Below are positions 1 through 64,000 of a stretch of 64,000 nt of DNA, one piece after another. Where the stretch lies: contig NC_068556.1 of the NCBI RefSeq assembly GCF_022201045.2, positions 22,239,501-22,303,500 of the forward strand, in the 5' to 3' direction. Made by a program: the position numbers and the translations under genes. The stretch is from Citrus sinensis. Taxonomy: Eukaryota; Streptophyta; Magnoliopsida; Sapindales; Rutaceae. The notes below the pieces were generated by a model. It was given only the letters and a program-made list of their open reading frames with translations. It searched no databases and was not told the DNA's origin. The first letter of the stretch is position 1; every line of letters starts with the position of its first letter.

Positions 1-1631
1 GAAATCTCTCTTCTAAGATGTTCCCCTGTGATACCTGTTGTGCTTGCCAGCATCTTTACCAGTTGGAGGGAGCGCCTCACAGTCAGAATCTGAGATGATG
101 TGTCATGCTCATTCCTTAACAAACTCTCTTCGGCATGTGTAAAATCAATGATCTTTGGTAGCAGCCCTCTTGTATTTCCAATCTTTCCACAGTTATCATG
201 GTTACGGGCTAGTTTCTTCAGAATGAGAAGTCCTAAATGATTAAATGTCCAGAATCCATAATTTGCATGATCAAGAATGATTTTCTTTTCACCAATTTCA
301 TCAGTTGCAGCACCAGAGCTCCTATTTGTTTGGAGCAGAGATGATATTGATTCCATTGCTCCAGGTATGCCAGCTACTCGAAGAGAGTTCTGCTTTTTGC
401 CAGCTAATTTTGACAATATTTCTGCAGCTGATCGCCTGATCTCTTCCTCTTGTGGATCTTTCCAGTTCAACATTTCAACAAACCTTTCAATCACAGAGAG
501 ATTAATCGCAATCTTCTGGAGGGTGTCATCAGAAAACCGCTTACTCATTGCAAATTGGCGAAGAATTCTAGCTCCAATGAGCTGCTCATCAGGAGAATTT
601 GAATCCAGGAGCTCCATACCAAAAATAACCATATCCATTTTCAATCCATCGAAGATGCTTCCATTGACACATTTTGAATATGCATCATAGAAAAACCTTC
701 GAATTGAAATAATACCTGAGGGCCCCAAGTCGCATTCTTTGTTCACCTCTTCCAGTAGCTTACAGTAAATGACATTCCACTCCCAGTAAGCTTTCTCCGA
801 CAGAAACAACAAAGCCTCTGCCAAGGCCAAGGAGTAGAAAATATTCAGAGCTGCTTCCCGGTTCCTTTTGTCAGTATCTCCTTTAGCTACATCCCCGTAG
901 TTATGTTTTATCAGCTTCATCAGTGAGAGAACTATGCAGGCTGTTGCTGATGCAAGCTGGAGCCAATAGAGAAGCTTACTGATATTTCTTGTAAGGAACA
1001 CCCATTGAGCATATGGTAAAAGTGGAACATCTGCACTTTCCCATGTCCGGGTTGGCTTTCTCTGGCAGTTTCTTGATCCAACACTTCTTTCTGTTTTCTC
1101 CCTAGTCCTTTGACTGTGGTTTCCAATAACCATTGGCCGGAACATTGATTTGACAGCCTCAATGAGATGATGTGAGCCAGATTTGATTGCTTGAAAACTA
1201 TTAATTCCAGCACCTGCAAGTGACCAGGTGGCTTGGTGTTGCCATTCTAGCTCATGACTTCTGCTAAATATACGGGCACCCTCAATCAACAAAATGATGG
1301 TGATGAACCAGAAGTCAGTCTTATCCAAGGTGATAGCAAAACCACCAAGAAGAACAACTGTTGCCCAGATGAACCCAAGAGTTCCCAGGCCAGTAGCTGT
1401 CTTCTCAAGAATTGCAAGGCGCAGAGCAAAAAGGGTCAGTTTCTTTTCAGGTGCACGAACCACAGGTGTCATTGGAGAAACAGAACTTGCATTGCTACTA
1501 TCTCCTTTTCCATTGCTGCTCTGAGGTTCAAAAATGGTGGTACTAGAACCTGCTGTTTCACTAAGTGTTGGAAGCTCAAGGACATTCAAATGAATGCTCC
1601 CATCATCGTCTGTGGACACCCCGCGTTCCAT
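1..1631 (-). CDS. ARM-repeat superfamily membrane protein, 5' part (3' end outside window)
   Basis: The frame is open for 543 codons from the ATG at 1631 to the left edge, with no intron, so the gene is partial at its 3' end. The protein starts MERGVSTDDDGSIHLNVLEL, has a Ser/Thr-rich head of about 60 residues, then hydrophobic stretches (around residues 70-105 and again near LLYWLQLASATACIVLSLM) that look like membrane segments. A helical, Leu-rich region follows with ARM-like repeats (for example RRSAAEILSKLAGK). Plant relatives, from memory, are the Arabidopsis ARM-repeat proteins At3g06210 and At5g18980, whose biochemical role is not established. A TATA box lies about 80 bp upstream. The start is supported by the lack of an earlier in-frame ATG close by and by the TATA spacing. 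Identification is by overall pattern, so the family call is good but the function is unknown. Confidence 0.8.
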   Translation of the reverse strand, partial: MERGVSTDDDGSIHLNVLELPTLSETAGSSTTIFEPQSSNGKGDSSNASSVSPMTPVVRAPEKKLTLFALRLAILEKTATGLGTLGFIWATVVLLGGFAITLDKTDFWFITIILLIEGARIFSRSHELEWQHQATWSLAGAGINSFQAIKSGSHHLIEAVKSMFRPMVIGNHSQRTREKTERSVGSRNCQRKPTRTWESADVPLLPYAQWVFLTRNISKLLYWLQLASATACIVLSLMKLIKHNYGDVAKGDTDKRNREAALNIFYSLALAEALLFLSEKAYWEWNVIYCKLLEEVNKECDLGPSGIISIRRFFYDAYSKCVNGSIFDGLKMDMVIFGMELLDSNSPDEQLIGARILRQFAMSKRFSDDTLQKIAINLSVIERFVEMLNWKDPQEEEIRRSAAEILSKLAGKKQNSLRVAGIPGAMESISSLLQTNRSSGAATDEIGEKKIILDHANYGFWTFNHLGLLILKKLARNHDNCGKIGNTRGLLPKIIDFTHAEESLLRNEHDTSSQILTVRRSLQLVKMLASTTGITGEHLRREI

Positions 1632-1712
1632 GTTGCAGAATCAAAACAGCTCTCAAAACTTAGTGCTTGTTAATAATGGTTATGTTTGGTTTGAAGTGGG
1701 GGAAGTGTTGGG

Positions 1713-1720
1713 TATTTATA
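1713..1720 (-). promoter_or_regulatory. TATA box of the ARM-repeat gene
   Basis: On the minus strand this reads TATAAATA, 82 bp upstream of the ATG at 1631. That leaves a short 5' leader of about 50 bases. Confidence 0.6.
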
Positions 1721-4700
1721 AGCAAAAGAAGAGAATGAGCTTGGGGTGCACGTTTCTTATGCGAAAATAAAAAAGCAAAATATGACGTTAAGTTATCTCT
1801 CTTTCTGTCAATTTTCCCAGGAAGTTTTGTTATATTTTCTTATTGGGTCCAGCTCTTATGGCTTGGTGGGCAAGGATTTTTCCCTCTTTCACCCCTAAAG
1901 TCTTTTGTTTGCTGCTCATAAGTTTCTTGATCAAACAACCAAATGCTAAAAGCTCCTTTTATTAGTCTGCTTAACCAAAAGCGATTTTTCTTTTCTACTT
2001 TTGTCATCAAACTTTTTCCCTCTTTATTTGAGTAGCAGAACAAAGCCATTGGGGAAGCAATCAAAATCAATTAAAGGGTGCAATTATAACCATGGGAAAT
2101 TACTTGGAATTTATCATATTCTTTGAAACAATACCATAAAATTTCTTCTCCGAAGCATTGACTTACAATTAGATAACAAGTGGCGCTCAATTTTTTTGTT
2201 CTTCTAAAGATGAGAACAAGTTGGAAACATTTTTCAACTAAAAGTTCATTAAAAATCAGGATATGATTTGTACTCGGAAGATTAAGATGATTGCCAACTT
2301 CAAACTGTGTAATTTGTTAACGAACAAACCGGCATTATTTATTTATAAATAAATTTTAGATTATCCTCTCGTAAATTGACTATATTTAAATTATTTTTTT
2401 TCTAAAAGAAAAAAAATTAAATTACCCTCATTTTAATTGAGATTTTAAAAAATAAAGGAGTTATTTAAAAATAATCAATTTATGAGAGCGATGACTCAAA
2501 ATTAACCCTTTATTTGTTTCCACTTGAATCCCTCAACTCATACTTTTTACTTTCATTTTTATTTTCAAAAATATTAGATATGTAAATCAAACTCCTTTCA
2601 CGGACAAAGAGATTTTATAATGGAGAAGTAAACCCAACTCAAAATTATCACCGACAAAGAATTGAATTTTCATTTATGGTAGAAAATAATTTTTTTCAAA
2701 ATAATAACAATAATAATGATGCTTACCACTCTGCCACTACAATTGCTTTACTCATTATATCTTCTAGACTTTTTGTGGTCACTTCATTGTTGAAAGGTGT
2801 TTCAAACGCGTAAACTGGGCAATTTGGATAAGTTGTAGCTTGCAAAAATGGACATGCGGATAAGAGTCATCTTGAGTCAAGTTAAAGGCTACAATGGTAA
2901 CCAATAATAACATTTGATTTGCGTTGAGCGAAATCTTTGTCAAATTATATCTTCCTGCATAATTTAAGTTTCCAATGTTGTCCTTTCATCTTATCTCTTT
3001 CGTTCGTAGCTTTTAGTTAATAATTAAGTTGCTGTTGCTTCTTGTCTTAAACATACCAGAAAAAGCACGTTTTAAAAAAGGATCCAGCTTGAGAGAGATG
3101 AATTTTTTGTAACTTTAAATCAATAATATAGTAGGCATAGTCATAGATAAGACAAGATGGGATGAGCCCAAAATTGGCTAATTAATATTTTTAGGGCAAG
3201 TTTGTATAATTTTTTCCTCAACAGCAACTAAATTCATTCTTCACTCTTAAGTTCATATAAGTTATGAAGAATTTAGTGAGGACATTTATTGTTTTCTTTC
3301 ATTACTATTATTATTATTATTATTTAGTAATTGAAACATTGAATGTACTTCAATGAATTTGAAAGCTGTAATTTATTTACCTAATTACATGTCACATGTG
3401 AGTCCTTGGCTTCGGACACTTCCATTTGTGTGCCTCATTATTACACCAATCTTTATTACAAGGTTATGTATGTTTCCGCAGGAATTAGCTTTCACAGAGA
3501 AAACATTGAAAAGAATTTGGATGCTTGTGCGATAAGCACAAACTTTTTTTTTTTTTCAATAATTAACAATAATATTTCTACAGCTAAAATACTCGTACAA
3601 TCTTGTATAAAATATGCGGTGTAACACAATCGGTCGATTGAAAATATAAATAATAAAAATAAAGTATTTGAGTTATATGGTACTTTTCCCATTTGAAGGT
3701 AAGAGAAAAAAGGATAAGAAAATATTGTCATTCTCTCTCTAATTTCTCTCTTTACAATCAAATTTAAAAGGCTAACTTAAGCCTTGAAAGGTTGTTGTCG
3801 GCAACCCCGGCACCTTTTATAATTTTTTTTTAAAAACAATTAACAACAAGGAAACACTTAATTTGAAGCACTCGCCTCAAGAAAAAAAAATAAGCCACAA
3901 AACTTGATTTAAAAGAAAGTCTGAAATAAAAATCAATCACATCAACAGTTGTGATTATTTTTACATTAATCACACCTTACATATTAATATTTTGAAGAGT
4001 TGACATGAGCCCCTAAGGGAGACCTGCCAAGCATTAATTTAATAAAAGCTACTGAGAATGCTAGCTTGGAGTTCAACAAAATAATTCACAAATCAATATA
4101 TGAATTCATCCAAATTTGTAATTGAAATTCAACAAAATTATAAAGATTTTTTTTTCTTACTTTAGTTAAAAGTGTAATGATATTTATAAAGTTGGGATAT
4201 AAAATTTTTATTTTTTAAATGATGTGGCACTTGACATGTCATTCATTATTGTGAAATTATCTCTTTAATATAAGAACTCAATTCTTACTAAACACATGAT
4301 AGTCATTAATTTGTGATACGATCTTTATTTTTCAATTAAAAATTTATCTAAGTCATCCAACAAAAGGCCAATAATAACTCACGATTTCATTAATGTAATT
4401 GGACTTCCTAATTTTTCTTTTTAATCTTGACCAGATTAATTAATCGGTGGCCACTTATAAATTAATTTGTTGCTTCTTCTTATCATAAAACTTTATTTGG
4501 CAAGCACTTGATATTTACTAGCTAGACTAGAATATTTCATAAAAATATTTGGAAACAACGTGGCAATAGTAGACGTAACAGCTGTTTTCAAAATTCTTCA
4601 TCCACATTTTTTTAATATCTCCCGAAGTTCGTTCCCAAAGTTGACACAATCATTTACAAACGGCTGTTGATCAAGAAGACATGAATATCTATTATTAATT

Positions 4701-5190
4701 AGTTAATTTACTTTTTTTTTTAATTATCATAATTATTTAAAAATATTTTAGTGATAATAAAAGATTTTAAAGATATATAAATAATAATTTTAAAGATAAA
4801 ATCGTTAATTTATTATATTTTTTAAATTTTTAAACGGTAGCTAATAATTTTATGGTCGATAGATAATTTTTATTAATTTAAGGTAAATGATTAATATATT
4901 TTTAATAAAAATATAAATTTAAAGTATACAAATAATAATTTTCTTAAAAAAAAAGTTTAGTATCTAACGGAATCTCAATATAACCGCTACATTTGATGCA
5001 CTCGATTTGGAGGATTTAAATACTAATAAATAATATATTTAAAAAGAGTATTTCTGGGATTAAGAAAAAAAAAAAAAATTTTATAGACCTGACTCAGGTC
5101 TCAAGGTTGGTTGAAACAGACTTTTGAACTGTGGAATGTAACTGAATTGAGCAGTCGACGGTCAAGTAAAGGTCAAACTAGAAAAAAAAA
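1721..5190. other. Intergenic region between divergent ARM-repeat and galactokinase genes
   Basis: About 3.5 kb of AT-rich sequence. I see no coding region: the short frames around 3353-3761 have no recognisable motif and lie in low-complexity DNA. It holds one small inverted repeat (2366-2488) and several homopolymer tracts. The promoter of the galactokinase gene should lie near 5000-5190, but no clear TATA box was found. Confidence 0.5.
2366..2488. repeat. Small inverted repeat, MITE-like
   Basis: The left arm begins CTCTCGTAAATTGA and the right arm ends TCAATTTATGAGAG, which are reverse complements with one mismatch. Length is about 120 bp, AT-rich, with no coding content. The size and structure fit a miniature inverted-repeat element, but no target-site duplication was identified. 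Confidence 0.35.
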
Positions 5191-8100
5191 ATGGCGAGGC
5201 ACGAAGAATTACCAGTGCCGACTTTTTGGTCACTGCAGGCAGTGTACGGAGAAGGATTGCAGCTGGAAGAGGCTGAACGTCGTTTCGATAACTTGAATTC
5301 AAAGTTCATTCAAGTCTTTGCTCAGCCTCCCGATGTCTACGCGCGATCTCCAGGTCAAAATATAAAAGAAAAATTTTCGGATTTTTTTGAAAAAAATTAA
5401 TTAATATAGGATTCTGAGTTTAAAATAATTTCTCTAAAGTGTTATTATTATTATTATTATTCTTTATTAGACGTTTGATGAAGAAAATGGACGGTTGACG
5501 ATTGATTGTATCTAAACAGGGAGTGTGAACTTGATTAAAAACACTTCAGTCCAGTTCGTCCGTTTGGTTACTGAGAACAAGGAGAGAAAAGAAAAGAAAA
5601 GTTTCGATTATTATTTGATTTAATAAGAGTTTGATTTTATTTTAATCGACTTCTGTAGGACCGGAGAATTGTTTTTCTTTTTTTATTTATTTTTTATGAT
5701 TTTATTGTTGATGGAGAAAATGGACAGTGGATGATTAATCTTTGATTTTGTGTGACCAGGGAGAGTGAACTTGATTGGGGAGCATATTGATTATGAAGGA
5801 TATTCTGTACTGCCAATGGCGATTCGGCAAGACGCAATCGTGGCAATAAGGAAGCACGATTCAAAAGAGGCTGAAAAGGTTCTTAAAATAGCTAATGTTA
5901 GTGACAAGTACAATATGTGTACTTATCCTGCTGAACCTGATCAGGTGCATTACATTTATTGTTGAGATGGTGGTGTGTGCTTTAATTCCCTGTATTAATA
6001 TTTGTGTGATTTATCTGGTGGAATGTGCTGTTGTATTTTTGGGCAGGAAATTGACATGAAGCATCATCAATGGGGCCACTATTTCATTTGTGGGTGAGAC
6101 ATAGACTCTAGTTTCATATTTCGCTTGCTAGTTTATGCTAATTTATGCTCCTGTAATTTGAAGAAAGCTTATGTTTTTGGAGATTAAAACTAAACTACAA
6201 ACTGAAGCGTTAGTTACAAGGTCTTGAAGGATTTCACTTTATTTCGAAATTTCAAGTTAATTGAATTCAGTTTTTACTAAACTTTTTAACTGTCGGGATT
6301 ATTAAGTTAAATGTTTATGTAGGCATTTTCTAGTGCTTTGTTTTCTTCAGATATAAAGCTTTTTATGAATATGTTAAAGCTAAAGGATTGGATGTTGGTC
6401 CACCGGTTGGACTTGATATTCTTGTTGATGGCACGGTTCCAACAGGTAAAATTTTGGATCAATTTCATGTGATATGGCGTTGACTGTGCCTGATGAAGGG
6501 AGAAACGGTTGTTATTATTACTAAATTTCAGTTGTTTAATCACATTAACTCGCTTTTCTTTAATCTAGGTTCTGGGCTATCCAGCTCCACAGCATTTGTT
6601 TGCTCTTCAACGGTTGCTCTTATGGCTGCTTTCGGCGTGGAAGTTCCAAAGGTGAGAAGTGTTTTTGTTGTGCTTCTGATTTTTCAGAAAATTTTGATAA
6701 ATTTTGTTGTGTTTTGATACTAGGTATGGGTGAACTCACCTGCCCATGCAGTGGTAAGATATTTAGTTTAAAAATTTTAAGAGTCTTTCCTTGTTTGACA
6801 GAAAGAGATTGCGCAACTTACATGTGAATGTGAACAATATATTGGAACACAGTCTGGTGGAATGGACCAGGTTATACACATTTTTCTCTTTCCTACTCAA
6901 TATCACTGAAATATCCTGAATGTTATCCTGCGTGATCCTTCTTCCCGGAGATTAGTTCTGTAAATGCTTGTGTTGTATTAGGGGCTAGTATCATCATGGA
7001 TTGCTCTCAAAGAGTTTCTGATCTCAGTTTCTTATTGAATTTTCTGCTTTGGTAGTACCATGTTTGTATTTTCATTTTTTCCCCATCTGTTTGGGATGGT
7101 GTTGCATCATGTAGTTTGAACATTGTACCATGGATTGATCAATTGATTTTTATGGTCTCTGTTCAAATGCAGCGACAGTTTACACAGAATTACGTCTTTG
7201 CTGGTGCATGCTGACCTACCCACTCTGTGCATGTGGATGCCCAGTTCATCTCCCCATTTTTATACTTCCCCTTAGAAGTTAGACATTATTTTTAGTTTAA
7301 AGATGTTTCCCTCAACCCTCTGTAATTTGATTTGATGCATAACAATTTTGATTTTCATTTGTTTAATTTTCTGCTACATCGAGTTGCTATACCTGATGAT
7401 AATGACACATCATTTGTAATCCTTTTCCCCATCATAGGCAATCTCTATCATGGCCAAATCTGGGTTTGCTGAGCTGATTGATTTCAACCCTATTCGAACA
7501 ACTGATGTGCAACTTCCTGCTGGAGGTACTTTTGTGGTAGCCCATTCTTTGGCAGAATCTCTGAAGGCTATTACTGCTGCTTCAAATTACAATAACAGAG
7601 TTGTTGAATGCCGATTGACTGCTGTAAGTTATATATTCTGGTTTGGTTTGCTGCAATTTGGAAAGGCAGACTAATTACGTTTCGGTTAACTAAAAGAGAT
7701 GATTGCTTGCTTGGCCAGTGTCAAAATTTGTCTTTGTAGTAACAAATTGCGGATGCCTTATTTTCTGTAACTTCAAGAATATATCAACTTTCTACAGTTA
7801 TCTGATTGTGCTTATTTGTCATTGGGAATTTTCAGATTGTACTTGCAATAAAGCTTGGAATGAAACCACAAGAGGCAATATCAAAAGTCAAAACTCTTTC
7901 TGATGTTGAAGGGTTGTGTGTTGCATTTGCTTGTAAAAATGGTTCTTCTGATCCTGTATTTGCTGTTAAGGTACTACTTATTTATATTATGAGTTTCCTT
8001 CTGCTGTTTATTTTAATTAATTGTTAACCAAATTCTGCTATCTGCACAGCATCTGGATCATTTTGGTTTAGTTTATGCATGCTTATTCTCTGTGGTTGAT

Positions 8101-9329
8101 CCCTATTTTTTTCAAATTGCAAAATATTGTCTTTTGCTGAAGGAATTTTTACGCAAGGAACCATACACAGCCTTGGACATTGAGAAGATCACAGAGGAAA
8201 AGCTAACGTCCATCTTTGCAAATAGTTCATCTTCTCTGGATGTACTGAATGCTGCCAAGCAATACAAGTTACATCAGGTACTTGTTTTGTCATTTAGCAA
8301 AATTTACCGTCTACTCAAAATCATATGAGAGTTATGGGTTTTTGTAAACTTTTGTTGCTCTTAATCTTTTGACCACTAGCCTGAAAGTGTTATTCTCATT
8401 TTTCTTTATCAACATCCTCATTGCAGAGAGCTGCCCACGTGTACTCTGAAGCCAAGAGGGTACATGCTTTCAAGGACACTGTATCCTCAAATTTAAGGTA
8501 AGTCTTTTTTGTTGGTTTAGGCTATTGTTTTCATACTCTGTATACCTTGTCAATAAAACCTTCAAGATAACTTTTGAAGATTGTTGTGCAGTGAGGAAGA
8601 CAAACTGAAGAAGCTTGGTGACCTTATGAATGACAGCCACCACAGCTGTAGTGTTTTATACGAGTGCAGGTACATGCATGATTGTGCTTTCCACATTTTT
8701 TTACATTTTTTTGTCCCTATGAATTCAAAAATTTTGTGGCCATTGTGTTTATTTTGTGTGTCATTAGTATTACTAGTTCTGCACGCGTCCATGAGATTCT
8801 GATTTCGATGGTGACAATTGCAAGAAAACCAGGGCACACGCCCCCACCAACCACACCCCCTCCCACCCAACCCAAAACAAAATTTTCATAGGTAGTCCAA
8901 TAGAAAATCACCTCATGGGAAAAGCATGGCAGTCAGATTTACATTTTACCTTTTTTTTTTCTTTTGTTTTTTGTTCTCTTACTAGTTGCCCAGAGTTGGA
9001 AGAACTGGTGAATGTTTGTCGGAATAATGGTGCTCTTGGGGCAAGGCTTACAGGGGCTGGTTGGGGTGGTTGTGTTGTTGCTTTGGTAAAAGAGAGCATT
9101 GATTCACAGTTCATCCTCAACTTGAAGGTACTCTTTTAACATTTTGACTGAAATTTTCCGCTCATAAATTTATAAATGAATCTTAAAAACATCTATGGAC
9201 TCTTTTATATTTTATCAGGAACAATTCTACCAGTCGAGAATTGACCGAGGCGTAATCAACAATAACGATCTTGGCCTTTATGTTTTTGCCTCTAAGCCAT
9301 CAAGTGGTGCCGCTAAATTCAAGTTTTAG
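5191..9329 (+). CDS. GAL1: Galactokinase (GHMP kinase family), complete 13-exon gene
   Basis: Phosphorylates D-galactose with ATP to galactose 1-phosphate, the first step of galactose salvage in the cytosol. Proposed exons: 5191-5353, 5760-5944, 6047-6093, 6351-6445, 6569-6651, 6802-6870, 7438-7623, 7836-7970, 8143-8277, 8427-8497, 8592-8669, 8986-9127, 9219-9329. All introns are GT-AG and the total is 1500 bp, 499 residues, the usual plant length. The spliced protein carries the galactokinase signature [12 protein letters not shown] across exons 1-2, the ATP-binding GHMP motif [10 protein letters not shown] in exon 5, and the C-terminal [12 protein letters not shown] in exon 12. It ends [14 protein letters not shown]. 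The start ATG in [13 protein letters not shown] matches plant homologues. No disabling change is seen. The first intron contains a partial copy of its own 3' splice junction (5474-5536). Confidence 0.95.
5474..5536 (+). repeat. Decoy duplicate of the intron 1 / exon 2 junction of galactokinase
   Basis: This stretch resembles 5707-5776, which holds the end of intron 1 and the start of exon 2. Both have AGAAAATGGAC, then a TTGAT-rich part, then a CAG followed by GGAG(T/A)GTGAACTTGATT. The copy keeps an apparent AG acceptor and the codons for VNLI. It then diverges into sequence that stays open only briefly, so it cannot replace exon 2. It looks like a local tandem duplication, about 230 bp apart, that left a pseudo-exon in the intron. 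Confidence 0.6.
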
Positions 9330-9401
9330 TCTCTGTCCAATTGATATCAAAGTTGAATAAAATTTGAGCTTGCATTATCCGAACCTCTAGCGGAATTTGC
9401 C

Positions 9402-9503
9402 CCACCATGACTTTGATACGCACTTGCACCGCACCAGACACAGAATCTAGAGGCAGTTTATAAATAGCTTAACTAAGATGTCATGGGAAAGAAGATGCAA
9501 CAT
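9402..9503 (-). pseudogene. F-box gene relic, N-terminal fragment (copy 1)
   Basis: On the minus strand the frame starts MLHLLSHDILVKLFINCL and then meets TAG. This aligns with the F-box start of the next copy (MVNLPHDILVEIFVRLP). Nucleotide similarity to 10889-10985 continues past the stop (ACTTTGATACGCACTTG). Only the beginning of the F-box domain remains, directly downstream of the galactokinase stop on the opposite strand. Confidence 0.6.
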
Positions 9504-9959
9504 TGTTCATCATTTAATGCTAAGATATTTGTGCCTGCCTGTGTATAATATATGTGATGTATTTACATAGTTCGTGGTAACATCCGACTTCTTAATCTTC
9601 TTTAAATTTCCCAAAATTAATTAAGAATTACTTATTCATCTAATATACTTCTTCTATCGGGATTTGTACATATCATTATCGCTTATCACTTTATCATTAA
9701 AACTTGCCTATCCTATATCTTTAAGCTTGTAGGAGCATCCCAGTGGCTCGCCTGTTTGATAAGCTCTGTGGCTTGTGCATTACTCGCATAGATGAGTATT
9801 ACTAATTTCAGGAAGATGCAATTAAACAAGTCAAGCGTGTTAAAGCCAAATTTTAGGCAGAACATGAAAAATTTTGATATAAAATTAGCCTAGACATCTT
9901 GGTCGCTTGAGCAAAATCACTAGTGAATAACTTAAAAGATTGGAACACGGAAAACATCA

Positions 9960-10980
9960 GCTCACTTTATCTAGATAATCAGGCGAAATCAGACTCAGTA
10001 TATATACACCATTCATAGTCTTTGCACCATCTTCTATCAGAAATCTCACTTCAACTGTTTCTTCTTCAATATTACATCTTATCAATTCATGCCGCGAGTT
10101 TTTCAGAATGACTTGACCACATTTATTGAGCACAGTGTCTCCATCTCACCATGATAAAGCTCTTCACAAGCCTCAATACTCCCAGACTGCACACCATATT
10201 CCTTCATCATCCAAAGCTCAACGTCTATCTTCAATTCGCTACCATCCATCCAAAATTCACGACTGTTTAAATGCAGGCGTCCTTCAATTTGTACAAAAGA
10301 AACCTCGGATCAGCAATATTAGGCAGGGAAACGAAATGAAATTTCTCCTTGGCTAAATCAAAAGCAACAATGCGCAAAGCAGAATAGGCAATTCCTTCTT
10401 GATGTTCAGGAATCCTGCCAAGCCAATGGACAGCACCATTGGAAAAGCACTCGCATAGCATATTACAGTTTATCAAACTAAAGTTATGTGAATTAGTTTT
10501 CAGTGAGTAAACCTGGACAACGCTTTGATAGTTGGGATCAAGAACCTGACGACTGCCATTGCCATCAGCATCGAAAACCTTGTAATCATTAGGGGAGCAA
10601 TCATATCCAATATGATATTTTTAAGTATACACCTGTTTATGGATTCCATATAAAGAAATCTTTATTAGCCGTCAAGAACTATACAGACCAAGCCATTGCA
10701 CTAACCTACGATGCTGAATAAACAAGTCAATGGAAAATCAAGGCTTATTAAAGATGTTGTTGAACAGTCAAAAGGAATTTGAGACTAGATATTGTTCCTA
10801 AAAGGATCCTCTGGGTGTTGATTCAGAGCATTGAGATGCTTGCTGTTGTTGTGATACAGCAAACTTGGGATCTGAAATCAGAGAAAGCAATGACTTCGAT
10901 ACGCACTTGAACCGAACAGGATACTTTATGGGCAATCTTACAAATATCTCAACTAAGATGTCATGCGGAAGATTCACCAT
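9960..10980 (-). pseudogene. F-box protein pseudogene (copy 2)
   Basis: The F-box starts at 10980 with MVNLPHDILVEIFVRLPIKY and includes the FKCVSKSLLSLISDPKFA core typical of plant F-box/FBA proteins, which recruit targets to SCF ubiquitin ligases. The frame stops at 10798. Further fragments of the F-box-associated domain follow in shifted frames: GYDCSPNDYKVFDADGNGS, then a frame from 10476 containing CECFSNGAVHWLGRIPEH and ALRIVAFDLAKEKFHFVSLP, then a C-terminal piece near 10080 reading HELIRCNIEEETVEVRFL. Several stops and frameshifts mean it cannot encode a full protein. Order and orientation of the domains are intact. Confidence 0.8.
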
Positions 10981-11379
10981 TGTTTATCTATTGGCTATTG
11001 GGTCCGAAATTAAACTTTACTAACAACCTATTAATCCCAGTTTAACAACAAAATTAATTCATCAGGTTTTGTGTGCATATATCGCACTTTTACATGACAT
11101 TGTAAAGGTACTGCCTAATCTTAACTCAACTGTATTTAAGGATGCTAAGCTCATTTTGTACCTTGGGAATTTGTAGAAACATCGGCCAGGAGAAAGAGTA
11201 ACCAGTTTGATAAAAATTTTAGGCAGAACATGCAAAATTTTGATTTCCAATAAGCCTAAATGGCTTTGTCAGTTAAGCATGCACATCACAATGGCACAAT
11301 GCAAGTAAAAGGAACATGAAACTCAATACAAAGGGATAAAAAATACTAAATATAAACCAAAACAAAGCCAAGTTGTTGT

Positions 11380-12466
11380 ATGGTCAATTGGTCATAAAGA
11401 AACATTGGCTGAGACTAGACAGTGCAAGCAACTGCTACACAGCATTCATTATCTTCACACCACCTCAATTTATAAGAACTCATCTCAATGGTCTTTTTTA
11501 TTCGATTGCATCTTATCAATTCATGCCACCGTTTTTTCATAATCAATTCATCATATTTTGGTGAGCACAGGGTCACCTAACTTGCAATGATCATCAAGTT
11601 CGTTACAAGTTTCAATTTTGGCTAATCTAAACCAGGAAAGCCATACTGCATGTTCCCTCATTATCCAAAATTGAGATTGACAACAGCTCAAACAAGAGTA
11701 TCCTTCATATTGACTACGGATTAGACAAAGCAATCCATCAATAATGCTCAAGTCAATAAATTTTAGATAAAGCAATCCATCAATAATGGGCAGCAAGATG
11801 AAATAAAAACTCTCCTTTGCTGAATCAAGAGCCACAATGGCTGAAGGAACATTGGCTATTTGGACATACGATAAATCAGGCAAACTGCCAAGCCAGTGGA
11901 TGGCTCCATTGACAAAGCACCCATCTAATCTTCTAGGGCATATGTAACTAATCGCATCATAATAATGTATCTTTCTCCATGTATTAGCTTTCATTGACAG
12001 CACTCTGACAAAAACCCCGTACTCGTTGGAGAATAAATCATAGCCAAAACCATAGATAAAAACTTCCACAAATGGAACTTCAAGATCTGGTAATTTTCTA
12101 TAAATACCAGTTGATGGCTTCCATATAAAGTAATCCTTGTGCTATTATGAGTGAGAGCTAGACGACCAAGCCATTACATGAATCTATGATTTCAATGGAA
12201 TCTGGTAACCTCCAGGGAAAATGAAGGCTTTCTAAAGATTCTGTCAAGCAGTCTAAGGATTTAAGATTAGTGTTGTTGCTAGAAGGATTCTGTGAGTGTT
12301 GATTTTATCTTCTTGAGACGCTTGCTGTTGTCGCAATAGAGCAAACTTAGGATCTGAAATTAGAGAAAGCCATGGCTTAGATTCACACTCGAGCTGTACC
12401 GACCAGAGACTTGACAGGCAATGTGAAAAATATCTCAACTAAGATTTCATGGGGAAAATGCAACAT
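11380..12466 (-). pseudogene. F-box protein pseudogene (copy 3)
   Basis: It starts at 12466 as MLHFPHEILVEIFFTLPVKS, then loses frame inside the F-box: the SKPWLSLISDPKFALL part lies in another frame (12438-12253). An open stretch 12069-11551 (172 residues) covers the F-box-associated domain, including YGFGYDLFSNEYGVFVRVLS and CFVNGAIHWLGSLPDLS. A C-terminal HELIRCN motif lies near 11520. Flanking sequence resembles that of copy 2 (the GGCAGAACATG stretch at 11221 and 9857), which shows a tandem duplication of about 1.4 kb. A truncated protein from 12069 is possible but would lack the F-box. Confidence 0.75.
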
Positions 12467-13300
12467 TGTTTTATCTATATACTGAGCTGAAATTTCAGAC
12501 TAAGGTATTTGTGTATAATCTATAGATGGTAGGGAAGTCCTAGCCTCTTCTAATTTGGCAAAACAAAGGATCAGGATGTGAACCAATCGCGTTATCACTT
12601 GATCACTATACGGGATTTAAAATTATACAGGATCAATCTTAATTCAACTGAATTTAAGGAGGCTTAGTTTATCATATACCTTTAGCTTGGTCAGTTCTGC
12701 TTCTTGCGCATGCAGTCGGTCATCACTGAAAAGACTTTATTGCAGAGACTAGTGAATGAAGCTGAAAAACTTTCCCCTCATGTGTTGATAAAAGAATTTT
12801 GTCACTATACTGATTTTGACTCAATATATGGTACCAATTCCATTTTGTATATTGGTAGAGAAATAATTTATTGAGTTAAGCTATGAGTAATACACCACAT
12901 TATTTTCACTAATGAAGCACTAGTTAATAGTTGGGAATGGTAAATTAGTGAATAGTTCGAATCTTGACACTTATACATGATCATTTGAACTTATTGTAGG
13001 CTCAAGTCAGCTATTAGGACTCAGAAGTCGATTATCCAAACTAATTAAAAGTTCATCTCCATATCATTTTTTTTTTTTAATCTGAAAGTTGAAATGAGGT
13101 AAGAACAACTGGGCTTTGGGCTTGAACTTGGGCGTGCTTTAAAAGTCTTGATATCCTTTTTTTTTTTTCCTGAATTATCAATTATCCTCGTATCAGTTAT
13201 CACCATATTCCCGCCACAATAAAGCAGAAGTACTGCACCAACTCAACCGTCAACGAATATAGTTTCTTTCCTTCTGGGGGGCAGTCTGAGAGTCAGGCTC
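12467..13300. other. Intergenic spacer and probable promoter of the ABCI12-type gene
   Basis: About 830 bp without a coding region. It contains poly(T) runs near 13070 and 13158. No TATA box was evident; the last 100 bp before 13301 presumably hold the leader. Confidence 0.4.
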
Positions 13301-16300
13301 ATGAGTTGCACTCACAGTTCAAATCCAACGGCCAGTTTCAGTTTATCTTTCCAATTTCTCTCCCCAAATCCTAAAACCACAATTCCTTCAAATTCTACTC
13401 TGATTCTCGCCCGAAATTGCTCGAACCCTAGGTTATATCTTCCGCTGAGCAAAACCCAGAAACGAATTTTAAAAAAAAATGGAGATTTTGTAATTAGGGC
13501 TTCAGTGCGGGACAAAAACAATAATAACGGAGCTAGTAATTGGGTGAATTGGTTGCCCACCGAAGCTTTTTCGGCTGATAAAGTTTTCAGGTTGATTTCA
13601 ACTGCCACTGCCAGTCCCATTTACCAGTTCATTGCTTCCCCTTCCACATTCTTGCATTCCGTGGACGCTAGAATCAAATTGGTAATTTCTATTTTTAATC
13701 TTAGTTTTGTTGTTGTCTTGCTTTATTGTTGCTTTTACTTGATGTTTTTGTTTGTTAATGTTCAAAAATATGCGGGCTTGTTCAAGAAATGAATTTTTCT
13801 TTTCTTTTTTTTTGGTGGATACAAATTTTAGTTCTTTTTAAATTGGTTTTTAGTTCTTTTTTAAATTGGTTTTAAGATTATGACTTTTAATTAGAGACAT
13901 TTGTGTTATGGACAGATTGTTTTACTCTAAAGTTCCAATTGTGCCTGATTTTAAACGTGGTTGATTTTGTGTAATAATCAAATTGAGTAACTTATATATA
14001 TCTGCTGATGGAACCTTTTACTTTTAAAAGTTCTAATTTGGATATCCAATTACATTGACTCTTCAGGTATGGCTCTTGGCTCTTGTTTTGTTACCAGCTC
14101 GATCACATATATTAATGCGGTTTGGGCTGGTGGTATTCACAGCTCTTCTGTCAATATGGATCCTCCCAAAACAAGTGTGGATGGTAAGTGTTTTTCTTTC
14201 ATGTTTTAACTATAAAGGCCGATGTGTTTGGACAAAGCTGTGGTGTCCGTGTATAACTCTCTGACGTGTATTATTCTGTTGCTTAATCTATTGGGTTAAA
14301 CCGACATGTTACAATAAGGCAGTATCTTTCAAAAAGGCTGTTAAACCATTGCATCATGAATAGGTGATTAGTTCATTGATATGAAAATCTGGCTTTGCAA
14401 GTGTGATTGTACAACTGCAGGCGAATTCTTCTGATTCTTGCTAGATGATACAATGAGTTCTAAGAAAATTGGCTTGCTTTGGACAAGTGGTACAACGTTG
14501 ATGGATGTATTGATAAAATTGTATAAGATGTTGAGATCTGTGGTCTGCTGGGTTATGTTAACTCATCATGAATGTAAAGAAAAATATAGTTTCTTTAGTC
14601 TGAAATGTCATGTTTCTTGCTGACTCCATCCCCTGCTGATTGATTTTATTTGATTTTCCCTATGGTATTTTTTTTTTATTTTTAAGTTAATACCAGCATA
14701 TCTATATTTGAATGGTGATCTTGGCAATCGTATGTAATGTAGATGTAATTTTCTACATGTTGCTAATCCATGCAATTTTTTTTTCTTTTAATAAATGTTT
14801 CACATTATTATCTTGTAAAATTTTGAATGACACTTGTAGGATCAACTGGGAAGAGTCTCGCTGCTTTCTGGAGTTTTATTTATAATGTTGGGGCTAGGTT
14901 CAGATGGTGTACCTTCTCTGGTCCAGTCAAGAACCCCTCCCTCTGCAATCACGGGTTTGCCTAATCTTCCTATTTCTCTGGGAGGTTATTCTTATTTAAT
15001 AATGAAGCTAGGACCATTACAGTTTACGAGGAAAGGCTTGTCAGTTGCAAGCACAGCTGCCTGCTTAACCTTCACTGTAAGCTTTTTCCCCTTATTTCTC
15101 TCTTAATTTTTATTCTTTTCTTGTGGGGTTGGGGCGGGGATGGCTCCTGCAATCCTTCTTTAAACATTTGAATTAGTAAACCAACCTGCAAATACATATC
15201 TTCAATATGGAGTTGCATGACAAATCAAAAAGAGAAGAGGATTATGTGAATATCTGAAATGACTTGTTGAATATACAGAACATTCATATATATGGGGCAT
15301 ACTAGACTTGATTTTCTCAAAACAAATGAACTCTTGATTATTCTGAGATTTAGGTCTCTATTTTTGTGAAAGATCTTCCAAAGCTCAAGCCTTTGCCTGG
15401 CAACCACTACCCCTGAACAACTTGCATTTGCTTTGCGGTGGTTTATGCTTCCTCTGACATACATTGGTGTTCCGGTGGCTGAGATAGTGCTTACCCTTTT
15501 GCTTTCATTGAGATTCATCAGTCTAGTGTTTGATGAGGTAAGAGAGGGAATGGTTGTTCCTTTTCTAATATTAATATTATCAAAGATTTATATGAATATG
15601 TAATTGTTCGCAATATCTATTTACTGCTTCTTTTTTTTATAAGAAAGAATTCTCACTATTTGTGTTGGTAGGTACGTAATGTCGCATTGGGAATAGTATC
15701 TCGTAGGATAAATTGGAGACAATTGACAATGCTGGAGACGATTGATAGTAAGTTCTATATTCGAAGGGCATTTTTTTTTCTTTTGCTTCTGTTATTTTTT
15801 GTTTCCAATTTTTATATTTGCACTGCTATTCAGCATTAGCGGCTAATGAAAACTTTAGAATTTTCCTTGGATGCATGGCAAATTTTCAATTATGCGTTCC
15901 ATCATTTTTTGCTTCATGGAAAAATATGTTTTGGTCACAAAACTTGTAATCCTGGTTTGTCTAGTATTCTGAAGTTTCAAACTATTCATAACTTTATTGT
16001 ACTGTTGAATAACTCTGAATATTAAGGTTGTCTGGGAACACTTTCCTTCTCTAATCTTATTTTCATGATCGAATACATCATAGTTTAGAATGTTTACAAC
16101 AATTCTGAAATCCCAAACCTACTAGGCTTTGCTGTTTTAAATTCAAACTTTTAGCCAAAAATGATATGGGCATCGCTGGATTGTTGATACATACCGAGCT
16201 GCGGCTCATATTTATGTCAAACGGTTTCTGAGTCTTTTTTCTTATTTCTGAGATCTCCATTAGATTTTATTTGAATATGGTCCTGTGTCTGTTGTAGCAG

Positions 16301-17283
16301 CACCCTTTCTATCTCTAATGTTTTCCTGCATTAGTGTGAACTTGTATTTAATAATTATATGATGATACAAGTAACAAGAATGTGTGAATGAATAATTTTC
16401 CTTACCTCTGTTTCAGATTGAGATTGGTTTGTCGGTTTTCGGCACTTTCTGTCAGTGAAAATAAATGACTATGAAACCTTATCTGGGTATATCTGCAATG
16501 ACAATCGTATCTAACAGTAGTATACATTCTGGTCTTATCTACTTTTGCTTGTATAATTGAATCCTAACACATTTTTCAAATTTCTCTTGGATTTGCAGTT
16601 TTTGCTTCCTACATTCGCCGGATCTTCAAAAATATTTTCGGCCACGCTGAGCAAATATCTCAGGTTTATTGGACACATTATGCCTTTTTGTTCGATTACA
16701 TAGTTATGATGTTTCTTGATCTGAGCTCTAGTAGTTTCCAAGAATATGTGGCTCATGGACAATCTTTCAATGGGTTATCAGCTCTCTTAAATTGCTTTTA
16801 TATATTGGCAATGCATAATTTCAAATCATACAGACTTGGGAATAATTGAAACTACTGTCGTCAGTTAGAATTCATTGAATGAGTGGGTTAGAGGATGTAT
16901 GGAAGAAATTGTTTTCGAGAGTTGAGACCTTTTGCAAGAAAAATGTCTGGGTTTGTTAACCTTTTTCACATGTCTTGAGATTCTGAAAGATTGCTTCATT
17001 TTTTAAATTCTAAATAAGTTTCGATCTCATAGTTTATCACTAGTCTTTGACTCTTTGCCATAAGTAGCTGGAAGATTGCTAATTTTAGAAATTCTGAAAT
17101 AGTTGTTTACCTTCTTTATTGTTCTTACAGGCAATGATTGTTAGAGGCTTTCGGGGGGACAGCAGCACTCACAAAATTTACTCCTTTTCAAATTCGTCCA
17201 TTGGGGTGGCAGATTTTGTGTCCTTGTTTTGCCTGGTTGGTGTTGTAGGTGCTGCACTTGTGTCAGACCGCTTCCTTCTTTGA
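13301..17283 (+). CDS. ABCI12: ABC transporter I family member 12, plastid EcfT-like membrane subunit
   Basis: Resembles the transmembrane (T) component of bacterial ECF/CbiQ-type metal or vitamin importers; plant ABCI12 is chloroplast-targeted. Its transported substrate is not settled. Proposed exons: 13301-13681, 14067-14183, 14840-15076, 15373-15537, 15672-15747, 16599-16663, 17131-17283. All boundaries are GT-AG, totalling 1194 bp or 397 residues, near the expected plant length. Residues 1-65 are rich in Ser, Asn and basic residues and look like a transit peptide. Hydrophobic segments follow (WLLALVLLPARSHI, GRVSLLSGVLFIMLGL, FALRWFMLPLTYIGVPVAE). Near the C-terminus AMIVRGFRGDSS corresponds to the Ala-Arg-Gly coupling motif of EcfT proteins. 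It ends LVSDRFLL. No lesion is seen. The exon 4 acceptor at 15372 was chosen because it keeps TFTIFQSSSLCLATTTPEQL in frame. Confidence 0.9.
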
Positions 17284-18299
17284 TACCCATGTTCACGCTC
17301 GCCGCGGTAATTTTCTTTTTGTATCAAAATACCAGTTGAGAGTAATTGGGTTCTTGTTTTTATTCTGTAGTTCTGGATTTGATATGATCTGAACTCATGT
17401 TGATACTTTGGTGCTGTAATCTTGACAGGATAATCTTTTTAGTGGATGATTCAATATAGTTACATTTAGAACAAATTTTACTGCATGATTCAAGAATAGA
17501 ATTAACAAATTTTACTGCATGATGATTCAAGAATAGAATTTTCAAAGCTATGTTATTGAACATGCATATGAGATGTGGCCAACCAACAATATCCAAATGG
17601 TAACAGAAAGCATTTTTGCACTAAATTTAGAATGTAACAATTAAAAATGCTTTAATTCATGTGTAATTCCTGATTTGGTTTACTCATGAGTTTTTCAATA
17701 ACAAGTGCTCAATTATTAGGCTGTTTTATTTGAGATATTATATTAATATTATTTTATTTTAATGAACCTTGTCGAGGGCTCGAGGCGAGGTCTTTAATTT
17801 TATTTTTATTTTTTAAGGGTTGAAGGGGAGAAGAAACAAATAATAGCACTTAAACGGCGAACGGTGTGATTTACCTCTTAAAATAAATATAAAACTGTTA
17901 ACGGTAGATTATAGAAAAAGCCAAATACAGGGACACTCCTCCTAATGGAACTATAGGAAGGCTCTGCTTTATTTGAGATGCCTCGCAGAAGGCAGAACTA
18001 TTCTCCTCTTCTTGTGATTGCCTGTAAAAGATTCTTGTCATCAATGAAATTGAAAATAATTATATCATAAAGATGACAAAAATAAGAGGAGAAAATAATT
18101 ATATCATAATTGAAAATAATTTTTGAATGCCTTTTCTTCCGGATCGTATAAAAGAAACATGTGATCCTTAAAACCGAATTCAGGCTCCGATCATTATCTT
18201 CACAAGGATTTTGACCACTTTTCGTAAAACAAACAGGTACCAAGTAGTAGTACAGCAGGAGCAATTCTTCAAAAACGAGGAGCACTCGTCAACTTTGGA
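17284..18299. other. Intergenic spacer
   Basis: About 1 kb of AT-rich sequence with the ABCI12 3' UTR at its start. It contains a short local repeat (TTTACTGCATGAT twice near 17478 and 17511, and AAAATAATTATATCATAA twice near 18052 and 18091). No coding region is supported. Confidence 0.4.
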
Positions 18300-19022
18300 T
18301 TACTCATCAATCAACTTAATCCAATTTTGCTTCTGGCCGTCTTCCATTGTCCACATTTCAAAATAGCCTCCATCATGATTAAGAAGGACACAAAGGACAC
18401 CGCCAAAAGCACCAATATCAAGTTCTTTGCCTATACATTTAGGTGGTAGAAAAGTACGAAACTGCTTATATGTAGTTGCAAACGTAACGGAGGATTGCAT
18501 CAAAGCTGAAAACAAAACAATGCTTTCTAAACAGGCATATTCTATCTTCCAACGGAGAGCTTCATTCACCAAAATCCCTGACTGTGCCTTAGCAAGAGAA
18601 ACAATTTCCCAGGGGAGATTGCCCTTCTTCCAGGATTCTGTTTTCAGTGAAAAGACCACAAATTCCCTTCCTGTCAAGACATGGTGTTTTCCATCATTGT
18701 GGATCCTCAGAATCACATAGTCATCGGTGAATCGATCGTAGTCAAATCCAATTTGATCAGAAATTTGTGAGAGTTAGATACTGATACTTCCTCATATCAT
18801 CTTGTCCACGGATTCCATAACAGGAATCCTATAGCTTGTCGTATAATAGCAATTCATAACAAGCCGTTGCAAGAACCAATTATTTTTGAAACCCTGAGCA
18901 GTTTGTGTGGGAATATCAAGGTTTATTGCTTTGATTTCAGATGCTTCCAAGTCGACAGATTGAATGGTAGACGATGATGAAAATATGAGGGTCTGGTTTT
19001 CACTTATCATATTTGAGTTCAC
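18300..19022 (-). pseudogene. F-box-associated domain relic, F-box missing
   Basis: Two minus-strand stretches, 19022-18792 (ending YYTTSYRIPVMESVDKMI) and 18776-18300, are separated by stops. The second reads QIGFDYDRFTDDYVILRIHN, then FVVFSLKTESWKKGNLPWEI and GAFGGVLCVLLNHDGGYFEM, ending NWIKLIDE. These are typical of the C-terminal F-box-associated (FBA) domain. No F-box is found upstream, so this is a 5'-truncated relic, independent of the tandem F-box copies at 9.4-12.5 kb. An alternative is a short expressed FBA-only protein from 18716. Confidence 0.65.
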
Positions 19023-20239
19023 TCACCAAATATAATTAGATAAAACTATAGGGATTAAAAGAATATTTACATAACTTTCTAATACTTCTAATACATTTTT
19101 TAGGAGATATTTATGGCTTTATGCCATGCTTTAAAACAATAATAATAATAGTGAGTTTTAAAACATAGGTTGATATTTTTATGTGAAGTCCTAGGTTGAA
19201 TGGTTTGATTGACGTGTTGCATGGAGCAAAAATAAAATAGACTAAATATTAAATATCAGTTATTTTGAGTTACATGAGTTACATATTTTGCGTTGATTCC
19301 AGAATAAGTAATTATAAAGTATACAAGGTAATGGGAAACAACATTATTCTACGACATAATTGTTATTATGCATATACGATAAAATTTTTGATACTTTCTG
19401 TTTAGGGCGTAAAAAGATAGAGCTACATAGCTCGAGGTGAAGAACATTTGGTCACATGTTCCGGCTCGATCAACGCTCAGTAAGGAGAAAAGAATCAAGT
19501 CGCATATTTATACTCGATCAACACTCAGTAAGGAGAACATAATTAGGTCGCATTTGTTTTATCTCGAATTTTAGATCGTTAGGATTTATTTAACGCTCGT
19601 AACGTGTAGGCATAATCTGATACGATGATTAAAGCAATCAAGCGTTATAACAGTAGCATAGTAATCACACAAACAGGCGTATTAACTCTTGCATTCAAGT
19701 AGCGAATTCGATTGGACAACAGTCACACATTGAAGAACAATCAACACTGACAATTGTCTATAAAAATAGAGAAAAATTCTAAAATGGGGTCTCTTTTTTC
19801 AAGTGAGTAAACAGTCTGAAAATATTAGAATTACAAATTTTTGAGATATCATTCCTTTTTTGGATAAAAAAACCTGATAACTGACTTGAGCGTCAGAGAA
19901 TTATTATTGGAAAAAAAATCCAGCATCCCTCACTATTTATTGTTGTTGCATATCATTGGGAGCATTAATACAACTCAAATTTTATTACAACTAATAAATT
20001 AAAGCGTTGACAAGACAATCTGATCATTCTCATTAGCTCGATCGGGTTTTAGTAACAACACTTTCTTTATTCACCCCTTCTCGCATTAAAATTTAGTAAA
20101 GTAAATAATTACTTTTATATAATTAATTGGAAGATATACATAGTAAGATCCAACGGGAGAAAAAAAAAAAAAGGTATATACAACAAGACTACTCAAAAGT
20201 TTTCCCTGACTAATAAAACTAAAATAGGGCAGCACACAA
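19023..20239. other. Intergenic spacer before the glycine-rich array
   Basis: About 1.2 kb without a coding region. It contains a two-unit direct repeat at 19464-19559 and a short poly(A) run near 20160. Confidence 0.4.
19464..19559. repeat. Two-copy tandem repeat, 48 bp unit
   Basis: Two adjacent units start CTCGATCAACGCTCAGTAAG at 19464 and CTCGATCAACACTCAGTAAG at 19512. They stay similar through GGAGAA and (A/G)GTCGCAT. Period 48 bp, two copies only. Confidence 0.65.
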
Positions 20240-20463
20240 ACTTAGTTAAACTGAGCAAGGCCGTATTGCATTCACCATAAACTCTTCCTCCGTTTCCAAT
20301 AACTCATCTGCCACCACCGAGGCTGCCGCCAGAACCGCCTCCACCACCACCTCCTCTGCCTCCCCCACGGTCTCCAAGAGCCGCCGCTGAAGACAGTACA
20401 GTTATGCTGACGGCGACCAAAACTTTTGACTTTTGAGAGCTTAGGTGCCAAGTGAGGCTTCAT
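20240..20463 (-). pseudogene. Glycine-rich secreted protein, broken copy A
   Basis: It starts MKPHLAPKLSKVK at 20463, like the intact relatives (MTSHLAPKLTKLL). Then the frame shifts: the signal-sequence continuation VLVAVSITVLSSAAALGDRG and the Gly-rich part GGGRGGGGGGSGGSLGGGR lie in the next frame. The cause appears to be a 7-bp tandem duplication (GTCAAAA) near 20427. A stop (TGA) ends the Gly-rich frame, and the hydrophobic tail is barely recognisable (ALLSLTKFVCCPILV). It is the first copy of the minus-strand array that runs to 37 kb. Confidence 0.7.
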
Positions 20464-20702
20464 CTCTTCGACTGCGCATAGAATGAACGAATCGCAAGTC
20501 TTTGAAATGTCAATAAACGCACGCAGAAACTATAACACGTAAGTAGAGGTTTATTAATGGGTCATATATTCATAGAGAGGGAGGAAATGAGGGTCGATGA
20601 TTATTTCTGGACATATAATATAAAACTAAGTGATCACTGATCACTTGAAACAGATTATGTCTTTTTATTTTTTATTATTATTTTTTAAGGATAGGATGTC
20701 GC

Positions 20703-21801
20703 TTTAAATTCAATATAATAAATGTTGGAAAATGATGTTCTCACAAATTTGCGCACAAAGATTTACACAAAACGGTGCGTTTTGTGCAACTTTTCAAATG
20801 CTCTTTGTAACAACGGACACACACGCCAATTCACAATATAATTTTTCCACTCGCGTCTGCCTCCTTTCACTGCAACAAAAACCCAGTAGCTTCGTTCTCC
20901 ACACAACAAGAAGTCTCCTTATTAATATAATATTATATAATAAACCCAACAGAAGTCTCCTTTCTTCCTCCATTTTTCCTCACGAGATAGCTCCGATCTC
21001 TCTCCCTCCGTCCTCCTTTCTTCCTTACGAGACAACCCGGGTCTCTCTCTCTGGCCTCCTTTCTCCCTCACAAGACAGTTCGGATCTCTCTCTCCAGTCT
21101 CCACGCCGCTAATAGTCCCAATTCTAACCTCTCTCGCCGCGCAGCAACCATAAGATCTCTCTCTCACCCGTTTCAATTCATTGTTCTAATTGAAATCTTT
21201 AACTCGTTTAAGACATTGTGCTGAATTACCTATGGATGGTGGTGGTCTTTTGCTTGAGTGTTGTAAATTAGAATCAAATTATGCAAAACCCGATGCCTTT
21301 GGGAATCATGTTTATTTCAACCTTTCATGTTATGATTTGATTGTTTGATGAAATACCTGGAAAATTTAGTTTGTTCTCTCAAATTATTTTACTCTGTTGA
21401 ATAAATTATATTTACCATTATTTGAAAAGAATTTTTAAAAAAATTACAGCCCCTAAACATTGAGCTTATGCTATAATTTATGCGTCTCCCTCATTTATAG
21501 CACATTTTTTTCATCATTTACGCGACAAGGGAGAACGGAGATGAGACTGTTACTGGCGTGGGAATGAGAGAGAAAGATCTGAGCTGTTTGGTGAGGTTTC
21601 GTGAGAAAGAAAGAAGATGGGAGAGAGAGACGCTGAGTTTTGTTCCCCTTATGTGTGTGTGTGTTGTTAAACTGTGCAGTAAAAAGTGGGTTTTATACTT
21701 TGTACAAAACGCACCGTTTTGTGCAAAGTTTTGTACAAAGTGTTGTAAGAATATCGACACCGATAAATGTTTCGTGTATGCATGTAACATTTGAATTTAA
21801 A
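20703..21801. mobile_element. Long inverted-repeat element, non-autonomous DNA transposon candidate
   Basis: The left arm (20703 to about 21150) and right arm (about 21510-21801) are imperfect reverse complements. Outer ends read TTTAAATTCAA and TTGAATTTAAA. Both arms contain ACAAAACGGTGCGTTTTGT, itself nearly palindromic, then a pyrimidine-rich TCTCTC region. The spacer is about 350 bp. Reading each arm outward-in gives related short frames (FTQNGAFC and FAQNGAFC), which confirms the symmetry and shows these frames are not genes. Arms of several hundred bases are typical of non-autonomous Mutator-like or foldback elements. No target-site duplication was found. Confidence 0.65.
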
Positions 21802-21825
21802 ACTAATATAATACGTTGAGCTATC

Positions 21826-22570
21826 AAAGAACAACATCAAAACCTTTAGCTAGCTATACACTTCATTGATAGGATACGTGTCAAGGTTTTAGTTTCTAAA
21901 ACTAAATAATTGTAAGAGTTGTCAACATCAATTCTTTATTTGAGTCAATCAAGTAAATTGGTAAAATTTAATTTTCTTTCGAGCAGAAATTTTATACTAC
22001 ATATATAGAGGATTAATTTACCAGTTGAACAAATAAATGGTGTCATATTTTTGTCCGATCTCTCTTTCTACTTCAGTTATACGATTGCCTAAAAATTAAA
22101 ATTCGGAACAATTTTTGTTTTTATTTTTTGGGCAGGAATTAAAAGAACATTCTCTCTGTAGTTGCCTTTTTTTCTACCATTAAATTGTTGACAACAAATT
22201 CAAAATTCGAGGGACAAAAATGTGCTCACGTCACGTGATCGTAATGGTTGTTCTTAAGCAGTTTGAATCGCGTTATCTCATACCCATATATAGCACTACG
22301 ATGGCTGATCTAGAGCCACCTCCACCATTACCTCTGCCGCCTCATTGTTTTTGATAATAGACTACGTTTATCGTACGAAATATAACATTTAAATTATTAC
22401 AATTTAATCCTTTGAGCTATCGAACAACATTTATTAACATCATAACCTAAACAATAACTTCATTCATATGATACGTGTCAAGGTTTTGATTTCTAAAATG
22501 ATATGGTAGGGATCAGTCAGCATAATTCTCTATGTTCCCATAATTTTTAATTGATTCAATCAAATAAATT
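21826..22570. repeat. Diverged direct repeats, about 150 bp, 590 bp apart
   Basis: Units at about 21826-21975 and 22414-22570 share TTGAGCTATC(A/G)AA, then GATACGTGTCAAGGTTTT followed by (A/G)(T/G)TTTCTAAAA, then AAT(T/C)(A/C)AATCAA(G/A)TAAATT. They look like flanks of an old tandem duplication. Confidence 0.55.
22301..22345 (-). pseudogene. Possible scrap of a glycine-rich copy
   Basis: On the minus strand a short frame reads GGRGNGGGGSRSA. It lies between the two direct repeats at 21826 and 22414, in the same orientation as the array. It is too short to assign firmly. Confidence 0.25.
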
Positions 22571-23790
22571 CAGTCTTTTTTAATATTCTTTAATCAACTC
22601 ATAAAAAATTCTTATCATTTCTTTTTGTGACAAGTGTAAAATTTATGTAAAATACACATTAGAATTTGTTGAGTGATCTTGAAATATTAGGATGAGAATT
22701 TATTTAGAAACCTTAGATTATGAAATATGAGAAGTAGTTTGTGATGGTTCATTCATTTAAAAAAAATGAAAAAAGTGAAAATATTCGAAAACTTTCAAGT
22801 GAGTGGAGTCAGTTCGACAAGAAAAGATTTCTTTGAATACTTTAGTTAGAATTACTAAAGTGACCTTGTCAAAAAAAAATCATATGTTTTCTCAATTAAA
22901 GAAATCATTTAAAAGATTCATATATTTTTTAAGATTAATATTATTTCAAATTATAGCTTAATAACAATCCAAATTCCTCCTGGCTTATGAGACTGGAGTT
23001 TAAACCTTAAATCTCTTATTTTCACTTTAATTTTATTGCTATTAATTAAGTTTGAAGATTTATTATTATTATTATTAAAGGTGATTAGCGACAACTTTAG
23101 GGTAATGTAGTCGTAAGCTCGTTGCCCAATTTGGTAGGGGAGGGTTATAATCAATGAAGTGTAAAACACGCAACGACGTGCTGTTTTAATGTTGTACATA
23201 AGAAAAGCTGGGCGGTTTCAACTAATTTTGAATATATTATCATGCCATTTCTATAAAACCATTCATAACCAGATAGCGTCTTTCATTCTTAGCAAGTATA
23301 CGTATAGCATCTCCAATTCGTCGATTAAAGCAAGTATATGTAAAGCATCTCCAATTCGTCGATTAATCTTATATGTCATGCATTTCTAAATGAAGAGACA
23401 TACACAGAAGAATAAAAATCCAAAAATAAATCGACATCAATTGTGTCTCCTCATATATTGAAGAAGCCAGCTGGATAAGCTGAATTCACATAATTTGTAA
23501 ATCAAACTAACCAGCAACCACATACCAACAAGTTGTAGATGAATTCAAAACATTTCTTGATGTAATTGTTACTTAAAATATATATTACTAAAGTTGATTA
23601 TATATATTCCTCAATAAAGAGTATAAATGAGTATGAAATATAGAACAAAGTTTGATATATAGATCAAGCCTTCAAGGTAAATAACATATTGCAGTTCCTA
23701 TTGAGTATATATTATTGACAAATTGAACGATTGAAAAAATATTCAAGAATACAAAGAATATGGAATACAGAAAAAGAACTCTCAAACAAT
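22571..23790. other. Intergenic spacer inside the glycine-rich array
   Basis: About 1.2 kb of AT-rich DNA without coding signal, apart from the tandem repeat at 23291-23366. Confidence 0.4.
23291..23366. repeat. Two-copy tandem repeat, 38 bp unit
   Basis: Units start at 23291 and 23329. Each reads AGCAAGTATA(C/T)GTA(T/A)AGCAT and then CTCCAATTCGTCGATTAA. Two copies, no spacer. Confidence 0.75.
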
Positions 23791-24198
23791 TTACAAGGCG
23801 CCATGCAGTAAAATAAACGCAACATAAGATAATAAACTTATAGTAGTCAAGCTAAGCTTTGCCATATTGCCTCTACCAACACCAGAGCTTCCTCCTGCGT
23901 TTCCATTTCCGCCACCGCGGGTAACTGTGCCTCCACCAATCGGTATTCTTCCTCCGCCGGCAGGTGTGCCTCCATTGACTGGCCTACCTCCACCTCTGGT
24001 TGGTGTGCCTCCACCAATTGGTCTACTTCCTCCGCCTCCTCCTCCTCGGCTGCCTCCACCGCCGCCACTGCCTCCGCCTCCTCGACCACCTCCGCCACCG
24101 CCACCGCCACCACGTTGAGCAGCAGCTATAGGTGACATGAGGACGATCACTATGAGGAAGACTGCCAAGAACTTAATGAGCTTGTTATTAGGCCTCAT
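23791..24198 (-). CDS. Small secreted glycine-rich protein, copy B
   Basis: 135 residues. Residues 1-27 form a signal sequence (MRPNNKLIKFLAVFLIVIVL, ending IAAAQ). Residues 28 to about 112 are Gly-rich: first pure Gly runs broken by Arg and Ser, then degenerate units with GGGTPTRGGG, GGTPAGGG and PIGGGT. The last 24 residues (MAKLSLTTISLLSYVAFILL and four more) are a hydrophobic tail preceded by small residues (GGSSGVGRGN), which suggests a GPI-anchor signal or a membrane tail. The closest relative is copy C at 25.9 kb, with which it also shares 3' flanking sequence. Glycine-rich proteins of this layout are usually placed in the plant cell wall or at the plasma membrane; no specific role can be named. 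The proline-rich frame on the other strand is its antisense shadow. Confidence 0.75.
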   Translation of the reverse strand: MRPNNKLIKFLAVFLIVIVLMSPIAAAQRGGGGGGGGGRGGGGSGGGGGSRGGGGGGSRPIGGGTPTRGGGRPVNGGTPAGGGRIPIGGGTVTRGGGNGNAGGSSGVGRGNMAKLSLTTISLLSYVAFILLHGAL

Positions 24199-24472
24199 GT
24201 GACGCGTCGTCTTATCAACCGCGACAAAGAAGGTCAGGTATTAGAAATTAATATTGAAAAGCCTTTTTAGTAGCTATAGCTAGATAGCTAGCTTTGAGGG
24301 ATTGAGCAAATTAGTCTGTAATATATCTAGTAAAGGATTATTTACAGAGAAGAAAGAAATTGTCGATAGACTCAAACTTGTGAGAAAAAGGAAAACGTCG
24401 ATAGGCTCAGAAATTGTGTGGATGTAAATCCTTACGATGATGATTGATGAAGAACTTATTTATTGGTTCATG

Positions 24473-24499
24473 TATATATATATATATATATATATATAT
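24473..24499. repeat. (TA)n microsatellite, possibly serving as TATA region of copy B
   Basis: Uninterrupted alternating TA for 27 bases, about 275 bp upstream of the copy B start on the minus strand. It could supply the TATA element. Length variation here is likely between individuals. Confidence 0.6.
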
Positions 24500-25891
24500 G
24501 GGGACTTGTATGAATGGAACATGCGCTTAAATAATTGATCAGGAGACTTGTATTCATCTTGTGGTCAGTCAAACAATGACATGGTAAAGCAATAAGGAAA
24601 ACACTACGAAGTGACCAGAAACAACAGACTACGAAAAGTCAAATACGATAGCCGCACATGCCTATCTCTTAATTGTATTCTGTATGGCCAATCGATTTGA
24701 ATTGAAAGTCTCCAACATTGAATTGATTTGGTTAGTGATATATCCAATGGACCATCCACTGAGTGAACCCAACTTGTTTTCCTTTATCAAGCTGACAAGT
24801 ACAAAGAGTTCGTTTTTTTTTTTTTAAATGAGAATATTGAATGGATGGAAACCAAATCTATCTTCAGTAAAAAACAAAATTACGTGTTGAGTTGTGATTT
24901 ATATTGATTAAGAAAAAATATTTATTTAAGTTTATATGAGGATTATATATCTCTCTATCTAATAAATTAGTCTTTTTAAAATTAGATATTTAAAAATTCA
25001 AGCTTCAGCTCCTAAAAAATGAGTATTATAGTCAAATCTTAGTAGTCAGAATGTAGTGGTAGAACAACTCACTAATTGTGTTAGAGGAAAAAAAAAAAAA
25101 AAACCGAGGTCTGGTAATAGTTTTATTGAGAGATTATTAAATTATGTCCACATTGATTAGTAAAATTGATCTTTTGGTTGGATGCTTATAAATCTTGTAT
25201 CATACCCCTAAAGTTAAAGAATTATGGTCCACTCATAAGTTGGTTCTCTTGATATTTTTAAAGATTTTGTCGTGTATCTATGACTAATATTAGTGCATCA
25301 TTAATATTTTAGTACTCATGTTTTCTTACTTATCAATCACATTTATTAATCATGCATCAATTACGGAAATGAATTTGGCTGAGGAAAAGTTTAGAATGGG
25401 GGGATCCTAGTCGATATTTAATTTCTTATTTCTACTAAAACTAGTAAGAAAAACCAATTTTTAAAGAGAGAGATAGACTGAAATTACACATTTTTCTGTG
25501 ATGCACAATGTCTTGCCTTCTTTGTTATCGTTATTATTTTTCCTCTAAAATTATAATATGATCCGTAAATATTGCTACACCATTTTAATTCCCATTCTTT
25601 AACGGTGGGTATCAATTAACTATTTAGTAGGTAGAATTTTTTGGGTTGAAAAAAGGGCTATGGGATTCGTATCTTTCGTGTTAATTACCAAATCTACAAT
25701 TACTTACTGTTTTAACACCATAATAAAACCACGGACAAAAGGAAATCATATTATAATCAACATTTATCTTCTCTAACTACTTTTCTTATTTTATCTTGCG
25801 CTGTTGCGCATGCTTTTAATATATTATCATAATAATGTGACGAATGTAAAAATTAAATAAAAAGCAAAGTCATAAATGAGCTTCCAAAGAG
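24500..25891. other. Intergenic spacer between glycine-rich copies B and C
   Basis: About 1.4 kb of AT-rich DNA. I see no coding region or clear repeat apart from short poly(A) and poly(T) runs near 24813 and 25088. Confidence 0.4.
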
Positions 25892-26167
25892 TTACATGGC
25901 ATCATGCCGTAAAACAAATGCAACATAAGATGATAAGCATATAATAGTCAAGCTAAACGGAGCCATATTCCCTCTATCTACACCGGAGCTTCCTCCGGTT
26001 CCGCGATTTGTTGTGCCTCCACCTCGGCCGCCTCCACCTCTTCCACCGCCACCACCACCACCACCACCACCACCACCACCACGTTGAGCAGAAGCAACAG
26101 ATGACGTAAGAACAATCACAATTATGATGAACACCGGCAAGAACTTCATGAGCTTATGAGGCCCCAT
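25892..26167 (-). CDS. Small secreted glycine-rich protein, copy C
   Basis: 91 residues if started at the ATG at 26167 (MGPHKLMKFLPVFIIIVIVL), which lines up with copy B; an upstream in-frame ATG at 26197 would add ten residues before the signal sequence. The signal sequence ends VASAQR. A run of 13 glycines follows, encoded largely by a (CCA)n microsatellite on the plus strand, then RGGGGRGGGTTNRGTGG. The tail MAPFSLTIICLSSYVAFVLR matches copy B. A TATA box at 26340-26347 supports expression. Gly-run length is probably polymorphic through slippage. It is the most recent duplicate pair with copy B. Confidence 0.75.
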   Translation of the reverse strand: MGPHKLMKFLPVFIIIVIVLTSSVASAQRGGGGGGGGGGGGGRGGGGRGGGTTNRGTGGSSGVDRGNMAPFSLTIICLSSYVAFVLRHDAM

Positions 26168-26339
26168 GTACATCAACTGCATGCCAAACGAAACCAAGTC
26201 ACAGAAGTGTCTTAAATCAGTATCTCGCAGAAATGGAAAGAAAAGAAAGCTTACAGATTTTCAGCTGCAGTGAGAACCCTTTATTTGAGCTAGCTTTTGA
26301 AGAATAAATAGCAAATGTTTACAAGAGGTAGAGGGTTGT

Positions 26340-26347
26340 TATTTATA
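26340..26347 (-). promoter_or_regulatory. TATA box of glycine-rich copy C
   Basis: Minus strand TATAAATA, about 175 bp upstream of the ATG at 26167, inside a CTCTATAAATAACAAC context. Confidence 0.5.
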
Positions 26348-26863
26348 GAGAGGAAAGAAAAGATGGAGAGTCATATAACTTGAACATACAAATTCCTGTA
26401 ATGAGAGAAAGACCTAAATAAAATTGCATAAAAAATATATTGTCAACGTTGTTTTTTTAATTTATTTCATATTAATTTAATGCTAGACTGAATTGCTTGG
26501 GAGATTGAAACACGCGCTTAAACACTTTGAGGAGAAGATTTATATATCCAATGGTCAAAGAATTAAATGACACAGAAATTTAATTAGAAAGGAAAAGACT
26601 GCGAAATTAATGTCAAAATCTATTGTTGTTACAAATTGGTACTTACATATTACATATGTGTTAGATAATGACATACAGAGAAATAAACAAAGGACCAGAA
26701 AACAAGTGTTGAACTTCGTTAATCTATGTCTTTCTCATCGCAAATTAGACATAAAATTAAAACTAGGGAATGAAAATGAAACAAACTCTTTTATTTAATC
26801 AGTTAACGGCATCCAGTCCAGCAAATAATAAAAAAAACAAAAAAACTAGATATTAAAGAACTT

Positions 26864-27133
26864 TCAAATGTTCATGCATGCATAATGTTCCATGGCATAG
26901 TGTAAAACCAACGCAGCGTAAAAAAGGAAACTTGTTATTGAACTAAGCAGTGGCCTTGCGGAAGTAGATGAATGATTCTTGGCATGACCGCCGCAGCGGC
27001 GGCTTCCACCAAGTCTACCGCTATCATCACCTTTGGCGGCTACTAATGAGGACGACAATGATATGATTATCAGGACAGTAATTGATACCACCACCAAGAA
27101 TTTTGTGAGCTTTGCTGCTAAGGATGACTTCAT
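26864..27133 (-). CDS. Small secreted protein of the glycine-rich array, copy D
   Basis: 89 residues from the ATG at 27133 (MKSSLAAKLTKFLVVVSITV); an upstream ATG at 27142 adds only MGK. The signal sequence ends SLVAAKG. The centre is short and nearly depleted of glycine runs (GDDSGRLGGSRRCGGHAKNH), then SSTSARPLLSSITSFLFYAA and a tail ending VLHYAMEHYACMNI. The ends are as in copies G, H and I, so this belongs to the second subfamily, in which the Gly core is reduced. A TATA element lies at 27189-27196. It is intact, but the short core makes structural-wall function less likely than in copy B. Confidence 0.7.
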   Translation of the reverse strand: MKSSLAAKLTKFLVVVSITVLIIISLSSSLVAAKGDDSGRLGGSRRCGGHAKNHSSTSARPLLSSITSFLFYAALVLHYAMEHYACMNI

Positions 27134-27188
27134 TTTGCCCAATCCAATTAGGAGAATTTCTTATGAGAATTGCAGAAGAACATCGATC

Positions 27189-27196
27189 TTTTTATA
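27189..27196 (-). promoter_or_regulatory. TATA box of glycine-rich copy D
   Basis: Minus strand TATAAAAA, 56 bp upstream of the ATG at 27133. A related element (TTTTATAATTG on the plus strand) precedes the broken copy F at about 27874. Confidence 0.45.
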
Positions 27197-27306
27197 GTTG
27201 CTTCGTATCTTTCGGAGTTAATTCTCGAATCTAAAGCGTGATCATTGCTTTAATATATACAATACTTTCAACCGCAATGGGTAGTCACATTATCGTTACA
27301 TCTGAA

Positions 27307-27558
27307 TCACTTACAATGGAGTAAAACTAATGCAGCATGTGTAATCCAGCAAAGCGATAGCTTAGAAGCAGCAGTTGATGTATGGTTATGGTTCCTGCTT
27401 GTGCCACCTCTACTCTGTCCACCAGCTCTGCGTCCTCGGCAACCGCCATGTCCTCCGCCTTTGGCAGCCACTAAGGATGAGAATATGCGGACAATAAGCG
27501 AGAGGACAACCGGCAATTTCCTGACCTTCGGTAACAAGAAATAAGAAGGAGACCTCAT
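27307..27558 (-). CDS. Small secreted glycine-rich protein, copy E
   Basis: 83 residues from the ATG at 27558 (MRSPSYFLLPKVRKLPVVLS); an alternative start at 27570 adds MKRS. The signal sequence ends SSLVAAKGGG. The core is GGHGGCRGRRAGGQSRGG plus a His/Asn/Thr stretch (SRNHNHTSTAASK). The hydrophobic tail reads LSLCWITHAALVLLHCK. The N-terminal spacing differs slightly from copies H and I. Only 170 bp separates it from copy D, so the two are tightly tandem. Confidence 0.65.
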   Translation of the reverse strand: MRSPSYFLLPKVRKLPVVLSLIVRIFSSLVAAKGGGHGGCRGRRAGGQSRGGTSRNHNHTSTAASKLSLCWITHAALVLLHCK

Positions 27559-27747
27559 TGATCGTTTCAACTCAAATTATAAAGAAACCAAAATCACTCG
27601 CTAATAAATTAAAGGAAACAAAAAAAGAAGACCTTGGAATTTAATCAACAAATCGAACAAGCTAGCATTGCAACCTGTTGAAAATAGAGGCACTGACGAA
27701 GAAGCTCTCGCAAGGGACTGTAAGCAAATTTTCCGAAATTACATGGT

Positions 27748-27823
27748 TCGTGATAATCACAGGACAACAATTGATAGCACTACCAACAATATTGCGAGAG
27801 ATGGTGCTAAGTGAGGACCTCAT
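27748..27823 (-). pseudogene. Glycine-rich array, N-terminal relic (copy F)
   Basis: From the ATG at 27823 the sequence is similar to the signal-sequence part of copies D and I (TTGTTGGTAGTGCTATCAAT, then TGTTGTCCTG), but frameshifted, and no Gly-rich core or tail follows. Upstream leader and TATA-like sequence also resemble copy D. Confidence 0.55.
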
Positions 27824-28283
27824 TTCTTTTCCAATTGCGCATGTAATTTCTTATAAGAAGGCATAAGAACATCTTTTATAATTGCTTGGTATCTTTCATG
27901 TTAATTTCCAATTTTTATGATCTTTACTACATAATATTAAAATCATATAAAAAATAATCATAAAATGATGCGCGTAAAACAACAATATTTTATAATTAAC
28001 AAACCTTCTTCTACAAAATGTGAATTCGTTTGATTTTGTTTGCATCTAATTAATTATAATAATAAATTAGGCCACTCTGAAGCTACCACCTTCATTACAA
28101 ATATGAAATATCTGATAATATAATTTCAATCACACTGGAGAATTATAACAAATCACCAAATACGTACTCCCTAACCACATCATCGTTACAAAATCCTTTT
28201 GGTTGATAATATCCAGTCCAACAATAACAAGAATACTAGAAACAAAACAAAACAAAAATTATAGAAAAGAAATTTCAAATCTT

Positions 28284-28542
28284 CTACATGGCATAATGGA
28301 GTATTACTAATGCTGCTTTCAAAAACAAAGTTGTTAACCAATTAAGCGATAGCCCAGAAAGGAGCAGATGAATGGTTATTGCCATGAATACCGCGGCCAC
28401 CGCCACTGTTACTGCGTCCACTGCCTTCACCACCATGTCCCCACCGCTGCCGTGTCCACCACCTGTGGCAGTCACTAAGGATGAGAGGAGGAGATGACAA
28501 CTAGCAATTTTGTGAGCTATTCGGTGACAAGTGAGACCTCAT
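28284..28542 (-). pseudogene. Glycine-rich secreted protein, broken copy G
   Basis: It starts MRSHLSPNSSQNC and stops. Compared with intact copies (CCAAAGCTCACAAAATTG) it reads CCGAATAGCTCACAAAATTG, a 2-bp insertion that shifts the frame. The Gly-rich part (GGEGSGRSNSGGGRGIHGNN) and the tail are in separate frames. The tail (LKAALVILHYAM) is readable in the frame ending at 28284. Domain order is intact, so the loss of coding capacity looks fairly recent. Confidence 0.65.
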
Positions 28543-28864
28543 CTTTATTATCAACTCAAATAAACTAAAAGGTCAATTAATATCACACGCGAATAATGGA
28601 AATGGAAACAAACAAACCAGGAGGGTTTTAACAGTAATACCCAGAATAATGTGACTCTGTCATGAGAGAATTAATTGTTTTTCCTTTGTGAAGGAGGAAA
28701 TGTTAGTTTCTCTTGAGTATTAGGGCAGGATAGATGGATATAGTGCATGGTATGGATGTTATTTAGTTACTTTATATATTTGTTTATTCCATAAATTATT
28801 CATAAGAAACTCTTGTACTAAGAATAATTTATGTTTATAGCAATTACATGATTTAGGACATTAT

Positions 28865-29495
28865 GTGCGGGCTAAGGAAAATCAAGGTGTTAATGATTCT
28901 TTGTTAGTTACGGCAGCCAAAATGAAAGAAGTATGGATTCATCGGTCGCCTCCTGTATGGCCTTGGTGTAAACTCAATTCGGATAGCTCTTGCAAAAGGT
29001 CTGGCTTTTCAAGTGCTGGAGGTATCATTCGGGATTATAACGGCAAGTGGATTCGGGGATTTGGGTTAAATATTGGTTTGATTGTTGCTCGATTACGATT
29101 GCTGAGTTTTGGGGTCTTTATCAAAGTTTGCTGATTGTTGGGGAGATTAGAATTCGGTGGATATTGTTGGAAGTGGATAGTTTATGTGTAACTCAATTAG
29201 TTGCTAGCTCTTCTATTCCCACTAATGGCTGTTCTCAGCTTGTCCAATCTATTCAGGACCTTTGAAACCAGAGTGGTATGTGGAAATTAAGCATATTTAT
29301 CGTCGAACGAATTTTGTTGTTGATGCTCTTGCTAATTATGCACACTTTCTGCCTTTGAGTTTTCATATTTTTAGTTCTCTTCTATCTTCTATTAATCACA
29401 TTTTTCTCCATGATAGGTATGAGTTCACCTATTCCCAGTTTATTTTATCTTAACTCCCTTTAAGGAGTTCCCATTTCTAAAAAAAAAAAAAACCT
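28865..29495 (+). mobile_element. LINE 3' fragment with degraded RNase H domain
   Basis: The frame 28865-29060 contains WCKLNSDSSCKRSGFSSAGG and IIRDYNGKWIRGFGLNIG, typical of the RNase H (RVT_3) domain at the C-terminus of plant L1-type LINE ORF2. The domain continues after a frameshift (AEFWGLYQSLLI, then ILLEVDSLCVTQL) and again after a second shift (IKHIYRRTNFVVDALANYA). It ends in a short 3' UTR and a poly(A) run at about 29480-29492. It is 5'-truncated, as usual for LINE insertions. It sits between copies G and H of the glycine-rich array. Confidence 0.75.
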
Positions 29496-29904
29496 TAATA
29501 ATAAGTATTAATTACATGTTTAAATTTATCTTATTTAAAGAATATTTTTCAATGATATGTTACATGACATGTCATTAAGGCTTCATTAATTTATTGATAA
29601 TGTTATGAATTATCTCATTAATGATGAAATAAAAAGTAAACTATTATTAAATACATTGCGATTGTTATTTGGTAAGATGTCATTCAAAGATCCAAACCTT
29701 GTTCCCAACCTATGGCATACCCTAAATTACAGGCTCATTTTATAACTAGAAGTCGAACACTTACATTTTAAAGTTTAATTCCTTAAAATCTTCGAATTAA
29801 TGTATGCGACATGCCATTTCATTAATGTCATCTTCCTTTTTTTTTTCTTTTTTCCTTCATATGCTATTCTTTTTCCCATTGATGAGTTCAGTTTTGATAA
29901 TGGT

Positions 29905-30480
29905 TTTTTTTTTTTTTTGGAAATAAGCTAACATTTCGTTCACCATAAGTGAAAAATTGAAAATCAGTACACCATCACATCTAATACACACAAAATATTA
30001 TACAAATGATCTCAATAGATATCTATTACAAATACACAATTGGTTGAATCAATACATTTCCACACTGAAGAATAAGAGCAAAAACCAGTGTATTAAAGTT
30101 ATTCGAGTGAAGTAAATCTTCCAACAAAGAAGAGCACCCAACAAAGAGTCATTCACTAGATGAAGCTCTATTATATAATACTCTCCATCTTTAAATTTGA
30201 TTTTTCCAATTTGTACAGGAGCATATTTTCTGTCTTCACCCATTTGTTATAGCATGAAATCCTCTAACTTTTTCAAGATGTGAATCTGCAAAACTAGAAA
30301 ACAAACATACCATAACATATAAAAACAGTAGAAAACTGCAAAAAAAAAAAAAAAAAAAAAAAAACAGTAGATAAAGCCATACGCACACCGGATCAAAATA
30401 TGGGTACGAAGTATATACCCACTCCAAATCAGAATCTGGGCCTGAGCGGATCAAGATCAAGATCTGGGACCGTACACATA
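29905..30480 (-). other. Possible retroelement-derived sequence with poly(T) start
   Basis: A run of T at 29905-29919, followed by sequence with a retro-insertion look (minus-strand 3' end), and a run of about 25 A at 30340-30364. No recognisable reverse transcriptase or RNase H motif is present. The assignment rests only on the homopolymers. Confidence 0.25.
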
Positions 30481-30505
30481 GTGAGGGGACAAAAAGAAAA
30501 GAGTT

Positions 30506-31160
30506 GAACTATTGGCACCCCTTCATTCATCTTATAAAATCCCTGTGATATTATAATTACATTAAAGGATAAATATAAATAAAATTTTAATCTTATTTAT
30601 ATTTTCTTTCTCTCTTCAATTTCATTTTGCTTGCACAATATAAATTTTTTTTAATCATTAGAATAATCTGAATTTAAGAAGCGATCTATAAAAAAAAATT
30701 TAATCATTAAATTAATCTAAATTTAAGAAGCAAATTTTTAAGCCAAAATAATGCTCTTGTAATATATGTAGCAACAAAATTAGGATACAACATTGAGAGA
30801 AAATATATTAAATAAAATTTTATCTCACTACATATAATTTTTTAAGGATTCTCAAACTAATTATTGCACCCAAAGTTTATATGTACGATGAAATTGTATT
30901 GGACCCATAAAATATTCAATATTTTATAAGATTTTTCTTACTTTTTCCTTTAGATTTTTTTTAAAAAAATTAAATGATAAAGAAAGTTTGAAGAGAGGAA
31001 TATAATTATTAAGACTAAAAGAGTGAGAAAGTTATTAGAAAATTGTAAGATTTATAAATAAAAATAGTGTTTATTTAGAAAAAGGGTATTTTTGGTATTA
31101 AATAAAATATAATTGAAAAAAAAAGGTTTAAAAAATATTTTGAAGGGGTGCTAATAGTCC
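30506..31160. mobile_element. Inverted-repeat transposon, non-autonomous
   Basis: The left end reads GAACTATTGGCACCCCTT and the right end, reverse-complemented, GGACTATTAGCACCCCTT. Length 655 bp, AT-rich, no coding content. It contains an internal repeat of about 65-70 bp period (TTTAATCATTA(G/A)A(A/T)TAATCT near 30650 and 30700). It ends 28 bp before the target site of the next element. Confidence 0.55.
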
Positions 31161-31198
31161 TACTCAAAAGAAAAATAAAATTACATCATCCAAAATTT

Positions 31199-32397
31199 GG
31201 GTAAGTTTTAAAAACTACCCCTGAGGTTTTCCTTTACTACACCTAGAGAGAATATATATATATATTGACAACATCCCCCCTGACTGTGTATAAGAGTTAG
31301 GCATCCGTTAGGCAGTTGAGGGAATGTTCAAAAATGCCCTTCACAACACATTTCAAGGAATGACAAGATAATTTGATACTGTATATGATTTTTACATTTG
31401 GAGCCAAATGGTTTAGAGTAGTGGAAAGACTATTATACCCTTATGAATTTATTTTTTGACAATACACAATCATATATAAAACAAAATTGAATTGAGTGTT
31501 AAAAAGACTGAAATGCCCTTTAAACTAAGTATTTTAACAGTGACAATTAGGTAATAACATCACTTGAACCTTGATCCCATTCGCATCCCTAATAGAGTGA
31601 CCCCAGCAAACATCCCTAATATCAGTCCACATCTTGTGCAAACTATACTGCTCTGAAATAGCTAAACCAACTACAAATACTTCATCATCAATTACTGCCT
31701 CAATGTCAAAGTACACTAAGCTGCATACATTAACATAAATATTTAGCTTAACAAGTTCAATAAATGCCATCTTTTATACGAACAATCTTAGATGTAGCAA
31801 TACAAAATTAGATAAGCAATGGCACGAGCTCTAACATTGCAGATTATACATGAAGAAAGATTATCACTAAACCTGGAAATATATATTTTGGCTGTAAAAT
31901 TTCAGTAAACATTCACAGATCATGGTCCAAAATCATCAAGAATTAATCTGTTTTCATAGTTTACATAATATATCCAATTATTATCAACTTAAAAATCAGT
32001 TCATTTTCGGTCATTGCTTCAATTTGTAAAAATTTTAATTAACTATATAAAAAAGTCAAGTATATAACTAGCAACAATTCAACAAAATCCAAGAATATAA
32101 TATAACCCAACTTTAGTTTTAATCTTTCACATAAATACACACCTGCTACGCTCTTCAATCACTGACTGTTCAGATGCCGGTCGTCGCCGGAATTCAGATA
32201 GAAACGTAGTTGATCTCATAGACTTGTTATTTTTCTAAGATTTAAAAATAAAAAAATAGACCATTTACGTTATTGCCCTCAACTACCTAACGGATGACTA
32301 ACTCTTATACACGGCCAGGGAGATGTTGTCAATATATGCATATATTCTCTCTAGGCGTAGGAAAGGCAAACCTCAGGGTGGTTTTTAAAACTTACCC
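31199..32397. mobile_element. Mutator-like element with terminal inverted repeats and 10-bp target duplication
   Basis: The left end is GGGTAAGTTTTAAAAACTAC and the right end, reverse-complemented, GGGTAAGTTTTAAAAACCAC. Similarity extends over more than 100 bp (CTGAGGTTT, CTAGAGAGAATATAT, CTCTTATACAC and so on). TCCAAAATTT flanks both sides exactly (31189-31198 and 32398-32407). A 9-11 bp duplication with long terminal repeats is typical of the Mutator superfamily. Inside, a minus-strand frame 31770-31534 (78 residues, with FDIEAVIDDEVFVVGLAISE) has no family I recognise. The element is 1199 bp and too short to carry a full transposase. Confidence 0.8.
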
Positions 32398-32730
32398 TCC
32401 AAAATTTCCACCGGATGAAGAGCCAACTATGGCGAAACTGAGGAGCGGTTGAAGATGGAGCAAACAGAAGGCTGGAGAAGAGGAGAGAGAAAGGGATGGG
32501 TTTGAGAGAAAACAAGTGGCTCTCTTTGATAATGGCTAGTTATTTCTCTAAATCAATTGTAAGTGAGCATATATTAATATCTTAGAAAAAAAATTCAGAC
32601 TTGTATTCTCAAAATAAAATTGAGAAAACAAGATTGAAATATATAAGGATAAAATTCAGAGACATAAAATTAAAAAAAAAAAAAAGATTTGCAAGGTAAA
32701 ATTTCAAATCTTAGTAGTTGATGGTATGAA

Positions 32731-33042
32731 TTAGAAATTAAGAACACATAAAACCAATGCAGCGTAAGAAAATAAACTTGTAATCCAACTGAGCGATAGC
32801 CTTGAGGATGCAGATGAATGACTCCCGCCATGAGTCCCATGACTGCCGCCAACTGCACCAGCTCCTCGCGCGCCGCCATAACCGTGTCCGCCTATGCTGT
32901 GCATCCCTCCACCGCTTCTGGGTCCGCGGCCGCCTCCACCGCGTCCGCCGCCGCCTCCACCACCTTTGGCAGCCTCTGTTGATGAGACGAGGACAATAAT
33001 TGAGATGACAACTAACAATTTTGTGAGCTTCGGCGACCTCAT
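32731..33042 (-). CDS. Small secreted glycine-rich protein, copy H
   Basis: 103 residues from the ATG at 33042 (MRSPKLTKLLVVISIIVLVS), chosen because it matches the paralogues; the open frame extends upstream to 33156 but adds a non-signal leader. The signal sequence ends STEAAKG. The core has GGGGGGGRGGGGRGPRSGGG, then a Gly/His/Ser part (HSIGGHGYGGARGAGAVGG, SHGTHGGSHSSASS). The tail LSLSWITSLFSYAALVL is the consensus of the second subfamily. It lies 330 bp from the right end of the Mutator-like element. Confidence 0.75.
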   Translation of the reverse strand: MRSPKLTKLLVVISIIVLVSSTEAAKGGGGGGGRGGGGRGPRSGGGMHSIGGHGYGGARGAGAVGGSHGTHGGSHSSASSRLSLSWITSLFSYAALVLCVLNF

Positions 33043-33924
33043 GATTTTTATCTTTTTTTTTTTTCCACTCAAATTAGAGAAACCGATAACACGTAAGTGT
33101 AAATAAGTAACCAGTGGGACCATTTGGCACCTCCCTAAAACAAAGTGTGAATTCAATTTATATTTCTAATTGAAATATTAATATATTATGAATCAATTTA
33201 TGGTAAGGATTTGTTTGTTTGTTTGGTGGGGTTTCCTCTTTGGTCAATTAAGTTGTTGCAACTAGCTTTAGCTATTCTTGGCTAATAAAGCTTCTGAATA
33301 GAACGTGGAGTCTTTAATTAATTGATAACGATGTGTCGTATCCACCCGTCGCAGCTAACATGGCAGAGGCTTTCTGTTCTATTCAGTTTAATTAAATGAA
33401 AAAAAAAAAAAAGAATTAAGTAAAATTCTTGAAAAAAAAAATCATTCAGTCAAAATGCAAACATAGAAATCCCTAGTGCAACTAATTTCGATAATTTTTC
33501 TGTTCTATTCAGTTTTAGATTAGGTTTTCTGTTCTAGTTGGGGCAAATTTGTTCAATAAATCATATAAAATTACTAAAGTTTCTTATCTTGGTTTTGTTA
33601 AATAGTACATGACTTTATATTTCTATTTGAAAATCTTCAAGCAACAGCTATATGCAGCTGATTTCTTTTTCTTTTTCTTCTTTTTGGAACTTACAGGTTT
33701 TTTTTTTTAATTTCTCTAAAACAAAATAATGATACTTATTTTTCCTACATAAACAAAAACTATTTTTCAATTTCTGTAGTCGGCAACTTATTGGATATTT
33801 ATTAACCTTTAGTATTTTCTTTTACAAATAACAAATTATGTTTGATATTGAAGAAAGTTATAGGATTATATAATAGCATTAATGAAGTGAGTGCACATTA
33901 AATGGTGCCAAGGTTCAAGAGTAC
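33043..33924. other. Intergenic spacer upstream of copy H
   Basis: About 880 bp of AT-rich DNA. TTTTCTGTTCTATTCAGTTT-like stretches occur near 33370 and 33497. No coding region seen; the copy H promoter should lie near 33050-33250. Confidence 0.35.
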
Positions 33925-34299
33925 GAGCATCTCTAAAATTTTTTATAAATTTTACTTTTTAAATATCTATTTGTTTACTTATGTGGTAAATAAAAAGGTG
34001 AAAAAATATGATATTTTTAAAAAAAACTCTTTAAATAGAAATAAGTTAATATTATTTTAATCAAATAATTATTTTTGAAAGGAAAAGTTAATAGCAATTA
34101 AAGTACTTTTTTCTCTTTCTCCAATAAAAAGTAATAAAATATAAATTGAAGAGAGAGAAAGCAACTCTCCAAATTTAAAGAAAGAGAATAATTTCTTATT
34201 TGAAGATTTTTATTTGAGTGTCTTTTGGAGCCTTAAATATCGATGTGGTTTATCAAATAAGTAATAAAATCTTATTTAAAGAGATTTTTGGTGATGCTC
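33925..34299. mobile_element. MITE with GAGCATC ends
   Basis: The left end GAGCATCTCTAAAATTTTTT and the right end GATTTTTGGTGATGCTC are inverted repeats. Similarity continues inward (TTACTTAT(G/T)TG(G/A), (A/T)AATATC(T/G)AT). Length is about 375 bp with no coding content. The GAGCATC start is common in plant miniature elements. Confidence 0.5.
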
Positions 34300-34503
34300 T
34301 AATAATACTCTATTAAATTGTCCTTGTTAATAAGTTAATTATATTAAGAATATTTTTATTATAAATTAAAATATTTAAAATAAAATTTAGAGTACAAATA
34401 GTCTCATATGCCATATACCGATTAAATGAGCATAAATTTAAAATGAATATAATTTTAAGCCCTTGGATTGAATAATAGTGAAAAGATCGAAGTTTTGATG
34501 GCA

Positions 34504-36145
34504 GGGTAATTTTTAAAAACCACTCCTGAGGTTTGCCTTTACTACACCTAGATAGAATGTATGCATATATTGACAATATCCCCCCTGGCTATGTATAAGA
34601 GTTAGGCACCCGTTAGATAGTTGAGGGCAACAACGTAAATGCCCCATTTTTTAATTTTTAAATCTTACAAAAGCTGATATACGGTAAATGATTAGACAAG
34701 AGCAACTAGAGAATGCACATGATGCTTTTGAAGCTAGTGAAACCCGAGGGGGGTAGTAACCCATTTTCAAACCCACGGACAATGCTTAGCTTCATTTCTT
34801 CTTGTTTTTTCTGAACATAACTTAATACCCTCTGAATTTAGCAATAGCTGAGGCACTATGTGATACACTAAACTAACAAATCTATGAGATCAACTATATT
34901 TTGAACTGAATTTTAATGATGACCGACATCTGAACAGCCACTGATTGAAGAGCGTGGAAGATGTGTATTTATGTGGAAGTTTAAAATTGAAGTTGGGTTT
35001 TATTATTTTCTTGGATTTTGTTTTAAGATTTTGACAAATTGAAGCAGTGACCGAAAATGAATTGATTTTTAAGTTGATAACCATTGGATATGTTATGTAA
35101 ACTATGAAAATTGATTAATTCTTGATGATTTTGGACCGTGATCTGGAATGTTTACTGAAATTTGCTTGATCTATTTTTCAAATTGCTTTTTATGAGAATG
35201 CATGGTTTTTGTCGAGAAAAATGCTTATGTTTGGTTTTCTTAATTATTATTTGACAAATGTGTAGCCTATGTAAAATTCAACCGCTTGCTAGTTGTTTTT
35301 TTTTTTTTAATGTTTTATATAGAGTGATTCCAACAACTAAATTTTGTTGGTAAATTGATGCATTATTTGATTATACAAGTGTAAATATTTGCACTTCATG
35401 GTAAAACTAAGATGCTTGGCAGTTGGTTTTTGAGGTTGTCATTAAGATATAAGAGAAAATTGGTTACACAAAGCTTGTAGGCAGTGAGTTAAGAGTTAGT
35501 AACAGTTAGTATTAACAATGAATTTTATTAAGTTGAGAATTTAGGGAAATCAAAACTTACCCTATCCATACAACACTCCTGATTCCTAGCATACATTAAC
35601 ATTACAGCCAAAATATATATTTCCAGATTTAGTGTTATCTTTCATCATGCATAATCTGCAATGTAAGAGCTCATACCATTACTTATCTAATTTTGCATTG
35701 CTACATTTAAGATTGTTGGTATAAAAGATGGCATTTATTGGCCTGGTTAGGCTAATTATTTATATTAATGTTTATGCAGCTTAGTTTGATATTGAGGCAG
35801 TAATTGATGGTGAAGTGTTTGTGGTTGGTTTGCCTCATTTTGGTCTTTTTAACACTGAATTCAGTTTTGTTTAATTATATGATTGTGTAATGTCAAAAAA
35901 AATTCATAAAAGTATAATAGTCTTTTCACTACGCTAACCCATTTGGCGCCAAATGTAAAGATCATCTACAATACTAAATAATCTTGTCATTCCTTGAAAT
36001 GTGTGGGGAAGGTCATTTTTGAACATTCCCTCAACTATCTAACGGGTGTCTAACTCTTATACATGACCAAGGGGGATATTGTCAATATATACATATATTC
36101 CCTCTAGGTGTAGCAAAGGTAAACCTCTCTAGATGGTATTAATTA
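34504..36145. mobile_element. Second Mutator-like element, same family, inverted interior
   Basis: The left terminal repeat (GGGTAATTTTTAAAAACCAC, TCCTGAGGTTTGCC) matches the element at 31199. The right terminal repeat (36025-36145) is recognisable but degraded at its outer end. The interior is the reverse complement of the first element's interior: 34925-34970 matches 32135-32180, and 35640-35830 matches 31680-31870. It has an extra block of about 440 bp (35163-35603) absent from the other copy. The shared frame (starting MAFIGLVRL) is stopped after 18 codons here. Target duplication could not be defined. Confidence 0.65.
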
Positions 36146-36693
36146 ATAATAAAATTATTTCTCTGCCCTAGTTAATGCTTATTTTTCTCTTTCCCTTCTC
36201 CAATTTTTTTTTCTTCTTTCTACTGTTTTCTCTTCTTCCCCATCCCTTCTTAAACAACATAAAGGTTCCTTTTCAGCTTTCCACCATCAATAAGAATGGA
36301 AATTTGAAACATGACAAAATTTCCTGCATTAGACCCCAACATTAAAATGGAAATAAAAACCGCGATTAAATTTCATCATGATCTATACATTCAATTGATT
36401 TTTCCTCTCTTTCAAAAATCATTAATGGAAAAACAACAATCAAATCGAATCGCATCCAAAATAATGAAACAAGAATGGAAATTTGGATCTTAATTAATGA
36501 TGGGATCCCGAACAGTACTGTTCTTCAAGAAATATATATATGAAAATCAAATACTTTTTCGGAAAATATGAAAAGGCATAAATTAGATTAAAAACTAGAA
36601 AAATGAAAATAAAAATGGTAAAATGTGATGCAATCCAGTCCAACAATAACAGCAAAATTATTAAGGAACAAAAAAAAATGAAAACTTTCAAAT
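36146..36693. other. Spacer downstream of copy I
   Basis: AT-rich, with a pyrimidine-rich stretch near 36180-36245. No coding region supported. Confidence 0.35.
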
Positions 36694-36960
36694 CTACTGC
36701 ATGGCATAGTGCAGTAAAAGTAATGCAGCGTGGGAAAATAAACTTGTTATGGAACTAAGCAATGGGAATGGCCTTGTAGAAGTAGATGAATGATACATGA
36801 TGACGCCGGCACCAGCGCCCCCACCTCGCACGCCGCCACGTGCACCTCCGCCACCTTTGGCAGCCACTGAGTCTAAGGATGACTGTGACATGATCATCAG
36901 GACAATAATTGATAGCACCACCAACAATTTTGTGAGCTTTGGTGCCAAGTGAGATGTCAT
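36694..36960 (-). CDS. Small secreted glycine-rich protein, copy I
   Basis: 88 residues from the ATG at 36960 (MTSHLAPKLTKLLVVLSIIV). The signal sequence ends SLDSVAAKGG. The core is short (GGGGARGGVRGGGAGAGV), then IMYHSSTSTRPFPLLSSITS and a hydrophobic tail ending LLLLHYAMQ. It is close to copy D in length and in both ends, and is the outermost recognised member of the array. The second Mutator-like element lies between it and copy H. Confidence 0.75.
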   Translation of the reverse strand: MTSHLAPKLTKLLVVLSIIVLMIMSQSSLDSVAAKGGGGARGGVRGGGAGAGVIMYHSSTSTRPFPLLSSITSLFSHAALLLLHYAMQ

Positions 36961-37352
36961 TTCTTTTTCAATCGCGTGGGAGAATTTCGAACTTGTAATT
37001 TCTTAAGAAGACAAGGCAGAAGAAACCTGTTATATCGCTTCGTATCTTTCATGTTAATGAGCCAAATCTGAAATTATTTATGCCAGTTTAATACACACAC
37101 ACACACACGAAAAACCTTACAATAACGTTATAATTAACAAATCTTTTCTCTTTAAAACTTCTTTTGATTTTGTTTTGCAATAATTTTCTTTCTTTTTAAT
37201 CGTGGGTTGTGGAGATATTGACGTAATTTTGCGAGAGCAACTTGTTACGAGATAAGTATTGTGTGCAGTAAATCCGTGCACCATTTAGATAATTTCTAGC
37301 ACAAAAGTTGTTAAATAAGCTTGGTGGCCTTTTCAAACTAGTAAGTAAGGAT
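36961..37352. other. Spacer upstream of copy I
   Basis: Contains a short (CA)n run at 37093-37108. No coding region. It presumably includes the copy I promoter. Confidence 0.35.
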
Positions 37353-37853
37353 GATTGGAACAATACTAGAGAGAAGAGAGAGCAATATGACCAAATATAA
37401 TTTTATTACTCACAAAAAAATAAATACAAAAAAAGTTTTTTAGAAGAGCTTGAGAGCTTGTGTGTGAGGTGTGTTGTGTGTGTGTCGGTGGTGGTGTGAT
37501 GAACAAAATGGTGAGGGCTCACCCCTATTTATAGAGTTGGGTGCTAGGTCATGAAGCTTCCTAGCAAGTGGATGTAAGTTGCCTAAAAATCTAGTTAGAG
37601 ATTAAAGTGCACAACTCTATAAAATTTTACACTATTTACAATTGTAGAGAATTCTAGATTTTGAATCGGACTTGGTTACTTACTCAGCGCAGTACGACTG
37701 GCTAGTTATATGAGGTGGTTCAGTGTTGAGCGCACCCTATGCTAAGTACATCCCGCTGTTAAGCGGAGCACACCCCACTTATAAGCGCATCCCACTTTTA
37801 AACAGACTTTTACTAAGCATACCCATTAGTGGCAAATTTGACCGGCCGTGACA
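37353..37853 (-). mobile_element. LTR-like sequence, possible solo LTR
   Basis: Read on the minus strand it starts TGTCACGGCCGGTCAAATTT. It has a TATA box (CTCTATAAATAGGGG, near 37530) followed by an RNA-like leader rich in CACACAC, a polyadenylation-like AATAAAA (near 37400), and ends near CCAATCA. This order (TG, TATA, poly(A) signal, CA) is that of a retrotransposon LTR. No internal domains and no matching 5-bp target duplication were found, so the boundaries are uncertain. A promoter fragment of another kind is possible. Confidence 0.35.
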
Positions 37854-39390
37854 ATCTACTGGTTCTGGAGCTGACCTATTTTCTATGAAATTATTCATGG
37901 CGTGATGAATTTTCTTTTGTCAAAAGCATAATTAGTTGCATATAAAAGCAGAAAAGTCACAAATTTAGCTATACATACGGCTCCTAGTTCAATTATTTGG
38001 AAGTCATTGCGGTTATTCTCCGAAAAATTTTAAGATTCGGGAGCACCTTATGATTCCTTCATGTATTACAAGTTCACCAAATATAAAATTAATTACTAGT
38101 TCAAAAGAATTTTGCAATCCCCCTGTTCTCTCAATCTTCTTACTTCTTCTTCTGCTGCATTCAATGTCTAAAATCTAAGTGGACCTCTCTAATTCTTGTA
38201 TCATTTTAATACCATTTCATGTCCTTGCCAATGCTAATTGGTTGCTGCTTAGTTAAAAATAATTTTATTTTCAAAGAACTTCACTGTCAACTAAATCAAC
38301 ATTCAGATATAAACTTGGAGACTGCTCTGTAAATAAACAATAAATCTTTGTTCCTTCAACTGGTTTGAGAGATTAATACAGGCAAACCAACACAATTCTC
38401 AGCAACGCAGCAGCCACTGCAAACAAGAGATAATTTCGGAACCATTTGATGAAGTAACCCGATCCTCAATGGCATTTACACTCAAATGATAATAAGCAGG
38501 AAATTTATGAGTCAGCCATTGAAAATTATTAAAATTGCAATTGCCACCAAAATTCTACAGCCTCTCATCAAATATTTGAAACAAATGACTGAACAGATAC
38601 AGAGTTCAGATTAGGGTAACTGGGTAACTGACTAGTTTTCTTAGGTAGCATCCATTACAACTCAAAAGGATAATGAAGAGACCAAAGAAGTGCTAAATTT
38701 TCAGTCTTGAAACTTTTATTTATACAAGCAATTAGATCAGCAACTGAGCTACCTCATTGGCCTTGGATAACATTGTAACATAATTACAACCACTTTTAAA
38801 TTACCCCTGAAGCCCAGAGCTCTCGGCTTCCTCATGAACCATTTTCTTTCAAAGTTACCCCACTAATCTAAGGGATTTTTCCTTGTTCTCTACATCAGAA
38901 CCTTAAACATCGAATGGAGTTTATTCCTATTTCATACAATTGTCACACCATTTGCAAACCAGTACACTGAACAGAAAAAATACAGTTGACAAATCCAACG
39001 AGTTTTGCTCCTAGACTGACTCAAGTATCAATTATCAAATATTTCCTTGAAAAGTTCACACTGCTAATAAAGACAATGACCTCATAAAGGCATCCACAAG
39101 GAGAATGCTTGGCAGAAATTAGGATAGTTAGTTTTCAAGAATATTATTATGTCAATTAGCATAACATCCCCAGCTCAACAAGCATTATAGTAGACGATTT
39201 GAAAAGAACTATTCACAGCATGAAAGTCCCAGATTTCTGACTCAAACATAGAAAAATATCACAGACCTGAAAGCAATTAAGCAATCTTCAATTACTCAAC
39301 AAGGCCCAACCAAGAAACTGTACATGCAGTTCTAAACACAAAAAATCAATCGCAGAGAATGTCTGACCTTTGTTATAGTTGGTACAAGTA
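37854..39390. other. Intergenic region including probable 3' UTR of the FRS7-like gene
   Basis: No protein-coding frame is supported. The part next to 39391 should contain the 3' untranslated region of the FRS7-like gene; whether it is spliced cannot be told from sequence alone. Confidence 0.35.
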
Positions 39391-41658
39391 TTATCTTTGC
39401 CAACAAAGTTTGTTCCCACCTTCTCTCATAATCTCATAGGCAAGTTTGTGTTTTTCTAAAGATCCTGTTCCAGACTCAACGTATTTACTGGCTGTTTCTC
39501 TTAAACTCCAAACCATCAAGGCCTTAAGTTCCTGAGCACTAAAGCCCGATTCTGTATCACGTAAAACACCATACTCAGCATTCCTTGTCCACCGATGCAA
39601 GATGTATTGAGATGGAATTTCCTTTACGTTCATTAGGTTGAACACTTTTAAGATATGCCCGCAAAGCATGCCTTCAAATTCAAACATCTGACAGCTGCAG
39701 CTCACATTTAGGGCACTGAAGGTTACCACATGCTTCTCATCCTCATTTCCGCACTTCCGCACTAAGTATCTGACAATAGTTGCTTCCTCATTAGTTTTTG
39801 TCACAAGATAATCAAAGGATTGCAGAAGTTCGTTCTGAAATATTTTGAACATATTACGTGTATAAAGCCTTCTACATTGTTCTTCTATTGGTTCTTTGGT
39901 TTGTAGAAAAGCCTGCAAGTTCCATGTGTTGAAATCTTCTTTCTTTTCCTCCTCACGACGACGCTCAAGACCTTGAGTGTATCTTGAAATAAACTCTCTT
40001 AGTGGTGTCTGGGCAGTTAAGGTCGCGCCAAAGAATGATTCAATGCTTTTACCTATTGGGATGCCAGCGAAAAAGCTTCTACGCAAGTACAATGGAACCC
40101 AACTTTCTCGCTTCTCATACATTTCTTTAAGCCAAATATTGTCCCTCTGGCCATATTTCTCGATAAGGGCAGTCCACATGGTACTAAATTGGGCAATGGA
40201 TTGACTCTGGTAAATGCATTTGTTGTATTCAAATACGAATTGATTAGACATAGACCTCAAATTCTCTCTTTCCTTGGCCCTAATCTGCCACATTGAAAAC
40301 CGATGGTGAGTCCTTGGAAAGATTCGGGCAATCGCCTGCTGGATAGCCTTGTCTTGATCAGCAATAATTGTTTTTGGATGACACCCAAACATTGCCCTTA
40401 TCCATGTATTAAACAACCAAGTAAAAGACTCCTTCGATTCATTAGCTACTAAAGCACAACCCAAAAGCACCGGATGCCTGTGGTGGTTGATTCCAACAAA
40501 TGTTGCAAATGGTATCAGATAATTAGTTTTCCTATATGAAGTATCAAAAATAATAGCATCTCCAAATTGACTGCATGAAAATCTAGACCTGCCATCTGCC
40601 CAGAAAACACTCATGCATCTACCATTATCAACTTCTACAGAGTGAAAGAATCCAGTGTCTTCTGATTGTCTGGTTTGAAAATACTCGAAAAGCACCCTGT
40701 ACCAAGCACTTCCAATGTTGTTCTCCTGGCTTATCTTGATAATGCTGCCATTATTTATTTCAGCGAGATCGACAGAATCCAGTCCACCACTCACATCCTC
40801 TATGAATTTCTTCGAAGTAGCAAAAGTTTTCTTATTGGCCCCCATTTGACTCTCCAGATCATGATTATGATCTTTCTGGAGACGATCCACTATCCAGCTT
40901 CCAAATTCTTTTCTCTTTATCCTCATAAATGCTCCACAACCTACTCTTGAAGGGTGTTGAAATCCTTCCTTTGAGCAAACAAACCGCCGAGAAGTAACTG
41001 ACCCATCATTTTTCGAGCGGAACAGCTGACCAATTCGTACTCGAAATCCTGTTTTTTCGGCATATGCTTGATAAAATTGGTAAGCTTCATTAGCTGAATT
41101 GAACTCTAGACCTGCATAAGGTTCAGGAATGCATTCTCCTTCACCTGCACTGCTTCTAAGCCGTTTGAAATTAATGACACCAGATGGGCATGACCCTCCA
41201 TCAGCAAATGATTTGATTTTGGGCCTGTGGGACACATTAACTGATGATTTTTTAGCTGAATGATTTCTCTGCTTCGCAGTAGGCAAACTGTTTTCACCAG
41301 CAGAGTCAAACTCGTGATTGTGATCCTTCTTCATTTGGTCAAGTACCCACTTCCCAGAATCACGTTTTTGCACTCTAATATAAGCCGAACAACCTGTCCT
41401 TGAATTGAGCTGAAATCCCTCCTTTGAACACACAAACCTTCTTGATGAAACTGAACCATCAGTTCGAGAACGATACAACTGACCGATACGGATTTTGAAT
41501 CCCACACGCTCTGCATATTGACTATAAAACTCGCGTGCATCATCTGCGGTATCAAATTCTAACCCAACAGATGGTTCCATTCTAGACCATCCTTCATCCG
41601 CTCCATTGACATTATCAATCACTGACAGCACACCTATCGGGTATGCATTTAGAACCAT
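39391..41658 (-). CDS. FRS7: FAR1-related sequence protein, FRS7/FRS12-like
   Basis: 755 residues in one coding exon. FRS proteins are nuclear transcription factors domesticated from Mutator-like transposases; Arabidopsis FRS7 and FRS12 act in light, clock and flowering control. Two FAR1 DNA-binding domains lie in tandem at about residues 43-117 (RRFVCSKEGFQLNSRTGC, DHNHEF) and 193-268 (RRFVCSKEGFQHPSRVGC, DHNHDL). A MULE-transposase-like core follows at about 345-450 (FGDAIIFDTSYRKTNY, IIADQDKAIQQAI), then a SWIM zinc finger (CSCQMFEFEGMLCGH). The end EIMREGGNKLCWQR is as in the family. Two FAR1 domains and this C-terminus point to FRS7/FRS12 rather than FAR1/FHY3. A 5' UTR intron (about 41698-42084) is likely. 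No lesions are seen. Confidence 0.93.
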   Translation of the reverse strand: MVLNAYPIGVLSVIDNVNGADEGWSRMEPSVGLEFDTADDAREFYSQYAERVGFKIRIGQLYRSRTDGSVSSRRFVCSKEGFQLNSRTGCSAYIRVQKRDSGKWVLDQMKKDHNHEFDSAGENSLPTAKQRNHSAKKSSVNVSHRPKIKSFADGGSCPSGVINFKRLRSSAGEGECIPEPYAGLEFNSANEAYQFYQAYAEKTGFRVRIGQLFRSKNDGSVTSRRFVCSKEGFQHPSRVGCGAFMRIKRKEFGSWIVDRLQKDHNHDLESQMGANKKTFATSKKFIEDVSGGLDSVDLAEINNGSIIKISQENNIGSAWYRVLFEYFQTRQSEDTGFFHSVEVDNGRCMSVFWADGRSRFSCSQFGDAIIFDTSYRKTNYLIPFATFVGINHHRHPVLLGCALVANESKESFTWLFNTWIRAMFGCHPKTIIADQDKAIQQAIARIFPRTHHRFSMWQIRAKERENLRSMSNQFVFEYNKCIYQSQSIAQFSTMWTALIEKYGQRDNIWLKEMYEKRESWVPLYLRRSFFAGIPIGKSIESFFGATLTAQTPLREFISRYTQGLERRREEEKKEDFNTWNLQAFLQTKEPIEEQCRRLYTRNMFKIFQNELLQSFDYLVTKTNEEATIVRYLVRKCGNEDEKHVVTFSALNVSCSCQMFEFEGMLCGHILKVFNLMNVKEIPSQYILHRWTRNAEYGVLRDTESGFSAQELKALMVWSLRETASKYVESGTGSLEKHKLAYEIMREGGNKLCWQR

Positions 41659-42789
41659 GGCATTCTCACATACTTCAGTGTTAAGATCTGTATTTGAACT
41701 GTATCATTAAGAAAAGATAATCAAAAAGTCAGAGAAAAATCACCTTAAAATTTAGCCATCAGTCAGCTAGCATATTGGCACACAAAATACTCCATTTACT
41801 TTTAAAGTAAAAAAAATTATCCAAGTTCAAATCAACAAGCAAAATTGTTCGAAATAACATGATTTGCAACCCCAACAAATAAGACCTTAAACCATGAAAC
41901 TGAAAATACGGTTCCTTTTGCCTTCTAAACAAAATTTCTCAGCTAAGAACAGACTGCAAAGTTTCTCAGCAAATTAAAAAGATGATCAGCGTACAAACAA
42001 AAATCAATTCAATTAAGCAATATGAATTCGCAAAACACAAGCAAATCAAAGCTGCGACTTCTCTCAATTTGGTTAAGAAATCACCTTCTCATTTCCGTGA
42101 AGTGACCGGAGCCAGAATCTAATCTCCGGAGAGAAAAAAGAATCGAATATATACACGACAATGAGATCGCGCGAACGGGCAATTTTGGTCTTTTTGGCGG
42201 GAAAATGAAAACCTAATTTGATCGATTAAAATCGTGATTGAATGTATACCGTTCTGGTCATTTAACGGTCGAGAAAGCCCACTTTCATCATCCCGTAAAT
42301 CTTCTCCGCCCGTCTTGTGTGGTGCTCGCCCTGATACTCTCCACTCTCTGGGGCTGACCTAACATTTTTTATTTTTGCAAAAATATCCCTTTTTCAGGCT
42401 GTTGCTTAAAAATATCTAAAATATTTTATTCTCATTATTCTGTCCAAACTATGATGTGATTTGACCAAAATTCACAAGTGTAAAGCAAAATTACATATTA
42501 ACCAAAACTAGTAAAACCACTGCTGTTCTGTCTCGCACCTCTCGAAGTCTGCTGAGCTGTGCAAATTCATCCTCTAGCCATCTGAGTCAAAATTTACCGT
42601 GAAGGTTTCAGTGTTGATTCTGCTTCGAGTTTCAAATCCCATCTCTGTAAGTTCAGTTATTGAGTGTTTTCAGTTTCCTTCTGTTTATTCAACGAGTTTA
42701 CTCGTTATCATTTATATTAAATCATTCACTTTTAGGCCAAGAACTATAAACCCATTAATGAGAATTAGTAGAAGAAACAGTGAAACTCC
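41659..42789. promoter_or_regulatory. Divergent promoter region of the FRS7-like and PPR genes
   Basis: The two start codons are 1.13 kb apart in opposite directions. A likely 5' UTR intron of the FRS gene occupies 41698-42084 (donor GAGAAG/GTGATT, acceptor AAATACAG, minus strand). A possible short 5' UTR intron of the PPR gene spans 42646-42734 (GTAAGT ... TTTTAG). No TATA box is obvious. Confidence 0.45.
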
Positions 42790-44559
42790 ATGGGTAGAGC
42801 TCCGTTTTCTGTTTTGACCATCCTTCGCCAAAACCCTCGTATTTTTCAAAACCCTAATACCCAATTAAGAAATCTTTCAATAGAGACCAAAGAAAGCCAG
42901 CAGCTTTACACAGAGATTGCAAAACAAGTATGCAAGATCACTAGAACCAAACCCAGATGGGAACAGACTCTTTTGTCTGATTTCCCTTCTTTCAATTTCA
43001 ATGATCCTCTATTCTTCCGTGAGTTCTTAAAGCAACAAAATAATATGCTTCTATCGATTCGTTTCTTTCAGTGGTTGCACTCTCATTATGGTTTTTCACC
43101 TGATTTAGATTCTTGTAATGTACTTTTTGATTCTCTTGTCGAGGCTAGGGCATTCAAGGTAGCTATGGATTTTCTTGATATTACTGGTTTTAGTCCTAAT
43201 CCAAATTCATTAGAGCTATATATACAATGCCTTTGTGAGAGTGGGATGATTGAAGAAGCATTTCGTGTGTTTTCTAAGTTGAAAGAGATGGGAGTTTTTG
43301 GTTCGATAAAGACTTGGAATTCAGCGTTGTTGGGTTGTATTAAGGTTGACAGGACTGATCTCTTATGGAAATTGTATCATGACATGATTGAATCTGGTAT
43401 TGTGGCGGATGTTGATGCTGAGACTATAGGGTACTTAATTCAAGCTTTTTGCAATGATGGCAAAGTGTCTGAAGGTTATGAGCTCCTTCGACAGGTTTTG
43501 GAAGATGGTTTGGTGCCTGAGAACACTGCTTTTAACAAATTAATATCCAGGTTCTGTGAAAAGAAGAATTTTGGTAGAGTGTCTGAACTGCTCCACACAA
43601 TGGTAGCTAGGAACCGTGCTCCAGATAACTTTACATATGAGGAAGTCATCAATGGACTTTGCAAGAGTCGAAAGAGACTTGAAGCTTATCGGGTTTTTAA
43701 TGATCTCAAGGAGAGGGGGTATGTGCCAGATACCGTCATGTATACTACAGTGATTCATGGTCTATGTAAGATGGGATGGCTTGGGGATGCTCGGAAGATG
43801 TGGTTTGAGATGATTCATAAGGGATTGCTTCCAAATGAGTATACATACAATTCAATGATTCATGGGTATTGTAGGATCGATAATTTGGAAGAGGCAAAAA
43901 GACTGCACAAGGAGATGCTTGATAAAGGTTATGGGGAAACTACAGTTACTTATAACACCCTGATTGCAGGGTTGTGCTTACATGGAAGGACAGACAAGGC
44001 TTATCACTTGTTTGAAGAAATGGCCCAGAAAGGTATTTTTCGTGATGTAATCACGTATAACACATTGATTCAAGGATATTGCGAAGAAGGGAAGATTGTG
44101 AATAGTAAGAAACTACTTGAGGAACTCTTGGCACTGGGTCTACAGCCATCAGCATCCTCATACACTCATCTTATTGAAAAACTATGTCAAGTAGGAGATG
44201 TACAAGAAGCAAAAAACTTGTGGAATGAAATGTGTAATCGGGGTCTGCAGCCCAGGGTCCACACACATGATTGTTTCATTATTGGGTTGTGCGGGCAAGG
44301 ATATTTTGTAGAGGCAACAGAATGGTTAATAGAGATGCTAAGGAGAAAACTCAAACCACAAAGAAAGACTTTCGAGAGACTGGTCCAGTGTTTATCACAA
44401 GACAATAGGTTGGATGATTCTTTACTTGTATTAGATTTCATGTTTAGGATAGGTTATGCACTTGAAAAAGTCATATGCCACTCTCTGGTTACCAAACTTT
44501 GCAAAGAGAATTCCCATTTTGTTGAAGCATTCCTAGGGGACATCCTAGAAGGAAATTAG
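42790..44559 (+). CDS. P-class pentatricopeptide repeat protein
   Basis: 589 residues, no intron in the coding region. P-class PPR proteins bind organellar RNA in a sequence-specific way and affect its stability, splicing or translation. The N-terminus (MGRAPFSVLTILRQNPRIF) is basic and Ser/Arg-rich without acids, as in mitochondrial targeting sequences. From about residue 103, some 13 motifs of 35 residues run to the end, for example PDNFTYEEVINGLCKSRKRL, PDTVMYTTVIHGLCKMGWLG, ETTVTYNTLIAGLCLHGRTD and RDVITYNTLIQGYCEEGKIV. No E or DYW extension follows, so RNA editing activity is not expected. From memory it resembles At5g18950, which is next to an FRS gene in Arabidopsis too. The RNA target is unknown. 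Confidence 0.93.
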   Translation: MGRAPFSVLTILRQNPRIFQNPNTQLRNLSIETKESQQLYTEIAKQVCKITRTKPRWEQTLLSDFPSFNFNDPLFFREFLKQQNNMLLSIRFFQWLHSHYGFSPDLDSCNVLFDSLVEARAFKVAMDFLDITGFSPNPNSLELYIQCLCESGMIEEAFRVFSKLKEMGVFGSIKTWNSALLGCIKVDRTDLLWKLYHDMIESGIVADVDAETIGYLIQAFCNDGKVSEGYELLRQVLEDGLVPENTAFNKLISRFCEKKNFGRVSELLHTMVARNRAPDNFTYEEVINGLCKSRKRLEAYRVFNDLKERGYVPDTVMYTTVIHGLCKMGWLGDARKMWFEMIHKGLLPNEYTYNSMIHGYCRIDNLEEAKRLHKEMLDKGYGETTVTYNTLIAGLCLHGRTDKAYHLFEEMAQKGIFRDVITYNTLIQGYCEEGKIVNSKKLLEELLALGLQPSASSYTHLIEKLCQVGDVQEAKNLWNEMCNRGLQPRVHTHDCFIIGLCGQGYFVEATEWLIEMLRRKLKPQRKTFERLVQCLSQDNRLDDSLLVLDFMFRIGYALEKVICHSLVTKLCKENSHFVEAFLGDILEGN

Positions 44560-45403
44560 GCAGAGCTTTCCCAGTTTCGTTTTTTTGTAACTTAAAAGCC
44601 TCAAATTGTGACGTGCGTCACAGAGAGGTTCAGTTGTGATTCGTAATCCTGCAAATTTTGCATATTCGACAGGAATGGATACAATGAAGTTCATCAATGT
44701 TACATTTTCAATTTCTGGATCCAATGGTGTGGCAGACAAACCGAAATTCTGAGTTCAATGACGCATAGTCTGAATTCCCGTGTACTCAAAGGACAATGAA
44801 AAGTGAAGATGCTTGAGTCTCTGGGTTATTTTCTTATCTGTGACTCAAGAATCTTTCATGAGTTTTGTGGACACTCCACACATCCCGTGGCCCTCTTCCA
44901 GTTCAGTTCACTCACTGCAGCGCAGCAATTTCTGATGATTACTATATGAATTTGAGTAAAAAATCATCACAAGTAATTCATCGACTATAATAAGTCAATC
45001 ATTTCCCTTCAAGCAGAAACGATTATTCATTGACTGTATTATTTATCTTTTTCAGTTAGTTAAATAATTAATTAACTTACCAGTTGATAGGTAAATAAAC
45101 GTAACGCAAAACAAGAAGACATATGGAAGTCAATGCCTGAGGTTTTCCAAGAAACTCACAGTTCACCCAACCAGGAAGGTACAAAAGTGCGAAAAGGATG
45201 TAAGAACATCACATGCTTTGCCTAAGCAAAGCAACCGGGTAATACTACCATCACAGCTCGTCACACTTATGATAACCAAAGACGCGTCTGATTATGATTA
45301 ACCCACGATTTCAATCGTCGTTGACACACGTAATCAAACCTAACAGTCACACTAACACATCTTTAATTAGAATCATTTTTCACAACGACCCCCAAGTCCC
45401 CAC
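44560..45403. other. Intergenic spacer, PPR 3' UTR and LIFEGUARD promoter
   Basis: No coding region supported. The last part leads to the TATA box of the LIFEGUARD gene. Confidence 0.4.
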
Positions 45404-45411
45404 TATAAAAG
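45404..45411 (+). promoter_or_regulatory. TATA box of the LIFEGUARD gene
   Basis: TATAAAAG in the context CCCCACTATAAAAGTACCC, 77 bp before the ATG at 45481, implying a leader of about 45 bases. Confidence 0.65.
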
Positions 45412-45480
45412 TACCCGTCTGCGAAACTTACCGAATAAAAAAAAAATCACGAAAATTCAAAAATCAAAATCGCTTGAAAG

Positions 45481-46952
45481 ATGTTGGGCTACGAGACGGT
45501 GAGGAGCAAAGATGACGGCAAATTCGAGGTAGATCTGGAAGGCGGAGATGGGGAGAGGCTTTACCCCGGTCTCAGCTACGGCGAGAACCAGCTCCGATGG
45601 GGTTTCATTCGCAAGGTGTACGGCATCTTGACGGCCCAGATCGTTTTGACCACCTTGGTCTCCTCAATCACCGTTCTTTACAATCCCATCAACGATCTTC
45701 TCAGGGGCAATTCTGGCCTTCTCCTCTTCCTCTCCATCCTCCCCTTCATCCGTACGTTTCAGTTCGTTTAATTCGCTATATGAATTGGTTATCTTAGTAA
45801 TTTCGTTAATTTGATATTTCGCTGAATTTTATGTTTGCTTATACTGAAATTAGGTAGGTATATACTTGGGAATGTTGTTAATTGACGATTACGATTAAGG
45901 GTTTCTTTTGTTTGCTTTGTGTTGTCCTTAATGATTCTTCGTGCTGAGTTTGCTTGGTTGGGGTTTTGATGGAATTGGTCATGTCATGCTTGAATCTTGA
46001 GTATATGTTTAGTTGAATATGATTTGTTGCCTTCACATTATATGCGCTTGTTCATTCTAATGGGATAATGGGATTATGTTAAAGTTAAAAGGAGTCTTGA
46101 AGTTTTGGTGATTACATGAGAAGTTGTATTGCATCTGAGATCTTGATTAAGTCAATTTGCTGCTTCCAGTATTTGTACGATATTTGCTTGCATCTGTGCA
46201 TGCTTTATCTAAATTCAATACTAAGCGTTGTGTTCATGCAGTGTTATGGCCACTGCATGTGTATCATCAGAAGCACCCTGTGAACTTGATTGTCCTTGGT
46301 CTCTTCACTGTATCTCTGAGTCTTCCTGTTGCTGTAAGCTGTGCTAATACCGATGGTTAGTATTTTTCTTCTCCCATGCTTGTGCAGTTCAGTTGACAAT
46401 TATTGGCCTAGTGATAATTTACACTTTTCTGCTTATTATGATTTGTGATTATGGCTCGATGAACTTTGTTGTATTGTATGTTCTCAGGTAGGATTGTGCT
46501 TGAAGCATTAATTCTGACCTCGGCTGTGGTTTGTTCTTTAACTGGGTACACTTTCTGGGCCTCTAAGAAGGGCAAAGACTTCAGCTTTCTTGGACCAATT
46601 CTATTCACCAGCCTCATAATCCTCATTCTGACTAGCTTTATGCAGGTGAGATATCAAATTTCTTATGATAACAAACACTGGTGCACGATTTGGCTTTTTA
46701 CGTATGGTACTTACCATTGATTATAAATCTTGTTTTGTAATGCAGATGTTCTTTCCTCTGGGATCTACATCCACTGCTGTTTATGGTGGAATTAGTGCAC
46801 TGGTCTTCTGTGGATACATCGTTTACGACACCGACAACTTGATCAAGCGCTTCACATATGATGATTATATCTTGGCCTCTGTCACTCTCTATCTGGATAT
46901 TCTGAACCTTTTCATCTCCATTTTACGGGTGCTGAGATCATCAGATGGTTAG
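45481..46952 (+). CDS. LIFEGUARD / BAX inhibitor-1 family membrane protein
   Basis: Proposed exons 45481-45751, 46242-46355, 46488-46645 and 46746-46952, all GT-AG, total 750 bp or 249 residues, the normal size for plant LFG proteins. These are multi-pass proteins of endomembranes that affect calcium handling, stress responses and cell death. The N-terminus is a short acidic cytosolic stretch (residues 1-40), then about seven hydrophobic segments: VYGILTAQIVLTTLVSSITV, SGLLLFLSILPFILLWPL, VNLIVLGLFTVSLSLPVAV, IVLEALILTSAVVCSLTGYT, FLGPILFTSLIILILTSFM, TAVYGGISALVFCGYIVYD and ILASVTLYLDILNLFISIL. The C-terminus RVLRSSDG is family-like. The conserved DTDNLIKR precedes the last helix. No defects are seen. 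Which LFG paralogue it is cannot be fixed without a tree. Confidence 0.93.
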
Positions 46953-47847
46953 TTGTACAGTGGTCTACTACAAGATGTAAATCTTTGTGGAATCACCTTC
47001 CGGTGCTCAGTTTATGTGTTTGTCTACACCTGAAACTAAGTTCTGAAACAATGTTATTGAAGATATAATACATCTTCTGATCATGTACTCGTGAATCAAT
47101 AACCCTCCAAGATTTCTTGGCCTTCCATTTCCTGAATTAAGTGTGGTAAATAGATATATCATTGGTATCTCATTCAGTTTCGTGGTTGCTTTCCTCTGCA
47201 AGATATTCCCTTTTTCTTTTTTTGGTTTCATTGATTTTGTATTAGAAGTCTCCACCATGTAGAATAGCATGGCTGCTTGTTATAATTTTGTCGAACGCTT
47301 GATGTTCAGCAAAAAATTTGACGGAATGAAGTGCTTTTTTTCAACTTGAATGGAATGTTAACTCAGCAGCAGTCTTGTTTGAGGATGGTTATGAATGATT
47401 GTGTCTTAACTGGTGTCCCACGTTCCTACTTATGTTTGTTATATCTTCACATTTTACTTAATCTTTGTACCAAGGGACCGCGGTCAGACTCAAAATGGCA
47501 CTGCATGCTTGTTAGTTGGCATTGCTTGGAAAGAGTAGAGGAACACTTCAACGTCTGCAATTCTCTTGATTTGTAGCTATATTTTCCCAATTGCGTTGTT
47601 ACAAGATGATTAAGCAATTTGTTTTTGAGTACCTTAAATTTACGTTCTGTAATCTTATTCCTTGGCAAGAATTTTCTGTGCTACACCTGGTTGAAATAAA
47701 AATTAATAATTAGCTGATATGACTCTTGGCTTTTAATTTTATTTCTTAAAGAAGAAAAATTATTAAGCGATACATTTGCCTGACCAGGACGATTTAGGCT
47801 GTGACGGCAGTAGTTTTGGTCAATGATGATGGGATTTTCAACATTTT
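46953..47847. other. Spacer downstream of the LIFEGUARD gene
   Basis: Contains the LIFEGUARD 3' UTR. Short frames at 47331-47668 have no recognisable features. Nothing else seen. Confidence 0.4.
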
Positions 47848-48900
47848 TCATAACAGCCCATTTTGTGTACCCGTGAAAACTGTTCTGATCACAGTCACAT
47901 TTTGCACACCTTCGTCATTCATATCCTTGCCTAGACTCCCAATACTGCAAGACACCTCCCAAGTCCCAAAGTTTATGAAGTTAGTATCTTGGTAGGAAAA
48001 TGGAACTAATAATGTTAATGTATCTCTAGAAATTTGAAAAAGTATGAAATTTTTACCTGATGCCATGGGCAGGGCCGCAAGTGACGCGTTCAATCCACAA
48101 GTTCTTAGTGCCAGGACCAATGGGGATACAATCATCGCCGGTCTTGATGGTGCAGTTCATGATCTTCGCATTCGTCGACAACTGGACGTGGATACCGTCT
48201 GTGTTGGGGCTGTTTCCTGGAGCTATGACGGTAACTCCTTCAATGTGCACGTCCTTACAGCCGTTGATCACGATGTGAAACATCTGGCTGTTTAATGACA
48301 ATAGTCCATTGATCCTGATGTTTTGGAGTTGGTAAAGCTCAATGTCTGCACTCATGCACATAATAGATAATCAATTTTCTAAAAGTTGAGGCACAACTGA
48401 ACTGAAACAAGAACATTAAACGATCGAAGTTAAAAGAGAAGGCAATTGTGTAATACCGTGGCTCCATCGGGACAATTAGTGCCTGAAGCCTTGCATGCCC
48501 ACAAGGAAGATCCCTTGGCATCGAGTGCCCCACCGATGATGGAAACGCCGCTGACTCCTTCAAAGCTAAGCCAATTGTCAGCTTGACCCAGTACACAGTA
48601 ATCCGCCGGGGCCACAAGGGTTCCATCAATCCGGAAAGTTATATCTGAGCTCTTGCAATCACCATTGAATGCCACATAGCCGAGCAGATACCTTCCTTTT
48701 GGTACATTTATTGTGGCTGATTCTGTGGAGGCACAAGCTGCAGCCCATGCTTTGGCAAATGCTTGTGTGGAGTCTGCGACACCATTGCCTTTGGCTCCAA
48801 ATCTCAACACATTATAACTTGTCGTTGTTGCATATGATGATGCCAAGTTAATTGATGAAATGAAAAGAAATATGAAAAGAGAACTGAAGAACTTCACCAT
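47848..48900 (-). pseudogene. Polygalacturonase (GH28) pseudogene, C-terminal half missing
   Basis: GH28 polygalacturonases cut homogalacturonan in the cell wall. Exon 1 (48900-48457, 148 codons) has a signal peptide (MVKFFSSLFIFLFISSINLA) and YNVLRFGAKGNGVADSTQAF. Exon 2 (48345-48057) carries the catalytic-region motifs SPNTDGIHV and TGDDCIPIGPGT. Exon 3 starts at 47944 (IGSLGKDMNDEGVQNVTV) and stops at 47848, just after FTGTQNGL, before the RIKSW region. Exon 2 is 289 bp instead of the 290 needed to keep frame; one A is missing from the AAAA run at about 48320, between SFTNS and NIRINGLLSLN. The last third of a normal enzyme is absent. A TATA box is still present upstream. Confidence 0.85.
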
Positions 48901-49069
48901 TATTGCCCAATGAAATATGTATGTATGATGGAATTAATTAAGTGAAAGAGAGATAAATCAGAAGAATATTTATCAAAATTCAGATGATATATAGTAGCTC
49001 AGAATAAGTTCAAGAAATGTGAAAGGATAGATAAGTGGTAGTTGATGGAAGAAGTTGAAAAGATTGAGC

Positions 49070-49077
49070 TATTTATA
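49070..49077 (-). promoter_or_regulatory. TATA box of the polygalacturonase pseudogene
   Basis: Minus strand TATAAATA in CCTCTATAAATAGCTC, 170 bp upstream of the ATG at 48900. Confidence 0.5.
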
Positions 49078-50633
49078 GAGGAATGGATACAGATGTTTGG
49101 ATTAGATCATAAGAAGGAACAGAGCAGTAGGTTTTAAGAAATATAAATTAATCTCAAAGAAAGCAGCGCCAAAACTAAACCCTTGCTAGCTAGCTCTCTT
49201 ACATGCACCCATATTTCGTAACTCCTAATGCGCAGCCAAATTACGTCGTAACAATAATCTATAGGACGAGGGAAAAATAAATGCATCGTTAATTTATTAG
49301 AATTTAAAACATAAAGAAATCAATGCTTGGTTTTTACTTGACTATTCATGATTAGCTAGAGGAACTTGACGCGGGAATTAATCAATTCAGGGCCTTTCTC
49401 CAAGTCTGTGCATATTCAATTCTAAATTCTATTCTATCCATTGACAATTTCCTTCATCATCAATGTTTTTCTTTTTTTCCCTCTCACAACTCTCCTTCTT
49501 CAATCTTTAGGATAAAATAATTTAATTAACCAAGAACGTAAAGCCATATATAATCCTTGGTAATTAACTCGGTTGATGATGCCACCAAAATGATATAAAA
49601 CGGTCGCCTGTGCACTACCCTGAAAATAAAGAATCAAGGAACGGCTAGTATAATTATATATAGTTGGTGCAAAATCACTTATATCATTTGTAATTGATGG
49701 TAAATTTTCCATTCTTAATTTTATGAGCCAAATCTTGGTATTTTAGCCAGAGACTTGAACTTAACATTATTTGCATCTTTTGCTTTTACATTCATCAAAT
49801 GTACTAGTGTAGTCAATTTATATTTAATTACTAGCTTAATTATTGCAGAAAAAAAATTACCAGCTTGTCTGGGCCGTACTCCATACTGGATTTTGACCTT
49901 TTTTTTATTTTGAAAGATTGAACATTAATTAGTTAATTTTATAAAATTAGCTCTGGTTAGTCCTTCCCTCGCATCTCCAGACATCTTATAATAAGTTCTA
50001 TAAATTGTAATATAGCGATATTGCGCGTCAACTGGCGGTAGCTTAATAGAGTCATTGCTTGAACAAACTTAAGTCAGCATCACTGCGTCAATCATGATCT
50101 CAGTTACCTAAATGAGTAAACATTATCTCCTTTAAATTAATAAACATTATCCCCTTTTATTCCTTCCATGGTTAAGGCACACAAGTAATTTAACTATGTG
50201 TTTTGACCTCAGAAGTTAAAAGTAACGCTGTGGCCTGTCAGTGGCTAATTCAAAGAACGAATGCTATGGGTGCTAATTTGTTCGATATAGAGGTAATATT
50301 TATTACTAGAGTGATATATGAGACTAAGGTTTGAATCCCTTTCACTCAAGTAAAAAAGAGAGTTAGTTTTAATTCAGGCAATATTGAAAAGAAGAAAATA
50401 TGTAAATAAAGTGAAAGTTATTCTTTTAAAAACCTTTTGTTATAAATTAATACTTTATATATGTTTTCTATGGGTACTAATCTAATGACCATATCGTATT
50501 TTTCACTTTTATAGCAACATTCCTTCACTCTTTATTCAATGTATTAGTTCCAACTTATTTTAATTCTAAATTTTCAAACTATATTATAATGCCATGTACA
50601 GAGAATATTTTAATTAATTTTTTAATAGATAAA
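49078..50633. other. Intergenic spacer
   Basis: About 1.5 kb of AT-rich DNA without a supported coding region or clear repeat. Confidence 0.35.
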
Positions 50634-51702
50634 CTACTTGACCCAAAAATTTAAGCTGTTACGTAAAAACTCAACAATATAAGCTAAGACATTAAAAATT
50701 TCTTGTTAGATAAATTTTTTAACCAAAAGGTTTAAATTAATTGGTAAAGGCCCAACAACATAAATTAATACATTGAAACGAAAGTAAATATCAATCAATT
50801 TCTAATATAATATTTATTTTAAAAAGAGAGGGAGAGGAAGAAACTTTTTTCTTAAGGAGAGAAATTTGTGCAAAATTATCTCACTACTTCATCATGCTGA
50901 GATGACGAGGCAGCTCATTAAGTCTTTCTCATATATACGTTTCTCTTTATTTAGTGTGGTTTGAAGTTATTAATTACAAACTATAAAGTTAAACTTGTCT
51001 TATACTATTAATAATTTGTTGAATCTTTAACCTGAAAACTTAGATATTTTAATAAATTAAATGCTTTCGTTACCTTACATAATTATGCAAGGTACATAAC
51101 TCTTCTACAACAATTTGATAAAATCTAACGGTTGTGGAAATAACAAGATTTTGATATCTTATATTTCTACGGCCGTTGAATTTTCATCAAATAGTTACAA
51201 AAGAGTTATGTACCTTATATAACAAGATCCTAATTATTAATAAAAAAACCGCTTGACCCAAAAGTTAGTAGATAATGGGTAAAAGCTCAACAACATAAGT
51301 TACGACATTAAAAATTTCTTATTACATAAATTATTTAACCAAAAGGTTTAAGCTATTGGTAAGGACCCAACAACATCAACAAATACATTGAAACGAAAGT
51401 AAATATCAATTAATTTTTAATATAATGTTTAAAAAAAAAAAGAGAGAGAGAGAAAAGATAAAGCTTTTTTCTTAAGGAGAGAAACTTGTGTAATACTATC
51501 AAACTACCTCATCATACTGATGTGACGAGACAGTCCCTTAAAATTTTCCCACATATATGTTTCTCTTTATTCAGTGTGGTTAGGAGATATTAATTATAAA
51601 CTATAAAGTTAAACTTGTCTCATACCATTAATTAATTGTTTAATCTTTAACCTGACAATTAATCAATTGTTATTAAACTTAGATATTTTAATAAAATAAA
51701 GT
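50634..51702. repeat. Direct repeats of about 440 bp flanking a MITE
   Basis: Unit 1 (50634-51066) and unit 2 (51249-51702) share long stretches such as CATTGAAACGAAAGTAAATA, TTTTTTCTTAAGGAGAGAAA, ACTATAAAGTTAAACTTGTC and TTAATCTTTAACCTGA, with indels between. Overall similarity looks high, roughly four of five bases. The intervening 180 bp hold the palindromic element at 51089-51216. Confidence 0.8.
51089..51216. mobile_element. Palindromic MITE
   Basis: The left arm begins AAGGTACATAACTCTTCTAC and the right arm, reverse-complemented, begins AAGGTACATAACTCTTTTGT. The arms continue with ATTTGAT(A/G)AAA and CTAACGG/TCAACGG almost to the centre. Length about 128 bp. It can fold into a single hairpin. 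Confidence 0.7.
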
Positions 51703-51841
51703 CTCTAACATGTTGACAGAGTCAAAAGTAATTTGTTCCAAACTTCAGGTTCTTTTGATATTACAATAATTAATCCATTTTAGTTTTGCCGATCGAATAA
51801 TCTTTATGTATTGAATCCATCGTCCACGTTCTGAGCTTTTG

Positions 51842-51918
51842 CATCAATCCGCAAAGTAATATCTGAGCTTTTGCATTCACCTTTGAATGCCACTGAGCCT
51901 AGCATATACCTTCCTTTT
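51842..51918 (-). pseudogene. Second polygalacturonase exon 1 fragment
   Basis: On the minus strand the frame reads GRYMLGSVAFKGECKSSDIT and LRID, matching GRYLLGYVAFNGDCKSSDIT of the pseudogene at 48.6 kb. At the 5' side it stops at the poly(A) end of the LINE. At the other side it breaks at a small repeated TCTGAGCTTTTGCAT. It shows that at least two polygalacturonase copies once stood here in tandem. Confidence 0.75.
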
Positions 51919-51950
51919 TTTTTTTTTTTTGATAGAAAGATTTACTTTCA

Positions 51951-54900
51951 TTAACAAAGCTTTGAAAACAAGCACATGATTTGAGGAGGGAAAGATCCCT
52001 TCCAAACACAAGATCTGTCACTACCTAAGGCTATCTTAGCAAGTGCATGAGCAATTGCATTACAGTCTCTAGAGATATGTTGAATTTTTGCCCTGCTGTT
52101 AAGTGAGCTCATCTTTTTTTGAATTTCAGCTATATTCCAGAATATTTCCGTTCTGCTGCTCTGCTTATGGAGGACTAAATCCAAGACTTCTTTGCAATCC
52201 GTCTCGACAATTAGAGGAAGCAAATCAGCTTCCATTGCAGTCTGGATCCCAATGTTTACTGCTGCTGCTTCAGCTTGAGCTACATTCCCATAGAAGGATG
52301 TTCGGTTGACAGCTGCAGCTATCACTTCTCCATTGCTATCTCTGACCACCACTCCCAGACCTGCTTCCCTTTTCTCTTCATTTATGGCCGCATCGACATT
52401 TGCTTTAAAAAAACCTTGCGGAGGAGGCAACCAGCTTAATCTCTTTTCTGGTGTGTTGCTTGCTGCTGCTAAAATCTTCCCCATTTTTACTCTTGCATAA
52501 GCCTCAACTGTGGCATCAGCTTTGGCTACTGTGATATGAGGATCTTGCTCTGTATTTTCAAAGATAGACCCGTTTCTTGAATACCATGCTGCCCAGCACA
52601 ACGCAACTATCCTCCGCAACTCCTCTTTGCTTCTTCTTTTTTCTATTTCCTTCATCATAGATAACAAATCCTGGTTTATAAGCACCTTCATTTCTGCATA
52701 ATAGGGAGTTAGCTTCCACATCTGCCTTGCTGGTTTACATTCCCATAGTGCATGGACGATACTCTCAGCCTTCATTTTACACCTCGAACATATTGGATCC
52801 TGCACCACTCTCCTTTTCCATAGATTTTCTGCTGTTGGGAGCAGATTTTTTACAGCCCTCCACATAAAAATTTTTATTTTCTCCGGCAGCTCCATTGCCC
52901 AAATCACATTCCATTGCCCACTGCTATTTTCAGAGCAAGATGATTCTTCAGAGTTCTTGATCTTCCTAGCTATCTGGTATCCGCTCTTAACCGAATACTG
53001 GCCTTTTTTATCATAATGCCATAAGATTTGGTCTGGTTGGGGGCTGATTGGGAGCTGGATTTTTAGAATTTTTTCAGCATCTTCTTTGCTGAAATGCTGA
53101 TGAATGAGTGTTTCTTTCAACTGATGATTGGCATCTATCAAGCCTGCTACATTGGCATCCTCACTTAGAGTTGCCGGAGCTATAGGTTTAAAATTTTGTG
53201 GTCTTGGTATCCATTGGCTCTTGTATACCTGAACCGAGTCCCTTGATCCAATTCTCCATCTCATTCCTTTTTGGATTATTTGTCTCCCCCAAAGTATGCT
53301 CCTCCAAATGAAGGATGGTTTTGATCCCAACTTGGCTTGTAAGAATTCACAGCTCTTGAAGTATCTTGCCTGCAGAATTTTCGTCAGCAAAGATTCAGGG
53401 TTTTGGATTATTCTCCAGCTTTGCTTGGCTATCAGGGCTTGATTAAAGCATGCAAAGTCTCTAAATCCAAGCCCTCCCCTACCCTTTGCGTGACAAAGAC
53501 TCTCCCACTTTGTCCAGTGGATACTTTTCCGATCCTTTTTTGCTCCCCACCAAAAACCAGCAACTGCTCGTTGTATATCATCACATAAAGTTGAAGGAAG
53601 TCTAAACACACTCATTGCATAGGCTGGAACAGCCTGGGCCACTGCTTTTATTAGAACCTCCCTTCCTCCGCTTGAGAAAAATTTGCTTTGCCATCCCGAG
53701 ATTTTGCTTAAGATTCTCAACTTTATTTCCTTGAAAAGGCTGACTTTCTTTCTTCCGACCATGGATGGCAACCCCAAATACTTTTCATGTTTCGAAACCA
53801 CCTTTAGCTGAAAGATGTCTTTTATTTCATTTCTTTGCCCAGCTGAAACGTTTCCACTAAACAACATGGATGACTTTTCACAGCTGAAAATTTGACCAGA
53901 AGCAGCAGCATAACAATCAAAAATCTGCTTCAGCTTTTTGCAATCTTCCACTGCAGCTCTACTAAATATTAGACTGTCGTCCGCAAACAACAAATGATTG
54001 ATGAAGAGCTCTTTGTTGAACTTTAACCCCTGGAATTGCTTCTTTTTTTCCGCTTGAATCAGCATACTGGAAAATGCTTCTGCACACATAATAAACAAGT
54101 ATGGGGATAAAGGGCAGCCTTGCCGTAACCCCCTCTCTGGCTTCACCAAACCTTTAGGTGCCCCATTGATCAGAACAGAGAAAGATAAGGTAGAGATACA
54201 ATTCATAATCAAGTCAATCCAGGTTTTTTCGAACCCTAGTTTATACATGATTTGCTCTAAAAAATTCCACTCCACCCTATCATAGGCTTTGCTTATATCT
54301 AACTTCATTGCAACTAGCCCATTTTTCTTTCTCTTGTTCATTCTAATTTTGTGAAGGCATTCATATCCTATTATAATGTTGTCTGTGATGAGTCTATTTG
54401 GAATGAAAGCACTTTGATTTGGGGATATTACATCATGCAGAATTTGCTTTAACCTATTAGCTATGCACTTTGCTATGATTCTATAAATGACATTGCACAA
54501 GCTAATAGGTCTATAGTCAGCTACATCTCTCGGCTTTTTTATTTTTGGGATAAGAGCAATGTACGTATGGTTTAGTGGAGCGAGATTACCTCGAGCATTT
54601 AGAATTTGCAGACATATAGCTGTTACTCCTTCTCCGACGAATTTCCAGTGCTTTTGAAAAAAACCCGCAGGGAGGCCATCCGGTCCTGGAGCTTTCGTTG
54701 GGCACATTTGGAAAAGAGCTTCTTTAATTTCCTCCTTTGTGAATGGTCTGGTCAACTCCTCGTTCATCTCTGCTGTGACTCTCTTTGGTACACTTTCCAC
54801 AGCTGCTTCCCTTTGCTGTCTTGAAGGACCTATTGTAGTGAATAAGTTTGCAAAATGATCACAAAATCTGCTCTCAATCTCCTCAGCTTCTTCAGTCCAG

Positions 54901-56072
54901 TTTCCGTCTTCATCCAAAACTCCTCGAATTTTATTCTTTTGTTTTCTCGCTGAAGCTTTGGCATGAAAATATTTTGTATTTTTATCTCCCGCCAAAAGCC
55001 AGTCGGCTCTAGACCTCTGCTTCCAATACACTTCATCATCAGCTAACAAATTGTCAATCTGATTTTCCAGCCCCCTGATTCTGTCTCCATTCACATAATG
55101 GTCATAGTTTCTTTTCAAGCTCTTCAGCTCCTTTATTAGTTGCTTAACCTTTTTTTCTCTCCCCCCAAATTCAGTTGAGCTCCACAATTTCATATCAGCC
55201 ATGGATTTCTTTGTGGCTTTTTTAAAAACCTCTACGGCATCTGCACCCTCCCATATGCTTTGCTCACACCACTCTCTTTTCACAATCTCTTGGCATTTTT
55301 CGTACGGGCTCCACATGTCTTCATAGTGCATTCTTGGGAAAGTTTTTTTCTCGTATCTGTCTCTGCTCCCCCTTTCCACTACTTCCATAATAATAGGGTA
55401 ATGGTCTGAGCTCCATGTTTCAATGTGTTTGACAGGCAATTCTTGAAACACTCCACCCTAATTTTTACAGCAAAAAGCTCTATCTAACCTTTCTTCAATA
55501 ATATGTGGCCCGAATCTCCTATTACACCAAGTAAAGGGGTACCCTTTGTAGCCTAAGTCGGTCAGGCCACTATCGTTAATTGCTTCTCTAAAGGCTGTGA
55601 TTAATCCTACGTTCCTAACATTTCCTCCAATTTTTTCCCTCAAGTGCAGAATTTCATTAAAATCTCCAAAGCAAATCCAAGGTATAGATGACAGACCTGA
55701 TAGCCTTCTAATTAGCTCCCACGTGTGCTTTCTCTCTTCTGATTTTGGGTTGCCGTAAATCCCTGTACACCTCCAAGAACTCCCCTCGTTATTTTGCACT
55801 ACGGCATCTATATGGTGCTTGCTGTACGATTTAATCTCCATTTCTATTCCCTCCTTCCACATCATTGCCAACCCCCCTCCCTTGCCATTACTACTTATTG
55901 CGAAGCAATTTTGGAAATTTAGCTCAGCTGCTCTTCTTTTCATGAGCTGCCCCATCAATTTTGTTTCACAAAAAAACATAATTTCTGGTTTATGCTCACG
56001 GAGGATCGTTTTGATTTCTCGGAATGTCCGGTCCTTCCTCATTCCCCGAACATTCCAACTGATGAGCTTCAT
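51951..56072 (-). pseudogene. LINE ORF2: endonuclease, reverse transcriptase, RNase H, one nonsense codon
   Basis: From the ATG at 56072 (MKLISWNVRGMRKDRTFREI) the apurinic-like endonuclease shows WNVRG, FFCETKL and CFGDFNEIL. After 204 codons a TAG (55458-55460) interrupts where relatives usually have Trp (FCCKN-stop-GGVF). The frame then continues for about 1168 codons: SSDHYPI (final endonuclease motif), the reverse transcriptase with IALIPK, DYRPISLCNVIYRIIAK, FADDSLIF (near 53975) and a zinc-binding CSRCKMKAESIVHALWEC, and a C-terminal RNase H (FFKANVDAAINEE, LIVETDCKEVL, HISRDCNAIAHALAK). The break separates the endonuclease body from its own SDH motif and the polymerase, so without readthrough no active protein is made. 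Confidence 0.88.
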
Positions 56073-57580
56073 GGTTGTCGGCGAGGCTGGCTCCCAGCCT
56101 CCGCCGTTGATTCCTCATTGATTGAGGGTGAAATTTCCGTGTCATTCATGTTGTGAGCTTCCCACCTTAGTTTGATTTTCGCTTGGGGAGAATTGTAGAT
56201 GTGCTCTGTAGTTGTTTGCTTGTTTGGGCTGAGTGTTTTGCTTTTCTTTGGTTGCGGACTCAGCCAGCCCATTTCACAACTTTGTCTCTTTGCTAGAATT
56301 GATTTAGATGCTTCTCCTTTTTTCTTTTCCAACTGCCTTGCTTGATGCTTCCATTTTTTCCTCTTTTGTTTCACTTGGATTTTCCCCGGCCCATTATCAA
56401 CTTCCTCCATTTCCATTGCATCTGAGCCCGATTCTTGGCCCACCCCACTGTCACAATTTTTGTTCACATTTCCCTCTCTTTTTTGATTTCCCTCGTTTTC
56501 TGCTTCTCCTATTTTTCCCGCTTCCAATTTTTGATCCCTGCACCCAGCTGTCTTTCCTGATCTTTGGCTGCTACTTTTTTCAGTCCTCGATTTATCCCCC
56601 TTCTTCATTAAATGCTCTGCACCTTCCCCATCTATGTTGTCACTTCCATTGTGTGCTTTCTGGTTCAGTTTGCCCTGGTTCGGTTCAGCTGGGCCTTGGT
56701 CCAAACTTCTTAGATCATTCATCAGCTTCTGGGGGTGCTGCTCCCTTGTCATGGACTTTTGACTGTGATCCTGGCTTTTCATCTCATCTCCCCTGCTCAT
56801 TCTTGTGCTCTATTGTTCCCTTGTCCTGTTTTGTTTCATTTTTTCTCCCCACGTCAGTGCCTTCAGCCATGGTCCATAGTCAAGCTCTTTTGTTGGTTGC
56901 CCTTTGTATTTGGTGCATTCTTTATATGAATGTCCTAGACATCCACAACAATAGCAAAAGTCTGGAAGCTTTTCATACTCTATTGCAACTGGGATTTTTT
57001 TCTTTTCTTCTGTTTCAATGAACAAGATTTTCTTTAGGGGCTTGGTGATGTCAACCGAGATTCTCAACCGTATAGCCTGCCCTATGACATCCCCTGTTCT
57101 GTCCGTAGCCACTTCTTCAACTCTTCCGATGAGCTCTCCAATTCCCTTATAAATTTCTTCATCCATGCACATAATCGGGACATTTTTTATTTGTGCCCAA
57201 AACGATGTATGTGTGAAGAGTTGGGCTGTGATTTCTCCGATTCCTTCTGGTTCTTTGAGCACAATCAGTGCTTGATTAAAATGCCACGGTCCCCCTGCAA
57301 TAATTCTCCTTTTGTCTACTTCATCCCCAAACTTAAAAATGAAAATGTTATCCCCCATATTTTCAATCTTTACTTCTTTTTTTGTTTGCCACACTTGAGT
57401 TAGAGTAATTCTCAACCCCTCTGTGTTTACTCCTCTTGTTTGCAGAACTTTTCCAATTAAGCAGCCCGCAGCTACTTGTATTCCCTTTTCTTTAATTTTT
57501 CCTTTGAAAGAGAAATTATTTTCTTCTGCTTCCTCTAAAGATATTGACTTGCATCTTCGAATTAATTCCTCAGTCTCCAT
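56069..57580 (-). pseudogene. LINE ORF1: nucleic-acid-binding protein with zinc knuckle, one nonsense codon
   Basis: From the ATG at 57580 (METEELIRRCKSISLEEAEE) the first 256 residues match the DUF4283-type RNA-binding domain of plant LINEs, with a CCHC knuckle (CYCCGCLGHSYKEC, residues 209-222). A TAG at 56810-56812 interrupts. The same frame goes on to 56069 with a low-complexity, Lys/Glu/Ser-rich tail (243 residues). The ORF1 stop TGA (56071-56069) overlaps the ORF2 ATG as ATGA, which suggests coupled termination-reinitiation for ORF2. Without the TAG the protein would be about 503 residues. Confidence 0.82.
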
Positions 57581-59594
57581 TTTAATTGACGAGAATGCTC
57601 ACCCACCTTTTTTGATGCAGTTATGAATCCGAACTACTGTCACTACAAGAAAAAGTATCTACTATGACAGTCCTCTGTGTGACAGTCTTTGGTCTGGAGG
57701 CCTACAACAATAGAATCGTGATAGATTTATTTTCTGTCATACACTTATGACATATTTGTGATAGAAATATCGTTTATCAAGAAATTATGATATATTGGTG
57801 ATATAAATATCATATATCAAGAAATTATGATAGACTAGTGATAAATTATTTGACTATCAAGAATGAAAGACTGATTTTTTATGTTGACTTTAATTGCGCG
57901 GGTTTGACTTAATTTTTAAAAATATTATATTACTAAAATAGAAGTGAAACGATGTCGTCTCAGTTGTATGTTTCGCAAGTTTGAGGATAACAGACGTAAA
58001 TAACAAAAAAACAATTAATAAAACGTTACGTTTTGTTAAGGGGGGAAACATTTTTGTGAGAAAAGAGGGAAATTTTTTTCTAAGTGTTCAGAAAATTTGC
58101 AAGCGTTATTGTGGAATCTCAAAATCGATTAGCACACTTGGAGCAAACCCTCAAAGGCCAGCCATAGCAAACTAACGACACCCAAACACCCATAGTTTCA
58201 AAATCATTCTGGTTGTTTCACTGAATCATCTCTCTTTGCTGGGACGAAGTCAGTGCTAATCGAAACCCAAATTGGAATGAGAACAACATCCAGGGTACTT
58301 TTATTGACTGAAAGAAACCCAATCGCTTACCGTGAAAGAAGACCCAAATCGTTGTTGCCGAAGTTGAAACCCTAGGCTTAACGGTGAATTGAAGCTTCAC
58401 GCCCACTGGTGAGTCATTGCTGCATTTGCATGTATTTAATTTTGACTATTTATTGAACTTTTATGTAAAGTAGTAAATAATTTGTAAAAAATTGAAATGT
58501 ATTTGCATGTATTGCATATATTGCATATATTTCGGTAATCAATTTACTAAATAATTTCCCAGGAAGATATAATGTTGTTAATTTTGAGTTCTGTTTTGAG
58601 TTGTAATCGTGCATTGCATAATGCTGTTAATTTTTTTTTATTCTAGGTAATTCTGAATTATATTCATGTGTTTGTGTGTGAATTTTTTTTCTAGCTATTT
58701 CTGATATTGAAGCTTTGTTAAGTTAAATGAGTGTTTGTGTATGAAGATGGTGATATTGGCCTGAAATGTCTATAACAAAGCCTGAGGAGGGACTTTTAGT
58801 AACTGATTCTGTTATGTAAAATTGAGGGATTCTCACATCTCATTGTCATCTACCTATGCATGTGGTGTTGTAGCTATTTTGCATCTGGTGGTATTATTGT
58901 TACTGTTGTTGTCTTGAGTCGTAACATTTGCGTGTCAAATATAAATAGTTGTGATTGCTGCATAAACGTGACAGTTCGATGTTCTTGATTTGTTGAAGGC
59001 ATTGTATTAAGGTACTTGAAGCTTTTCTTTGTGTTTGCTTTCATTTTTGTTCTACTGATGTATATTATTTGAAGTTGTAGTTTATTATTTCTTCTTAGGT
59101 TTACTCATATGATTAATGTAATTTATTGGTACCTTTTTAGCCCTCTTGAATCCAAGTTTTGGAATTTTATCAACTGATCATTCAAAATATATTTCAGTAA
59201 TCAATATTGTTGCTGGATTTGTACCTGGAATTGGATATAACAGTAGATTGTTGTGTTTAATTTGGTAAGTTCCATTTCTTATCCTCTATTATTTGACGTA
59301 GATTGAAGTTGTTATACACTTGCTTAAAATTTACATATCTTTAAATTTATAATTATGATACTATGTAATGTGTTTGTTGTGGGGTCTGTCTTATTTATTA
59401 TATTTATAGTATAGTAGGAGAGTGAACTTTTGAAAAGTATGAAATTCAGTTTATCAGCTTTCTTGTTTGCTATATTTGTAATTTTAAAATTTGTTTAGTT
59501 CACATGGTGTTATAACATTAGACAAATATTCTAAGTATGTACATTCTTTCTTTGTTTTATGTATATGTCAGGAACATTAATTATTAAGCCTGAA

Positions 59595-62500
59595 ATGGAT
59601 AAATCTTGGATTCAATGTAATCGACTGTCGACAGAATATGAAGAGGGTGTCCAGAAATTTATAAATTTTGCTATAAAAAATGCTGCAGGGAGTAGCGTCA
59701 TTAGGTGTCCATGCGTTGATTGTGGGAATTTATCATTTGAAACACCTACAACTGTAAAAGATCATTTATATATGCATGGTTTTGATGTGAAATACGACAA
59801 TTGGTTTTGGCACGGGGAAGAGATTCGTAAGAGTTCTTCTCCTCAAAGAGAAAACCATTTTCAGCAACAAAATATAGAGTTTGACAATGGTAATGAGTTA
59901 GAAATGGTTAATGATGCTTATAAGGGTTGTTGTGGGGACCCTAAGGCATTCAAAGAGTTGCTAGAACAGGCTGAGAAACCCTTGTACCTAGGATGCACAA
60001 AATTTACTAAGTTATCCTTTTTAGTGAAATTGTTCAATGTGAAGGGTAGATTTGGGTGGTCTGACAGTAGCGTTTCTGCATTGTTGAGTGTTTTAGCAGA
60101 TGCTTTCCCTAAAAATAATGAAATTCCAACCTCTATGTATGAGGCCAAAAAGACAATGTCAGCTTTGGGCTTAGAATATGTTAAAATTCATGCTTGCCCA
60201 AACGATTGCATACTCTACAGAAAAGAGTATGAAGGTCTTTTGGAATGTCCTACTTGTGGGTTATGTAGATGGAAGAAAAAGGATGGTACTGTAGACCAAT
60301 ATAGGAAAGGGGTTCCTGCAAAAACTTTATGGTATTTTCCTCATATACCTAGGTTTAAGCGCATGTTTCAGTCATCCGAAACTGCTAGGGACTTGACTTG
60401 GCATGCAAATGAGAGGATGGTTGATGGTAAACTCCGACATCCGGCTGACTCACCATCTTGGAAGTTAGTAGATGAGAAATGGCCGATCTTTGCATCCGAT
60501 CCTAGAAACCTTCGCCTAGCTCTATCAGCTGATGGAATCAATCCACATAGCTCTCTTAGTAGTACATATAGCTGCTGGCCAATAATTCTTATTACTTATA
60601 ATCTTCCACCATGGTTGTGCATGAAACGAAAATTCATGATGTTGTCCCTCTTGATTTCTGGTCCTCAACAACCGGGTTTAGATATTGATGTGTATTTGCA
60701 ACCTCTTATTGAGGATTTGCAAACTTTATAGGATGTTGGGGTGGAGGCATATGATGCCTACAAAAATGAGTACTTTAATTTGCGGGCTGTATTACTATGG
60801 ACAATAAATGACTTCCCGGCATACGGAAATTTAGCAGGATGTACTGTTAAAGGATATTATGCCTGCCCATATTGTGGTGTAGAAACACCAAAATGTAGAC
60901 TTAAACACAGTGGAAAAAATGTATACATTGGGCATCGGCTTTGGCTTCCTTATGGTCATAAATTTCGGTTCCAAGCAAAAGCCTTTGACAATAGTGTGTG
61001 TGATGAAACCCCTCCAAAATTGTTAAACGGGGAGGAAATTTTCCAGTTGGTCGACTCTATTGATAATAGATGGGGGAAAAGCAACAGTAAAAAGCGTAAA
61101 AGTGCGAACAATAATGATCTCGCGTGGTGGAAGAAGAAATCTATATTTTATAATTTAGAGTATTGGAAGCACTTGCTTGTACGGCATCAATTAGATGTTA
61201 TGCACATTGAAAAGAATGTGTGTGAGAACATCTACGGTACACTGCTACATATTCCTGGAAAGTCCAAAGATGGACTGAAGTCGAGGATGGATCTCTTGGA
61301 AATGAAAATTAGGCCCACCTTAGCACCACAAGTTAAAGGAAACAACAATCGTACATGGCTTCCTCCTGCTTGCCACACCTTAACTAAGGAGGAAAAAGCA
61401 AGATTCTGTGCAGCTTTGAAAAGTATCAAGGTTCCTACTGGATACTCTTCAAATATTAGGAATCTTGTTTCAAAAAAGGACTTTAAACTCCAGGGTCTTA
61501 AGTCTCATGACTGTCATGTTCTTATGCAACAACTTTTGCCAATTGCCGTAAGGTGTGTGCTGCCCAAACATGTCAAAGAAGCTATCATTAGGTTTTGTTT
61601 CTTCTTTAATTCGTTGTGTGGGACTGTGATTGACGTGACAATGCTAGATGAATTGGAGAAAAACATCGTAGAGACTTTGTGCTTGCTTGAAAAATGTTTT
61701 CCCCCTTCTTTTTTTGACATAATGGTTCATCTTACTATTCACTTAGTGAGTGAAGTTAGACAATGTGGTCCCGTATATTTTCGATGGATGTATCCTTTTG
61801 AGCGATACATGAAAACTCTAAAAGGCTATGTTCGAAACCGTAACTGTCCTGAGGGTTGCATAGCGGAGAGTTATATTGCCAAGGAAGCATTAGAATTTTG
61901 TGCAGAATACTTGGAAAACATGCCCACAATTGGGGTTCCACCTGGACATGTGCAGAATTTAGAAATTGACAAGCCCATGAGTGGTGGACAAATGGTGGAA
62001 GTTGATCGAACTTCATTAGATCAAGCACACTTGTATGTTTTGCATAACACTGAGGAAGTTCAGCCTTATATAAGGTGATGTTATCTAACTTGTGTTATTT
62101 TAGCTTTATATTTGTCAGGTTTTGGTAGTTTAGGAACCTGAAAATTTTGTCTTTTTAACTAATTTTTAGAGAGCATGAGGATTGGTTACAACTTTGCCAT
62201 CCACGAAAAAATGAGAAGTGGTTGCAAGATGAACACAACCGAACATTTGCAGATTGGCTAACAGATAAGGTTTTGATAACATTAGTTTAATTAATTTCTT
62301 TTTTCCTTTCTGTTTCGATTTGTGCTTGTTTAACATTATATTCCTATTGATTAATAATAGGTAAATATGTTGATAGAGAACGGTGACGTTGTTACTCAAA
62401 CAATCCGTTGGTTATCCCAAGGGCCTCGTCCTTATGTTTTCCAACATCCTGGATATGACATAAATGGTTTTCACTTTGTTACAAGAGATCGAGACTTAAA

Positions 62501-62990
62501 TAGAGTTACTCAAAATAGTGAAGTGTCATTGGTTGCACAAACAATTTCAGTCGCAAGTTCAAAAGATAAAAATCCTGTCACTTCTAACATCACATACTAT
62601 GGAGTGATTAGAGAGATTTGGGATCTAGATTATGTTATCTTTAGAATTCCAATAATGAAGTGTGACTGGGTACATACCAGAGGTGGTGTTATGAAGGATA
62701 GACTCGGATTTACTTTGGTAGACTTGCAACGAATGGGTCATAAATCTGATCCATTTATTTTAGTTTCTCAAGCCAACCAAGTTTTTTATGTACCTGATCA
62801 GCTTGATAAGAAGTGGTCAGTTGTATGCCAAATGCCTAGAAGAGGTAAACCCACACAAAGAAGCGAAGATGCAGTGGAATACCCTTCGTTGACTACTGAA
62901 TTTCCAAGTGCTGATAACATAAACTCTATTGACGATGATTCTGAAATGTACGCACGAGACAACAAAGAGGGAATTTGGATTGGACCTTGA
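59595..62990 (+). pseudogene. TNP2-like CACTA transposase, one nonsense codon
   Basis: Transposase of the En/Spm superfamily. Start at 59595 (MDKSWIQCNRLSTEYEEGVQ). Exons 59595-62074, 62170-62269 and 62361-62990, GT-AG. Domains in order: transposase-associated N-terminus with CPCVDC and HGFDVKYDNWFWHGE; zinc-ribbon-like CPNDCILYRKEYEGLLECPTC (split here as CPNDCILYR and ECPTCGLCRW); transposase_21 core with LRLALSADGINPH, GLDIDVYLQPLIEDL and HQLDVMHIEKNV; DUF4218 with YPFERYMKTLKGYVRNRNCP; DUF4216 in exon 3 (YYGVIREIWDLDY, FTLVDLQRMG). TAG at 60729-60731 falls at QTL-stop-DVGVEAYDAY, where relatives usually have Trp. No frameshift is seen. The break lies inside the catalytic core, so the copy is inactive unless read through. 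Confidence 0.87.
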
Positions 62991-63173
62991 ATATCGTTTC
63001 TGTGTTTGTTTGCATGAGCTGTTTGTTGAGTCCTTCTCAAAATGATATATGTTAAGGTTAATACAAGAAGTATTTATGGTATCTATTATTATTTTATTTT
63101 ATATTTTTTGACAGTTTTTATATGGTAGTGTATTCTCATCATTTGATTTTGTTCTGCAGTTGTGATATTCATC

Positions 63174-63918
63174 ATGGACAAGGGAAAAAATGTCCCTGAG
63201 AGTTCTTCACCTGAGCAATCTGATGCCCATTTCGATGAGTTTTTAGATGAACAAAATGATGGATTTGTTGGTGAGGAATCAGAGTACCATGAGGCACTTA
63301 TCCGCGAAGGATATGATCCTGAAACGCCCCTGGCCGATCATGTCCCTGATCTTGATGAGTTTGGAGATGGGAACGAGGATGAACCTGAGAGCAGCAGTAA
63401 GCGAAGCAGAGGTGGCACTGTTGGGTCAGAACAAAACAAAAAGAGGAAAAGAAGTGGAAGGTTTGTGGTTAAATACAACAGCCTTGGTGTTCCAGTTGGT
63501 GAAGAAGCCATTGAGCTGGCTACGTATATTGGTGTTTTGGCTCGTACATCAATTCCAATCCTCTACAACGATTGGCGTAGAGTTCCAGATGATACGAAGG
63601 AGCGTCTATGGGAATCTGTTAAGGTATAAAATAATTTCCTTTAGACGATTACTCTAGTTTTATTGTGGCTGGAAAAATCTCACATTTTCATAATGAAACT
63701 TGAAGGTGTACTTCGTGGTTCATCCTCGAAGTAGGAAGCAAGTACTACAAGCCATCGGAGCTGCATTTCGGAACTTTAAGTACACTCTAATGAGGAACTA
63801 TGTTTTACCATTTGTTAATGACCGTAAAAGGCTTTTCAAGCCACCAGCACGGTACAGCACGATTGCTAAGGAAAGTTGGATTAAGTTTGTAAAGGAAAGA
63901 CTATCTGAAAAATTTCAA
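63174..63918 (+). CDS. Ptta/En/Spm-type plant transposase protein, partial (runs past window)
   Basis: Second gene of the CACTA element. Exon 1 starts at 63174 (MDKGKNVPESSSPEQSDAHF; an ATG at 63162 is alternative) and ends at 63623; exon 2 is 63706-63918, followed by a GTGAGT donor. The first 95 residues are acidic, Asp/Glu/Ser-rich. A basic patch NKKRKRSGRF looks like a nuclear localisation signal. Then comes the start of the Ptta/transposase_24 domain (WRRVPDDTKERLWESVKVYF, RNYVLPFVNDRKRLFKPP). In this family the protein corresponds to TNP1/TnpA-like DNA-binding functions. The rest lies outside the window. Confidence 0.8.
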
Positions 63919-64000
63919 GTGAGTGTCTAATTCAAGTGTTAATAATATATCAATGCTTATGACATTTTTCCTTATGGGTTTATCCATTGTTTGTTTGGTT

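Follow-up and report, generated by a model that had tools for sequence, protein, structure and literature searches.

The window analysed here is a stretch of 64,000 nucleotides from Citrus sinensis (G000:C1:22239501-22303500; 299.7 Mb genome). Between its positions 20240 and 36960, the minus strand carries a small gene in six open copies (83 to 135 aa) and in three that are clearly broken, together with one relic resembling a promoter. This confirms the array of six intact and at least three broken copies that a first-pass annotation had proposed. The array is bordered on one side by a frame at 18300-18773, which has no Pfam match, and on the other by a FAR1-domain gene (39391-41703). Its parts, in window coordinates, are as follows.

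36983-37058, minus strand: stretch upstream of copy A; TATAA-like, resembling that of b2 and partly that of D
36694-36960, minus strand: copy A, 88 aa; clean signal, uncharged tail, omega-like triplets SST/STS
32731-33042, minus strand: copy B, 103 aa; clean layout
28286-28542, minus strand: broken copy b1; tail still recognisable, reading frame disrupted in both signal and core
27760-27823 (about), minus strand: broken copy b2; N-terminal end only, shifted, with an upstream element common to A and D
27307-27558, minus strand: copy E, 83 aa; open, but the hydrophobic signal contains an Arg, the tail is shortened and the last residue is Lys
27155-27263, minus strand: stretch upstream of copy D; contains TATAAAAA, shared with b2
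26864-27133, minus strand: copy D, 89 aa; Gly-poor core, additional residues beyond the tail
25892-26167, minus strand: copy F, 91 aa (96 aa from an earlier ATG); charged residues after the tail
25666-25706, minus strand: promoter-like relic; no recognisable gene, resembles 37039-37080 upstream of A
23791-24198, minus strand: copy G, 135 aa; longest core (73 aa), clean layout
20240-20463, minus strand: broken copy b3; frameshift and stop inside the core

Both ends are common to the copies and carry constraint at the codon level, and chance or artefact was ruled out on these grounds as the source of the array. Alignment separates two groups: in A, B, D and E the signal is of the KLTKLLVV type, with changes in E, and ends in AAKG, and F and G have AQRGGG in common together with a different tail. 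The end consensus quoted earlier for the whole array holds for the first group but not for the second, which has other ends. The three broken copies and the relic show that copies have been lost. Copy E may be decaying as well, its open frame notwithstanding, given the Arg in its signal, its shortened tail and its terminal Lys.

Two related repeated elements in opposite orientation (31199-32398 and 34503-36127) flank copy B; pieces of them are 81-92% complementary, and the first has terminal inverted repeats of about 120 bp. A pair of stretches of about 120 bp (21782-21901 and 22380-22498) is 77% identical and is adjoined by a short Gly-coding remnant (22306-22341), possibly another relic. At 51951-57598 there is a LINE-type element with reverse transcriptase, zf-RVT and RNase H-like (RVT_3) domains in a single 1168-aa frame, and adjoining minus-strand frames resemble, by appearance, its upstream part. 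The region 59535-62990, in which a frame (60732-62078) matches Transposase_21 (tnp2) and DUF4218, is probably a CACTA-type transposon.

Terminal signals and the glycine-rich core

The ends were assessed with a crude, home-made rule (a signal-like N-terminus plus an uncharged tail with an omega-like site). By this rule the N-terminus is signal-like in five of the six copies, E failing, and an uncharged hydrophobic tail preceded by an omega-like small-residue site is clean in A, B and G. The tail contains, or is followed by, Glu in D, Lys in E and Arg and Asp in F, and charges at this place are not usual in a GPI signal. Overall, three of six copies (A, B, G) show the layout cleanly, D and F show it with flaws, and in E it is poor; tail hydrophobicity is only moderate in A and D. 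When applied to the 48 ORFs of 70-200 aa in the window, the rule passed two, copies A and G, copy B being absent presumably because its ORF starts at an earlier ATG. A looser form of the rule was passed by 2 to 76 of 2000 shuffled copies, and both peaks of a hydropathy test appeared in 0 to 2 of 2000 shuffles. A Pfam search gave no family at the cut-off and two unrelated families far below it (E 0.069 and 0.082); no RRM, cold-shock or CCHC domain, as in plant GRP class IV, was matched in Pfam at E up to 1.

Between these ends lie cores of 18-73 residues, with a glycine content of 50-76% in A, B, F and G (highest in F), 38% in E and 28% in D. The 211 core residues include 115 Gly, 24 Arg and 37 that are Pro, Ala, Ser or Thr. 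Summed over the six cores, 25 Lys and Arg face 2 Asp and Glu, both in D (two-sided binomial 5.6e-6 against equal chance), a value that is indicative only, as it counts residues of related copies as independent and its null is a reading of one-step changes from Gly codons. Runs of identical codons do not exceed three in any copy except F, where ten GGT in a row (26051-26080) suggest slippage.

Selection, conservation and age

Selection and identity were computed on the six open copies. From three independent pairs (A-D, F-G, B-E), with a bootstrap that resamples codons only, we obtained a pooled dN/dS of 0.34 (0.22-0.51) for both ends, 0.40 (0.22-0.67) for the N end and 0.29 (0.16-0.54) for the C end; the measure covers the ends only, as the cores do not align. 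The six pairs that can be formed among A, B, D and E share history; together they gave 0.30 (0.23-0.39). Single pairs reach 0.81 (E-G, N end), and the N end of D-G is saturated. Judged by these codon counts, purifying selection acts on both ends of the copies.

These values bear on two other readings of the array. The first takes the cluster to be dying, with most or all copies pseudogenes and the signal of selection historical, in keeping with the three broken copies, the relic promoter and the visible damage to E. We consider this quite improbable, as A, B, D, F and G are still open at 88 to 135 aa and dN/dS at the N and C ends is 0.19 and 0.24 for A-B and 0.24 and 0.42 for F-G. According to the second, the copies encode glycine-rich wall proteins of class I/V that are secreted, and their hydrophobic C-terminus, instead of being a GPI signal, spans the membrane or serves self-association. 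A signal followed by Gly repeats is what defines class I (PMC5852109), and the charges in or behind the tails of D, E and F agree with this reading; A, B and G, however, have uncharged tails preceded by small-residue sites, and dN/dS is as low in the tail as in the signal, which leaves it unlikely.

Identity was calculated as matches over the longer length for all 15 pairs, including flanks of 90 bp on each side, and was counted as above control when it exceeded the mean of 30 shuffles by more than 0.03. This applied to the signal in 15 of 15 pairs, the tail in 8, the core in 2 (A-D, E-F), the upstream 90 bp in 3 (A-D, A-E, B-E) and the downstream 90 bp in 1 (A-D). The pair F-G shows 0.80 in the signal and 0.81 in the tail, with 0.60 upstream (shuffled 0.58), 0.66 downstream (0.63) and 0.37 in the core (0.34); the corresponding values for A-D are 0.81 and 0.72, with 0.69 upstream (0.59), 0.67 downstream (0.62) and 0.62 in the core (0.55). 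The ends are therefore better conserved than the flanking DNA; for the signal this is clear, for the tail less complete. In 7 of 15 pairs (A-G, B-F, B-G, D-E, D-F, E-F, E-G), among them D-E despite its common group, tail DNA was not more than 0.03 above the shuffled level, so that this comparison is informative among closer pairs only.

The proposal that the ends are selected while the core diversifies stands for the ends, on both dN/dS and identity relative to the flanks, and for core drift, but the core is not wholly free, since it remains basic. The same comparison speaks to the idea that the copies are precursors of short secreted signalling peptides, with the active part in or beside the core. 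Their small size, tandem arrangement and conserved pre-region would suit such precursors; yet no core motif conserved across the six copies is visible in the alignment, core identity lies within 0.03 of the shuffled level in 13 of 15 pairs, and it is the two hydrophobic ends that are conserved instead. We regard this idea as highly improbable.

Because DNA identity among the copies is 66-86% over aligned pieces, with the top values only in pieces of about 40 bp, we judge the duplications to be old. Synonymous distances, hand-worked from substitution counts, are about 0.39 (A-D) and about 0.50 (F-G) for the closest pairs. With such distances, no near-identical copies and three broken ones, the earlier description of the family as locally amplifying finds no support. 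Copies A, D and b2 have in common an upstream stretch that ends about 20 bp before the ATG and contains TATAACAG in A, TATAAAAG in b2 and the element listed above in D. The 40-bp piece at 25666-25706 resembles the upstream DNA of A at a place where no gene is recognisable. For F-G, B-b1 and A-b3, no long shared upstream stretch was found, with alignment scores, taken without a shuffled control, of 21-34 versus 71-73 for A-b2 and D-b2.

Relatives elsewhere in the genome

An initial pattern search for dispersed relatives found nothing. Searches of the genome were then made with the copies as queries, scoring being limited to the best candidates. Among these, at E up to 1, copy F matched 22 places, of which 5 belong to the array and 17 lie outside it, and copy B matched 6, of which 4 belong to the array. 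At E up to 10, copy D had 4 array members among its 5 matches, and the 6 matches of copy A were 5 array members and the C9 locus. Copy G, at E up to 0.1, had 3 array members among its 5 matches. Fifteen of the 17 outside matches of F were examined, and a tail was present only at C9:33326833 (L020). The others were rejected as relatives, being Gly or other repeats or unrelated frames; one (L011) lies near the start of a long frame.

The ORF at C9:33326818-33327096 (93 aa) has a signal, an RGG-rich basic core and a hydrophobic tail reaching the C-terminus, that is, the same three-part layout as the array copies, in a single gene. Used as a query at E up to 1, it recovered itself, A and F only among the best candidates. 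Its match with copy A is reciprocal and weak (E 0.006 each way) and partly driven by composition. About 7.5 kb from it, an ORF of about 140 aa (L047, about 7708-8130; G000:C9 about 33334608) has a signal-like start, a basic RG-containing middle and a hydrophobic tail to the C-terminus. With the same layout at the C9 loci, the layout is not peculiar to this cluster. On C8, a further frame (L044, 1438-1809; G000:C8 about 24591415, match C8:24591478) has a Gly/His-rich core and a hydrophobic C-terminal tail; a signal peptide was not found in the frame read, and an upstream exon is possible.

Proposed function and comparison with known plant proteins

The array is probably best explained as an old set of tandem genes that encode small, glycine-rich proteins of GPI-anchored type, which would be held at the plasma membrane and face the wall. 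In favour of this explanation we counted the selected ends, the clean signal and uncharged tail of A, B and G, the core that stays basic and glycine-containing, the upstream stretch common to A, D and b2, the C9 ORF of the same layout, the Arabidopsis proteins described below, and the rarity of long codon runs, the GGT run of F being the one exception. Counted against it were the charges that D, E and F carry in or beyond the tail, the damaged signal of E, the moderate tail hydrophobicity of A and D, the near-shuffled tail DNA in 7 of 15 pairs, the want of a long upstream stretch shared by F and G, and the Pfam search without a match at the cut-off.

The open frames, the purifying selection on both ends, the hydrophobic ends and the basic glycine-containing cores are direct observations; secretion, anchoring, disorder, wall contact and a role in stress are what we infer. 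On the GPI-type explanation, the N-terminal signal would bring the peptide into the secretory pathway, and the hydrophobic tail would be cut and replaced by a GPI anchor at the preceding Ser/Gly/Asn-rich site. The mature peptide, with its Gly-rich, basic and presumably disordered core, would then sit on the outer face of the plasma membrane, where the core could touch pectin and other acidic polymers of the wall; the peptide would probably serve as a linker tuned to stress or growth. If such a core needs to keep its composition only, slippage and point change would be free to alter its length and order. We put forward more tentatively that the cluster is lineage-restricted, and that selection holds the two delivery ends and a bulk property of the core (basic, Gly-rich, disordered) while the length and order of the surface peptide are free to change, the expandable Gly-codon run of F being one route. 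With cores from 18 to 73 residues between related ends, the array is a small natural set of short predicted surface peptides, from which one could learn what requirements, other than charge and glycine content, a glycine-rich segment facing the wall has; in all other respects the gene family is small and unremarkable.

A literature search by titles and abstract openings found no description of this cluster. Its layout, which the first-pass annotation could not name, can be named: a review whose list of predicted GPI-anchored Arabidopsis proteins includes three glycine-rich ones, At1g07135, At3g04640 and At4g15460, supplies the match (PMC6726743). Their listing implies the same three-part layout, a likeness by layout alone, and, unlike for the array copies, makes no mention of a tandem cluster (PMC6726743). 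An insertion line of At1g07135 is described in one report as more resistant to Sclerotinia after one, Mediterranean-like, acclimation regime (PMC13103438). Tables of expression name the gene as well: it is raised in an ABR17 transgenic, rises about twofold with zeatin (PMC2559843) and is lowered after the IDL7 peptide (PMC5853212); under arsenate, At1g07135 and At3g04640 are both given as down (PMC2547109). At3g04640 is labelled elsewhere as an 'RNA-binding glycine-rich protein', in conflict with the GPI listing (PMC3645707).

Plant GRP class I is defined as a signal peptide followed by a high-Gly region with (GGX)n repeats (PMC5852109), and classes I and V, with a signal before GGX or mixed Gly repeats, may be similar to the array copies in this order. 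The class I/V definitions, as worded there (PMC5852109), include no conserved C-terminal hydrophobic tail, whereas the array copies have one. Copies D and E also differ from these classes in being Gly-poor. The Cys-rich C-terminal domain of class II is absent, the aligned C-terminal ends having at most two Cys each. AG peptides have a very short core between signal and tail, and this core is rich in Pro, Ala, Ser and Thr. Twelve genes for these small GPI-anchored polypeptides are included in the Arabidopsis list (PMC6726743). The array cores, in contrast, are Gly/Arg-rich and fall outside the AG-peptide type. Set beside these systems, the array is a real, old and partly decaying tandem family, of a predicted GPI-anchored glycine-rich kind already known in plants.
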